64,000 nt of DNA from Bryoerythrophyllum caledonicum (taxonomy: Eukaryota > Streptophyta > Bryopsida > Pottiales > Pottiaceae). Below the pieces are notes generated by a model. It did no database searches, was not told where the DNA came from, and saw nothing but the letters and a program-made list of their open reading frames with translations. The stretch is taken from NCBI GenBank assembly GCA_963971425.1, contig OZ020515.1:16384291-16448290 (forward strand), in the 5' to 3' direction. Shown here piece by piece: positions 1-64,000 of the stretch. Position 1 is the stretch's first letter. Every line of letters starts with the position of its first letter. The translations under genes were made by a program, and so were the position numbers.

Positions 1-1190
1 TTTTTTACCACTTGCAAAGTTGCAATCGATCATGTCTATAGTGGTAGGTGACATTTGTTGAATCCGTACTTAATAAGAGGACAACATTTCTCATTCTCAA
101 GCATCCTTTGAAATTTCTTATACTAATCATGGAAATTCAATTGCAAGAAAGAAAGATCGGAGAGAAAAAATAGCGCAATCTCGGAAGAAGAGAAGAAACA
201 AAATACCAAAGAATAGAAAATGTATAATTCATACTTTATTTTCATAGTAAGTATTTTTAAGCATTTACTTTTGAATCCAATGTTTTTTTCCTTACAAGTG
301 CATCAAAGTAGTATGCATTGACAATTTTTTTACATCATAAGGAAATATTTTTCATAAGGACCACATGATTTGCACTATGTATTTGCAATTGTATATGAAG
401 CACTAACATAAACATTTTGTGTAGACTTTGAAGAGGTTTTTTCCTTATTAGCCATTTGATAATTCTTTCTAAGAATTATATCCTATCCATTTGAAATCAT
501 ATACTCATATTCTCAAATAAAACATACAACAATTTATTAAACTCTCTCACACTATTTTCCAATATCACAAAATATGCAAATGTATATTGAATAAAGGAGT
601 AAAAATCCATAAAATTTGAAATAAAACTAAAGATTCATCTAATCTTTGTTGTTTTTGGCATCATCATCATCAGCCCTTTTGTTTTTGGCTAAAATGGGCC
701 AGATTGCTAAAATGAAAAACTCCGTGCTATAAGGCCTTTGTTAAAAATTGGAGAAAAAAAGAAAAAAAAGCCAAATTCCGCTATGGCATCCCACGTCCGA
801 AGCTAGAAGGCGAGAAAGTTGGGCTTGCATGAGCCAAATGTAGGGGACGTGGATCCACCACGTAGACAAGGTTGGTCACCATTAAGCTCCCGATTGAAGG
901 CATTGACGTTTGGAATTAGAATTCAAAAATAAAATTCTGACATAGTGGCCAATTAGATAGGCCATCTTGTGCATTAGTATATGATAGTTGTTCTTAGTAT
1001 CAATGAATGTGTAAATCTCCAATCAATTAATTTGTTGTTGATTCCTCTAGGAACTTGAGCTTTGATTTCATTTTCCTACTTGGAGCCTAATTGCTTCCAT
1101 TCCACTTTCTCAATCGCCACACATTTCCACCTCGCACCTCTCTCAAAAGCCAAAATTGCCACAACTCCCCTTCCGTTGTAGCCACTATGG
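1..1190. other. AT-rich intergenic sequence, no gene seen
   Basis: No convincing coding region or repeat boundary is visible. The stretch is strongly A/T-rich, with one slightly less AT-rich segment near 780-900 that holds a short GTGGATCCACCAC palindrome. It lies downstream of the minus-strand decayed gene that ends near 1,191. Confidence 0.5.
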
Positions 1191-2134
1191 CTATCTCATG
1201 AAAACAAAAAAAAAGGGCTGATCATCATCTTCTTCTTCTTTCTCTTTATTGTTGTTGATGTCAAGATCTTTGGCATGTCTATCTGCGTAGACGGAACACA
1301 ATGTTTCAACACGCTCTATGGAAAGAATGTTCTTCAAAAAATGGAAGACATTTTTCTCTACATTCACATAGCGTTCAATCAACACCTTCCCCTCTTTGTA
1401 ACTATAACTGAAAAAACATCGTGTTAGAAAAATAAATCAACATAATTGAAATTTTGTATATGTGGAGTTGAACATTTATAAGAGTACAACGCACATGACA
1501 CACTAAACTTACATGGCTTCAATGGAACATTGGCGGTGTCATTCTACTAACTCCTTCACAGTAGAAGCTCTCTTCTACAAACTCTTTCTTCAATTTTTGC
1601 GCTCACCAAATGCACCCTTCATGTCATTCAATAAGCAATATCCACCGGGTCTGCACCACGGCCACACTTCAACTTCATAACAACCGCGGCAAAATGAGAA
1701 TTGTATGGAAGCGCATCAATCTTCATGGCATCCAACTCCCCAAGTCGTTCCTTCTTTGCCTCAAGGTACGTGCTTCACTTATTTCCCATCAATGTCACAA
1801 GGAATGGTTTGAACATTTTAATGCGGGTGGCCTCAGCCTCTGCATTTTCCAACAAAGCCTCCGTCGCCTTCGTCCACGCGTTAAGTTTTCTCCAAAACTC
1901 CTCTCTTTGTCTCTTGAAATGATTGGTCAAAGTCTTTGTGTTTATCCTCCGGGAGTTAATACTGCCAAGTCCGGGTTCTACCTTGGACAGACGACCAAGA
2001 GACAAAGCCGTCAATTCCATCCTAGGGTGATCACATAGGTGTTTACCTAGGTGTCTCCGAAGCTTCCCCCAACGCATAGTTTTCCACCAAACAGTGTCAT
2101 GGCTTGGCGGTGAGAAGAACTTCTTCAAAGTCAC
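1191..2134 (-). pseudogene. decayed gene of unknown family (D)
   Basis: Not recognised. Reading right to left, an open frame from 2,134 to 1,775 is followed in the same frame, after a TGA, by another coherent stretch (motifs STYLEAKKERLGELDAMK and MKLKCGRGADPVDIAY) until further stops. A third open piece at 1,385-1,191 in another frame has an acidic Lys/Glu/Asp-rich tail (NNNKEKEEEDDD). The segment AWTKATEALLENAEAEATR looks helical, possibly coiled coil. Consistent charged composition across the stops suggests a real gene broken by stops and frameshifts, most likely from a transposon. No catalytic motif is visible. Confidence 0.4.
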
Positions 2135-2289
2135 GTTTGAGAACAGCTAATGGTAAGCCCAAGAGCACCACCGCAAGAAAAAATCATCAAATAAGTAAGA
2201 ATAATATAAGAATCCATGAACCTTGAACCTCGTCTAAATATAGAATTATAATCACATTACAAAGAAGAATCAAAGAAGTATTTTAAACT

Positions 2290-2716
2290 ACCTATACCCG
2301 TCACAAAATACAAAAGCCTCGAATTTGTTACTATGTCATACAAGACATTGACAAAATAAGTTTAACATCTTATAAAGAATAAAAGTAGTCACCAACATAT
2401 CACTCATGAATATGCAATACCCGTCATGACCATGGAAAGGATGGAAAAAACATCGGTGGTCCACTCTAAAATACCCGTCACGACCTATAATGATGAAAGT
2501 GGTCACTTCCAAACACCCATAAATGTGCAATACCCGTCACTACCATGCAAAGATTGGAAAAATGTCCCTAATCCACTCTAAAATATCCATTACAACACAG
2601 TAAAAAAACAAAATAGTCACCAATGTACACACCAAACTATGCAATATCCGTCACGGCGTGGAAAGCATGGAGAAAAAATCACTTGACCAAAATGAAATAC
2701 CCGTCACCGTGATAAT
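2290..2716. repeat. tandem array, 113-114 bp unit
   Basis: The phrase GCAATACCCGTCA recurs at 2,414, 2,527 and 2,641, giving a period of 113-114 bp. Each unit carries a second, half-unit occurrence of ATACCCGTCAC preceded by CCACTCTAAA. About three units plus a partial one are present. The solo LTR begins immediately after the last CCCGTCAC box, so the LTR interrupts or abuts the array. Confidence 0.7.
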
Positions 2717-4713
2717 TGTAGAGCCAAAATGACAAAAATAATTTTTTTCAGAAAAATAAGTGTAAAAAGGGTTGTAGATATATGGAGAATCAAATAATTA
2801 ATGATTATATTTACACTAAATAATTAATTAATTAAAAAGCACCTATTCATATCCAAGAATTAGGAAATAATGAAAAAGGGTTGAACTCGCACCCTTTGGG
2901 TAGAGTGTACCTCTTCATAAACAGATATGAATAGATGTAAAGATTTAGTGGGATTAATCTTAATGGTTAATTCTAGGGAAAACCTCTTCCCAAGAGGTGT
3001 ACCTCTTGGATGTAGAGTAGAATGACTAGCTTGATTTTTTAGCATTCTTTGCCATTACCATAGCAATTCCTTGGAGGAAGATTGGAGTGAGCCCTAGCTT
3101 TAGGTGAAAAAGCTAATCGATGACTCTTAATGTTGTAAGAGTATTTAATTATATGTATATATATATATAATTGAATTTGCATATGTAGAGTCTTGTGTGT
3201 GACTTGAGTCATATGTATAATTACAATAATATGTGAACTTCATTGACTAAATTTGACATTGTGTGTTGTAAATGCAAGTGCATGCATTAGGTATTAATTG
3301 TGGATAAAATTCCTCTGCATAAATGCATTACATAATTATTCTTCATGGAATAAGTTAGGGAAATACCCTAACTATAAAGTTGTGTGTGTGACCTTGTGTG
3401 TGTTGGAGCATTAATCACAAGTGTGAAACTTAATAGAGTTGATGCGAAATTAAGTGACCTAATGCATAAGGAGTGTGGTGCATAAGTACTTAATAAGATC
3501 TCAAGTGAGAGTGAGCGTAACTTGAGAATCTTAAGAATAAGAGTAGAGTTCTTATTCATGTTGATACAATTTATGCAATAAACATCAAGAGTGACATACC
3601 TTGATGCATGACAAAGAGTGTCATATGCATACATATAATCAGCATTAAGTCTAGCCTTAACGGAAGGGATTCTTTAAGGTAGGCTAATTTGTGAGCATTC
3701 AAAGAATCTATCATTAGAGAGTAAATAAGGTATAAATCCTTAAGGAAGACTCAAGCAAGAGCATAGAAACTTAAGAATCTTAAATCCAAGATTGGATAAT
3801 ATAAGTTTATGAAGATTAAGAATTTGAGTACTAGGAGACCCTTAAGTTTAAGGGCTTGGACTTAAAGGTGTGTATGGGCAAGAGTATAGGACATCATTTG
3901 CATTAAAAAATATGCACTCCCTGCTTTGGTAGTCTTAAGTCGAGAACTTAAGAACATGGTAATGCTGATTTGGTCTAAACTGTGCGTATTCTTAAAGGAT
4001 CAGTCCTAAGTAAGAGTGTGAGTGCTTAAGAACCTTAAGACTAGAGGCTATGTCCTTAAGAATATAGAGTCGACCACGAGTGAAGACTTAAGTAACAGTC
4101 ATATATCTTAAAGACTAAGTGTTACGGCTTATGGAAGATAAGTGTAAGTGTAGGATACCGTTTGTCTTAAAGGGTTAAGTATGGACGAGTGAACTTAAGT
4201 GGAGATTTAAGAGGTGAACTCCTTAAGACTTAAGTTAACTTGTGTGTGTAATTTTTGAAACTAACCCTTGTATTAAGTACGTGATCACGTGGACCGAGTG
4301 GACGGACATGAGAAGTGGATCGAATTGCATGAGGTAAGACTTTGAATTCTTAAAGGGCTTAATTAAGAAACCAATATAATGAGAATTAATGGAATCTTCC
4401 ATTAGCTCAGTGTGGCATATGTTTAGGAATTAGTGGTACAAGCACAATCTTAAAAGGACTAATGTTCCTTCTTAAGGCACGAGAGATCCTTTGGGGTTAT
4501 ACTTTGTAGATGGACACCTTAAGAGTGATGCTAACAGCCCTATTTTCCTAAAAGATAGCTAGATAACCTTAAGATTTAATCGAGAGGATAGCTTTAACTA
4601 CACAATTAAGCTTCAATTACTTAAAACTAGACGTATGATCATCCCCGTAACAAATCCTATGAGGTGTGGATATACTTGGGTGTTTTGTTGGAGTAGTAAA
4701 AAACCACTCTACA
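2717..4713 (+). mobile_element. solo LTR, copy 1 (~2.0 kb)
   Basis: It starts TGTAGAG and ends CTCTACA (TG...CA with 7-bp inverted ends). Perfect 5-bp target duplications ATAAT lie at 2,712-2,716 and 4,714-4,718. It is full-length similar to 44,586-46,567, which has a different 5-bp duplication, so the two are independent insertions of one family. No coding region or internal retrotransposon domain lies inside. TG/CA ends with 5-bp duplications are typical of LTR retrotransposons, so this is best read as a solo LTR left by LTR-LTR recombination. The strand is nominal. Confidence 0.85.
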
Positions 4714-4763
4714 ATAATTACCCAAAATATGTCACACACTACTTCTACCTCAACAATTCATAC

Positions 4764-4850
4764 TTAACCCCTAAAGGACCAAGACATTTTCCCATCAAAA
4801 TCACTCAAAAACTGCCATTTTTCCCATCAAAATCATGCAATTATTAGTGA
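4764..4850 (+). repeat. R3-family (piggyBac-like) terminal sequence, left-type end
   Basis: A TTAA at 4,764-4,767 is followed by CCCCTAAAGGACCAAGACAT. The same start is seen, inverted, at 13,330 and at 41,707, and the next ~30 bp align with the end of the complete R3 element (CAAAATCACTCAAAAACTGC here against CAAAAACACTTCAAAACTGC there). The partner end of this copy is uncertain; 13,330 is the nearest inverted match. Confidence 0.5.
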
Positions 4851-5164
4851 CAAATCATGCAAAAAAACATAATTTCAAATTACAAAAAAGTGTGAAGATG
4901 CATAATTTTTATGGAAAAAATAGAAAGAGATGGTTAAGTATTACCTTATAAATGATTGTATACCTACAAATGATTCACCTCCTCGTACCTCCAGCAGCTG
5001 CAACTATCAATGTTGTCTGGATACGTTTCAGTACCTGTCTATGTACATCCCGCGCTCATAGGGGGCGAGAGGGATCCCACGGGAATAGGCGCCATTGGAG
5101 AGTCTGTTGTAGCTGCGATGCTGGGAGATGGAGCTACGATTCTTGGTCCGCGTATGGCCGGATG

Positions 5165-5235
5165 CCGGGTGGGCGGGGTACCGAAGGCGGACGGAGGGCA
5201 GGTACGGGGTCCGTGGAGGGCGGGTACGGAGAATT
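5165..5235. repeat. GGGCGNGTAC minisatellite patch 1
   Basis: Three cores, GGGCGGGGTAC at 5,171, GGGCAGGTAC at 5,196 and GGGCGGGTAC at 5,218, are spaced 22-25 bp apart. They sit inside a GC-rich island (about 5,030-5,340) surrounded by AT-rich sequence. The same core recurs in at least seven other patches in this window. Open frames crossing the island in several phases appear to be by-products of its GC content. Confidence 0.55.
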
Positions 5236-5239
5236 TGGA

Positions 5240-6430
5240 GGGGATCGGAGGCTGTGAGCTGGGCTCGGACTGCCGCTAGGACTTTGTTTGTGTCGTGGGG
5301 ATGAGGGAGGATGGGGTGGCTGGCCTCCTTACGTATAAGCTCGCTCAACGAGGGGATTAGCTTGCCCTAGGCATAAACCCTTGAAGGCTTGAAGCACTAC
5401 CCTCCTTAACCCTTAAGGTACTGTATATTGTAGTCTAGTGGTTTGTAATTCTCAAAGTTAATCGAAATTAACCTTAAGCGAGTCCACCTAACCAAATCGT
5501 TTCCAAGGATTTTTATCGTGCATCAAACTCTTAAATCTTAACAACACTTCACACTTAATACCTAAGCACATCCTGGAGGATGGCTTCCCCGGTACCTTAG
5601 TAACCGGTAACAAGTAACCACAAGTGTTTAATTTAAACTCTGTTGAACGTCAGAGTAGTTTTCCGGTAAGTTGTTGCAGTGCTCGGAAAGTCACTGTTCT
5701 CCGTTCTCGCAGTTCAGAGGCCACAATATCCACAATCTAACTCTACACCTTGAAAGAGTTAAAAATGTTGCAGCCGGTTAATGGTCTTTACAATCTACTG
5801 GAAACTTGTCCTTGTAAACTGGCCACCGAAGCCCGGGTTCCAAATACAACTACATCCAATGAATCAATCAAAGAAAATACAAGACTCACAACAATCTAAT
5901 GCTAAGAAAATCACATAAGCAAGACTACCATCCATGGGGATCGTTGGAACTCATTCACTGTAAGGGTAGAAACTCCGAAATACTCCGGACTCAGGCTTAG
6001 CCGAGATCTCTCCTGGTGTACGAAGAGGGGGGATATCACTCCTCCTCCCCACCAATCCAAACACTTCCCACTTAAGGGAGGCTATCATAAATAGCCGTGG
6101 GCTTGCTGGATCCCATCCGGTAGGCAACTCTTTCCGGTCCCATCGGTGAAGGGTTTGAAGTAGATCTCGGATTTTACTCCACCTATATAATTTGGATATC
6201 CTACACCCTCCGAAAGCCTCTACTTACACTCAATCACATAACACTCAACAAGCCACAACCTTGCACATCCTAGCAAAGACTCACCAGGAGGACTCAACCC
6301 TCTCTCCCTCTACTCACACAAGCTCAATAAAGACTCTAAATACAAGCAATGAAGGCAGGACACGAGCAAAAGAACAAAGAGAAGAGTACTTAACACAAGA
6401 TCACAAGGCTCCTTAAGTACACAAAGGCTA
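5240..6430. other. non-coding stretch between patch 1 and the 65-bp array
   Basis: No convincing gene. CCGGTAA-type phrases (for example near 5,590-5,610) also occur inside the neighbouring A1 element, so this is probably the 3' part of A1. The left boundary of A1 could not be fixed. Confidence 0.35.
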
Positions 6431-6432
6431 CT

Positions 6433-6617
6433 AGCTACCCTCCACTCTAGATCTCCTAAAGGTGGAAATGGCATCTAGAGAGTGCACTAAAGTCAATAAC
6501 TACCCTCCAAAAGTAGATCTACAAAAGTACAAAATGCCATCTAGAGAGTGCAGTAAAGTCAATAGCTACCCTCCAAAAGTAGATCCACAAAAGTACAAAA
6601 TGGCATCTAGATCCTAA
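6433..6617. repeat. tandem repeat, 65-66 bp unit, ~2.8 copies
   Basis: Units beginning AGCTACCCTCC or AACTACCCTCC start at 6,433, 6,498 and 6,564. Each contains an ATGGCATCTAGA-like box and AGTGCANTAAAGTCAAT. It lies just beyond the 3' end of the A1 gene. Confidence 0.75.
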
Positions 6618-6871
6618 AATTAAGGGTAGCCTAGTCACCGGCGGATTACTGGTAGACCGGTAAACCGGAAGACTTCCGGTCCTAGACCGGTAAACATTTT
6701 CCTAACAAAAGTAAGTAGCCGGAGAAACCACTCAAGTGGTAGAGACCGGGTGTACAACGGGGCCCCATTGACATCACTACTTTCATCCTTGTCTTTATAT
6801 CTAGCAACTTCAACAACATCCCATCAATCGGTGGGATAAATCAACAATAACACATAATATGTAACAAAGGC

Positions 6872-8418
6872 TCAACTGGAAGACTCATCCGATTGATCCA
6901 TAGAGGGATTGTCAAGAAGGTTGGAAATACCCACATGGTCAAGAGAATCCACTGGAAGGTTGGATGTCTCAAACGGGAGGTCTACCGATAGATTGGGAGT
7001 AACCATCAATAGGTCAGATGTATCTATAGATATATGAGGAGCCTCCATGAGATCAAAGAGTATGGCCACTGAAGACTCCACCAAGGAATCCGGTGGTGAG
7101 AAAGGAAGGTCAACCGATTCCTTCTCGATAGGTTTTACCGGGAGGCCTCATTTCCTCTCGTAAACTTTCACAATCCACTCCTTGGAGGATGGGGAATCCA
7201 CCCGACTCACCGGTGTTTGAATCAATGGGTCATCCTCCTCTTCTGAAGAAGATTTTTCACAGACAAATTTTCTCTTCTTCCGAGGCGCACTCCAAGCTTG
7301 CAATGGTATGGTGGTACTCGGTTGACCGGCAAGGAACTTGGTCAACGTCACGATAGTCTCTTGGGAAGTGGTCTTCGAGTCATGGAGCTTCTATTGAGTG
7401 GCCCGGAGATCCCTCTTCATCTTGGTCACTAGTTCTAGGTTCTCCCGAGCCGCGGGTAAGATGTTGCGGTTGTCTTCCACTCCAAAAATCTTCCGGAGAA
7501 TCATTTGGAGACTCCTTGCCTCCATTAGCTCTATCTCCATCTCTTGGACCTCCCGGGTCACCTCCGGGAAGAACTTGGCTATGTTGTCCACGAGAGTGAG
7601 TTACTTGGATGCCCCGGGTGGTGGTGGTGGTTTCTCTCGGTGAGACCGGGAGGTCCTTCCTTCACTGGAGATTGCTTGAGATGAAGAGGCTTCTTGTGGA
7701 TTTGCCGGTATCGCAACCGGGACTCTGGGCGTTGGGGAGGAGCTCGGGGAGAGTGATCTAGAGGAGCCATTCCTTGTCTCCACATCTTTTTCTCTTCCAA
7801 CTCCAGACAATGGTGATGCTCATACAAATGCATGAGATATGGAGTCAAGAAGGTCTTGGTGCATCCACCTTGTTGAATTGTCCGGAGTTGAGGCTAAATT
7901 GCCTCAACCAACAAAGACCCCCAATCCGGAGAGGATTCCCCAAAAATTGCTCCGATGTAGGCGGTGGCTAACCGGGCCGTGACTCTTTCACGTTGGTTGG
8001 GATGGAGGATTGGGTTTAGAAACTCAATCGCCCTTCTCAACCGATGATTTGTGAATTGGTCACTCCGGTAGCATTCCGACGCATTGTATGGGCTCAATAC
8101 ATGTTCTTCTAGCAGCACCCGGTTGACTCTGGATATCCATCCCTCCCCCTGACAAAGAGAGTACACTTTGCGCCATACCTCCATGGTCCAAGACCGTGGA
8201 TTGGCCCGGTAGACTCCCCAAGGTGTCCCCGGAGGCTGCAACTCCGCCACCGCACGTCCCCTCTGGAATACCCACGGCTTCTCGTAGAATCCTCTGCACC
8301 CCATCCGGATATGGTCCCCTTCCAGCTGTTCACCTTTTGTAGTTCCCTCCCACTTGTTATGGTCACCTTTCGAAAGTGTTATCGACATCGGTAGAGCCAT
8401 GTTGTCCGGGATGGACAA
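6872..8418 (-). pseudogene. family A gene, copy A1, decayed
   Basis: This minus-strand gene of about 515 codons is broken into several open pieces (8,418-7,894, 7,848-7,579, 7,591-7,391, 7,351-7,148, 7,084-6,872). It matches A2 (28,061-29,729, plus strand) in order: a GC(R/F)xFxxxPWxF start, then WTxxxWxxVY, GEG and SR, then RRxxEFLxPI, then TxxLAxxxxGAxxGE, then a MYHMYEH-like box (here LMHLYEH) followed by charged helices. The tail is Ser/Pro/Arg-rich with an acidic SSSEEEDD run. No nuclease, polymerase or transposase motif is visible. The matching architecture in two divergent copies argues for a real protein family carried by a mobile element. Function unknown; a gag-like or accessory role is speculation. 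Confidence 0.6.
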
Positions 8419-8419
8419 A

Positions 8420-9400
8420 CTTCGTGAAGTGCCTGTACTTCCACCAATCTCCCTATTAACTTATCACAAACTCCGGTCTTGCCCGGAAAACATAAGTATA
8501 TCGAACAATCGGTCTACTTTCTCTGGAAAACTTTACTAGACTAACGTGGATGTAGATATTGCACGTATTTAGTAACACGACAAATAAAACAACATCACAA
8601 GTCACCATTTTGAAGAGGTGACATGGGAAACAAGAAGTGGGAAGAGGGCTTCCCGGTTGACCCGGAAGACTGGGAAAAAAATAGAAAAATTAGGCAAGAC
8701 CTAGTGATGAGGGAGGAAATGGAGAAAACATAAAGGATACCTTTGCCACAAGGCCGGGACAATAGTAAACCAACGGTGGCATACTAGGGTAGTCTTGCAA
8801 GTGCAAGAAACTATGATCTAGGTCATACAAGGTCTAGATAGAGTCTACCTGTAGACTTTTTTTAGACTGGAGAGGAAGTAACCGGAAATCACCTTGGTAG
8901 CAAAAGAGAGAAAAAGACTTAACAAATAAGGAAGTTTGAAAAAACAAAAGAAACCCAATATGGGGCAAAAATCACATTTTTCCCCAACTTATTGCCACCT
9001 CCTTGTTGCACCCGCAACCTCCTTCAATATTGGTCTTGTCTCTTGGATCTTCTCGCCGCGGCCACGAACCTCCTTGCACCACTTCGACGCCTAGGAATCT
9101 CCACCAACTTATCAAAAAGGCTCCCCACCACCAAACCCTAGGTGTCACTAATCTCCTCCAAACCCTAGTTTGTGCGCACCTCTTCCACCACCTTCAAGAC
9201 ACTTGAAAAAGCCTCCCAAAAGCCTTTTCAACCCCTTTGAAATCTTCTTAAAAAATCTCCTTCAAAAACTTCTTCAAAAACTTCTTCTAAACTCCCACTT
9301 CCTCAATTAAAATCCCAACTTCTAAACCTACAAGAAAGAGAGCGAGAAAGAGATAGAGAGGGGGAAAAACTAGATAGGGAGAGATTAGAGTAGGAGGGAG
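8420..9400. other. upstream region of A1, no separate gene
   Basis: This is the presumed 5' leader of the minus-strand A1 gene. It includes purine- and pyrimidine-rich stretches (around 9,230-9,400) but no supportable reading frame. Confidence 0.35.
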
Positions 9401-9479
9401 AAGGAAAAAATTGCGAGAGAGGGGGGTCGAGGATAGAGATGCGACCTATGGGGGGTTAGGAAAGACATTGCAAGGAAGG

Positions 9480-9655
9480 GAGGCAGTGAGGGCAACTAAC
9501 TGGCTGTCCCCTCTAGCGAGTGCCATTGGTCAGTTGGCTACCCGACATATGCCCGGGTGGGCGCGGTCCGGGTTGCGCCGGCACTTAGATCTCACAACTC
9601 GGCCCGGTGGCCATGCCTCGGTCGGGCGGTACAACCCTCGCCGGCTGGGGGGTAC
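9480..9655. repeat. GGGCGNGTAC-type GC patch 2
   Basis: A GC-rich patch upstream of A1 contains GGTGGGCGCGGTCC near 9,556 and GGGCGGTAC at 9,624. It stops abruptly at an AT-rich microsatellite (TAATTAATTAATTAATTATT, from about 9,656). The cores resemble those upstream of the B genes. Confidence 0.45.
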
Positions 9656-9659
9656 TTAA

Positions 9660-10146
9660 TTAATTAATTAATTATTATTTTATTTTATTTTATTTTTAAT
9701 TCTTTTATTTATTTTCTTTATTTTCTTGATTTTCCCTTTTTATATTTTGTTTCATATAACTAAATCCTTATTCTTTCAAATAAGAATTTGTGTCTACAAT
9801 AATCAAAACAAAAAGAAGGAACTCAAGCTAACCTCCTTATTAATCTAACTACCTTCTAAACTTAACTAATTAATTTAGGCTAAGTGGCGATTTTAAGAAT
9901 ACATCCCGGAACCTCTTCCATGACTTTTTAATTTGTTTTCCGGGAATAAAACTAGTGAGTTTTAGACCCGGTTTTATCACCACTATAAACCTAATTAAGC
10001 ATTTTCCTATTTCCATTATTTGCTATCTTATCTATTTCTACCCAACACTAGCTACTTCTCTAGTTAATTAAGACTAAAAATCACAATTTAACTAATTTTT
10101 TGGTAGGGGCAACCAAGTGGGAGTTTTAGACTCCCACACTGTGACA
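9660..10146. other. AT-rich non-coding stretch, probable right part of A1
   Basis: There is no coding signal. A short hairpin GTGGGAG-TTTTA-GACTCCCAC lies near 10,110-10,131, immediately before R3-type sequence begins at about 10,147. The right boundary of the A1 element is probably here but no target duplication was found. Confidence 0.3.
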
Positions 10147-10880
10147 GTTTCACACCAAAAACACTTCAAAATAGATGGATTCCAGTGCAATGAATATAGA
10201 AGGAAACAAAAACTTTGATTTCTAGTTTTGACCGTAGGATCTCAAATACAACTTATTCAATAACATACTCAAAAAAATCCATAAACTTTGACCGCACAGA
10301 AAGAAAGATTATAGTGTTTGAAGTCAAACAAATGGTTCATTTTCTTCCCTGCGTTCAGTGGATCAGTAGACTTTGACTTCACTTGGTGTAAAATTTTTGC
10401 ACTACACAAGGTCTAAATCCATTACGGTTACCATTGTGTTAAGCGCGATGTTAGTTCCCAACACACCAGATTTTAGATGTAGAAGAGGGGTGTAGTATAT
10501 TCTAAACAACTCTGCAAAGAATGGAGGTTAAAAAATTGCCAATTCGCGATTGAATTTTTTGTGAAATTAATATGTTTTAGATTGATAATTTGAATGGTCA
10601 ATAAGAAGATTTACACTACATAGTGTTGTGGAAAAAAAATAAAAAATAAAATGAAAATCTCTAAGTTTTATGTGGAAAAGAAGAAGTTTTTTTGGTACCT
10701 TGCCCGGCAATGTGTGAAAATGTTTGACTTGGGTTAATATGCTAATTTTCACTAAAGACAAGAACTTTTTTTTGACATTATGAAGGAAAATATATTACTT
10801 GCTAGTATTGAAAATCTCACATTCAATAGAGTGTCCTAGAAATTTTTTTGGAGGTGTTCGAAGTGCCCGCTCGGCTTTTT
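10147..10880 (+). repeat. R3-family repeat, copy 1 (5' end missing)
   Basis: From CACACCAAAAACACTTCAAA at about 10,150 the sequence follows the R3 element at 40,663-41,707 (inverted there) and the interrupted copy at 41,850-43,560. Landmarks are TTTTTGCACTACACAAGG, ATTGCCAATTC, TTACTTGCTAGTATTGAAAA and TTGGAG. The TTAA-CCCCTAAAGG terminus seen in the complete copy is absent here. No protein is encoded. Confidence 0.65.
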
Positions 10881-11349
10881 GGCTTTTGTAGGTCCCCCTT
10901 TGGCTAAATTTAGGCCCCCATTCAAAAACAAAATAGGGGCCAGGTTTTGGCCCCACCACCTCATCCCCACCCGGTAAGTCCAAGCGTGGGGATGTCCTGT
11001 CAAATCGCAGAAAAATGACCCCATGCAATTTAGACGGGTCCCACCTTGGGTAAATTCCAGCGAGGGGTCAATTCGCCCTGGCCCAGGAAGGAGCGTTCGG
11101 ACCTGCGTCTGCTCCATTGTGCGCATATTCTGTCGGATGCCTTGTGAATCCGGTTGGCTCCACCATAAAACTCGCCCCTGATGTTGATGGATCACAAACT
11201 GTCGCCCGGATCACCTATCAATAATCCATCTACCCTGCTCATCTGTAGTCGATCGCCATCGCCAAGCATCGTTTCCTTTGTAGGACTCTCACTAGTCAAG
11301 AGATCAGATTGCCTCTCTGTTGGTTCAGTTTCGTTGCTACTTCTGCACC
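10881..11349. other. upstream region of the GSTF gene
   Basis: Similarity to the R3 repeats fades at about 10,880. The rest becomes GC-richer toward the GSTF start and presumably holds its promoter and leader. No clear TATA box or other element could be assigned. Confidence 0.35.
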
Positions 11350-12327
11350 ATGACGCTCATTGTGCACGGCGCTCTGAACTCTTCCTGCACGCAACGCGTC
11401 CTCACCACTCTGGAGGAGCTCAACGTGGAGGATTACAAGCTGGAGTCCGTGGATCTCAGCAAGGGCGTGCACAAGAGCCCCGCCTTCTTGAACCTCCAGG
11501 TACAGCTCGATTGATCGCACCGACAGGTTCCCAACGTTGGATAATTTTTGTCCTCGACTGCCGCACTATCAGGCTAGTATCACCTAGCTATTGCCATGGA
11601 CTCCTCGTGTCGACCTAGGCACGGCAAGGACGATCGACTGATTTCATTTCATTTAGCAGCCCATATCAGTGTCGGTAACTTTGGACTTTGACGACCTAAG
11701 AATCCTCTGATTTGCTGATGTGCAGCCCTTCGGACAGGTTCCGGTGCTCCAGGACGGGGACATCACCATATTCGGTGAGCGCTGCCGTCTCCTTGTTCAC
11801 GTGTGGTAGGCATTCCGTTGGAGGATCCACCACTCGTTCTTTGCTGATAACCAAATGCTTGTGCACGTGCAGAGTCGCGCGCCATAGTGCGGTACCTGAG
11901 CGAGAAGTTCGCGGGGCAGGGGACGCCGCTGCTGGGGCACAGCGTGAAGGACAAGGCGCTGGTGTCGCAGTGGCTGGAGGTGGAGTCGCAGAACTACAAC
12001 CCGGCGGCGTCGTCGATCGTGTTCGAGAAGGTGTTCACGCCCACATATTTCGGCGGGGTGGTGAACGAGGAGGTGGTGGCGGCGCAGACGGCGAAGCTGG
12101 AGAAGGTGCTGGATGTGTACGAGGCGGATTTGGCGAAGAGAAAGTTCCTGGCAGGCGAGTTCTTCAGCCTGGCGGATCTGAGCCACCTGCCCTACACCAA
12201 CATGCTGGTGCAAGCCGCGGGCAAGGACGAGCTCATCACGTCGCGCCCGCATGTCAGCGCGTGGTGGAGCGCAATCTCCCAGCGCCCCGCCTTCCAGAAG
12301 GTGCTCGCCTTGCAGGCGCACCACTAA
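11350..12327 (+). CDS. phi-class glutathione S-transferase (GSTF)
   Basis: This cytosolic-type enzyme would conjugate glutathione to electrophiles or act as a peroxidase. Three exons are inferred: 11,350-11,499, 11,726-11,774 and 11,873-12,327. The introns use GT-AG in phases 0 and 1, and the product has 217 residues, normal for GSTF; the 49-nt middle exon is typical of this class. The N-terminal thioredoxin fold begins MTLIVHGALNSS; Ser11, five residues before Arg16, matches the catalytic serine position. GQVPVLQDGD carries the cis-proline, and Glu67-Ser68 (in ESRAI) bind glutathione's gamma-glutamyl part. The helical C-terminal domain runs from about residue 85 to QAHH-stop and includes FSLADLSHLPY. 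No break is visible. It is flanked by an R3 repeat upstream and a hairpin MITE downstream. Phi class is assigned with high confidence, individual substrate not. Confidence 0.93.
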
Positions 12328-12602
12328 ACTGTCCTCTCATCCATGCATTGAATTCAGCCCATGCATATTCTAGTTGTATATGATATTGACCATCTTGGTT
12401 GTGGATGCGTTGAATTAACTGGCTGGTTATCTAGATTTAAAATGTTACCGTCCGTTTACAGTGTTTGTGGAGAAGTGACAATTTTTGGTGATTTCTGGCG
12501 AGAGGCTGAGTGATAGTCTCTCAGATTGCTAAGATTTCAAGATGGTGATGAGTGACAGAGTTGTGAATCAGCTGTGATGAGTGTTTTTCTGTTGAAATAT
12601 AT

Positions 12603-12835
12603 ACAAACTACACTAAAGATCACATTTAGTGTATGTCACACTAAGGTATTTATAAATGCAATAACTTTTTACTCTTGATGAATATTTTTACTATGAGCAC
12701 AACTATCTACACTACTCAAAGAGGTGGATCATTATAGACATAGTTGGTAAAAATATTCATCAAGAGTAAAAAGTTGTTGCATTTATAAATACCTTAGTGT
12801 GACATACACTAAATGTGATATTTAGTGTAGTTTGT
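12603..12835. mobile_element. hairpin MITE with ~90-bp inverted repeats
   Basis: ACAAACTACACTAAAGATCA at 12,603 is repeated inverted, ending TAGTGTAGTTTGT at 12,835. The arms (about 12,603-12,695 and 12,745-12,835) are nearly identical and frame a ~50-bp spacer, so the transcript would fold into a long hairpin. No clear target duplication was found, so the superfamily is undecided. It lies ~275 bp past the GSTF stop codon. Confidence 0.8.
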
Positions 12836-13330
12836 GTCCGAATTAAATATCATGACATTGCGCATAGAGACACCAATTCATTTTAAAATAGGTCCTAAAT
12901 GGCTCAAAAGAGAAAAGGTAATTGAATGGTTGCATTCTTTATCCCTAGTCATTGTAAGTCCAATTTTCTTATCCTAAACACCTTCATTACTTGTGATTTT
13001 TGGGCGCATATTGACCAAACGCAAGGTAAAACAAAGAACCATAAATTTTAAGCAATCTGTAGTGAATAAATATGTCATGTTCTTGAGTCAAAGTATGGTT
13101 TCGTTTGCACATGGAAGAAAAAATCCGGACGGCACTCTTCAAATGCATGTATCTTACAATCCTTGCTGTCAAAGTTCACGAAAGTTTTTGAGTGTCTTCT
13201 TGTAGTACTTAACTTATAGTCCTAAGGCTGAAAATAGTGAAAACTTATTTGAATTATTCTTGCAACATCTCATCTTAGAGAGGAAATTTTGGGGTGATTT
13301 TGTTGAAACATAGTCTCGGTCCTTTAGGGG
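12836..13330. other. non-coding stretch ending in an R3-type terminus
   Basis: No gene is visible. The right end reads GGTCCTTTAGGGG followed by TTAA (13,331-13,334), the inverted form of the R3 terminus CCCCTAAAGGACC. Its next 30 bp, read inward, align with the end at 4,768. Confidence 0.45.
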
Positions 13331-13379
13331 TTAAATGAGTCAATTATCCTCATTGGAACAAACTCTTGGCATCAATGAT

Positions 13380-13935
13380 AAGAAAATCAGCGAAGAAGGT
13401 TGTGCAAAAAGCAAATGAAGAGAAGGAAAATCAATGGAACTTGGAGAAACCATGACAGGCGGAAGAGAAGGCAAGGAAGGAGAGGAACAAGAATCAACGA
13501 AAGGAGAATAGGAAGTTCAAAGATGTCTTCGATTAGGGTTGGTCACTCGCCTTCAACTGGGCATATGGACAACAGTTGTATTGATGCCCTTTCAGCAGTA
13601 ACCAACATTGGAAATGCATGCACCATATCACAATGGCTGCAAGGATCTCCCCAAAGGTGTCTCATGATATCTTCCTTTGGAAATAACCACTTTCAACTCA
13701 AAACCTGTAGTAATCTGAGGTTTGTTCCCAGAGTCCTCCCATATTTGCCTTCGCAATCACGTAGTTTTGCACTGGAATTGATTCCAACAAGCTTGCAAAT
13801 AGCCTTATTCCCACGAGAATAGATCCTCTCAGCTTAGGAGAGGGGCATGAGCATGCGGGAGAGAAGCAACACACTGCACATTTAGCACACGAATGAACTT
13901 CGCATGCATTTGAGGGGAATGCAACACATCTCAAG
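13380..13935. pseudogene. possible decayed coding remnant, unknown
   Basis: On the plus strand, 13,380-13,540 reads as a Lys/Glu/Arg-rich helical segment (SAKKVVQKANEEKENQWN ... ARKERNKNQRKENRKFKDVF) interrupted by stops. Beyond it, frames on both strands stay open for short distances without a family signature. It resembles an eroded transposon gene, but strand and limits are uncertain. Confidence 0.25.
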
Positions 13936-14019
13936 AAAAGCTCTTCTCAAATAGCATGCCTACCGTAAGATAATTTTGAATAGTTTGAGCTAGAGTTGTC
14001 TACATAGACGGAAAGGGGC

Positions 14020-14090
14020 CCAAAGACAGCGGACGGACGGACAGTCGGATGGACAACACATTTTGGCGGACAGTTGCGTGTAAAAAAAAT
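14020..14090. repeat. GGACGG-rich tract
   Basis: GCGGACGGACGGACAGTCGG and following GGATGGACAACA form a short GGAC-based simple repeat. A similar tract (GGACGGACAACA, GACGGACAGTCGAACGGACG) is found at 32,425-32,500. Both sit within ~100 bp of a GC-rich minisatellite patch. Confidence 0.5.
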
Positions 14091-14164
14091 TTACAAACCC
14101 AAAATCGAATTTACAACTTATCCCCTGGTAAAACACGTGTGCTGACAGGTCAAACCGCTTTCCA

Positions 14165-14365
14165 TGTCACGTCATAGGGCCTGGCGCGCACCTTCGGGCC
14201 GCACGCGCAGCACTTGGGGCCGGGCGCGTACCCTCAAGGTCGGGCGCGTACCATTAAGGGCCGGGTGCACAAGGTTTGGGACCTGGCGTGTACCGTTGTG
14301 GACTGCGCGCGCTTATGAAGGCCGGGCGCGCGCGCTTGCAAGGAGCGTTTGCGCCTCAAAAGGGC
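14165..14365. repeat. GGGCGCGTAC minisatellite patch 3
   Basis: Cores GGGCGCGTAC at 14,222 and 14,242 (20-bp spacing) sit among degenerate relatives (GGCGCGCACC, GGGTGCAC, GGGCGCGCGCG). The consensus unit is about 20-21 bp. The patch lies ~230 bp right of the eroded remnant at 13,380-13,935. Confidence 0.65.
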
Positions 14366-14369
14366 TGAG

Positions 14370-15018
14370 GTAGATCATTGTAGAAAGAATACAATACAAG
14401 GGTGGGCTAACCTTAAAATTATTTATTTCAATGTGGTGCTTTCATAAATGGGCACACTTAACTCCAAGTACATAATTTAAGCAATGATACTATTGTACAA
14501 TGCAATCACCACACCATTAATTGTAGTTTTAACTTGTAGTACCTTGGTGTCGGTCATCTTTTAATCATCTGAGTTCTTTGAATCTTCATTGTGTTTACTC
14601 TTCCGATTTCATCGGCGAACATTTTGAGCGACAGAGAGCTCTCAAAGCACCACAATATTGTCGTCGAGTACCTGATTGCAATCCTCATCGTTAGCATCAT
14701 CGCCTGATGATGAGAAGTTCTCCGCAGGCTTTTCCAAGACTGGTGCCACGTACTTCTCTATCTCCAAATTCAAGTTTTGCAATTGTAGCTCGACTCCAGT
14801 AGTTGATGCGGCGATCACAAGTTGTTTTACTCAAATATTCTTCTTCTCTCCATCCATGTTTTTAAAGTGATTGCCTTTGGTCCCAATGACTCTCTCTGAG
14901 GTTCCGCTTGGCCAGGGTCCTGTGAAGAAATGGAGGGGACCATTGTTCCCGCCCCTACGTGTCCCTAAATGGCTGCTCATAGTAGATGACCCAACACTTG
15001 TGGAGGGAAGTTATTGGG
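14370..15018. other. no clear gene; possible 3' remnant of family C
   Basis: Short open frames exist on both strands, but none shows recognisable family features. The minus strand may contain the eroded C-terminal part of the neighbouring C gene. Confidence 0.3.
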
Positions 15019-15749
15019 TTAGCATCGCGCGCTCTTCACCACCATTTGGGCCAAGTGCTCTACAGTGGACGGGTGGCCGGACTGAAGTTGAAGAGCTTTT
15101 TTTTTTACACTTAATAGTGTTCTTCCAACCAAAGCTATACTTTGAGCACGTGGCGGCCAAATCAAATTTTGGATTGGCATGTCTTCCTCTGAGTCCAATT
15201 CTATTGCTTGAGGTTCAATTTGAGTGCTCTTCACAACTTCAATGGATTCTGTGGTGGCCATTGGCTCATGGAATTTATTATTGTTTCGACCACTTTTCAC
15301 TTTGTTTCCATCGTATTCTTCTCATTTCAAGTTTCCAAGGCACTATCTTGTTGGATCGATTGGCTAGAAGAAGGTTCAGTGGAACATGTCGTTGGTGCCC
15401 TAGGAAGGCGAACGATCTCTGCCTCGGTCATCCTAGTAGAAATAGTATTTTTGCATCTTTTAAAACGGGCCTTAACAATTGTTGGGGCCTTAGTGCACAA
15501 AGTCTTTGTCCATTGTGGATACCCATAGTATGACATGCACCTCCCACGTTTGTATGCATACGTGTAATTGCACCAAACATGTGTCACTTGATCCTTCTTG
15601 TTAAATGTGAACCACAAGGCCCATTCCTTTGTTTGAGTCCTTTGTTGAGACAACATCACCATATAATTGGTAAAATCTTGTGCCAACAACAGTTCACCAA
15701 AAGTAATAGGAAATTGTGTGTGCATAGAAAATGTTGACCCAAAGGTCAC
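15019..15749 (-). pseudogene. decayed gene of unknown family (C)
   Basis: Not recognised. The minus strand is open from 15,749 to 15,327 (140 codons; motifs FTNYMVMLSQQRTQTKEWAL and VTHVWCNYTYAYKRGRC), with a second open piece at 15,300-15,019 in another register that contains a short acidic DSEEDMP box. An upstream piece toward 15,960 may be its N-terminus. Several Cys/His/Trp/Tyr residues suggest a folded domain, but no named zinc-finger spacing fits. Like the B genes it lies immediately left of a GGGCGCG minisatellite (15,865-16,075), as if the patch were its 5' flank. Possibly the same class of element as B. Confidence 0.4.
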
Positions 15750-15864
15750 TCACAAACTTCTAGATTCATGCAAGGAGCTCAATAAGGAGTTCATGACACA
15801 AAGCCAAGGATGTGAGGGGGACCAAGCACATCGCATATGGTTCTTATATAGTGTTAGAACAGGA

Positions 15865-16075
15865 GCGTGTGGGACCGGGCACGTGCTCTGTGTGGCCGAG
15901 CTCGTACTCTGTGTCGTCGGGCACGCACACTGTGGGGCCGTGCGTGTACTCTGTGTGGCCGGACGCACACGCTTGGGGCCGGGCGTGTACTTTGTGTAGC
16001 CGGGCGCGCACGCTTTGCAGTCGGGCGCGTTATTTGTGTGGTTGGGTGCGTACTCTAAAGGTTGGGCACGCCCGG
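15865..16075. repeat. GGGCGCGTAC minisatellite patch 4
   Basis: About ten degenerate ~20-21-bp units occur here, with consensus near GGCCGGGCGCGTACTCTGTG. Examples are CCGGGCACGTGCTCTGTGTG, CCGGGCGTGTACTTTGTGTA and TCGGGCGCGTTATTTGTGTG. It lies upstream, in the minus-strand sense, of gene C and downstream of B1. Confidence 0.75.
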
Positions 16076-16259
16076 TTTAGATTCTTGCAAACTACTTCAA
16101 GGTTTGCACAAGTTCGTCGATATATTGAAACATTGAAAATGTTAACATTATGATATATCAGAAATCTTACAAAATTCCACTAATTATACAAGGTTTTACT
16201 CAAATATTGTTTGGCAATTTTCTATGACGCCACTCAATATACAAGGTTTCATTAAATAT

Positions 16260-17299
16260 ACAAAATTTCACTCAAAATTTTGTGGCAGTTACAAAATTGT
16301 CGGAGGCTCTTGTTCCAAAACGTTTCAACATTGCTCTATGTACATTTCTAGCACTATTAAAGTTCTTAAGGCTACTATAGCCCATGAGAATTGCAAGAAG
16401 ATGGTCCTTGTCCCGAACATCTGCCTTCAATTCTTGAATTTCTTCATGGCATTCAAAAACTTCATTTTCTTTTTCTTGAACTTCTTCTGCTAGATCCTCG
16501 ATTATCTTCAAACTTTGCTCAAGTCAATTAAGAACTCAAAGATAATCGTCACGGTTTACCGAGTCACCCTCCGCGGATTTTTTGTTTGTATCAACGCCCT
16601 CCTCACGTATCGCATCCCTCTTTTAGGCATCTCCTTCTTTACCATCTTGTTCTGAATCGATAGCTCTTTGTTCAAGCCTGATTTGAAGGATAACTCTTTT
16701 TGCCTATGCACGCAAGGATCACATCCAGTATCCAAGTCGTCAGTTGAAGTTTCAGACCACTTGACTTTGTCATTTGGAAATTCAACCTCGTTTGTTCTCC
16801 CAAGACCTTCTCCCGAAAATTGCCGCACATACGGTATTGTCAATCCAATGACTGGCGCCATCTTGGAGTTTGTTTTGATTTCCATTGTCCTCCAATCAAC
16901 CGGTACGCCAAGTACCACCTCCTCATAAACCATCCGTAAAATAGATATATTTACCGAGTTGCGGCGCAGTTTGGCCTCGTCATAGATATGTTGGTACGCT
17001 TGGATGCAACGCTTCTTGAGGATCTCCTTGGTGTTGTAGCCTAAGTTGACCCTGTTTGTACGCCGCATTAGTGAATATCGCAAGTATGGCCACATGTGCT
17101 CCATATGACACCATCCAATATACTTTGCACATTGTGCAAATGTCCACGGTTTTGAAACAACCTCCCAACCAAAAAATGCCTTCAGCTCTTCATCAATCAA
17201 TACATGAAGGCGTTTCTTCTACTTTTTGCGTGTGTGTTGTTTATCACGTTGTCGTTTACTAGGTGTATTGCAAGTGGTAGAGGGCTCTCCAGAATCCAT
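16260..17299 (-). pseudogene. family B gene, copy B1, decayed
   Basis: Unknown family. The start is taken at 17,299 (MDSGEPS...), parallel to MDSSGPS in B2; the frame is open further upstream in both copies, so an earlier start is possible. An in-frame TAG at 17,219-17,221 stands where B2 has CAG. The long open part (17,200-16,556) carries CAKYIGWCH, MWPYLRYS, RCIQAYQHIY, SILRMVY and VDWRTMEI, then an acidic TDDLDTGCDP box. A frameshift follows, and a final charged helical segment (EDLAEEVQEKENEVFECHEE) is found at 16,511-16,272. No catalytic motif is visible. B1, B2 and B3 lie in the same orientation, each with a GC-rich minisatellite upstream. The repetition suggests a mobile or amplified gene; function unknown. 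Confidence 0.6.
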
Positions 17300-17334
17300 G
17301 GTTTGAATTGACGTGAAGAGGTAGCGGACATACA

Positions 17335-17354
17335 ACGGTGTCAATAGACACCGT
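17335..17354. promoter_or_regulatory. conserved palindrome upstream of B1
   Basis: ACGGTGTCAATAGACACCGT forms an 8-bp stem around a 4-base loop, 36 bp upstream of the presumed B1 start. B2 keeps GGTGTCAATAGACACC at 19,887-19,902, also 38 bp from its start. It may be a DNA-binding site, an RNA hairpin in the leader, or simply part of a coding sequence. Confidence 0.45.
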
Positions 17355-17479
17355 AAAATACTCCCCAAAAGTGCCAAGCAAATAGCCGCCAAGTGGCAGT
17401 TTCGGGCCAAAGCACCTAGGAAGTAGGGATCAAAATTAGGAAAGCGCATATTTATAGAAAACGAGCGAGCTATGATGGG

Positions 17480-17675
17480 CGCATACGACCTAGAGGCGCG
17501 TGTACACAATCACGGTGTGCGCGTACGCAAACAGGTCGTGCGTGTATGCGAGGGGGCTGCGGGCGTACGTGAATAGGCTGCGCACGTATGCGATCAAGCT
17601 GCGCGCGTTCATATTTTGGGTCGGTTATTCCGGATTTTGGGTCGGGTGCGCACATTTCAGGGTCAAGCACATGTC
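17480..17675. repeat. GGGCGCGTAC-type minisatellite patch 5
   Basis: This is a degenerate GC-rich array of ~21-bp units with GCGCGTGT, GTGCGCGTACGC, GGGCGTACGTG and GCGCACGTATGCG cores, ending near GGGTCGGGTGCGCAC. It lies ~180 bp upstream of the B1 start. On the minus strand it stays open and would encode Arg/Pro-rich 7-residue repeats (RPQPPRIHARPV). Confidence 0.65.
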
Positions 17676-17679
17676 TAGT

Positions 17680-18830
17680 GGGGAGAACATGGACATAAAT
17701 CAAACTCAAAAATTCCATTTTCGTTATGTAGAAATGCCAATGTCACAGCAATCAAGTTTACATGACAGGTCATCGAAAAATTAGAACTAATTTGCAGAAT
17801 CTATGAATTCTATAAAAGTAAACATTGCATAAAGTGGGTGGATTGGGTTTGTATATGAAAATTTTCATTTTTGTTATGATATATTATAACAAATTTGGCA
17901 CTATTACAATTTAGTAAATTTGTTTGGTTGGCTCAAATGATTTGACTTCTATCTTCCAAAAATCTATGAGCATATAGTGAGAAATTGATTTACATATAAA
18001 AAATCATAAACAATCTAATATTTTTGAAATGTTCAAGGAAAGTAGTCAAACACTATAATGTTTTAAAAACATCTTCTAAAAATATTATAAATACAATACT
18101 TATACTTTCATACTGATTTTTTTTTTAGAATTAGTACCTTCAATTAGTATGGAAATTGATTTGTATGATAAACTTATACTCATATTTAGATATCAGATGG
18201 ATAATTTGTATGTAGAATGCCATCACTTATCATTTTGGAATGCCGTAGCAATTAATTACATATAATATAATATTCAACCAAGAATAATAATGTTGCATGA
18301 ATATTGGGGAATTGGATACATCACAAATCATTTATTATGCAAGTAAGTAACATGATTTTTATTATGTAGTCTTCAATGATTAATTATCATTACAATGAAA
18401 TGTACAAATCATACATGTTTGAGAGAAAATTGAAGTTTTATTCTTCAATACATGATATATATTCCACTACAAATAAATTCTCGATGAAATCTACTTAATA
18501 TATACTATTTATATTCTACTCTAGTGGGTTTTCAAATATTACTTTTGATCTCATATTATGACAATATTGAATTTAATAAATAATAATAGACAAAAGTGAA
18601 TTTAATTTATTGATTGAAAAAGATGAAATTGTACAATCATGGAAGATCAATATATAGTCATAAAATATTTAGTTTAATCGTATACAAGATTTTGCATGGC
18701 ATACACTTTATTACATGTTACAAATTTCAAAACATGCTTAAAAACTTGATTTACATCATAGATAAACAACATTGTAAAGAACTCAAGCCATTTACGAATG
18801 AAGTGAAAATTACAAAATTCTCAAGGTCTA
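17680..18830. other. AT-rich stretch, no gene seen
   Basis: This is the most AT-rich kilobase of the region, with simple A/T runs and no supportable reading frame. Its right edge merges with the eroded C-terminal part of B2. Confidence 0.5.
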
Positions 18831-19849
18831 TGATTTCAAAATGTTACAAAATTGCCCATTTATCATTTATGGCACTACTTCCATTGCTATCAAATCCTAC
18901 GACTTTAAAATAAACACCAACTTCGCATATTCCTAAATTTGATCGTCCTTTTCTTAGAGTTGTACACATAATTTTTGAAGTTATTCTTTGTTGTGGCAAA
19001 CTTCTTCTGCTAGATTCTTGTTTTTCTAAAAACTCTGCGCATATTAAGCAAGAAGTTCAAGATAAACCTCGCGGCCAATTGGAACATCATCCAAAGACTC
19101 TAGGTTTTCATTGATGTTCTTGTACGCAACCACATCCATCTCAATTGCATCTTCTTCCTTGCCAGATTCATCTCCAATTTTTGGTGTTTCTAGGAGTGCA
19201 GAATTGAGCCACTGGCATTTAAAAAAGTCTTCAATCAGCTTGCAAGTAGATGGGTCGCATCCACTGTCCGAGTCGTCACTAGAAGTGTCAGGCCTCGCAA
19301 CTTCCTCGTTTGGAACTTCAACCTCCTTTGCCTTTTTCCTAGAGTTTTGCCCGGAAACTTGCGCTCTATCGTTAGTGTCTTCGTGGTTACTGGTCTCATC
19401 TTGGAGTTTGGTTGTATTTCCATCGTCCTCCAATCGACCACTATTCCAAGTATAACTACTGCGTACACCATACGTAAAATAGATAGATTCACCTCGTTGT
19501 GGTGAACCTTTGCCTTGTTGTAGATGTGTTGGTACGCTTGGATGCACCGCTCTTTGAATAGTTCATTGGTGCAGTAATTTAAGTTACCCTTGTTGTACCG
19601 CCGAAGTTGCGAATACCACGAATGTGGCCACATTCGTCCCAAATGACACTACGCAATGTACTTTGCACACTCTATAAATGTCGACGGACTTGGTACATCT
19701 GTCCTGCCTTGAAATGCTTTTAGCTCATCATCAATGAATATGTGAATGCGTTTTTTCTGCTTGTGGTTGCGAACTTGACCCGCATCACGTAGTCGTTTCT
19801 TCATTCTCTTCTTGGTATCCCTCATCTCAGAAGGGCCACTTGAATCCAT
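18831..19849 (-). pseudogene. family B gene, copy B2, decayed
   Basis: This is the closest relative of B1. The start at 19,849 gives MDSSGPSEMRDTKKR, then HKQKKRIHIFIDDELKAFQG and TFIECAKYIA. A TAG then stands where B1 has TGG (Trp), followed in frame by RMWPHSWYS, RCIQAYQHIY, SILRMVY and VDWRTMEI. After a frameshift near 19,370 the homology continues in another register (SSDDSDSGCDP, matching TDDLDTGCDP of B1) down to 19,044, and then an eroded NLAEEV-type helical tail. B1 and B2 carry different inactivating stops, so each shows which residue the other lost. The product would be ~340 residues, hydrophilic and of unknown function. Confidence 0.6.
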
Positions 19850-19886
19850 ACTTAGAACTGACGTGAAGGGGTGCCGAGAGTAAAAG

Positions 19887-19902
19887 GGTGTCAATAGACA
19901 CC
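19887..19902. promoter_or_regulatory. conserved palindrome upstream of B2
   Basis: GGTGTCAATAGACACC is the same hairpin as at 17,335-17,354 upstream of B1, in an equivalent position. The surrounding ~80 bp (GTGCCAAGCAARTAGCCGCC and neighbours) are also conserved between the two copies. Confidence 0.45.
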
Positions 19903-20019
19903 GTAAAACACTTTCCAATAGTGCCAAGCAAGTAGCCGCCACGTGGCAGTTGCAGGCCAAAGTGCCTGGGAAGTGGACCCATTGAGGTTCAATTCCCGAA
20001 CTTATAGTAAGGCGTGCAT

Positions 20020-20285
20020 GCAAACCTAGGTCGGGCGGGTATGAGATAGGACTGACGCGCGTCGCGTACCAATCATAACCGGGCGCATACATTCATTGTG
20101 GTCGGGTGCAAACAAAAAGGGGCTAGGCTCGTACAGACAGGGATCGGGAGCGTGCCCACATTGGTCGGGCGGGTGCATTAAGGGTCGGGCGTGCAACATG
20201 CTCGGTTGGGTGCGCACGTATGCGCGCAACCCTGGGTGGGCGCGGACGTATGCGCGCGCCCCTGGGTCGGGCACGTAATATCCAT
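20020..20285. repeat. GGGCGCGTAC-type minisatellite patch 6
   Basis: Degenerate 20-25-bp units are present with cores TCGGGCGGGTATG, CCGGGCGCATAC, TCGGGCGGGTGCATT, GTGGGCGCGGACGTATGCGC and TCGGGCACGTAAT. The patch ends sharply in AT-rich DNA at 20,285 and lies ~170 bp upstream of B2. Confidence 0.7.
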
Positions 20286-20375
20286 GTAAAGTTGAGTTCT
20301 TGCAAATTGACGGAATTAAATGTTAGAAAATCATTTTGGTGTTTCAAAGTCAACTACCAAAAATGGATTCAAGCT

Positions 20376-22986
20376 TTAAAGATGTCCTAATATTGCCTTT
20401 GACAATGCCGCAACATACAAAATGTTTATAAATGCTACGCCTTCACCTTGCATTCTATTTGCCGATGCACGTCGTGCTCGACTACCTTCCCCACTCGCAC
20501 TACCTTCCGAAGCATCAGCTCCACCGATTTGCATATTACTTGGACCACCACTTGCACTTCTCCCAGCCCCATCACCAAGCAATCTACAAGCCGCTCGCGT
20601 CCTCCGGTGAGGCCCATCTGAGTTTATCAGAGCACATAATACTATGGAGTCCCGAAGTGCTTTGAGCTTCCTCATAGTCTCTGAACTATGTTCCTCAAGA
20701 AGGAAGTCAATTGCTTCCTCCTTCCAAGCCTCCTTCCACTACAATTCTTCCCATTGCAAGGCATTGCGAAGGTCATGATCAGTGGCCTCTTTCAAATCTG
20801 ACACCAAACGTCCCAAATTATTCCATAGTTTTCCATCTGGATGTCGCCCGAATTGGAATAGCTTGCATGCAGCATCTCAATATCCGCCCATGACTTGGTA
20901 GAAGAAGTTCTGTATACCAACATCCGCCGCAGTGGTTCCCGGTATGAGCTTCTTGCAAACTCGTACGATTTCTTCGTGGTCATTTTTCCAACCAATTTGC
21001 AAGCTTACACTGGACTTCTCTAGCTGGTGCGATGATCCACGCCAACTCCACACCAAATCTTCTCCTCACCTATAGGCATAAGCCATCCCAAGTGCAGTCT
21101 TCGGGTTCAACTCCCAACTAGGTGGCATGTAGATGGTGAGGCCAAACAAATCATAAAAGCGCTCATAAAATGATGCTCTATACTTTGCGCAAAATCTACG
21201 TGTCAAAAGACCACCTAGGAGGCTACGAGGCACATTTGATGGTATAAACACCAGCACGTGCCAGCGGCATATGCACCTTCTGGCCCCAGAGGATTTAAGC
21301 AAACTAAGCAATCATCTCCGTTTTGCGTGAAGCTCGCTAGAGTTGGCCATAACTTGCGTGCTTCCACGTCTCCACTTGGTCGAAGGGCATGAGAAGACAT
21401 AGCCTCCGCATGGTTCCACCCCAACTTTGCCCAATCAATAGATCTACCATCACGCACTGGCAATTCACTTGGAAACATCTCATCAATGTGTGCCCAAGAT
21501 GTGAGTCCAAAGTCACGGCGCATATTGAACGACATGTATTTCTTGTCAATCTTCTTGAACTCTACTGCCATTTGTCTCGCATTGTCAACATTCAAGATGC
21601 ATGCCACCTTCCATTGGTAGTACTGCTTGCTCATTGATCCAATCCTTTTTCGAAGGATTTTGTTTGCAATGCGAAGCTGAGCTAGTTCCATGCTTGGATT
21701 GGGCGAGGAAAATGACAAAAAATCCTCAGTGCCGATGGGATCTACAAATGGTTGCGCAGCTACAGTCACCGGTGGTAGAAAAACAAATGGGCGGCTGGCA
21801 AAGCGTTGACGTTGTGGTCCGGCGGGGTCTCTAGCAAGCAGCTAGTAATGTTGCCAAACAAACTGTCAAGAATTGGATCCTTCAAACTTTGAGCAACACC
21901 GCCAATATTTGCCTGGCTCGCAACAGCTTGAGAATGGCCACGAACATCGGGAGCTCTTTCTAAGCTTTGCTCACAAAAAGTGTGGTCATCGCAATGACGT
22001 AGCTCTTCTATCATGGCTGCTTGATTGGTGATAATGTCACCCTTTTCACTGGATTGCACTTTGAGGTTTTGAATCTCTTCTTGGAGACGTTGGATGATCT
22101 TGTCCTTTAAGCTTATAGTGTCCAATAATTCTTGGTGAGCATCGACGGCCATACTTCCGGGCTGTGATGCTGCATGCCTCAAGTTGGAAGCGGTGACTAC
22201 AACATCCAACATTGGCATTTCATCCATAACATGAATGGGTTTTTTATCTCCAAGACCCCCAAGGCGGGCAATGGATTCATCATCGCCAGTAGGATTTACA
22301 ATTGGTAAATCTTCTTGGCCACTTGCTTGAACCATCGCAAGTGTTGCTTGATGGAGCTTTACTCGTTGCCGCTTTTTACGTGAAGCACACGCCACTGGAG
22401 TCATCGATGAACACCGACCTTGCTTTCCGTTTGAGTCCGAATCAGGTGATGAATTTGACTCTACTAGAAGTACTTCTTGTGGGCCATCCGCTTTCTATGG
22501 ACCTAGTACCGCAAACATAAACCTTGGATGTTGCTCCCTAGGCATATCGGAATGCATCCATACCCTTGGCATTTATGGAGTTTTCTACACAGTCTTCTAA
22601 TCTGCTCGCTTATTGAGAATGACCTTAGCATATAACACGCAAGCAAGATACAAGAGATAGTCATTGCGGGGCATGAATTCAAGCTCGTATAAGTATTGGT
22701 GCGTTTGGAGGGCACGAGTTCCGAACTGCTCGTTGGAGCAATACTTCAAATTTGCCTTGTTTGTGCGACGATTTTTCAAATGGCGATGAGGAGCAAACAA
22801 TTTTGACAAGTGGCACCACTCGATGTGATCTTTGCACGTGAGGAGAGACCATGTCGATGGCTCATCTTCCTAACCCTAGAATGCAACTTTCGATGGATTA
22901 TTGAACACGTGCATCCACTTCTTGTGGAGTTTTTCGTGCCTCGGCCTATCCTTGTCTTTTTCCCTCTTCCTTTGCACGCCGGACAT
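20376..22986 (-). pseudogene. family B gene, long copy B3, with RING-like domain, decayed
   Basis: The start at 22,986 (MSGVQRKREKDKD) is followed by the B-type N-terminal domain: WMHVFNN, two TAG stops, HIEWCHLSKLFAP, RRTNKANLKYCSNEQF and ALQTHQYLYE. A second open part (22,404-21,766) holds a coiled coil (SLKDKIIQRLQEEIQNLKVQ). A third (21,769-21,215) holds another helical region and then CLVC-x15-CWCLYHQMCL; after a frameshift comes RRFCAKYRASFYERFYDLFG, followed by YMPPSWELNP. The spacing of these Cys and His residues resembles a RING-type zinc-binding domain with one ligand apparently replaced by Tyr. Eroded pieces continue to 20,376 with Ala/Gly/Ser-rich, basic sequence. The intact product would exceed 800 residues. 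A ubiquitin-ligase role is only suggested by the RING resemblance. Confidence 0.55.
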
Positions 22987-23284
22987 TGGTGGTTGTTGTT
23001 GGGCTTCTAGCTCACTCTCACTTTCTATAGTGCAAAATCAAAAAAATCTACCAAAATATCCGTTAACTACAATAAGCTTAAAGCTCTAGCTCAAAAAAAG
23101 CAAAAGAAAATTATTACGTTGGATTTTAAAATAATCCAAGTAGGTGATATTAATTAATACGAACTCTAAACCAATACGTCGTTAGTGTGCAATTTTGGAG
23201 CTCCAATCAAAGATCACGCAATCAGCCATTTTAAAAAGATAGTTGAAGGCGACAATTTCCAAATAGAGTGGTGTGAGATGGGTT

Positions 23285-23790
23285 GGCGCGACCCACTATT
23301 TATACCAACGGGAGGGCACGCACACGACATGGAGATTGGGCGCATGCCGTATTAGGACCGGGCGCATTCGCTCAAGTCCGAGCGCGTACTACTGGTGGTT
23401 GCGCGCGTACGATTTGAGGTTGGACGCGTGGAATATGTGGTCGCGCGCGCACATAGGACGGTCGTGCGCGTGGATAAGGAAGGATGCACGTGTGGCCTGG
23501 GACCACGCGCGTCATTAGCCAGGGCGGGCGCGTCCCAATCCGAGCCGGACGTGTATTGGTTTAGGGCGGGCACGTGCGGACTTCAGGCCGAGGCGCGTAC
23601 TAATTTAGAAAGGGCGCGTGCGGATTTCGAGCAGGGCGCGTCATTATTCAGGGCGGGCGCGTGCGGATTTCGAGCAGGGCGTGTCACTAATTAGGGCGGG
23701 CGCGTGGCGTCTGGGGGCACGCGCGCACGGGTATGAATTAGGCGTAGATGGACTTTAGGGGTTGGACGCGGACGGATTCACGGGTCAGAC
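23285..23790. repeat. GGGCGCGTNC minisatellite patch 7 (largest)
   Basis: This ~500-bp degenerate array has cores such as TTGGGCGCATGC, CCGGGCGCATTC, GTTGCGCGCGTACG, AGGGCGGGCGCGT and GAGCAGGGCGCGTCATTATT. Its right half contains a clearer higher-order unit with GGGCGGGCGCGTGCGGATTT repeated. It ends ~95 bp left of the Tc1 element and lies ~300 bp upstream of the B3 start. Confidence 0.75.
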
Positions 23791-23885
23791 CCATGCGAGG
23801 GGTGAATTTAATCAAGCCACTATAAAGGGGACAAAATATCTTCTCAATTCATTGGGCTCCTCTCAAGTGGCTCCTTGTCCTAGTA

Positions 23886-26595
23886 CATTGGGGTGACACC
23901 CAAATTGGCACCTTGTGCAATTCCAGGGATAGTGCCCACACTGCTGCCAACTTTGACACCCTCCTAAGCGCTGGAAAATTGTTATTTATACATGAAATTT
24001 TAGACACAAATCACTAATATGTTGACGACATGTGTACCAGATTTTAAAGTTAGAAGATTGATAAAAAAAAAGATATTCAAGATTTACTAACAAGGGGTAG
24101 CTAAAAGAAATGCTTCACAGCTGCCAACTTTGACACCCTCCCAAGGATTGAAGAAATTTTTTTTTCACATGAAATTTTTGGTGTAGAAATATCTTTATGT
24201 TTTTTATGCATGGGAAAAAATTATAAGTCCAAAAGACCCACAAAAAATATGATATTCCAAATCTACCAACAGGTGTAGTTGTGAGAAACAAAGGGGAGAA
24301 TCGTTTCACAACTTCCAACTTTGACAGCCTCCTTAGGGCTGAGAATCTCTTATATCAATATGAATTTTTCTCGCATGATCTTTATGATGTTGATCACATG
24401 TATGGAAATTTTCAAGGCAAGAAGATACACAAAAAAATAGTTATTTTAAATCTACCAACGTGTATGTCCTCCATTAACATCAATCACTGCTTGTAACCTA
24501 GAGGGCATAGAATGACATAATTGAAGGAGCTTTGTTTCACTAATTGACTTCCACTCTCTTTCAAAAACTACCTTCAACCCATCTATGTTTCTAGGACATG
24601 CCTTGTTACGTTGTACTGCATCTTTTAGAATCTTCCACAAGTTCTCAATTGGATTGAGATCGGGAGAGTGTGCAGGCCAATTGAGCTATTCAAGAAGGCG
24701 CTGTTGTCTCCATTCTTCACATATTTTGCTACGATGGACGGGTGCGTCATCTCCATGAGCACTACATGTGGAACTTTAACCATAAAATGAAATAATTCCC
24801 CTTCGTAAACCACTTCCACAAAATCCTTTGCAGAGCGTTGATCTTTAAGCATAAAAACAAGTTTTGACTTTTGGCCTCCAGCAAATGCGCCCCAAATCAT
24901 CAAGGAAGTCTGTCCACTTTTAAAAGTAGGAACTATATAATTTGATGAATACCGCTCATATGAAGTTCTCCAAATACGAACTTGTCTCGAATTCTTCCCA
25001 ATTTCAAAGGTAGATTCATCTGTCCAAATAAAACGCTTTCAATCTTTTGCGCTCCATCCACGGTACTTCTGAGCAAAAACCAGCCTATGATATATGTGAC
25101 GAGGTGTCAAAAAAGGTTTTTTGACTGCAATTCGACTGAAAATGCCACTTCTATGTAAGAGCCTTTGAATGGTACGTCCACACACTGGAGTAGGGCATAA
25201 ACTAGCAATCTCTAATACTGACGCGCAACGGTTATTTTTTGAGAAACGCAAAATACTACGCACATCTCTATCACTAAGGTTTGTAGTGTGACTTCCACCA
25301 CAAGGTTCGTGCTTGTAAGTTCCATTTTCTCTAAATTTTTTCACCAACCTCTTAATTGTTCTAATGGACTTTGATAGTGGCTGTAATTTGAACTTGAGTA
25401 CTCTCTCCCTCACTCATACCTATAATACATCCACGAATTTCATCGGAAATTGCCATCTGAAATATGTTGAACTTTCTTTTACTAGGCTAACAGAACCTCA
25501 AACTCTCATTAACAACATTAACAATTTTATACAGAATCAGTCACTCAATCACAACATTTAGTCCATTAGGCATAATGACATGCACATCATTCAGCCTAGT
25601 AAGAATAACCACATACACATCACTCAACATGCATAAGCAAGCATGACTAAATTACTCATGCATCACATCACTCATACAACACATCACTCCATGTCTCACA
25701 CATAACACATTCTTTCTCTTTGCTCACACCATTACTCCAACATCCAATGATCACAAATCACATGCAACATTCCCTTAAGTTTACACAATAGTGCTCAATT
25801 GATATTCAGAGGGGGAAACTTCGTCATGCGTGTATAATGCAAGTGGTTTCTTCTTGATGTGACAACTCCACACTTCTACATTTGGATGATACTGATTTTT
25901 CTTAGATGCATTTATGATTAGACATTGTGTCAAATGGATAAGTTCAATGAGGAAGCATGAGGTGTCAAAGATATTTCAATATTTTCACCATGTCCTTGAA
26001 TTGGTTATTGTCATTACACACATTGATAGATTTAAAATAACTATTTTTTTGTGTATCTTCTTGCCTTGAAAATTTCCATACATGTGATCAACATCATAAA
26101 GATCATGCGAGAAAAATTCATATTGATATAAGAGATTCTCAGCCCTAGGGAGGCTGTCAAAGTTGGAAGTTGTGAAACGATTCTCCCCTTTGTTTCTCAC
26201 AACTACACATGTTGGTAGATTTGGAATATCATATTTTTTGTGGGTCTTTTGGACTTGAATTTTATCCCATGTGCAAACAACATAAAGGTATTTCTACTCC
26301 AAAAATTTCATGTGAAAAAAAAATTTCTTCAATCCTTGGGAGGGTGTCAAAGTTGGCAGCTGTGAAACATTTTTTTCAGCTACCCCTTGTTAGTAAATCT
26401 TAAAAATCTTTTCTTTTATCAATCTTCTAGCTTTGAAATTTAATACACATGTCGTCAACATACCAGTGATTTTGTGTCTAAAATTTCATGTATAAATAAC
26501 AATTTTCCAGCGCTCGGGAGGGTGTCAAAGTTGGCAGCAGTGTAGGCAATATCCCTGGAATTGCACAAGGTGTCAATTTGAGTGTCACCCCACTG
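23886..26595 (-). mobile_element. Tc1/mariner element with ~580-bp inverted repeats
   Basis: The element is 2,710 bp long. The left end begins CATTGGGGTGACACC at 23,886; the right end, inverted, begins CAGTGGGGTGACACT at 26,595. TA target duplications lie at 23,884-23,885 and 26,596-26,597. The terminal repeats span about 23,886-24,465 and 26,018-26,595 and are highly similar. Each holds three spaced copies of a CCAACTTTGACACCCTCC-type box (left copies at about 23,945, 24,121 and 24,306). The interior encodes a broken DD34E transposase on the minus strand. Confidence 0.9.
24452..25456 (-). pseudogene. Tc1-type DD34E transposase, broken
   Basis: The gene begins MAISDEIRGCIIGMSEGE at 25,456 and shifts frame at once into a helix-turn-helix segment (SIRTIKRLVKKFRENGTYKH). 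The DDE core follows: FIWTDES carries the first Asp; a VLME-D region carries the second, where a small deletion shifts the frame; HSPDLNPIENLWK carries the final Glu. Counting across the shift gives 34 residues between the second Asp and the Glu, as in Tc1-type DD34E enzymes. Two stops interrupt it: TGA before KRFIWTDES, where a Trp is expected, and TAG before LNWPAHSPD, where Gln is likely. It ends at 24,452. The element cannot make transposase but its long ends could be mobilised in trans. Confidence 0.85.
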
Positions 26596-26699
26596 TACTA
26601 TTCGTACTTGCTAGGAACAAAGAAGAGGGCCACCACATTGGAGGGGGGAGGTTTTGCCTTTTTTTTTATTTTAGTTTGTGTAGGGTTGCGATTATTGCA

Positions 26700-27480
26700 A
26701 TGGCCGCTGATCGTAGGACTTGAAAGCGCCCCGCGTATGTTGATTTAGATGCTCCAGATGCATCTGAGCTTCCACCTACAAACATTGCAGAGTTGAGCTG
26801 CAATCCTTCCGATGAACCAAAGGCACCGTCCAAGATGGCAAAGTAGAAAATATATGCGCACGAGAAAGATGCGGGGTATCCATCGAAGGAGTATACTGCA
26901 TTTCTTCGAGGTGTGGCAATACAATATTATTGTCCATGGTGTGAAACTGACGTGGTGCGATTCCGTCAAGTTTATTTAGAGAAGGGAGAGCCAGAAATCA
27001 TGTACCTGTGAGTCGACCTCCAGTCAAAATTCCAGTGCGCTTTGGAGAGTTCTGAATCGTACAAAGATGCATACGCCATGTACCACTATGCCTCATTCAT
27101 GGAGAGAATAATCACTCAATGAGTCAATGCACGAGTAAGGCATTGCATATATTCGATTGCGAGGTGAAAAAACCTCACCAGGGCCAGCATCTGCCTCAAG
27201 ACTTGGAACTCCGCAAGTTCCTCGAAGGTATGAAGACTATAATTGGCAGGTTCTCAACCTCTCGTACGAGAGGCATGCCTTGGAATGAACAAGCAATGAA
27301 GTCAGCCATGGAGATGCATATGTTGCACAACGTGCAATTCCTTCGAGAAGATATTAGAGTCAATGGACTTTACCGATATGACGCCGTTGGTGGATATGAA
27401 AAGGTTTGAAAGGTCCACATCGTGGATGTGAGAGCCATTTCGGCATACATGGAATTTGCCGGAAAAATGCCAACTGCGTT
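26700..27480 (+). pseudogene. kinase-like gene K, N-terminal part, broken
   Basis: ATG at 26,700 opens a frame reading YVDLDAPDASELPPTNIAEL, then YPSKEYTAFLRGVAIQYYCP and ETDVVRFRQVYLEKGEPEIM, with TGA, TAG and TGA stops inside. A frameshift near 27,119 leads to LHIFDCEVKKPHQGQHLPQD and GLYRYDAVGGYEKV, another TGA, then MEFAGKMPTA. The sequence stops at 27,480, where element A2 begins, and resumes in the same frame at 31,051. The N-terminal portion is not a recognised domain; CPWC could be half of a metal site. The reading direction and frame match the kinase-like C-terminal portion. Confidence 0.6.
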
Positions 27481-30400
27481 TGTCGGAACCTAGTTTTTAA
27501 GGAATTGTAGCCTCATTATAAGTAAAGGGCGAATGGGTGGTGATTTTTTGGAAATTAGAAACACCCCCATTGTAAATAGATAGTTTTACTAAAAACTATT
27601 GTAAGTCCTCGTTGCCTAATACTGAAAACCCTATAAACGATAAGAAGGAATCCGGGTATCAGTGACCAGATTCCGGTCTCGATAGGTTATCACCAGGATC
27701 AAGATTTAACAGTCAGAACCATAACCAGATTTAACGGTCATAACCGGCCGCGGGTTCGGATTCGAGTAATGATTATCGGACTGTGAATAAATAATTAATC
27801 CTAGGGTTCTTCTTTTCATCTTTCTTAGTGAGTTTGGAGTTGGTTAGCGGCAAGCGAGCAAGCCTGGGCAGCTAAGGGTCGTGTGTGTAAGCATTGTAAG
27901 CCAGTATTGTTGTCTTTGTGGGTTAGGGTTTCAGTGCGGATTCTTCCGCGGATCTCTTGAGAAGAATCCGGGTCTGAATCCCGTCGAGGGTTGGCTGCGA
28001 TGATGTTGAAGAAAGCGACCAGCAGCAGGGCGGCGACGGAATCGTTCATGAACCTCCGGAATGTGGTTCCAACTTCCGGTGATTCCCAAATCCGAGAGCA
28101 ACCGGAAGGCGCTCGATGCGGATTTGAAGATGATGGGTTGTTTCAGATTCCGCAAGCAGCCATGGGGATTCAGAGAGGACGCGATGGTTACGGAGCTGCT
28201 AGACAGAGTCTCCAACGAGTTCGATGGCACCATTCGGCGAAGGCCGAAGAAGTGGACTTCAACAATGTGGAACGAGGTATACGGATTTCTGTCGCGGGGA
28301 GAAGGTATGTGCTCACGCCGGGAATCTGTCATTGATGGGAAGCTTACGCAGAAGGCAGATCCGAAGGACGGCCTGACGGTGGCAGATTGCAAGGATCCGA
28401 GGGTTCGGAGGGTGATGGAGTTTTTACTTCCAATCGTGTATCAGGATCGGCCTTCAAAGACCACCACAACATTGGCCAACACGATCTGCGGAGCGTACAC
28501 CGGCGAGAGGAAGGTGGCGTGAGGAGACATCGCGGGAGAGTTGGTAAGTAAGTTCTTAACCGGATTGGGGAAGGTGCGACCTACTCCAATCTCCTCATTC
28601 ATGTATCACATGTATGAGCACGAGGACCTGCTGCGCGACAACGAGAAGACCGCCTACGAGACGGCCAAGGTGCTAGCAAGCCACGGCTGAGAGGATGCGG
28701 AACCAGATGCAGAACCCGAATAGGAACTAGATTCGGACTCGGATTCCTCCGATGACAAAATCCAGCTGACGTCAGTCAGCCCGAGGAAGAACAGGAAGCA
28801 GACCGAGAGGAGCAATACGACTCCTTTGATCCGCCGGAAGAAGGTTAGCAAGGAGAAAGACAAGGTTGAAGGAAGATCCTTTCGACATGATCGTAGAAGG
28901 ATACGAGAACGCTAAGGAGACTTACAAGTGGATCGAAGTCATCTTGGCCAAGGTGTGCCGGATTGCGGGTGACGTGGGAGCAGATGAACAGTGGGGACAT
29001 CTGGAGCAGAACCTGCAACCCCGGAACGTGCAGGAACTGGAGGCTCGGCTTATATCCTTGAAGAACAGGAACCGGAAAATGAAGATGGCCATGGACCAGA
29101 AGGATGTGGAGTTGGTTGCCGCGATGGGTATGGCAAACGATTCCGCACTTTCTCTCACCCGTGTGACCAAATTTGTGCAGCAACCAGGTAATGTATTGCT
29201 AAAGGCGAGGTTATTTGACGTCGGATTCATCGAGGCCTGGAAGCTTGACGGTCCGGTGGCGAAGAAGCTTGTTGGGGTGTTGGTGGGGTACCACTCCAAG
29301 ATGGAGAAGGCGTTGGAGGAGTGCCGGAAGATTCACGTCGGGATCTTCCGGGATGTTGGGAAAGGTAAGCGGAAGGTGTCTCCAGAATCCGAGCCAACGG
29401 AGGCGCTTCCTGTTGTGCAGGCGGTTTTGGATCCCGAAGCCGAATTCCGAACTCCTGGTCCGGAACCGAGGAAGCGAAAGGACGAGCTCCCTCCGCTGTC
29501 TCAGCTGAAGACGAGGGTTCGACAAGGGAAGGCAAACAAGGTGGAGGTTGACACTCTGGACTCGCGAGTTTCCAATAGACGAGCCTTGTTCGTTTCCGAG
29601 AGAGTAACCCCCATGCGGCAAACCTGGACGGCTTCGTGGACCATCACCCGGAAAGTGGAGGAGAGAACACCTGCGAGCGAGCAGATCAAGGTGCAGAAGC
29701 CAAAAGACAAGGTCGAAGAGGAAGAATAGATTTCGCTCCAAGTTGGAACTTCAACGGTGAAGCTCTCGGACTCTTCGGAGAAAGATGAAGGTCAGAAACA
29801 TGAAGAAAAGGAATAGGGTGATCCCCTCTACCTTGTGCGCAGGAAACTAGCCGCAGGAGGTTAGTAGTCTAGTGGTAGGAATAAACGGTCACAGCGGTGA
29901 CCCGGTAATTAGGGTTTTACCTGGAATCGGAACTTGTTCCGGGAAAGGTGGATCGGATCCGTAACTTTCGGATCTGGTCGAGGAATAGATAGGAAGTGGC
30001 GGACCAGCCGTTAGGAACCATTTTGATCATGGATTCTGGATTTTGTGTTTTGCTCGACGGAAGAGTATTTAGTTGTTAGTGGCGAGGCTGTTAGGATCTT
30101 GTTAGTTGACCTAATCGTGAGAACGTGGGGAGATTGCGGACCCAGGTAGCTTGGATTTTGGTGTGTAGGTCGAACGCCTTTCATGGCCGCCGCCGCAGCT
30201 AGAATCCGATTCCCGTTATATTAGTGTTAGGAAGAGGGTTTGCAAGCACCCAATTACGGGACATCGTTCCTAAGTTGTATGAGATGTACTGCCCATTTTT
30301 AATGTTGATTTTGTGTCCTTCTATCTTGACACCTATCTATCTCTTTTCGTGTGAGCTCCGAAGTGGTCCTTGTCACGGACGTATCCCATTCCGAATGGTT

Positions 30401-31050
30401 GTGTAACCTTTGCGAAGCCTGGATGGTGGTGGAAATGAAGAGGTGAGGGATCCGGGTTTATTTGAAATTCCGCGAAAGGGTTAGAAACTGTAACTGGTCA
30501 TAACTGGATCCGGATCCTCTAGGATTTCCATCGTTGTAGTAAGCGAAGGGTCGGAATACCTCTTGCGTGACCGGCTGTCCGGTAGCATCCCTACAGTTGT
30601 GAGGAGGTAGACACCACCCTGGTGCGTGTGTTTGTTATGTGTTGGAGTATTAGGGTTGATAGTGGAGTCTTTTGCCACTCTAATCTACAAGAGAAGAGTT
30701 TTGCACACCGTCCTTTTCCAAATAGGACGCGTCCTGCGATAGCTAACGTCATGAGGGAAAACTAGAGCTAGAAACTGTGGTGTATAGTTTGATATTCCCG
30801 GATCCGGATACAAAATCGGAAACAAGAAAGTAAGGAGAGGCAATCTGGATAACTGGAAAAGTGAAGTATCCAGATTGCGCCTGATTGAATACGAAGAATA
30901 AAAGGAAGTTTAGGAAGGAGTCATAATCGGATTGTCCTAACCTAACTAGCTTCACCTCAATCCCTAGAACAATATACGAGTCACCACTTGGGATGTTTAA
31001 GTCACTTAAAACACTCAAGAGGATGCACTTGCAACAGCCGTGTTCCGACA
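27481..31050 (+). mobile_element. element A2, 3,570 bp, TGTCGGAAC inverted ends
   Basis: It starts TGTCGGAACC at 27,481 and ends GTTCCGACA at 31,050 (9-bp inverted ends, TG...CA). It is flanked by GCGTT (27,476-27,480) and GCGTC (31,051-31,055), a 5-bp target duplication with one change. Deleting A2 plus one duplication joins the two halves of gene K in one reading frame, which independently confirms the boundaries. No long direct repeat pair, reverse transcriptase, integrase or transposase was found inside; the only gene is the family A protein. It is either a giant solo LTR containing a gene or an unclassified inverted-end element. Confidence 0.75.
28061..29729 (+). pseudogene. family A gene, copy A2, partly decayed
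   Basis: The start at 28,061 is the first ATG after an upstream in-frame TGA. Order: MMGCFRFRKQPWGF, KKWTSTMWNEVYGFLSRGEG, RVRRVMEFLLPI, LANTICGAYTGE, a TGA where Arg (CGA) is likely, SSFMYHMYEHEDLLRDNEK, further TGA and TAG stops, an acidic DSDSDSSDD stretch and a basic region. A +1 shift near 28,866 leads to a 288-codon open part with coiled-coil-like helices (NVQELEARLISLKNRNRKMK) and a charged tail ending KDKVEEEE at 29,729. It matches A1 in order and spacing. The codons are GC-richer than the element flanks. Function unknown; the protein looks structural (helical, charged ends) rather than enzymatic. Confidence 0.65.
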
Positions 31051-31872
31051 GCGTCCCATCCAAAGGAGAAATTTAAACAACGGTCTCAGGAGGCCATGAT
31101 ATGTCATGTTGTACACCCAGGAGTTATAAAGTTTTGGGCAGTGAATACAAAAAATATGGAAGCGTACACATTGTTGCGGAATCGTGGTAGCTGGGTCCAT
31201 TTTAGAACCGTCGATTCAAAGGCAAATCCGGCGGCTTCACGCAACTCAATCATTTGAGCTCCATACATTTCGACGGAGGACACTGTACAATTTTTAGCCT
31301 TTCGGAAGACTAGAGCAAGACTTGCTTGGGCTTTGATGTGCACCACGGCCCAAGTCCACAAGGCAAATGTCATTTACAATGACATTGCTCCCACAAACGT
31401 GCTTCTCCACTTTCCTCCAGAGAAACCAAGGTCCGTTTTCATTGGCGTTTGTGACTAGGGAATTGCAAGTCAAGTGTCACACAAAGAGCCATCAAAATAT
31501 GGATTCCGGACTGGGACGGAGCTTGACAATCAACGTCGTAAACGACATTGGGTAGCTCTAGAGTTGTCGGCCCTTCAAATTCAGCCCACAAAATTTGAAA
31601 ACGGCCTTGGATGTGATGCAACGGCAACACCAATACACCCATCTCGCCGATTCATACTTTGTAGGGTGGATGGCTAGAGCAATTAGGTGAAAGAATCTGA
31701 CTCAATATTTTTCAAATCAGCCGTCAACTACGCAGCTTTTCAAGTGAAGATCAACAAGTTACTAGAGCAAGATCCAATCGAACGTCCGTCAGTCTCCAAA
31801 GTGGTTGATGAGCTAATGGAAAAATCATTCAACTTTGAAGTTCCAGACGCTTGCTTCCGCTATCAGATATAG
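31051..31872 (+). pseudogene. kinase-like gene K, C-terminal part, broken
   Basis: The frame continues from 27,478. Kinase landmarks are NVIYNDIAPTNVLLHF, like the catalytic loop with Asp and Asn kept, then GVCD-stop-GIA where DFG is expected (TAG in the middle position, probably from Trp TGG), RHWVALEL in the place of the APE region, and EQDPIERPSVSKVVDELM, like the closing helix of kinase domains. It ends at a TAG at 31,872. A second TGA precedes APYISTED. The glycine loop and catalytic lysine region were not identified, so this may be a divergent kinase or pseudokinase. It is probably a repeated or captured gene rather than a core host kinase. Confidence 0.6.
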
Positions 31873-32034
31873 CAATTTTGGCTTAGTGTTATGATAGTCA
31901 AAGAATTTTTTTTATTCTTTTGCAATATGTTCTAGCATTGTCATGTAACGGTGTGTTTTGCCCATCTCGTAATAAATAAAAAGATTAACATTTTATAATC
32001 TTGCTGATGTGAAGTTTATGCATGTTAAGCCGTC

Positions 32035-32335
32035 AAGAGAGGCGCGACCCCTCCCATGTGCTAGGCCCCAAGCTCGTGGGCTTAGCCCCTCTAGCGCGCG
32101 CCTAGGTCCCTCCACGAATGCGCCTAGCCCCCTCCACGAACGCGCCCAATTCTCAGCGCGCGCGCGACCTGATAGGGACGCACCCAGTCCGTCCTCGTAT
32201 GAGCCCGGCCCCTTACGGTATGCGTCGGGTCCCTCCCAATATATGCTCGGCCCCTCCCGGTATTCGTCCAACCCATCTTGATATACGCCCGCCCCCTTCA
32301 CGCGCTCGTCCTCAGTCTGCACGCGTGTGACCCTG
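32035..32335. repeat. GGGCGCG-type minisatellite patch 8 (inverted)
   Basis: The same class of GC-rich degenerate array appears here in the opposite orientation (CGCGCCTAGGTCCCTCCACG, CGCGCCCAATTCTCAGCG, TACGCCCGCCCCCTTCACGC). Units are about 20-25 bp. It lies 3' of gene K and left of the Copia remnant. Open frames through it encode Arg/Pro/Ser repeats that follow from the nucleotide repeat. Confidence 0.65.
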
Positions 32336-32424
32336 TAATCGACGTGCCAGCCACGTAGTTGCCTTTTGTGGCAGTGGGTAAATTGATTTACCTCTAGTCA
32401 TGGTCAAACCAGCGTTGACCCTTA

Positions 32425-32500
32425 TCGGACGGACAACAGCTTCTATCAGACGGACAGTCGAACGGACGGATACTACCAGCCGGACGGACGCCGGAACAAC
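32425..32500. repeat. GGACGG-rich tract
   Basis: GGACGGACAACA, AGACGGACAGTCGAACGGAC and CCGGACGGACGCCGG form a short degenerate GGAC array just left of the truncated 5' LTR. It is similar to 14,020-14,090. Confidence 0.5.
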
Positions 32501-32504
32501 CCTG

Positions 32505-32699
32505 CATACAGCTATTACATAGTGCCATTACTGTTACGATCTTGTTGTTACTGTTATACTTTGGTAATCAGTTTAGCTAGGCATTCAGTTACATTTACAC
32601 TACTGCAGCAGTCAAAGGACTCGTGTTTAGCCCCTTTCAAAAACTATCAATGTATGTGGATATTCCGAGCAACCTAGACCTTGTCTTGTCAACTTACTA
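32505..32699 (+). repeat. Copia 5' LTR, truncated at its left side
   Basis: The sequence from about 32,507 aligns with 36,873-37,077 (shared CATTACTGTTACGA, CTTGTTGTTACT, CAGCAGT, GGACTCGT, TATCAATGTATGTGGAT, AGCAACCTAGACCTT). The first ~45 bp of the 3' LTR has no counterpart here; GGACGG repeats stand in its place. The right limit is approximate. Confidence 0.65.
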
Positions 32700-32883
32700 A
32701 CTTGTCAAGTGCACAGTGAGTACATCGTAAGAAGTAGTGAAACAGCGTAGACTAGTGTGACTTTGGTTGAGCATAGCTTCCAAGCAAAGGTTACGTAGTA
32801 TTGAGAAAGTAAAGGATCAATAGAGCTCAACTCACGAGGAGGCTTAAGTATTGCATACAGAGAGGAAGAGTTGAATAGACCCG

Positions 32884-35800
32884 ATGGCAAACACCAATCC
32901 GGTCAAAGGCGGAGACAAGTTGAAAGGCGTAGAAAACAACTACATACAGAGTTTGAGAGTAAGGTCCATCCTTCGTGCCAAAGGTTCGTGGAACATTACA
33001 AAGACAACGTTTGTATGAGCAACATATCCGACTCTCATAGACGGGAAGCAGCTCATCGAACACCAGGTTTGTAAGAGGAAGGGGCCTGCATGCATGGTAA
33101 TATTCATAGCGGTCGCGGATGACCACGTCAATGTGGTCGCGGATTACCACGTCAATGTGGTCGCAAGTCACTCCAATCTTGCACAAGCGTGGAAGGCATT
33201 GAAGGATCAGTAGGCATCCGGGAATCAGTCCCACGTCCTCACTCTCATGGAACAACTGCAAACGTTGAAGCTGAAAGAAGGAGGATCCATAAAAGCATAC
33301 ATCAAGAAGGCCAGAGATTTGAAGAACCGACTTAGTGGCATGGGCAAGATGATAGCAGACAAGAATCTCAACCAGATCATTTTAAACGGGCTGCCGCAAT
33401 CGTACAACAGCACCATCCAGACACTCACACACGTTGGAGCAGAGTTGACTTTTGACACGCTTACCTCACACTTAATATTAGAGCATCATCAACATTTTCC
33501 TCGAAGCCAGCTCCACGGCGAGGAGGAAGCTCTTGCTTTAAGCTTTAGGCATTAAGCAAACTTTGGGCGAGGCCGAGCACAAGGGAGACAACACCAAGAA
33601 AAGTTACCAAGGCGGCCGCTAGCCGAGCTACCGACCTCCCTACCTAGAAGCTGCTCAATCAATATCAATGGCAGCCTCTTGCCGTCCAGGCACCTTAATA
33701 GCACTAGTACCAACTCCACCACGATCAGATTCTCATGTGCAGCTTCCACTGATCATCTGCTATGCTTTTGGACGTGCCGGACATATCGTGCGATGTGAAC
33801 TATGAGCCACATCAAAATCAGCAGTATAGAGCAAACCATAACACATGGTACCTTGACAATGGTACCACGGCGCATATAGCCGCTGACTTTGAGAAGTTAG
33901 ATAGTTAGTACGCCCTGTAAGAACGCTAGCATGAAGACTTGTGGTGGTTAATCTCACACAGTGATGGGCACATGAAATTCTACTCTACACATTGGCACAG
34001 GAGAAATAAAGCTCGAGAACATTCGGTATGTCCCTAGCATGAAGAAGAATTTGGTGTCAGTTGGTTCAATTGCGGGTGCAAGCCACACAATCACGTTCAC
34101 GGTGTCCCACTCCTGGGTGCGAATGGAATCAAAGTGGTTGTTGCGGGACTCACAGACCCACGCAACGGACTCTACTTCTTCCCAAAGTCTCATCAGGCTC
34201 TCATTGCAGAGACGAGCGACAAAACTGATCTTTGGAGGATGGGTCACCTAGGATATTCCAACCTCAGCTACTTGTCAAGATCATAGCACATCAGCCGTCT
34301 CCCGCACATTAACGTGAAGAGTTGCGTCTGCATATGTCACTTGGCAGGCCGTCACCATCAACATCGCCTTCCTCATAGATCAAAGACAAAAGCATCTAAG
34401 CTAGGCAAACAAGTTCACCTTGATGTCATCGGCCCCATCCAACGAGCATTGCTTGGAGGTACGCATGGTATTCATTGACGATTTTTCACGCAAAAGCTGG
34501 GTCTATTTTATGAAATTCAAAAGCGAGACTACAAAAAGTTTAGAGCTTTCAATGCCAAATTTGAGGCAGAAATAGGAAATTAAATGAAAGTTCTCAGATC
34601 CCACCAAAGAGGAGAGTACCCGTCAGACGACTTCAAGCACTACTACTTACGCAATGGAATATGACTCAAATTTACCGAGGCCAAGACCCCAGAGCAGAAC
34701 GGCATCTCGGAGGGCGGCAACCGGATACTATGGAGCGTGCTAAGAGCACCGCCTTTTACTACAAGTTGCCACATTTTCTTTGGACAACGCCCGTGAGCAT
34801 GGCCAACTTCTTCATAAATCACAGCCCGACAAGAGAAAACCTGGGCGTCCCACCTCAAGCAAAATACACAGGTGACGTGCTCAACCTCCTCAATCTCAAA
34901 AAATTTGGCAGTATCACCCATGTGCATGTGCCCAACATCGTCACACGGAAACTAGACAGCAAGTCACGTACAACTTGTATGTTTGTTGGCTACGATGAAG
35001 AGTCAAAAGCCTACCGACTCTACGATCCGATTAGCAAAAAAATTGTGATAAGCCGAGACGTTGTGTTCGATGAGGGGCGGGTAGGCTATTACAACCTGAA
35101 CGTGTCACAACCCGGGGATACCATTTTTTCACTGCAACCATCCTTACCAGCAGATGTCATTCTCATACCTCCGCCATCAACGACACTTGCTCACCTCGAA
35201 AGTGTCGATCAGGAGGCCGCCAACTTTCTGTTCCAACCAGAGAACGAGAACTCATTCGATAGTGAAGACCCATCACCGTGTATTGCACCTGCAACTGCGG
35301 CTCTAGATCCGGAAGCAACTGAAGAGCCGTCACCAAGAAGAGCATCTAGGATAGCTAGTAGGGCGTCACCAACCCAGCTCAATGGAGCTCAACGTGTCCT
35401 CATGAGGCACTCTCTTGACGCCGCAAGTGCCCAGGGCAACGACGTCCAGATGTTGCCTCACCGCTATCCTCAACATAAGAGGCGGCCCTCAACCCGCCTC
35501 TGTGACCATTGGACGATGATGAGCACACATATCACGATGTGATTCAACACACGGGATGGCAAGAAGCAATTGCCAAGGAAATCGATTCAGCCCTCAACAA
35601 CAAAACTTGGGATATTGTGGACATGCTAGGTGAGCGACAACCAATAACAACAAAGTGGTTGTTTAAAGTAAAGCACAATGGCGATCAAGTGAAGCTAAAA
35701 GCCAGAACCGTCGTCCGTGGCTTCCAACATAGGAAGGGCGTGGATTTTAAGGACATCTTTGCCCTGGTGGTGCGTTGGTCGACCATCCGCACCGTCCTCG

Positions 35801-36483
35801 CCCTCGCTGCTGCAAACAACTAGCCCCCCTCCCAGCTCGACGCCATCACCGCTTTTCTAAATGGCAAATTAGATGAAACGGTTCTCATGGAGATTTCTAA
35901 GGGATTTCCCAGCGAAGGAAATCCATCCAAAGTATGTAGAATCAAACAAGCCCTACATGGATTAAAAGAGGCTTCCAAAGCTTAGTACAGTTGCATATAT
36001 GTCTGGCTTGTATCGCAGGGCTTGACACGCAACAACGTCAATCCCAATCTCTACTTTGGTACACGGAACGGAAAAAGAATCATTGTCCTTTTGTATATGG
36101 ACGACCTCTTGCTGACAGGTGTTGACTCTGAGCGGATCGCGGAGCTCAAATCCGAGCTTAAAAAGGAATTCTCCATGACGAATCTTGGAGACGCTAGCGT
36201 TTATTTAGGAGCAAAAATACTTCAATTGAAGGGAGGGATCCTCATCACGCACATCGCCTTCATCAAACGCCTCTTGTAGAAGTCCAACCTTCTGAATTGT
36301 AACTCAAGCCGTCTGCTAATGGATCCACATGTCTCACTGCAGCGACACATTTAAGGAACACAAGTCATTAATCTGATGCAATACAGGTCGTTGGTGGAGA
36401 GCCTAATCTATATTACAAACACAAGACCCGATATCTCATACTCTATCAGCTGTGTTGCAAAGTATGAGGAAAACCCTTTATGA
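32884..36483 (+). pseudogene. Ty1/Copia gag-pol, heavily decayed
   Basis: Order typical of Copia. Gag starts at MANTNPVKGG (32,884), and a gag core at 33,247-33,555 reads SIKAYIKKARDLKNRLSGMG and ILNGLPQSYNSTIQTL. A knuckle-like CYAFGRAGHIVRC lies near 33,760. A protease-like WYLDNGTTAHIAADFEKL near 33,850 has Asn where DSG or DTG is usual. Integrase fragments run from about 34,410 (HVDVIGPI ... TPEQNGISE), continuing to the 34,661-35,542 open piece. Reverse transcriptase runs from 35,509 (GWQEAIAKEIDSALNNKTWD, LDAITAFLNGKLDE, LLYMDDLLLTG, then an RNase H-side linker). Many stops and frameshifts interrupt every domain, so it is inactive. Confidence 0.88.
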
Positions 36484-36827
36484 ACCATCTCTAGCACGTC
36501 TCATCGGCTCCGGCTCATGCCCGCGCTTAGACCTTGTTAGTCACCAAAAGCTATAGTCCAAGACTTCATCACAAACTCGACGCACAACAACCATCAAGAG
36601 CCAGATTATGAGCAACTAGATTTCGACTTGCACGTCATCAGGAACACACCGTTAGCTCATGTACATCATGCTCGTCATTACTATTGCGGCAGACCCTCAC
36701 CGTTGACAAATGCTCTATGTTGTCCCACATCTCTACCATTGCCTCCGACGCCGGACGCACTTGCGACATCCTCCGATGTCTATGCATAATCTCAGAACTC
36801 TTGCTGGTGGTCGAGTGTGAGGAAGGT

Positions 36828-37077
36828 TGTTGGACTTAAACGCACTCTCTCACGGTTAGTTTGATTGTACTATACATACAGTTGTTATATACAACCATTA
36901 CTGTTACGACCTTGTTGTTACTATTATACTTTGGTTACCAGTTTACCTCAGCATTCAGTTACTTTTATATTGCTGCAGCAGTTAAAGGACTCGTTGTATT
37001 TAACCCCTTTCACATACTATCAATGTATGTGGATTTTCTGAGCAACCTAGACCTTCTCTGGCCTCAAGTTTTCAACA
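36828..37077 (+). repeat. Copia 3' LTR
   Basis: It begins TGTTGGACTT directly after a purine-rich GTGAGGAAGGT and ends TTCAACA, giving TG...CA ends and 250 bp. The body matches the truncated 5' LTR at 32,505-32,699 with many differences, consistent with an old insertion. Confidence 0.75.
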
Positions 37078-37324
37078 TGACACCCATGTTTGGCATGACT
37101 CAGATCAAGGACAAGAGCATAGAGCCAATCGCAAATAGTGGTTCCAGATCACATCAAAGTAAAATATCTGTAAAATAATTCTCACTTTCTACAAGAAATC
37201 ATTATCATAGGAGGGAAAATGTATTGGTTATCGTTTCTCACTGTCATTAGAGTTATTTATAAAATCACCCTCTTCTTATTTTGATATTAGCATCTGGCGA
37301 GTTTTCAGATATGGACGAGCTTAA

Positions 37325-37447
37325 CCCTTTAAGGCCGAGCTGGCTATGGCTGATGGAAATCCTATAAGTGTAGTAGATGATAATCTACAAAATTTACTAA
37401 GTTTGTAGATTTGACCATCAGCCATAGCCAGCTAGGCCTTAAAAGGA
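37325..37447. mobile_element. TTAA-flanked MITE, 123 bp
   Basis: TTAA at 37,321-37,324 and 37,448-37,451 flank inverted ends CCCTTTAAGGCC / GGCCTTAAAAGGA. The inverted repeat continues with GAGCTGGCTATGGCTGATGG against CCATCAGCCATAGCCAGCTA, giving arms of ~33 bp. A TTAA target with CC-starting ends is typical of piggyBac-type elements. Confidence 0.75.
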
Positions 37448-37451
37448 TTAA

Positions 37452-38909
37452 GGAACTAAGAGAGCTCTAAACTCAAGGAAGAAGCAGTTTTAACCCTTAA
37501 ACGACGGGAACCATATAGACGGGCACGAATTTTGCATTATAAAATACTTGAAAATGTATTGAGGTTTAGCAAGACATACTCCTCTGGATTGAAAATTCTC
37601 CAACTAACATCTTTTATCTGGAGATCATTTCAATATCTGAATCTTATCATGTTCAAATATAACACTACACATGTAAAATACTGTGGCCACCAGTGGCACC
37701 AATGTTTGAGGGTAAAAACTAACTCAAGAGATCATGGTATACCATAAATCTTAGCAGCCTTTCTTCTCTTGAGCAGAATTTTAAAGCTTCTTAGGGCTGA
37801 TTTATTGATAAATTATGACTTTACAAATAGATCCAGTACAAAAGAGACGGGGACCTACGGATGCTTTGATGTGTCAGGCAGTCCAAATAGTGTGGTGATG
37901 TTCGTGTCGCAAGTGCCACGCAGGAAACGTGTGTGCTCAGGAGTATGTCATGAGTGACTGCATTGATACAATCAGGACCAGTAGCTCACTCGTCCCTGTC
38001 TCATTACCTACTGTACAATACACCGTGCACAGAATTCATCATTTCATAGTTTCAACGGTGCACAAGTGTCTAGGAGACAACATGCCGGGTAATCGAAATG
38101 AAAATATACAGGCGTTCGCTGGGTACAGATGGATGCTTAATGTATCATTCGATAAAAACATGTCACACAATACATGTTGTTCATCGCGCTCAAGTGAGTT
38201 ATTTATCAGGACCCAGTGTTTTTCAATTCACTTCAATGGAAACCGAGACACATGATTGGAGTCGCCATAAAAGTTCAATTTCGACCACAGATGAGTTCCT
38301 GACAAAAGATGGACACGTACATAAGGCAGATTATGCGGCGAATCATAGTCACTTTATTCAGGTTTACAAGATCCAAGTATCCGAGATCAGAGATCCAAGT
38401 ACCGATGCACTACGAAGGCGTCGTGGAGGAGCTCCAAGGAGTGTAACAAGGTGCTCTCCCAAGACTGACCTCACGTAGCCAGACCATGAAGGCCAAAAAC
38501 ATAAAGCTCCAGACAAAAGAGAGTATCAGAGTACCAAGGGTGATTATCCTACTCCAGAAACAGTGAAGAACGATCCCTGCTCTGTACTGCAGAAAGAGCA
38601 CAATCAAAACAAACTAGAACAGTAACAAAGAACATAACGTGTCGCCACTATCGCGGCCTGCCGGCGGGTCGCGGTGCGACTCCCAGCAGCAAAGACGGTC
38701 AAATCTAGAGTGGCTTCCAGTGAACAGTCGCATCTCTCCCGGCCAGTGAGTTCTCATCCTTCAGTGACATCCCCTTCAGCAACCCCCTTGTAGTATCTCC
38801 ATCTCAATTGTTTCACCAAACCCGTGGCCGAGGCGGCCGGCAGTCACCCGCCGTCCCCCACACCCTGGAGTGCTTCTCAAACCACCGGAAGCTCGACCAC
38901 CTTTGCGCT
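37452..38909. other. no independent gene; includes 3' flank of the glycine-rich protein gene
   Basis: A solitary TTAA-CCCTTAAACGACGGG terminus at 37,490 resembles the left end of the element at 61,541. The rest shows no convincing coding frame. The part next to 38,909 should contain the 3' untranslated region of the minus-strand gene. Confidence 0.4.
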
Positions 38910-39401
38910 TCAGTACTCCGTGTTCCTCCAGCTCCCGGAGCCGGAACCTCCACGGCCACCACCTCCGCCGTAGCCACCGCCTCCGTAGCCGCCTCCCCCA
39001 CGGCCTCCGTAACCGCCCCCGCCGCCGCCAGACTCCCGATCGTAAGACCGGCCACCGCTGCCGCCATAGCCGCCGCCGCTTCCTCCGTAGCCACCACTGC
39101 CTTCTCGGCGACCGCCGTAGCCACCGCCGCCACCACCGCCGCCTCCACCACGGGACTGCGCCTGGTTCACGGTAATGTTGCGCCCGTCGAGCTCCTTGCC
39201 GTTCATCTCCTTGATGGCATCGTTCATGGCGTTCTCGTCAGCGAACGTCACGAACCCGAACCCGCGAGATCGTCCGGTCTCACGGTCGGAAATCACCTTG
39301 CTCTGCACAACCTCGCCGAACGGCCGGAAGGCATCTTCAAGACGACCATCGGTGGTGGCCCAGGCCAAACCGCCGACGAAGCACCGGTACTCTTCACCCA
39401 T
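38910..39401 (-). CDS. glycine-rich RNA-binding protein, GRP7/RBG type
   Basis: This is a nuclear/cytoplasmic RNA-binding protein of the plant GRP class, usually tied to cold, stress and circadian post-transcriptional control. The 163-residue frame has no internal stop and no intron in the coding part. The start at 39,401 (MGEEYRCFVG) was chosen over an in-frame ATG 21 nt upstream because it matches the usual N-terminus. The RRM spans residues ~6-82 with RNP2 CFVGGL (7-12) and RNP1 RGFGFVTF (46-53). From residue 85 it is Gly-rich with GGYGG, GGRSYDRESGG and YGGGG repeats, ending SGSWRNTEY. The GC-rich leader to about 39,720 fits an active promoter side. Many related plant genes have an intron inside the RRM; none is needed here. 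Confidence 0.93.
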   Translation of the reverse strand: MGEEYRCFVGGLAWATTDGRLEDAFRPFGEVVQSKVISDRETGRSRGFGFVTFADENAMNDAIKEMNGKELDGRNITVNQAQSRGGGGGGGGGGYGGRREGSGGYGGSGGGYGGSGGRSYDRESGGGGGGYGGRGGGGYGGGGYGGGGGRGGSGSGSWRNTEY

Positions 39402-40097
39402 CTTTACAAAGAAGAAAAACAAAAAAAAAGGGTGACCACAGAATCAGATCCTCGGCCTAAGTAACCAAGTAACCGAAGAGGCACAGGGGTAAAGTCCCTG
39501 GAGGCCTCGGACAGGAGCGGAGAGGAACCTGAACGGAGAAGGGGAGAGCACTACAAACGGAACACCATCGCCGAGCTTATGACGCCAAACCCTAGCGCCC
39601 CCGCCCCACCGGTCGCGCGCCCCGGCGCCGCCCGACCCGCGGTCGCATCCGGGCGCCGGCTTCCGGTCGCGGCGGACGCGAGGGAGTCGTTGGATCGGGG
39701 CTAATCTGGGGCGAGATATTTGCAGTGTGGTCCCGGACAAGAGCAGTCTAGATTCTTCCTGGGGAGGGGTTGATAAAGCATAAAACTTGTCCAATGGCAT
39801 CTGCGCTCGTGTTGTCATCCTTCGCATGCTTTGGTGTCTGCCTTCGTTTTGCTTGGGAGAGAGCAAGAGACAGGATCGTAAGATCGTTTTGCAAGGCACC
39901 TCTGCGAGTGGTGTCCACATGGGAGCAACTGCTTTCAGATTGCTCCGGTGATGAATATGCTCCCCTGATGACTCACTTCATCCTGACTCTAGCCCACACC
40001 CATACCGTTGGCGTTATATTATTGATTGTTTCTGGTGAAGGGATGAGATTTTTTAAAATGTCATGAAATTAAAATGGTGGACTTTGTATTCCTCCCT
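39402..40097. other. 5' flank of the glycine-rich protein gene
   Basis: 39,402-39,720 is GC-rich and likely carries the minus-strand leader and core promoter. 39,780-40,065 is more AT-rich, with a plus-strand open frame lacking any family signature, treated as chance. Confidence 0.4.
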
Positions 40098-40320
40098 TCA
40101 AAAAATCTTAGTCCCATTGGTCCGAGATGACCCTAAACTACCTTGGTAATAGTAGGACCACACACATGATGCCGGTTTGGTCCCAAGTGTGAGATGCCCA
40201 AAGACATGAGGTTGCGGGTTCAATCCTTGGCTGTAAAATTTTCTTACACTTGATGGGAATTGCCGCAAGCTGCCAATATTGCAACTCATGTGTGCCAACA
40301 AAATAGATAAATAAATAAAT
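40098..40320 (+). mobile_element. tRNA-derived SINE candidate
   Basis: GGGTTCAATCC at about 40,216 matches the Pol III B box. A TGGTCCCAAGTG box ~40 bp upstream resembles the A box. The copy ends in an (ATAA)n-like tail (AAATAGATAAATAAATAAAT, to 40,320), as plant SINEs often do. The 5' end near 40,098 is a guess. No protein-coding potential. Confidence 0.6.
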
Positions 40321-40325
40321 CTTAG

Positions 40326-40534
40326 CCCCTAAAGGATCAAGTTTGGAAGACAGATTTTACACTTTGAGTGCAATTATCTTTTAATCCCTAGAGTCAAAAT
40401 TCATGAATTTTTACCACATCATCTCATATATGTTTTAGAAGAAGATCCTATGGTTACATTCTCAAAAAGTTCATATTGGCAGTTTTTAATCAATGGAGTA
40501 GAGATTCCTTTTTAATGCCTTGGTCTTTTAGGGA
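40326..40534. mobile_element. TTAG-flanked piggyBac-like MITE, 209 bp
   Basis: Ends CCCCTAAAGGATCAAG and CTTGGTCTTTTAGGGA are inverted repeats. Direct TTAG copies lie at 40,322-40,325 and 40,535-40,538. The terminus is the R3-family type. It inserted directly behind the SINE tail. Confidence 0.7.
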
Positions 40535-40662
40535 TTAGACATTGGCATGTCTACATTTTGGGTAGAAAATGTAAACGAAGAAGCCAAACTTGGACCACAT
40601 TTTACAAAAAACCTAGATAGTTTAAGATGAGAACAATACCAAATGGATGAAAATACATTTAA

Positions 40663-41707
40663 CCCCTAAATTTCTTTGACAATTTTATATTAAAAACACT
40701 TCAAAACTGCTCATTCTTGCACAATGAGTAAGGAAGGAAAATCAAATTCTTTCCAATGGCAAGATCTCAACTAAACTTTAATGGCCGAAAAGTCCCCTCG
40801 AGGGACTCTTGAAGGTTTGGGCACGTACCTATGGTGTCAATTAATAACATTCCTCTTTGAGATTTTTTGGTAGATGCACATTACTAAAAACTTTGTGTGA
40901 GTACAATTTTTCCTAAATCCGTCATTTAATGCAAAAGTCATAGGGTTTTGAATTTCAGATGGGGAGAGCCGGCACGTCGGGCAACTCCAAAAACTTTTAC
41001 TAGAATACTCTATCAAATGTGAGATTTTCAATACTAGCAATTAATATTATTTCCTTTCATTACATCAAAAAAAATTGTCTTTGATGAAAAATAGTCAAAT
41101 AACCCAATTCAAACATTTTCACGCATTGTCAAACATTGTTGGGCAAGGTACCAAAAAAACTTCTTTTTGACATAAACTTAGAGATCTTCATATTTTTTAC
41201 ATTTCAATTTTACTACTACAAGATGTGGTGTGGACCTTCCTATTGACCGTTCCGATTCTCACTCTATAACATATTTAGTTCACAAAATAATAAAATGTGA
41301 ATTGGCAATTTTTGAACCTCCACTACTTGCACAATTGTTTTGAATATGCTACACCCCTTCTCTACCTCTAGAAATTGGTGTACAAGGAAGTAATATCATG
41401 ATTAACATGGTGGTAATGAAATTAGACCTTGTGTAGTTCAAAATTATGACACCAAGTGATGCCAAAGTCTGTTGATCCACTCAATGCAACAAAGAAAATT
41501 AATAGTTCACTCTACTTCAAGCACTAGAATCTTTCAATCCATGCGGTCAAAGTTTATGGGATTTTGTGAGGACAATACCTAATAAGTCTCAAGAGATCCT
41601 ATGGTTAGATGTAGAAATAGAATTTTTTGTTTCCCTCCTTACTTATTTCACTGGAACGAGCAGTTTTGAAGTGTTTTTGGTGTGAAGATGTCTTGGGCCT
41701 TTAGGGA
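40663..41707 (-). mobile_element. R3 element, complete copy, 1,045 bp, TTAA-flanked
   Basis: TTAA at 40,659-40,662 and 41,708-41,711 flank ends CCCCTAAAT... and ...CTTTAGGGA. Inverted terminal regions of ~120 bp share AAAAACACTTCAAAACTGCTC (20 of these bases identical on both sides) and nearby sequence. The body, read on the minus strand, matches copies at 10,147-10,880 and 41,850-43,560. It encodes no protein, so it is non-autonomous. Ends and TTAA target suggest piggyBac-type mobilisation. Confidence 0.7.
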
Positions 41708-41849
41708 TTAAGAAGAAGAAGAACTTTGGTTCCCGTAAGGGACCGGCATGAATAAAGTGTTTGTTTATTCCACCACTATATCAATAACTACAAGACATAG
41801 GTTAGTATTATAAAACTACTTTACCCTCTTGAGAGTACTTCAATTAAGA

Positions 41850-42307
41850 CTTATAATGTAATATACTCAAAAAATCCATAAACTTTGACCGCACGGATTG
41901 AGATATTATAGTGTTTAAATTAGACAACACAATTCATTTTATTCCTTGCTTTGAGTGGATCAACATACTTTGGTCTTACTTGTTGTTGAATTTTTGCACT
42001 ACACAAGGTTTGAATTCACTACTATCATGTCAAGCATGATAGTAGTTCCTTGTACACCAATTTTTAGAAGTAGTGAAGGGATGTAGGATATTCAAAAAAT
42101 TGTGCAAGGTATGGAGGACCTTCAATAATTGCCAATTCACATTTTATTTTCTTGTGGACTTGATATGTTTTAGAATGAAACCCAAACGGTCAATAAAAAG
42201 GTTTACACCACACCTTGTAGTGGATTAGTCTAAAGTAAAAATATGAAGATCTCTACGTTTTATGTGGAAAAGGAGAATTTTTTTGGGTACCTTGCTTGAC
42301 AATGTGT
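41850..42307 (+). repeat. R3-family repeat, copy 3, left part
   Basis: It runs from AATATACTCAAAAAATCCAT to GACAATGTG and matches copy 1 around 10,270-10,715. The match stops at 42,307 and resumes at about 43,413, so the copy is split by inserted DNA. Confidence 0.6.
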
Positions 42308-43412
42308 CGTGAAAAGAAAGATCAATAACCACAACATATCGAGAGTCCTAACCAACATCAAATAAACAAAAAAATACACTAAAACAAGTAAACGTAGTAC
42401 ACCCTCAAGCTTAAGGATGTACTATGTATACTTGTTTTTGTGTAAGTTTTATTTCATTTTATATAAAAGTCACATAAAAATGTGGGTTATTCAAAGTCCT
42501 AAAAACTACAATTTGTCTACTCCCTTAGACTAATACTATTACGAGTAGTCCAAAACCGTACTCAACATTGAAAAACAATTATTTTTTTTGCAAAAGTTAG
42601 CATTTGCAAAATTAAATTCCTCAACTTTGGCACAAAACTGGCGGTTTAAGGTTCCCAACGCGGTTTAGGGTCTCAACGGAATAATGTACCTAATTTGCAA
42701 TTGGATCTCTCCCAGTGTTAACATGGCTAGTAAGAAACCGGCACACGCAATAGCCCAAACTATTTGCCCAATGCAGTGTGAACGGGGTAACAAAAAAACT
42801 GGTTTTGAAAAAGTCCCCAACCACTTACACTTTGAATGCACTACTAAAGAAATCAGCTCCGGCAACTCCTCTTCCCCCTCCAAATCTTCCGTCAGTCATA
42901 ACTTCCTCAAAATTTGTCGGATTTGCAAGATTTTTGTTGCGTTCAACTCCTTTATACACGCTCTACGACATTGATTTAAGTACCCAATTTTTTTTTAAAC
43001 TCACCTAAGTTCAAATTCAAGAACTAAAAAGACGAACGTGGGAGAGTTTTTGTGAAGTGAATAACTAGTAAATCACAAGAGTAGTCAAGCATCTTATACT
43101 CCACAAAGAAAGAATCAACAAGTGCAAGTAGTATAAGAGAATGCAGAGCCTTACTGATTATAAACAATTACCTACAAGCAAGGGTAATCACTAAGCACTC
43201 TCAAACTCACTCACAAAGTTTGACTTGACAAAGACGTCAAGTCAAGGATGTGTGCGGCATTATACGTACACGCATACAACCCTAAGTGGATGGAAAACAT
43301 CCACGGATGAATGCGGTGCGCCGCCGTATGTCTCTAAATCCGCAGATTAGTAACAAACTAATCTACGCTAAACAATACGATACTAAGAGACCCTCGACGC
43401 CACGTTCCATGA
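42308..43412. mobile_element. ~1.1-kb insertion splitting R3 copy 3
   Basis: GACAATGTG before and GACAAATGTG after the insert may be a ~9-bp target duplication with one extra base. No clear inverted ends were found. Inside, 42,381-42,438 is a 58-bp imperfect palindrome centred on AAGCTT (ACAAGTAAACGTAGTACACC against its complement). No gene is supportable. Confidence 0.45.
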
Positions 43413-43570
43413 CAAATGTGTGAAAATGTTTGAGTTGGGTTGATATGCTATATATCACTTACTACAAGAATGTTTTAGACAATATGAAAGGAAATAATAT
43501 TACTTGCTAGTATTGAAGATCTCACATTTGAAAGAGGGCCATAACAAAATAAATTGGAGTTGCCCAATGT
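43413..43570 (+). repeat. R3-family repeat, copy 3, right part
   Basis: From TGTGAAAATGTTTGAGTTGG to TTGGAGTTGCCC it matches copy 1 at 10,712-10,865 and the complete copy (inverted) near 40,985-41,140. Beyond about 43,570 the similarity fades. Confidence 0.6.
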
Positions 43571-43802
43571 GCCTGCACTCGAGAAGTTTTTCTTTGAGAT
43601 GACATCAAATTTTTCCCAAAGGTCCAATGTGAAAAAAAAAGTTCCATGCCTATGTATCTCTTGTCTTTCTACATCATTGTACAAAATTTCAAGAGTTATA
43701 AACATAACTAGCAATTGGCGCTTGCTTTGCAACGCATTAGTCCAACCATTTAGATGTAGTTTTTATATTACAAACTATTTAAAAAAAATAAAAAATTGTA
43801 GC

Positions 43803-43925
43803 ATGATTCATTGCACGGCTGACTGCGCAACCAATTGCATGGTTGACTACGCAATTAACTGTGCGGTTGACTGCACCGTTTCTGTAGTTCACTGCACGGT
43901 TGACTGCGTGGTTCATTGCGTAGAT
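43803..43925. repeat. short tandem repeat, ~12-bp unit
   Basis: GCACGGTTGACTGC, GCATGGTTGACTACGC and GTGCGGTTGACTGC recur at about 12- or 24-bp intervals. The frame is open and would give NCxVDC-type repeats, but there is no gene context, so the coding potential is taken as chance. Confidence 0.5.
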
Positions 43926-44580
43926 TATGATTTCACTAGTATGATTTGCAACCATGGGAATGTAAATATGCAAAAGCCCACCACAAGACTTTTTTCATTT
44001 ACAGGTTAATATCCACTTTGTGGATGAATGTAGATATACATGATATCTTATACTTCCTTGCACTATGAATGATGTAAATTACATTTAATAGGTTGATGGA
44101 TGATTATTATATCTTGACAATCTGATCTCAAAATATGGTAGTTGTTGTAGTGAATTTGAAGTGCTATGATTCTGTTTTAAATGGAAGGTGGGTAAATAAC
44201 CATCAACTTGTTTTTGATCCCCACAAATGGTCACATCACATGGTTTCTTATATATTCTCAATTAAATTATCTCTAAAAAATGTTGTTCAATCCAAGAGTC
44301 CTTTATATTAACTTTATCAAACACATTTTAACAATTAAAGACATACATCTTCAAATATTAGTCTATCTTGTAGATATCATTTGTCAAATATTTGTTTAGC
44401 TTAGATTTATGTACAAAAATATATAATGTATTGTATAGGGAGAGACCCGCATAAGTAGGCCTCACGGGAGGTGAAGGACTCAACGAGGGAGGCAAGGGTG
44501 GTAGCCCGTCCGACGACCTCTCGTGAAGCCATCGTACAGGGAACTTTTCCAATGTACTACCCAAATGGATATTTTTGTTT
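43926..44580. other. AT-rich stretch, no gene seen
   Basis: Nothing supportable apart from a GC-richer 100 bp near 44,440-44,540. The segment leads into the second solo LTR. Confidence 0.45.
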
Positions 44581-44585
44581 ACTAC

Positions 44586-46567
44586 TGTAGAGCCAAAATG
44601 GAAAATATAGTTTTTTTCCGAAAATTAATTGTGAAAAGGGTTGTAGATATATGAAGAATTAAATAACTAATGATTAAGTTCATACTAAGTAGTCAATTAA
44701 TTGGAAAGTACCTATTCATATCCAAGAATAAGGAAATAATGGGAAAAGGGTTGAATTCGCACCCTTTGGGTAGGGTGTGCCTTTTCATGAATAGATATGA
44801 AGAGATGTGAAGATTTAGTTGAATTAATATTAAAGGTTAATACTAGGGAAAATCTCTTGCCAAGAGGTGTACCTCTTGGATGTTGAGTAGAATGACTAGC
44901 TTGAATTTTTAGCATTCTTGGCCATTACCATAGCAATTCCTTGGAGGAAGATTGGAGTGAACCCTAGCTTTAGGTGAAAGAGCTAGTTGATGACTCTTAA
45001 TGTTGTAAGAGTATTTAATTTTATATATGAATATATAAATATTATTGAATTTGCATATGTAGAGTCTTGTGTGTGACTTGAGTCATATGTATAATTGCAA
45101 TATGTGAACTTCATTGAATAAATTTGACATTGTGCTGTATAAATGCAACTGCATGCATAAGGTATTAATTGTGGATAAAATTCCTATGCATGAATGCATT
45201 GTATATTTATTCTTCATGGAATAAATTAGGAAAATACCCTAACTACTAAAGTCGTGTGTGTGACCTTGTGTGTGTTGGAGCATTAATCATGAGTGTGAAG
45301 ATTAATGGAGATAATGTGAAATTAAGTGACTTAGTGCATAAGGTGTGTGATGCATAAGTACTTAATAAGATCTTAAGTGTGAGTGAGTATTATTTGAGTA
45401 TCATAAGAATAAGAGTGGAGATCTTATTCATGTTTATGCAGTTTATGCAATAAACATCAAGAGTGGTATACCTTGATGCATGGCAAGAGTGTCATATTAT
45501 GCATACAAAAAATTAGCATTAAATCTAACTTTAATAGAAGGGATTCTCTAAGGTAGGCTAAGTTGTGAGTATTAAAGAATCTATCATAAGAGAAGAAGTA
45601 AGGAACAAATCCCAAAGAAAGACTTAAGAAAAGAACATAGGAACTTAAGAATCTTAAGTCCAAATTTGGATAACATAAACTTATGAAGATTAAAACCTTA
45701 AGTATCAGGAGACCCTTAAGTTTAAGGGTTTGGACTTAAAGATTTGTATGGGTGAGAATACATGACATCATTTGCATTCAGTGAGATGCACTCCCTGTTA
45801 TGGAAGTCTTAAGACAAAAACTTAAGAACATTGTAGGGCTGAATTGATCTAAACAATACAGGTTCTTAAGAATCAGTCCTAAATGAGTAAGTGAGTGCTT
45901 AAGAACTAAGGGTCAGAGACTGTGTTCTTAAGAACATGGAGACGACCGAGAATGAAGTCTTAAGAACTAGTCAGAGATCTTAAAGACTAAATGGTAGAAG
46001 TAAGTGTAGAACACCGTAGCCTTTAAGGATTAAGTGTGGATAAGTAAACTTAAGTGGAGACTTAAGAGGTAAACTCCTCAAGACTTAAGTTAACTTGTGT
46101 GTGTGTTTTTTGAGACTAACCTTTGTCTTAAGAACGTGATCATGAGGACCGAGTGGATGGACGTGAAAAGTGGAGCGATTTTGCATGAGGTAAGACTTTG
46201 AATTCTTAAAGGTTGTAATTAAAGAACCAATGCAATGAGACTTAATGGAAACTTCCATTAGCCCAGTGTGGCAAGTGTTTAAGAATTAATGGCATAAGCA
46301 CAATCTGAAAAGGACTAATGTTCCTTCTTAAAGCACGAGAGATCTTTTGGGGTTAGATTGTTTGTGGATCCCTTAAGAGTGATGCTAATAGCCCTAATTT
46401 ACTAAAAATAGATAGATAACCTTAAGAATTAACCAAGAGAATAGCTTTAAACTACACAATTAAGCTTTAATTACTTAAAACTAGGCATATGATCATCCCC
46501 GTAACGAATCCTATGAGGTGTGGGTACACTTGGGTGTTTTCTTAGAGTGGTGAAAAATCACTCTACA
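44586..46567 (+). mobile_element. solo LTR, copy 2 (~2.0 kb)
   Basis: It is the same family and orientation as 2,717-4,713, with the same TGTAGAG...CTCTACA ends. Perfect 5-bp duplications ACTAC lie at 44,581-44,585 and 46,568-46,572, different from copy 1. Length is 1,982 bp against 1,997 bp. No open frame worth reporting. Confidence 0.85.
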
Positions 46568-46572
46568 ACTAC

Positions 46573-48618
46573 CCATATGGGAAAATTTGTGTGAGGTTTT
46601 TTTGGGTACCAATGGCAACGTATTCCACTTGGAGAGGGACTCCAAAATGAATGGCCACAACATCTATCTAAGTGTTACATATTCTAATCCTTATAAGAGA
46701 ATGAAGTTTCACAAAATTAAAATATATTCACCACAAACCCACTAATATATCGGTGGCTGATAAATCAGCAGATAATAAAAAAAAATATAAAGGTGAAATG
46801 AGGCGGAGAGAAGGAAAGGAAGAAGGAGATTGAGGAAAGAAACCTCGTTAAAGAAACCGTGGCAAAGAAAGCAAATGCGAACGAGTAAGATAGTAGAGAA
46901 AAAACCACCAAGTTTATTGTTGTTCGGACTTATTAGAATTGTGTTAGATCCAGATGGCCTACTGAGAGCTCCATAATTTCTGGTGAGGGCAGCTACAAAG
47001 AGTTAGTCTCAAATCTGTGGTTTAGGGCAACAAGAGGTGTTGGGCTTGCTCCTACCCCACCTCTACTTCAGATCTGGTACTTGTGTATGTTCGGGGAGAG
47101 ACGTGTAGTATTGGAAAGGGGTTCTTGTCACTTAGATCTACTTGTGTATACATTTTGGACGCACCATGAGCAAATCTGAAGAGTTGGGGCTCGATAGTTA
47201 GAAGGTGGGATCAACTGGTGAGCATCTGAGAGTGGTCTGAAGAGCTGGGACTCCAAGTTTGCAGATAGATCCAATAACCAAGTCAGCTTGTGATACACAA
47301 GTTAGATCTGAGAGACACCAGATAGATCACGTCCATAGCATACACACAACTTTTACATCAGCCCACATCTAGAGCCACGCACCAAACAAGCTGGATTCAA
47401 AAGACACAATTACATCGTCAACTCAAGATCAGGTCAAGAAAGCTACTCCAGCTGTACCAGCACACACTCTATCAACTACCAAGGCGATAAGCATCCCTCA
47501 CCTCTCTGTTAGATTAAATACTCTTATGTTATTCGTTTTTATTGCACATTATTTCAAGAGCTGCCTAGTAATTACTTTGCATAGATACCACGAAAGAGTA
47601 CAAGGTCCTAACAAGTGCAGCATACACTCTGATCACAACCTGTGCCAAGGTTTAAGTCTAGAATCAGATCCGCTACAAGAAGACACAAATTTGAGACAGC
47701 ATCACAACCGGGAGACAACGTCCAAAGATCCCAGTACGTGCACACTCCCTCGCACTGAGGAGCAGCTATAGGAAGAACAAAAGAACATGACTGCACTGGA
47801 ATCTGTTGAACGAGCACTCCCTCGCACCGAAGAGCAGCTACAAGCCGAACAGAAAAACAAGACTACACCGAAATCTGGAGAACGAGGACATCGAGATCAG
47901 GAACACCTAACCCGGAACACCAAGACACCAGGACTTGCATCAATACCAAAATTGGCAGCCCAACTTGGAAGACACCGGCATCCAAGACTCAAGAACCAGA
48001 GTTCAACAACAACACCAAAGTTAGCGGAACAACCCTCGAGCTCCCAACGCACAAGAATCCCCAAGATCCACAAAAAATGAGCACATCGAAGATCAATACC
48101 CAACCAGACAACATTACGACAATGGAGGGTGGTTCCACGTAAGCTCTCTAACCAAATCCATCTCTTGCATTTCCTCATACTAACCAATGCAGCAGCTCTC
48201 AGCGTACAACAAGGACGTATATCCCTACACACATCCAACAACTGCGGAGGATCCACAAACGCAAGATTGGTCCTACATCACAGCTGCAGCTCCTTCAAGA
48301 TAAGCTGCTACATCCAGAGCTGGGAGCCACTGCGACCCGGAACCTATACCTGCACCTTCAAATGAGACTGCTACACTTGGAGCTGGACGCCGCTGCTACT
48401 TGGAGATTCAACTTGAAGCCCTGGCACCACACATCCAACACAACATGTACGTGAGGAGAACACCAGGAGAATGCACAAAGTCATAAGCCACAAAGAAAAC
48501 CAAGAGCAAGCACAAACGAGACGAAGAGCCAAAACCAGGGAAGGAGATCAGGAGGTCAGAGCACACTAGCAAAGGCGAACAGAAACGTACTACCACGGAC
48601 TATCACGGACGCGTACAA
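46573..48618. other. possible 5' region of the LINE
   Basis: No conventional gene. From about 46,900 the plus strand becomes A/C-rich like the LINE. A 72-bp tandem duplication (units at 47,743 and 47,815, CACTCCCTCGCACYGARGAG) lies within a short open frame ending at 48,078. The exact LINE start was not found. Confidence 0.4.
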
Positions 48619-48793
48619 GATCACTCAAAGCTCACGCCCTCAAGATCACACAAAGCTCACGCCCTCAAGATCACACAAAGCTCACGAACTCAAGATCACA
48701 CAAAGCTCGCGCCCTCAAGATCATATGAAGCTCACGTCTTTAAGATCACACGAAGCTCAAGTCCTCAAGATCACACGAAGCCCCACGCACTCC
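48619..48793. repeat. tandem repeat, 25-bp unit, 7 copies
   Basis: GATCACACAAAGCTCACGCC and relatives start at 48,619, 48,644, 48,669, 48,694, 48,719, 48,744 and 48,769, exactly 25 bp apart. The array lies in the LINE leader ~420 bp before ORF1, and later units diverge. Confidence 0.85.
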
Positions 48794-48968
48794 CACAGAC
48801 GCAAACAAGATCCTACAGAGTTCAACAGCACCTCTATACGAGATAACAAGCCTTAGCAGTCCAAGAGCACTGACAAAAAACGAGAGCGAGAGCACAGGAC
48901 CAAGACATAAGAAGCCAGCACTACACACAAACGTAAGGAGTGTAGAAGTCTCAACACATACAGACAAG

Positions 48969-49214
48969 ATGCAGTGCCCGATCACGAGCAAGAACCAAGG
49001 GAGCCCAGCTGCGGGAGGCAAGACGCAGTGCCCGATCACAAGCAAGAACCAAGGGAGCCCAACTGTGGGAGGCAAGACGAAGTGCCCATTCACGAACAAG
49101 AACCAAAGAAGCCCAACTGTGGGAGGCAAGACGCAATGCCCGACCACGAGCAAGAACCAAACATGTGAAGACCTAAGATCCTTCCTACCTCCTTTTTTGC
49201 GGAGGAAGCCTTAA
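48969..49214 (+). CDS. short repeat-encoded ORF abutting LINE ORF1
   Basis: This 81-residue frame is built mostly of 18-residue repeats (QCPITSKNQGSPTVGGKT type) from a 54-bp tandem array with units at 48,971, 49,025, 49,079 and 49,133. Each repeat has one Cys and a KNQ motif. It ends at TAA 49,212-49,214, and the ORF1 ATG follows one base later at 49,216. The repeat length is divisible by three, so frame is kept. Whether it is translated is unknown; it could equally be a promoter or leader array with an accidental frame. No family is recognised. Confidence 0.35.
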   Translation: MQCPITSKNQGSPAAGGKTQCPITSKNQGSPTVGGKTKCPFTNKNQRSPTVGGKTQCPTTSKNQTCEDLRSFLPPFLRRKP

Positions 49215-49215
49215 A

Positions 49216-50598
49216 ATGCACTTACTAAAACCGGAATACGATGGTCTATTGCTTCTTAAAGGTATTAGGCCATTTATCCTTGACTTTGACGATGAACTTG
49301 TTATTGAAAAAGTTTGCAAGTCATACCTAGGGATTGCTAAAGGTGCTAATCTTTTTGTGAAAGTCAAAAGTGAAAGCTTGGTGGGAATTTCAGCACAAGC
49401 CCTCTTCAAGGAAATTCTTGAGAATAGCTTCCATCGTGGGCACGAGATTGAGGTCTCCGGTGTGCAAAAGAGCCATGGAGATGCACATGCGTTCATCATT
49501 GCTACAACACCTCAACAAACAAAGAAAATGCTTGTACACAATGTCACCATTAGAGGTGAGGTGTTGCAAGCAAAACAAGTACTTGACACTAAAGGAGCCA
49601 ACGGTGCGGTGGAAACCAAAGCAAAGAAAGAAGCTCTAACCCTAACCCTCTCTCCTCTCCCAATACATCTTGATGTGATGAACACCTCTAACGAAATCTA
49701 CAAGATTATGGATGGAGCCAATGTGAGAAGCAATTGGTTCCACAAAGAAGAGAGCAATTGTCACAATGGAAATGCCAATGTTTTATGTGCTAACCCTATT
49801 GTGTATAGAACCTTTGTGCAGAAGACATTTGTTTTGAATGGAAATTATGTAGACTTTGTACCACACCGAAGAAGTTTAGAGGGCATCAACTGCCCCACCG
49901 AGGAAGAAGTAAAAAGCTTCGGTTTTGATGATATTAACAACGCAATGGTCAACACCATCTCCACCTTCAAAATACAAGACAAAGATGAAGCCCTTACAAA
50001 GAAAGACATGGTGGAACTTTTGGAGGACAACAACAAGAAAATTAGGAAGGAGACCCGAGAGTACACCGACAAGATGCACAAGGAGCTCAAGGGAGAAATG
50101 GAAAACCTCCAAGATGCCTTCTTTGAATTACTCAAGAGCATGTCCGCCATCACGGGGAAGAAGAATTTACTACTTGAAGACAAAGGTCCACCAAAATATG
50201 TGAAGATCCAAGACCACTCGATGTTCATCAAAAACCATATAATACACTACAAGTATAATACTAGATATGGAATAGACTACCCTACTACTAGCATACAACA
50301 ATGCATAGTAGTATACAAATACAAAAATACATACCTCAAAAAGTGTCAAAGATATTATATGGAATACAATTTCTATACCAAATACATGTACCACAAATAC
50401 TATACACATGACTATACAAAAAACATACAAAGCAATTACAATATACTACACACATGGCCAAAAACACATACAATTACAAATACTAAATACATACATAGAT
50501 ATATACACACATATATATGTTTACATATACGAACACTTATATATATATATACACATACATACATATATATACAAACTTACATACTTTTACTACCATGA
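49216..50598 (+). CDS. LINE ORF1 protein (frame runs into a microsatellite)
   Basis: The first ~335 residues look like a genuine protein: MHLLKPEYDGLLLLKG, then KVKSESLVGISAQALFKEIL and HGDAHAFIIATTPQQTKKML, later EEEVKSFGFDDINNA. A charged coiled-coil-like segment follows (KDMVELLEDNNKKIRKETRE ... KMHKELKGEMENLQ), suited to trimerisation as in LINE ORF1 chaperones. No CCHC knuckle or clear RRM was identified. From about 50,220 the frame enters low-complexity Tyr/Thr/His/Ile codons and then the (ACATAC)n microsatellite, so the real terminus was probably near 50,215 or has been lost. Composition is more balanced than in ORF2. Confidence 0.6.
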   Translation: MHLLKPEYDGLLLLKGIRPFILDFDDELVIEKVCKSYLGIAKGANLFVKVKSESLVGISAQALFKEILENSFHRGHEIEVSGVQKSHGDAHAFIIATTPQQTKKMLVHNVTIRGEVLQAKQVLDTKGANGAVETKAKKEALTLTLSPLPIHLDVMNTSNEIYKIMDGANVRSNWFHKEESNCHNGNANVLCANPIVYRTFVQKTFVLNGNYVDFVPHRRSLEGINCPTEEEVKSFGFDDINNAMVNTISTFKIQDKDEALTKKDMVELLEDNNKKIRKETREYTDKMHKELKGEMENLQDAFFELLKSMSAITGKKNLLLEDKGPPKYVKIQDHSMFIKNHIIHYKYNTRYGIDYPTTSIQQCIVVYKYKNTYLKKCQRYYMEYNFYTKYMYHKYYTHDYTKNIQSNYNILHTWPKTHTITNTKYIHRYIHTYICLHIRTLIYIYTHTYIYIQTYILLLP

Positions 50599-50998
50599 AA
50601 ATAAAAACAAAAACACACACACAAATATACAGAAGCACACCAATACTCACACGCAAGTGTACATACAAACACATACCTACACAAATACATACCTCCACAC
50701 GCACATACATACACTCACCAACACAAATACACCCACATAAGCAAACAAAAACACCTACACATACATACACACACATACACAAACACATAAAGACACACAT
50801 ACAAACATATATACACCCACACACATATATATACGCAAATAAGAAACCCACAAACATATATACACCTACACACACATATAAACACACATAAGAAACCCAC
50901 AAACACACATACACACACATACACACATATATAAACACACATAAGAAATCCACAAGCACACATACACACACATACACACACATACACACACTATACCT
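50430..50998. repeat. AC/AT-rich microsatellite
   Basis: A ~570-bp imperfect run of ACAC, ATAC, ACACATAC and ATATAT motifs, with a longer pattern containing AAGAAACCCACAA repeated near 50,840, 50,890 and 50,943. It lies between ORF1 and the first recognisable ORF2 sequence. All plus- and minus-strand open frames here are products of the repeat. Confidence 0.85.
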
Positions 50999-51005
50999 CC
51001 ACAAA

Positions 51006-54000
51006 AAACAAAAACATTAGCCTCTACTTAGACCAGTCACCTATACAACTCCACATCCCAAATAACATACTAATCAGTCGTACCCCCTTAATTACAAACA
51101 ATGACACCACACGAATACTTTACCTCATCCCAAAAGATGTCTTAGAAAAATTCAACACAAAATTCTTTGAAGGGAACTCCACACAAATTGACTCCCTCAT
51201 ATACACCCTTGAGAATAATAATCAACTTTCTCAAACACAATGGCACGAGACATGCCATATTTAAGATATACTCATCAATAATATCTCCAAAACACTTGAA
51301 CAAACATGCAAAGCACAACCAATACCAAAGATGACAAACCGTACAACACAACAAGGTGGATACCTACCTCGAAAACTTGCTAAAACATGGAAACAATACC
51401 TAGACACATACCATGTAATACGAAGAACTATTAGAATTGTAAAAAATAATCTCCAATGGCGAAATCACCCCATATGCGATGAATTACTAACAATACAACA
51501 CACCCAAATCCCTACCCCACCCTCTCCAGACCTCCCACATGACACATGGATAAATGATATTGCAAAAATAGCAAAAAATGCCAATAAACAAGCCCGGAAT
51601 GTCACTACAAAATACGCCAAAGAAAATATCAAGAAAGCCATCTCAAAATATAGACAACTATATGAAACTTGCCCCAAAAAATAAAATAGAAAAGTCTTTA
51701 AACACATTGAATCTCCACAACTAGATTGTATCATCGACCAATACAAAAACATTCTAACTAGTCTAGACGACATCGCAAACGAAATATTCAACCAACAAAT
51801 AAAAAACAATAGACCCACAGTACCAACATGTAACTACCAACCACAATACCCAATCAATTGCACGTGTGCTGTACGTCAATATCCATGGCTTGACCTCGAT
51901 GGTTATACCTTAGACAAACGGGGTCAACATGAAATCCCATTATATTCATACTTCAACAAAACCACATACAACACATGCCTCTGAAACCTTGGAAACAAGA
52001 GAGCCCCAGAGCCAGATCAAGTACCGAACTCAATACTTAAAAATATGCCCCCTAGATTTCATAAACTGTTATTTCTATTCTTCTCTCACTATTACAAACA
52101 AAAACAAATACTGGACTAATGGAAAACAAGCCTAACAATCTTCCTATACACAAAAGGAGACCCCTCAATACTATCCAACCATAGACTAATCGCACTAGCT
52201 AACACAATCTACAAATTATACACCAGTACACTCACGTATATACTATCCTCATACGGGGAAAATTTCAAAATCTTACACGTTAGTCAAGAAGGATTCAGAG
52301 CAGAAAGAAGCACATCTAGACAAATACAAACCATAATAGCCGCACTAGAAGATGCAAGATTTACAAATCAAGATATATATATCCTTTATATTGACTTCAA
52401 AAATGCCTTTGGTTCCATAGATCACGCCAGATTATTGGCAATAATGACAGATCTTGGCTATCCAGAGGATGCAACCGCATTAGTTGGAAACATTTACTCT
52501 CAATCATATACTCACTACATTGGAGAACACTTCGGAAAATTCAAACCTATTCCCATACAAAGAGGAACTATACAAGGAGACACCCTCAGCCCATATCTAT
52601 TCATTATATTTCTAGAACCACTACTCAGATGGCTAGAAAGAGGTAATAACGAGTACACATTTGGTACTTCCCAAATCACCATAAATTCTGCCGCATACAT
52701 CGATGACCTCACGACCATAACCAACAAAATAAAATCATTACAAACCCAAATCAATAAAATCGACAGATACTGTAAATGGACTGGTATGGAAGTAGGAGTC
52801 CCAAAGTGTACTGCTACTGGATGCCTAAATAAATCCAAAATAAACCCAACCACATTCAAAACTATAATGCAAACCTATAACATCAACTTCAGGAACCAAC
52901 CAATCCCTATACTACACAAAAATGAACCATATGTATATCTAGGCACAAATCTGGTTCCATCACTAAAATGGAAAATCCAAATTCACAGTACAACAACAAA
53001 ACTCATTAAACAATGTAAAGAACTGACAACATGCCCGACTACTATGAAACAAAAAATAAAAATGGTTGACACTATACTACGACGAGGAATAGCATATAGG
53101 TTCTACGCTGTACCATACTTTATGCCAGCCATCAAAAAACTAGATCAAAAAATTATAGCCATATAAAAAACCATTTGTGGTATGCCAAAATGTATGTCAA
53201 ATGCGATAACCCAACTCCCACACAGTATATTTGGCCTAGAAGCCTTCTCCCTTAAAAATGCTTACCTCAGATGCATCGGTGAGCAACTACAAAATGCTTT
53301 AAATGACAAAGGTCGACTTGAGAAAATATACATAGGGCTAATTCAATATGTCCTAGCTCAACACGGTGGAGCTGAAAACATCCCCAGAATTAAAAAAATG
53401 GATTGCATAAGATCAACAATAACTCGTACACCATACCAATTAAAACATATAGCTAAAGTTCACCTCAAAAGCACACTTCCAAACTTCCTCCTAGATCCCA
53501 CACCATTAGAAGTATCATGGCGCCAAGAAACACAAAATCACATTACACTCAATTCCCAACACTCCAAAAAACTCCTACAAAAATTCCTTTCAAAAAATAT
53601 TTTTGAATTTAAACAAATTACTCTCCCAAATGGCACACACATCATGAATAATGAGGACTTCAAAATCTACCATTTTACCTCATCCAAACTAATTAAGTGC
53701 GCCCTTAATATTGCCAAACAACTCTTCTGCCGACCAACATGTCCAACAACATGCATTACCCCTTGCCTCATACACCCATACTTCCATTGACTCGAAGACC
53801 CATTCATCATTACTAACAACATATCCCCAAAAACTATCTTCCAACAAACCCACCCCCCCAATCCAACACTACCCTTTTTCCCCTGGCCCCCAACACACCT
53901 CCCCAAGAATCCCACCTTATATCCCATCAATAGAATAATACACCATAAACATATACAACACAAAGATATCAACAACATACAAAACACACACACCAAATAT

Positions 54001-56516
54001 CTATGCCAATGGCAACACAATGATAACACATTTAACAAGTGGCTCTCCCAAATAAAAAATTTCCCACTACACGACTATAATACCTCCATCCACAACATCA
54101 ATAAACTAAAACAATATTATCAAAGGATCTAAAATAAATTCTACTCCAAAATCATTAAAACCCATCACCTCCAAGATCAATTCCAAGACACAAGATCCGT
54201 AACCCCACCAATAATTATCCCACTCCTAAGCATCTATACCACAGAATGTAACCCCAAAAATGATATCCTCACAATCTCAAACACAATCAAAATGGACAAC
54301 AACCTAGCACATCTATATGAAGAAAATGGCCGACACCTACAAACCATTACCACTACTAGACTCCAATGGCTATGGAACCAATACAATATAAAACTACAAA
54401 CACCCACACACATTGAACCAATAACCCAATCATTTAAACTGAATTAATCTGGTAATACCAAAGATACAAATATTGTATCCCAAAAAATAATCCCCTCAAA
54501 AATGCACAATACACAATATCCACCCCCATCCTAGACTCACTAATATCATCCATTGACAAAGAACAATCATACTTCTCCTCCCATTTCACATGCTCCACCA
54601 AACTACAAAAATTTTACTCCCCATTTGAAAGAGACAAAATATTTGGATCCCTGGGGAAAGCCTTTGACCACAAATGGATTGGTAATGGTATAGCACACCC
54701 CCACAACGAAGATGAAACACAACAAGCACTACACTAGGCACGCCTTGCTGCCAATATTGACCCAAACCACACATCTACACTCATCATTACCCCAGATAAA
54801 AACTGGTACCAAAACTTCAAACAACAAGTAAGCCCATTCCCAGACTCTCATATCATTGCTTTATTTGAAGCAGATTCAATACCATATGAAGAACCCACTA
54901 TTCAACATGAACTAAAAAAGCCTCGAATGGAACCATCCACACTACAAATAATATGTGTCTACCACCAAAATCAAACCCTTGACACCCAAGAACAACTTCA
55001 AGAACTTACCTCCATAGCAAAAACTCTAAACATATACCGGCTATACACAAAGGTAGCCCCACCAACACCTATACAATCACCCGTCAACAGAAACAAAAAA
55101 TGGTCAAAACTAAATCACAGCAACAACACACTAGATTACACCTTAACACCCCCACCCCTACCAGACTACCATACTACCACCTCACCAAAATTTGACCCCG
55201 CATATAGCTACTATACCGATGGCTCCTTCAAACCACTTGAACAAATTAGCCTGGGTAACTGGCACAGAGAAAAAGCCGGCTATGGAATATACAATTCTAG
55301 GAAAGAAATCAAATTAGCCAAAAGACTTCATGGACTACAAAATATCCTCAGAGCATAACTCATGGCCATCCACAAAACACTGGAAATCATCACAACAAAA
55401 TACAACAATGAACCAACGCACATATTCACAGACTGCATTAACGCACTATATTTATTAAACACCCAAATAACACACCCTACCCTGCACAATAGCCACCCCG
55501 ACCAAATCATACTAGAATAAATGGTCCAAATGATACTAAAATGAAGACAAATCACAACCCTCTACAAAGTTCGAGCCCATGCTAATATTGATGGTAACGA
55601 ACAAGCAGATAAACTAGCAATAGAGGGCCGTGAAAAATCATACAAAAATGCCAAAGATCCACATGAACATGCCCACGCCACCCCGTACTACTTCCAAAAA
55701 GATGATTGGCTCTCCAAAGAAGACACCCCCGATAAAGGCCCGATAAAATTCTTGAACAAATACCTCAAAAAACAAGACCTATATAACAACCTTGACACAA
55801 TCTCAGACAACTTCTCTAACGTAGAAAAATGGACTAGTAACAACAACATAGACAATGAACTCTCGACAAATTTTTGGAAAAACCCCATCATCACCAACTC
55901 ACAAATCACATGCCTTATCAAATTCTATATAGGAAAATACATGGGAACCGCCCAAAGACAACTCTTCTTTGGAATAGAAAGATTCCCATCCATAACATGC
56001 CCAATATCCACTTCCATGGATCCCGACACATGGCTACATGTTCTTCTTAGATGTCATAACCACCACATACACGCCTTAATTGTTAAAAGACATAAGAAAG
56101 CTGTTTGGGAAACCCGTAAATTAATCACCTCCCATAACAAATCGAGATGTCTTATCCTCATGAATGCCGGCACCTTTAATAACAACCCACAAGAAAATAC
56201 GGTGCCACCATGGCTACTCTCATGTACATGTGAAACTCAACGGTGCCACTGCAATGCTCGACTCAAACCGGACATACTCTGCATTAGAGGCCTACCATAC
56301 AATGACCCCCCATCCGACCACATAAATCAAGATTACACCATTCAATTCATCGAATTTATATATATTAATGACACATTCTCCCCAGAAACAATCGAAAACA
56401 AAATCTGTAAATACCAACCCCTTACTGATGATATCACTATTCTCGGATGGAACTTGGATCCCCCTTCTTGTAATCACAGCTGGCGCTCGTGCCACCACCT
56501 TTATCCCATCTATTAA
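51006..56516 (+). pseudogene. LINE ORF2: reverse transcriptase and RNase H, decayed
   Basis: The first recoverable frame runs 51,016-53,790 with several stops. It starts with what may be the last part of an endonuclease (ILISRTPLITNNDTTRILYL). A linker follows, then RT motifs SILSNHRLIALANTIYKLYT, SQEGFRAERSTSRQ, YIDFKNAFGSIDH, QGDTLSPYLF and AAYIDDLTTI (YIDD where YADD is usual). A frameshift lies between 53,790 and ~54,520. The second frame carries RNase H at 55,206-55,640 (YYTDGSF, IFTDCINALYLL, VRAHANIDGNEQADKLA), then CPIS-x-n-DPDTWLHVLLRCHN and HALIVKRHKKAV, a C-terminal Cys/His region, to the stop at 56,516. Most of the endonuclease is missing. Inactive. Confidence 0.85.
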
Positions 56517-57399
56517 AACCCTAGAAGATACCTTCAAAATTCTTATTGATACAATTACAAACACTTTCAAAAATATTATCATCATTGCATAATGTTATGT
56601 CCATCCTTCTACATAAATACAAAATTGAAAACAACCAAGCCCTTCCCGATACACAAGACCCCCCATAAAAATTACCACTTTACTTTATTTTTATCCGTGG
56701 CATGCGAAACACACCCTCCCCCCATCTTTCCCTCCTCTCCTTTTTCTCTCTTCTCTCTCTCCTCCCCCCCTCCCTCCTCCCTTGTTACTCTTTTGATCGG
56801 TTGATTTGTGGTTTTCTGGCTACTGGTCACATAATGTCTACCCTCGAAAGGGGGAAGTGGTTCCAGCTCACTAATTCCTTGTTTGATGGGCATGGTCTTG
56901 GTAGTGGAACAAATAGACACTTCATTCACGCCGGCTTCCTTCGGAGACCGACTTTCTGCTTCTTCTTAGAGAGAAAACCGCGAAAGAGGGGAAATGGAAG
57001 TTCAAGTGCGAGGTTGTACGAGGTTCCGATCAGCGGCACCGTAGCAGCACCGCCCTTCAACATACGCCGCGGTCGAGCGGCAGAGGGTGGCAAGACCGCG
57101 GCAGTTCCGCGGCATCTATCACTTCCGCGGGCGACCCAGAGCTCCCCCGGGACATCTCCTCCGACCCACCGTTTCAAGAGCCTCAATCCGAGCACCGCCC
57201 ACGACGATTGATACCCGACTTACTGTTGTGACACTGTGTAATACCCGTGTAATACCTGCCAGATACCTAGGCATGCATATTGTGGCACAGACAAGAATAC
57301 AATGTTGCTCGCAGCAAGCCCTTATTCCAGCGTTATCTCACGTATCAGCATCGCCATCGCCATCGCCATCGCCATCGCCGCGGCTTCGTCGTACCTCCG
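56517..57399. other. LINE 3' flank and upstream region of the 47-residue gene
   Basis: The LINE 3' end lies somewhere before ~56,690. A pyrimidine-rich tract (CCTCCCCCCCTCCCTCCTCC, 56,760-56,785) follows. 56,882-56,955 resembles 62,278-62,345. From ~57,000 the DNA is GC-rich, and (GCCATC)n at 57,350-57,378 lies just before a donor site at 57,400, suggesting a non-coding first exon. Confidence 0.45.
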
Positions 57400-57861
57400 G
57401 TGAGTTTTTGGCTTCTGTTGTCCCTCCGACGAATGTCTTTTTGCAATATGCTTCGCGTTTGTTGTTTTCGTCTTGGTTGGAAATTTCTCGCGTTCTCTTG
57501 CTTGTCGCGATCTGCGGAGTGATTTGGGGTTCCGGAAGGCGCTCTTTGAGTTTGATCTCACTTAGGGAGAGATTTTCATGGTTTTTGGTGAATTTAGTGT
57601 TTGTGTAGGTAGTTGGTCAAGGAAACTGTCGTGGCTGGTTTTTTGTTGAGGTGTTTGTGCTAGTATTGAGGTTTTGTTGATGTTATCGGGCGCGTCGTGG
57701 CATGCTGAATTAGAGCTGTGAGATGTTTTGACGGTTTAGGTTTGAATTAGGGTTTGTTGTCTGCTTGTGGAGAAAAATGCGAGTGATGTTGATTGTGTTT
57801 TTTGCTTCTGAGATTTTTTTGGCTAATTTTATTGAATAGGTGTTGCTTTTGAGGAGTAAGA

Positions 57862-58100
57862 ATGATTTCCGCGAGATGGAATATGGCCGTCGGCCCGGTT
57901 ATCTTTGTGGCGGGCGCTTTCGCGGCTGTTGTTGCAGCTACTGTGGCTACCGAGGTATGTGATCTTGTTTCTTTTTTCCATGCGTCTTCCCGTTTCATTC
58001 CGTTGCTTATGTGCTGATTGTATTCGATATTCTTGGTTATGCTTTGCAGTTTAGTGGCAGCAAGCAGGAGAAAGTTGCAGTAGAAAAGGTTAGATCCTGA
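57862..58100 (+). CDS. 47-residue single-pass membrane protein, spliced
   Basis: Two coding exons are inferred: 57,862-57,954 and 58,050-58,100, joined in phase 0 across a 95-bp GT-AG intron (GTATGT...TTTGCAG). An upstream intron, 57,400-57,839 (GTGAGT...GAATAG), would separate a GC-rich non-coding first exon. The product begins MISARWNMAVGPVIFVAG, has one hydrophobic Ala/Val-rich segment at about residues 9-30, and ends with a charged KQEKVAVEKVRS tail. Such small proteins are often subunits of organelle membrane complexes, but no family was recognised. Support: clean splice signals, GC-rich promoter side, and hydrophobic and charged halves falling either side of the intron. A longer alternative product is not excluded. 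Confidence 0.6.
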
Positions 58101-59517
58101 AGCTCTGGACGAAGGATGGATCGGGCTCGATATTGTGGAACATTGCTGGCACTTTGTTCACTAGTTGCCGTGGCCATGCCTTAGGAATTATCTTGTACAT
58201 GCAATAAGCCACGATTTATGGCAATTTAGTTACAATTGTGAACTGCTCCTCTTCTGACTCTCGTGAATCACCTGCTTTTGCTTTTATCTTGTGAGATTGT
58301 GAGAGGATTTTGGTGCGGTACATGAGTTGAAAACTTCTTTGATATTCATGTTCCGTTTGTGTCCTGAATTTTTGTTCATGTTTTGAAGTTTCTGATTGTT
58401 GTACATGAGGTTCAAACACGGACAGATTCACTCCTTCAGCAGCTAAGCTGGTAAGCTTTGGATTTCCTTGCGGTGTTGTGCTTGGTGCATGCACACGTCC
58501 CTTGAATACCGCATTGTCGTGGATCCACTTAGAACTTGGGTGACTGAATATATGATTCACTTGACTTGTACAGAATGACACTACAGTGTGAACACCGCCG
58601 TACGCTGTGGGGGGGAGCATTCACATGCAAGGGCGTCCGATTTTGCTTGTTATTTGATGTCCCAACAGCGAAGTTCTGTGTAAATGCGGAACGTAGAATT
58701 ACATGTCTCACCTTGAGCCTGGAAGTTGCCTATATGACCTCGTCTCCGTGAGTCAGTTGGCCCTTCCAACAACATTGGGCTCAGTACGTGTCTGGGCTAA
58801 TCAGAAGCTCATTTGATGGAGACGGAGACCGAGTCTGCACTAGATCTAGCCCATGAACTTGCGAGGACTAATTATCCGGGAATGCGTTTGAATTGACCGT
58901 GTTAACCTGTTGGCACAATCGTTATTCGGCAACAGTTACTAAACCATGAGAGAGTGCCTTTCCATTCATGCGTGCCAGTCTGGCATTCAAATTGGAAATT
59001 CCTGTCGTGAGCACGGTATTCAGGTGTGTATACTGTCTTTGATATCTATTGCATTTTGATCGGATTCAATTCCGTAGGAGAAGTAACACCTGTTGTTGCC
59101 TACCTGGCCTGTTTGGCAATATCAACTTCACAATGTTGTGTGGTTTTTCTGTGCAATCAGGTGCCAAATGCCAAGTGATAAGACATTGGGAGGAGGAGAC
59201 GATGCATCCAACACCTTCTTTAGTGAAACAAGAGCCGGAAAGCACGTACCTCGCTGTGTGGTCTTTGCCTCACGGGAAGCACGCACCTCGCTGTCTTTGC
59301 CTCACTTCACAATCAACTCTAATTAATCATTTAATTTTCCGAAGTCTCTGAAATGCAGTTATTTGTCAATCGTAATTAAATTAGAATCGAGGCACATCAG
59401 TAACTAGCTGAGCACCTACCTAGAGTTCCATGTCCAGTGTCAATGCTCCCATGAGTCTGCAGGATATGGTCTTCATTTGCAAATTGTTTCTCTGACGTTG
59501 ATTTTTTGATTGATCCA
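58101..59517. other. no gene seen
   Basis: The first ~250 bp should include the 3' untranslated region of the 47-residue gene. Elsewhere there is only a two-copy repeat near 59,245-59,310 (CACCTCGCTGT...TTTGCCTCAC, ~37-bp spacing) and no convincing frame. Confidence 0.45.
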
Positions 59518-60230
59518 GTGGGGAAGGAGACTGAACCTGGCCCTGGACAGAATTCGGAATCTGGCGGACATGTGCACGGGTTTGCAGGGGTTCCTCGTTT
59601 TCCATGCTCGGGCCTCGGTTCCTTGCTTCTGGAGAGACTGTCGGTCGACTACGGCAAGAAGTCCAAGCTGCCTATGGGCATCTTCCCGAGCCGACAAGTT
59701 TCGGATGCCACAGTGGAGCCTTACAACAGCGTCCTGTCGTGCCACTTCCCCTTGGGACACACCGATGTGTCCATGTACGACAACGTGGCCCTCTACGACG
59801 TGTGCCGCTGGAATTTGGACATTGAGCGCCCGACTTGCACCAACTTGAATCGACTCATCACCCAGGTGGTTCCATTCCCATACCATTGTCAATTATCCCT
59901 TAAGCCCTCATGACGACAAAAGCGTCCATAGCTCATTAAATCTCAAATGAATCGCTAGAAACTTCTAGAAATCTTTGTAGTGGCTGAAAACTATCACATA
60001 AACGTGCCCTACATGTTCATACACTTCATCCTTTTGCATGTTTCTGCTTCGAAACGATGAGGTAGCCTCTGATTTCTGATATAATGTTGAACTCGTTGCC
60101 AGGTGCTGTCGTCATTGATAAACTCTCTTCGATTCGTTAGCGCCCTCAACATGGACCTGACAAATTCTCAGACGAACTGGTGCCGTATCCTCGTATCCAC
60201 TTCATGCTGTCCTCGCACGCGCCCGTCAAT
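59518..60230 (+). pseudogene. alpha-tubulin pseudogene fragment
   Basis: Recognisable alpha-tubulin from about residue 107 to 275. The first exon fragment is 59,518-59,865: VGKE, frameshift, [20 protein letters not shown], then a deletion of the VGGGTG glycine loop region with another frameshift, [34 protein letters not shown] and [13 protein letters not shown]. An intron at 59,866-60,102 (GTGGTT...TTGCCAG) keeps the position after Gln. Exon 2 is 60,103-60,230: VLSSLINSLRFVSALNMDL, a one-base deletion near 60,175, then in another frame LVPYPRIHFMLSSHAPVN. Loss of the GTP-binding glycine loop and three frameshifts make it non-functional. The retained intron shows a duplicated, not retro-copied, gene. 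The N- and C-terminal thirds are absent. Confidence 0.9.
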
Positions 60231-60392
60231 TCTCTTAATAACATCACTTATAGCCGGTTATAACATCACTTATGAATTCAGTGGTCAATTCATAAGTCTA
60301 AAGACATGCTATATTTCCTCTCTAGAATCTAAGAAATGCATAGAAGTGAGTGATATTGGGTCCCTCGTTAGTTTTGGGTTGTTTTACTTTAA

Positions 60393-60678
60393 CCCTTTAA
60401 GGCCTATGAGCTTGCGAGGCTTGGAAGAATCTACGAGATCCGTAGATCATGCAAAACATCATTTATACAATGAGTACATTTCATCGTTACCCCACTTCAG
60501 TGAAATCACTGTAGTTTGCCAATGCCTGCATCAATTTTGGTGGTGTCAATTTCAATAGATGCTCCTTTTGCTCTACCTATAAGTTTTCCTCAAATTATCC
60601 TCAGAGGTGACCTGTAGTACTTGCTAAAGAGGTTAATGTGCCCAAACGACCTAAAAATGTATGTTAGGCCTTAAAGGA
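60393..60678. mobile_element. TTAA-flanked MITE, 286 bp
   Basis: TTAA (60,389-60,392) and CTAA (60,679-60,682) flank inverted ends CCCTTTAAGGCCTA / TAGGCCTTAAAGGA. The termini match the 123-bp element at 37,325. It lies ~160 bp after the tubulin fragment. Confidence 0.65.
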
Positions 60679-60682
60679 CTAA

Positions 60683-61536
60683 AGAAGCACTAGTGCGGAC
60701 AAAACTCCTAAATGACACCCAACCCTATTCAATGTTCATATGCACTCCTAAAACCCTTGAGATGGAAAAGTAATTCCGTATTACTATGGTGTATCCCTCA
60801 TATTGACAAATTAAGCAATGTTCATATAAGGAGAATCCAAGTAATGATAAATTTATTTTTTAGTCATAGCCAATAGAATTACAATCCCAATGCATTTGAT
60901 TTCATATTTTTCCAATGAAAATTGAATTAGTTATGAGTTTTCAAAGTGTGTTGTCATGTTTAGTCTATTTCCGCCTCTAAGTACCCCGTTTAAGGACCGA
61001 CCAAAAGTTAGGGGTCTTGACCAATATAAGCCTTAATCTGGAGGTGAAAAGAGTGAATGGGCTGAAATGAGGTGTATGTGGGGTGGAAATGAGACCAAAT
61101 ATAGAATGGCAGTGATAAGAAGGTGGCGGTGATGGGCTGGACTACCTTAGAGCATCCTCAATGCATCCCCTAGATAAGTCCTTGCCACTGAACTTTTCAA
61201 GGTTAGAACCAAACCTTGAGCTAATTCACCCATATACAAACGTTGAACATTTCAGGACTAGCTAAGTTTGGCCTTCTAAATGCTACATTTGCCACCCTTT
61301 CAGAGCCCTGATAATTTCTTTGAGAACGAAAGAGCCAAAACTTTAGGCACTGAATCGGTTCTTATTGTGAGGTCTTGCTGCCACGTCGGAAGTGAAACAA
61401 CTATTTAGGGTGTGAAGCGCCTATAGAGGGTCGTGGTGCATTGCTCCATCCTTCCCCACATTCTGCTCGTGCTCGTTACAACTCATTAAATATTGTTGTT
61501 CAGGGTGGATAATGTGTGTGTGCATTGATGATGCCC
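60683..61536. other. no gene seen
   Basis: AT-rich to mixed sequence without a supportable frame or clear repeat boundary. Confidence 0.45.
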
Positions 61537-61540
61537 TTAA

Positions 61541-62263
61541 CCCTTAAACGTCCGGGCGACCAAAATCTGGTTGATGGAAGAATGTAAAATGCTCCCACGT
61601 GATGACAAAACATTAGTTTTATCCAAGTTTTTGTGAAGGTATTGTCAATGAGTACATGTACCACATGCACTGTAGGTACCCTTCATAGAATGTGTAACTT
61701 TTTCTCTGAACAAGAAAATGTTTGTGACATGGAACTCAACATAGTGTATTTTAGAAACTTCTAGCTTTAGCTCTAAATCTGAATTTGAGTCATTAAAATG
61801 ATATTTTTTGAAATTGAGTCCAACTAATGAAATGAATTTTATCAAATCTAGTTTCCAATCCAATTTGAAAATTTGAAAAATAAATAAAATTGAGTAAGTT
61901 ATTGCAATTTGAATTTTGGGCCTATTACCATGGATGACCAATTTTCTAATTTTAGCTGAACACGGAAGTTTCATCTACACCACAAGTTTCAGCACAATAA
62001 TGTACACCTTCACTGAAATTATCATTTTTTAAAAGCAAAATTTGTATATGATATGAATATTCTTCAAATTTTCTTTAGAAAATCACAATTATTTGATTTT
62101 TCACAAAAAAATCTTGTGTTTTCTGTGACATGACCAAAACATGTGGTGCCATCTCTGAAAAATAAAATAAAAATATTTCCGCTTATATTTGATGAAGAAT
62201 TAGAGCACATGGTAGAATGAAAATTGGGATTGATGCCACGATCATAGCTCTGTTCTATAAGGG
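61541..62263. mobile_element. possible TTAA-flanked element, 723 bp
   Basis: TTAA at 61,537-61,540 and 62,264-62,267 flank short inverted ends CCCTTA / TAAGGG. The left end CCCTTAAACGTCCGGGCGAC resembles a solitary terminus at 37,494. The interior is AT-rich with no gene. The terminal repeat is short, so the pairing is tentative. Confidence 0.45.
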
Positions 62264-62945
62264 TTAATCCTTTGTCTGGTGGGCATGAACTTAGTGGTAG
62301 AACGAACAAACACTCTAGACATGCCAGCCTCCACTGGAGACCATACTACTTCTTCACACGCACCCCCTAAACCAAGACTGCCTACCCAATTAACAAATGT
62401 AACCTTCCTAAAGATAATCCGCATGTAAGATTTGGAAGGTGGAGTGCGTTTCTGATAAGCTTCAGCTGCAACTTCGCCTTCATCGCCACTTCCGCTTGCG
62501 GCCTTTCCAGCAACCATCCCCATCCCTTGCTAAACCCCTCCCATTTCAAGTGCATTTCCACTGATTTTATCTCAAGATTACACCGGTGCGCAAAACCTGA
62601 ATTTCACGATATCGGGAATATCACCTGTCATGAATTGTTAGGGTTTGGACGAGGAGGTGCCAGAATTGATGACGAGTTGTAGGTTCTAGTGTTCAATCAT
62701 CAGGATTTGGAAGAAAGGTTGAAGAGGACCAGAATTGGGGCGGAAATCCTAAGATTCAGGAGGAGAGTTGCAAGTTCTATCGTTCAATCATCAGGATTTG
62801 GAAGTGTAGCGCGTTGGAGGGAGCAGAATTGGAGCAGAGTTGGGAGATTAAGAGGACGAGTCGCAGGTTCTCATCGCAATTTGGGAGGACAACAGCACGT
62901 CCAAGAGCTCGGAAGCACCAGAATCGTGTGTTTTCTGGGGGGTTG
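62264..62945. other. upstream region of the LEA_2 gene
   Basis: 62,278-62,345 resembles 56,882-56,955. Further right, GTTCAATCATCAGGATTTGG occurs at 62,691 and 62,782 (91-bp tandem duplication, likely in the leader). An in-frame open stretch precedes the chosen start of the LEA_2 gene. Confidence 0.45.
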
Positions 62946-63551
62946 ATGGGGTACGCGGGGTCAGAGGAGCGGCCGCCGATCGTAGTGCAAGAGGTCCGGT
63001 ATTACCTGGTCCCCCCGGACGCAATCCACGACCTTCCGCTCTACCGGCCGCGCAGACACGCCGCTGCCCTGACGCTCTGGACGATCCTCGCCCCGATCCT
63101 CGTCTTCTTCACCTGCCTCCTGCTCGCAGCATCCGCCTTCCTCTTCTGGCCCGCCCAGCCTGAGGTCGAGCTCCAGCACTGGCGCCTCAACGGCATCGCC
63201 TTCGACACCAAGGAGGCCCATCATTCCATCCTGCCCGTGGTGTACCTCAACGTGAGCCTGGACGTGGTGCTGCAGATCGAGAACCCCAATTTTGTGGGGA
63301 TCGACTACGAGTTTCTGCAGGTGGAGGTGCTGTACCGGGGCTCATACCTCGGGGACGCGAAGCTGCGCGGCGGCCGGATCGTGGCACGCGGGACCGTGCT
63401 CGTGCCCGCCGTGCTTAACCTCGAGGCCAGAGAGATCATCGAGAGCGCCGCGGAGTTGCTCGCGGATCTTGCGCGCGGAGAGGTGCCGTTGACGACGCAT
63501 ATCAAGATCGTTGGCGATGTGGATCTCCGCGTCGTCCGGTCGCACATTGAT
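62946..63551 (+). CDS. LEA_2 / NDR1-HIN1-like membrane protein, 5' exon (partial)
   Basis: This is the first coding exon of a gene that continues beyond the window: 202 codons from ATG 62,946 to a GTGAGT donor at 63,552. The frame is open further upstream; this ATG is preferred because the tail MGYAGSEERPPI fits the family. Residues 1-38 are cytosolic, with VVQEVRYYLVPPDAIHDLPL. A single transmembrane segment spans ~41-67 (LTLWTILAPILVFFTCLLLA). The start of an LEA_2 (WHy-type) domain follows, with LNVSLDVVLQIENPNFVGID, YRGSYLGDAKL and PLTTHIKIVGDVDL. Such proteins sit in the plasma or endoplasmic membrane and several act in defence or stress responses. The specific role here is unknown. Confidence 0.85.
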
Positions 63552-64000
63552 GTGAGTCACGTCTGGAGTAGGGTTTCGGGTCAGAACTTCTTGGTTTGGA
63601 CTGGGTTTTCGGGTCAGGTTTTCTGGTTTGGATTAGGGTTTTCTGGTTAATCTTCTGGTTTGAATTTTGTTTTTCTGGTTTGGATCAGGTTTTTGTGTTA
63701 AGATTTCTTGGTTTGAATCAGGTTTTCGGATTCGGTTTTCTTGGTTTCGATGGGGTTTTCCGGTTTGGATTAGGTTTTTCTGGTCAGTTTTTCTGGTTTG
63801 CATCTAGTTTTTCTGGTTTGGATCAGGTTTTCGTGTGAAGATTTCTTGGTTTGGATGAGATTTTCGGGTTCGGTTTCTTGGTTTGGATTTTGGTTTTTGC
63901 GATAGTTTTTTTTGGTTGGGGTTATGTATTCTGACTTCAATTTTGTGAACTGGAAAGCATGAAATCCAGGTGGAGAAGTAGGTTTTACTGTTGAAAGATG
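63552..64000 (+). repeat. TTTTCTGGTTTGGAT minisatellite in the LEA_2 intron
   Basis: From about 63,580 to 63,900 the presumed intron is built from irregular repeats of GGTTTTCTGGTTTGGATYAG and relatives at ~20-25-bp spacing. The frame happens to stay open for ~30 codons past the donor, giving FWFGLGFSG-type peptides, but the repeat structure and GTGAGT favour an intron. The acceptor is not in the window. Confidence 0.65.

Follow-up and report, generated by a model that had tools for sequence, protein, structure and literature searches.

The window analysed here (64,000 nucleotides of Bryoerythrophyllum caledonicum contig OZ020515.1) contains, on the plus strand at 27481–31050, a gene-bearing unit of 3570 bp that is read as a probable solo LTR from its ends, its flanking duplication and the recurrence of those ends across the genome. 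The unit opens with TGTCGGAAC (27481–27489, plus strand) and closes with the exact reverse complement of that sequence (31042–31050, minus strand); the inverted identity covers 9 bp, with no match beyond. GCGTT on the left (27476–27480) and GCGTC on the right (31051–31055) are the two copies of a 5-bp target duplication, to which no strand applies, with one mismatch (4/5 bases identical). Both the 9-bp inverted ends and this imperfect duplication are present as described in a first-pass annotation of the same DNA. On either side lie the decayed parts of a kinase-like host gene (27056–27480 and 31056–31884, both plus strand). Once the unit and 5 bp are taken out, the kinase-like frame is open across the join; with the unit alone taken out it does not continue, and removal of 4 bp instead of 5 is expected, by arithmetic, to shift the frame. 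The earlier claim that removing the element with one duplication restores this frame is accordingly correct. The right part matched Pkinase below threshold (E 4.5e-6, 26.7 bits versus the Pfam cut-off of 31.7 bits), and the joined flanks scored 26.0 bits, no gain over the right flank alone, with no Pfam match spanning the join. As no match crosses the join and the score is about the same, the join is supported by the frame and not by a longer domain match.

The window contains 10 TG…CA pairs at 1–8 kb spacing that combine inverted ends of 9 bp with 4/5 or more matching flank bases; 30 sequences from a first-order Markov model averaged 2.6. A single Tc1-like element accounts for 5 of the 10, which lie in its inverted arms. 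The border signature by itself is weak evidence for the window unit. The unit was taken as real because the flanking frame continues after its removal and because the same borders occur in other copies in the genome, and a mobile unit at 27481–31050 is on these grounds a confirmed observation.

Within the unit lies a decayed gene, referred to as gene A (28000–29729, plus strand; open pieces at 28052–28522 and 28830–29729), the start of which was placed by eye from its relatives. The window copy is broken by in-frame stops and changes of frame. A Pfam search of the gene pieces recognized no other gene family in the unit, and gave no integrase or transposase match for either the unit or the A proteins searched; the description of the element as lacking any known mobility gene holds for the window unit as far as Pfam shows. 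No convincing relative of the A protein was found in Pfam, PDB or IMG/VR, and searches of the window with Rfam (gathering threshold) and a tRNA scan returned no matches. Judged by eye, the protein has a high helix content, basic runs and an acidic linker, and its second half resembles a coiled coil. A divergent second gene of family A is present in the window at 7894–8460 (minus strand; 31.6% identity, E 3e-14), inside a probable unit at 5484–10140 (minus strand) whose 5' end, TGTGGGAGTCTAAAACTCCC, lies near 10140. Similarity of the window to an insertion in L048/L057 starts at 10140 and reaches 5484 with gaps.

Copies of the window unit were sought across the genome (437 Mb, 894 contigs). With the first 300 bases of the unit, the best 40 of 196 candidates were scored and were 84–91% identical (window itself excluded); with the last 300 bases, the best 40 of 236 candidates were scored. 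The match starts at the first base of the unit in 29 of the 30 loci read, and the left flanks next to the border are unrelated in these 30 loci, one segmental duplication excepted. Twenty longer stretches were also read, with the 3' end inside the stretch in 12 and outside it in 8. Right flanks next to the border are unrelated in these 12 units, L035/L036 excepted, the comparison for L038 covering 34 bases only. Full units measured 3.55–3.59 kb (L032, L033, L034, L035/L036, L039, L040, L042 and L047), L038 and L044 being longer and L041 shorter. L035 and L036 are duplicates and occupy the same places as L006 and L007. In all, 14 units of the window family and its nearest relatives, dispersed as single copies, were counted as independent (the window unit W, L032–L035, L038–L042, L044, L047, L051 and L052). 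Identities in pairwise comparisons were 81–89% (L038 and the duplicate pair left out). An exact 5-bp duplication flanks six of the 14 (L034, L035, L040, L042, L044 and L051), four of five flank bases match in two (W and L039), and three or fewer match in the other six (L052 counted by eye). The mobile element described earlier does have other genome copies with the same ends, several of them with exact 5-bp duplications. Three more divergent relatives (L053–L055) share ~60–66% DNA identity; the 9-bp inverted ends are kept in L053 and L055 and are absent from the older unit of L054 (2/3 retained). For 15 of the 40 scored 5' ends a listed 3' end lies downstream, 10 at 3.49–3.81 kb and 5 at 7.3–19.3 kb. 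The longer spans were considered as autonomous relatives and rejected, the middle of one of the five (C10) reading by eye as a Tc1/mariner-like insertion.

At L054 an old family-A unit is interrupted by a second unit of 3810 bp with a 683-amino acid open frame. AAAGG stands on both sides of this inner unit, and the older unit resumes directly after it. Over ~480 amino acids the inner A protein shares 24% identity with the L051 protein (E 6e-35), and the inner unit belongs to a younger, divergent family: with its first 300 bases, the best 40 of 1175 candidates were scored and were 89–97% identical (itself excluded). Both ends were sought for 10 young copies; the sequence read included the 3' end in six, and in the other four no 3' end was found. 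Exact 5-bp duplications were present in all six (ACAGG, GTATA, GCAAT, ATGAC, TCTAG and AGTAT), so that with the L054 inner unit included the young family has an exact duplication in 7/7 testable copies. The inverted identity of its ends is only 3–5 bp, which is closer to an LTR than to the usual DNA transposon.

For gene A, the window protein was compared with the genome at the protein level, and the best 150 of 4369 loose candidates were scored. Many A frames in the genome are broken; those of L052 (565 amino acids) and L051 (583 amino acids) are open, in units of 3570 and 3583 bp whose flanks are unrelated, and open frames among the copies read span 565–683 amino acids. Between L051 and L052, dN/dS is 0.15 over 558 codons, with control values of 1.54–1.61 in the wrong frames and 0.58–0.79 in noncoding parts. 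Differences amount to 20.6% at third codon positions and 5.9% at each of the first and second, and dN (0.054) is about half the noncoding divergence of the pair (0.117). Comparisons involving L051 or L052 gave dN/dS values of 0.14–0.20 (controls for three such pairs: wrong frames 0.99–1.68, noncoding 0.41–1.16), ratios to be read with caution because synonymous divergence exceeds noncoding divergence. Among old window-family copies, comparison of W with ten others gave 0.22–0.38, nearer to neutral decay, and two old-copy pairs gave 0.64–1.05 in the wrong frames and 0.51–1.14 in noncoding sequence; these ratios and their controls indicate that composition alone lowers dN/dS. Gene A is constrained, and these substitution patterns make it most likely that selection maintained it during the spread of the unit.

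Sequence following the 3' ends was searched for a primer-binding site, using as query a 20-mer that we take to be complementary to the 3' end of plant tRNA-Asp. Twenty-six 3' ends were examined, 25 of them independent (L035/L036 being duplicates), and a primer-binding-site-like stretch followed two, one in each family. In L032, of the window family, where the 3' end is present in an extra copy, the tRNA-Asp-like site lies 12 nt beyond that copy with 2/20 mismatches, and in L088, of the young family, it lies 6 nt after the 3' end with 3/20 mismatches; the remaining 24 ends had 11–16 mismatches to the 20-mer. At L088 (C1, 64.83 Mb) CAATTT comes directly after the 3' end, and next comes TGGCGTTGTTGCTGGGGATC, the candidate primer-binding site. 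L032 was unselected among the 20 stretches, and L088 had been picked for its same-orientation neighbour. The chance of one site with no more than three mismatches, over 15 offsets at 25 ends, is ~1e-5 assuming equal base use. When 362 kb was scanned (overlapping loci counted twice), just these two sites were found at five or fewer mismatches, and shuffles gave 0.8; the primer-site evidence is one of position and closeness, not of the number of sites. The same string occurs in very similar context, AATTTTGGCGCCGTTGCCGGGGA, in a peanut LTR-retrotransposon probe table (PMC5904367).

A purine run, AAAAGGGGG, stands 3 nt before the L088 unit, which is 3816 bp from 5' end to 3' end as measured from the ends. 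Exact TGTGGGAATCCG sites, the exact 5' ends of the young family, occur in 371 places, where a reversed-pattern control expects 61. Among the first 100 of the 371, sites less than 30 kb apart form four neighbour pairs in the same orientation and one in opposite orientation. Three of the same-orientation pairs were partly read. At 64.83 Mb no purine tract precedes the next site, 64838310, which is at most a candidate for the second LTR; at 54.66 Mb the sequence read did not include the 3' end; and no primer-like site follows the decayed 3' end at 25.81 Mb, which is not one of the 26. Eight purines directly precede 4 of the 371 exact TGTGGGAATCCG sites, which is near chance (~1.4 expected), and one of the four belongs to the flank of L054's older unit. 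For the window family, the best 40 of 196 5' ends and the best 40 of 236 3' ends had no neighbours within 30 kb, nor, by reading, had the best 40 of 1175 5' ends of the young family. A two-LTR element with pol was not found among the ends and neighbour pairs examined, nor was a pol linked to the unit in the sequence examined; the sequence beyond the primer-like site of L032 contains a LINE-like insertion and has no Pfam domain. Recurrent CTACGACA..TGG matches were rejected as primer junctions, the six that were read (L079–L084) sitting in two unrelated repeats.

The TG…CA ends with short inverted repeats, the duplications in the 4–6-bp range at single units and the primer-binding-site-like stretch that closely follows the 3' end of relatives (2/26 ends) fit a solo LTR. 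Because a tRNA-Asp-like site occurs in each family, together with TGT…ACA ends of 3–9 bp inverted identity and a 5-bp duplication, the window unit is best read, with good though not complete confidence, as a giant solo LTR of ~3.6 kb from an LTR retrotransposon, containing the complete gene A. Unless the unit is an LTR, the same type of primer site at the right place in two families would have no easy explanation. The parent element was probably of Ty3/Gypsy type and primed by tRNA-Asp, like the plant Ty3/Gypsy LTR retrotransposons that have a primer-binding site of this type. The first-pass annotation had left two alternatives, a giant gene-carrying solo LTR or an undescribed inverted-end element; the primer-like junctions favour the former and lower the latter. 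A new inverted-end class had at first led on the strength of stand-alone copies, and single copies with 5-bp duplications do dominate among the copies read, the pattern that the annotation had named as support for such a class, but the primer-like junctions found in both families count against it.

With plant Ty3/Gypsy elements the units share TGTNR-type TG…CA ends, 5-bp duplications, a primer-like stretch at 6–12 nt and solo copies; they differ in having LTRs of 3.6–3.8 kb with a constrained gene, and no complete copies or pol were found here. A protein gene within the LTR, such that a solo LTR keeps the gene, has a parallel in mouse mammary tumour virus (MMTV), whose sag gene lies inside the LTR. 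Unlike in MMTV, the host is a plant, gene A gives no sign of kinship to sag, and no env or pol was seen. A search of the open-access literature, judged by titles and the starts of abstracts, found no report of genes inside plant LTRs. In TR-GAG, LARD and TRIM elements any gene sits between two direct LTRs. These elements resemble the present units in being non-autonomous LTR-type elements without pol, whereas here a single unit is seen, with the gene inside the LTR.

The main competing explanation holds that the unit is an inverted-end DNA element and not an LTR, mobilized in trans by an integrase-like transposase (of Ginger/TDD type, or an LTR integrase), with the A protein as a helper. It would account for the stand-alone copies in everything read, the lack of neighbours within 30 kb among the best 40 5' ends and the best 40 3' ends, the retention of 9-bp inverted ends in two of three divergent relatives (L053 and L055, not L054) and the exact 5-bp duplications in 7/7 testable young copies. 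In PMC2836005, TGTNR is the pattern given for Gypsy LTRs, which the unit ends TGTCG/TGTGG fit, and the Ginger/TDD elements share such ends and stand-alone copies; 5-bp duplications are made by TDD-4 and TDD-5, those of Ginger elements outside TDD-4/5 being 4-bp. The same paper gives inverted repeats of 40–270 bp for Ginger1 and ~50–180 bp for Ginger2, as well as an integrase-like transposase (PMC2836005). Against these at least 40 bp, the inverted ends are 9 bp in the window unit, which also has a 5-bp duplication, and 3–5 bp in the young family; no integrase or transposase was recognized in the gene pieces searched, the A proteins having no such Pfam match, and primer-binding-site-like junctions occur in both families. 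On this balance a DNA element is unlikely.

If gene A were itself a new transposase or recombinase, the unit would be an autonomous single-gene transposon, which would suit a single constrained gene in spreading lineages, open frames of 565, 583 and 683 amino acids and the absence of a convincing database relative. This is very unlikely, since no catalytic pattern is apparent by eye in a sequence that looks helical and coiled-coil, and the primer-site junctions also speak against it. That the insertion-like border arose by chance or by segmental duplication is extremely improbable: the signature alone is expected ~2.6 times per window, but more than 12 copies have both borders and sit in flanks unrelated to one another, and exact 5-bp duplications accompany several of them. 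Chance borders are ruled out by this recurrence of both borders, and segmental duplication by the flanks next to the unit, which among the loci read are common to L006/L007 only.

On the preferred solo-LTR reading, an LTR retrotransposon with LTRs of 3.6–3.8 kb, each carrying gene A, would have entered the kinase-like gene, inserted by a retroviral-type integrase that acts on TG…CA ends and makes a 5-bp cut. Recombination between the LTRs would then have deleted the internal region, each remaining LTR becoming a single gene-bearing unit. This reading also implies a pol partner and a promoter, and the A protein is probably an accessory to the element; an anti-silencing or Gag-like factor would be a guess. 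A further step, in which the LTR turned into a self-sufficient mobile gene, is possible but doubtful. Such a gene would spread as a single unit that lacks both a second LTR and its own internal region, would take reverse transcriptase and integrase from other elements, and would have the A protein as its one selected function.

What is unusual in the LTR retrotransposon proposed here is a constrained gene carried within the LTR. If the reading is right, a plant LTR-retrotransposon lineage placed a selected gene inside its LTRs, so that LTR–LTR recombination leaves behind a copy of a gene and not an empty repeat. This would explain the A family (at least 150 members scored, 4369 loose candidates) without a visible mobility gene, would caution against annotating such loci as host genes, and would raise the question of what an LTR-encoded protein does for its element.

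The kinase-like gene broken by the gene-bearing unit has a Tc1/mariner-like element immediately upstream (23881–26600), which was labeled by eye, with decayed frames on the minus strand and inverted ends of about 580 bp that are 94% identical. A copia-type gag region (Retrotran_gag_2, E = 4.3e-17) lies at 32505–37059; direct repeats of 185 bp each (85% identity) stand on either side of the gag, and this region is possibly a short-LTR copia element. A longer direct repeat, of 2 kb, was found at 2717–4714 and 44586–46568 (85% identity).

The plus-strand element at 49195–56516, with reverse-transcriptase-like frames and a strong strand skew, was labeled LINE-like by eye. Its first frame matches the insertion downstream of the tRNA-Asp-like primer site at L032, a locus of the window family.

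The second family-A gene and the start of its unit occupy 7894–10140 on the minus strand. This unit starts TGTGGGAGTCTAAAACTCCC, near 10140, and the hairpin-like start is similar to that of the divergent young family, TGTGGGAATCCGTTCCCACA. A relative interrupts a window-type unit at L048. At L049 (C10:2527500–2535100), an N stretch, which may be an assembly gap, directly follows the first 300 bases of a window-family copy.

For the unit with the primer-like site after its 3′ end, a purine run, AAAAGGGGG, could be observed before the unit (L094, C1:64830169–64830188). The purine run before this unit and the primer-like site after it give the impression of a single LTR with internal retrotransposon sequence on each flank.
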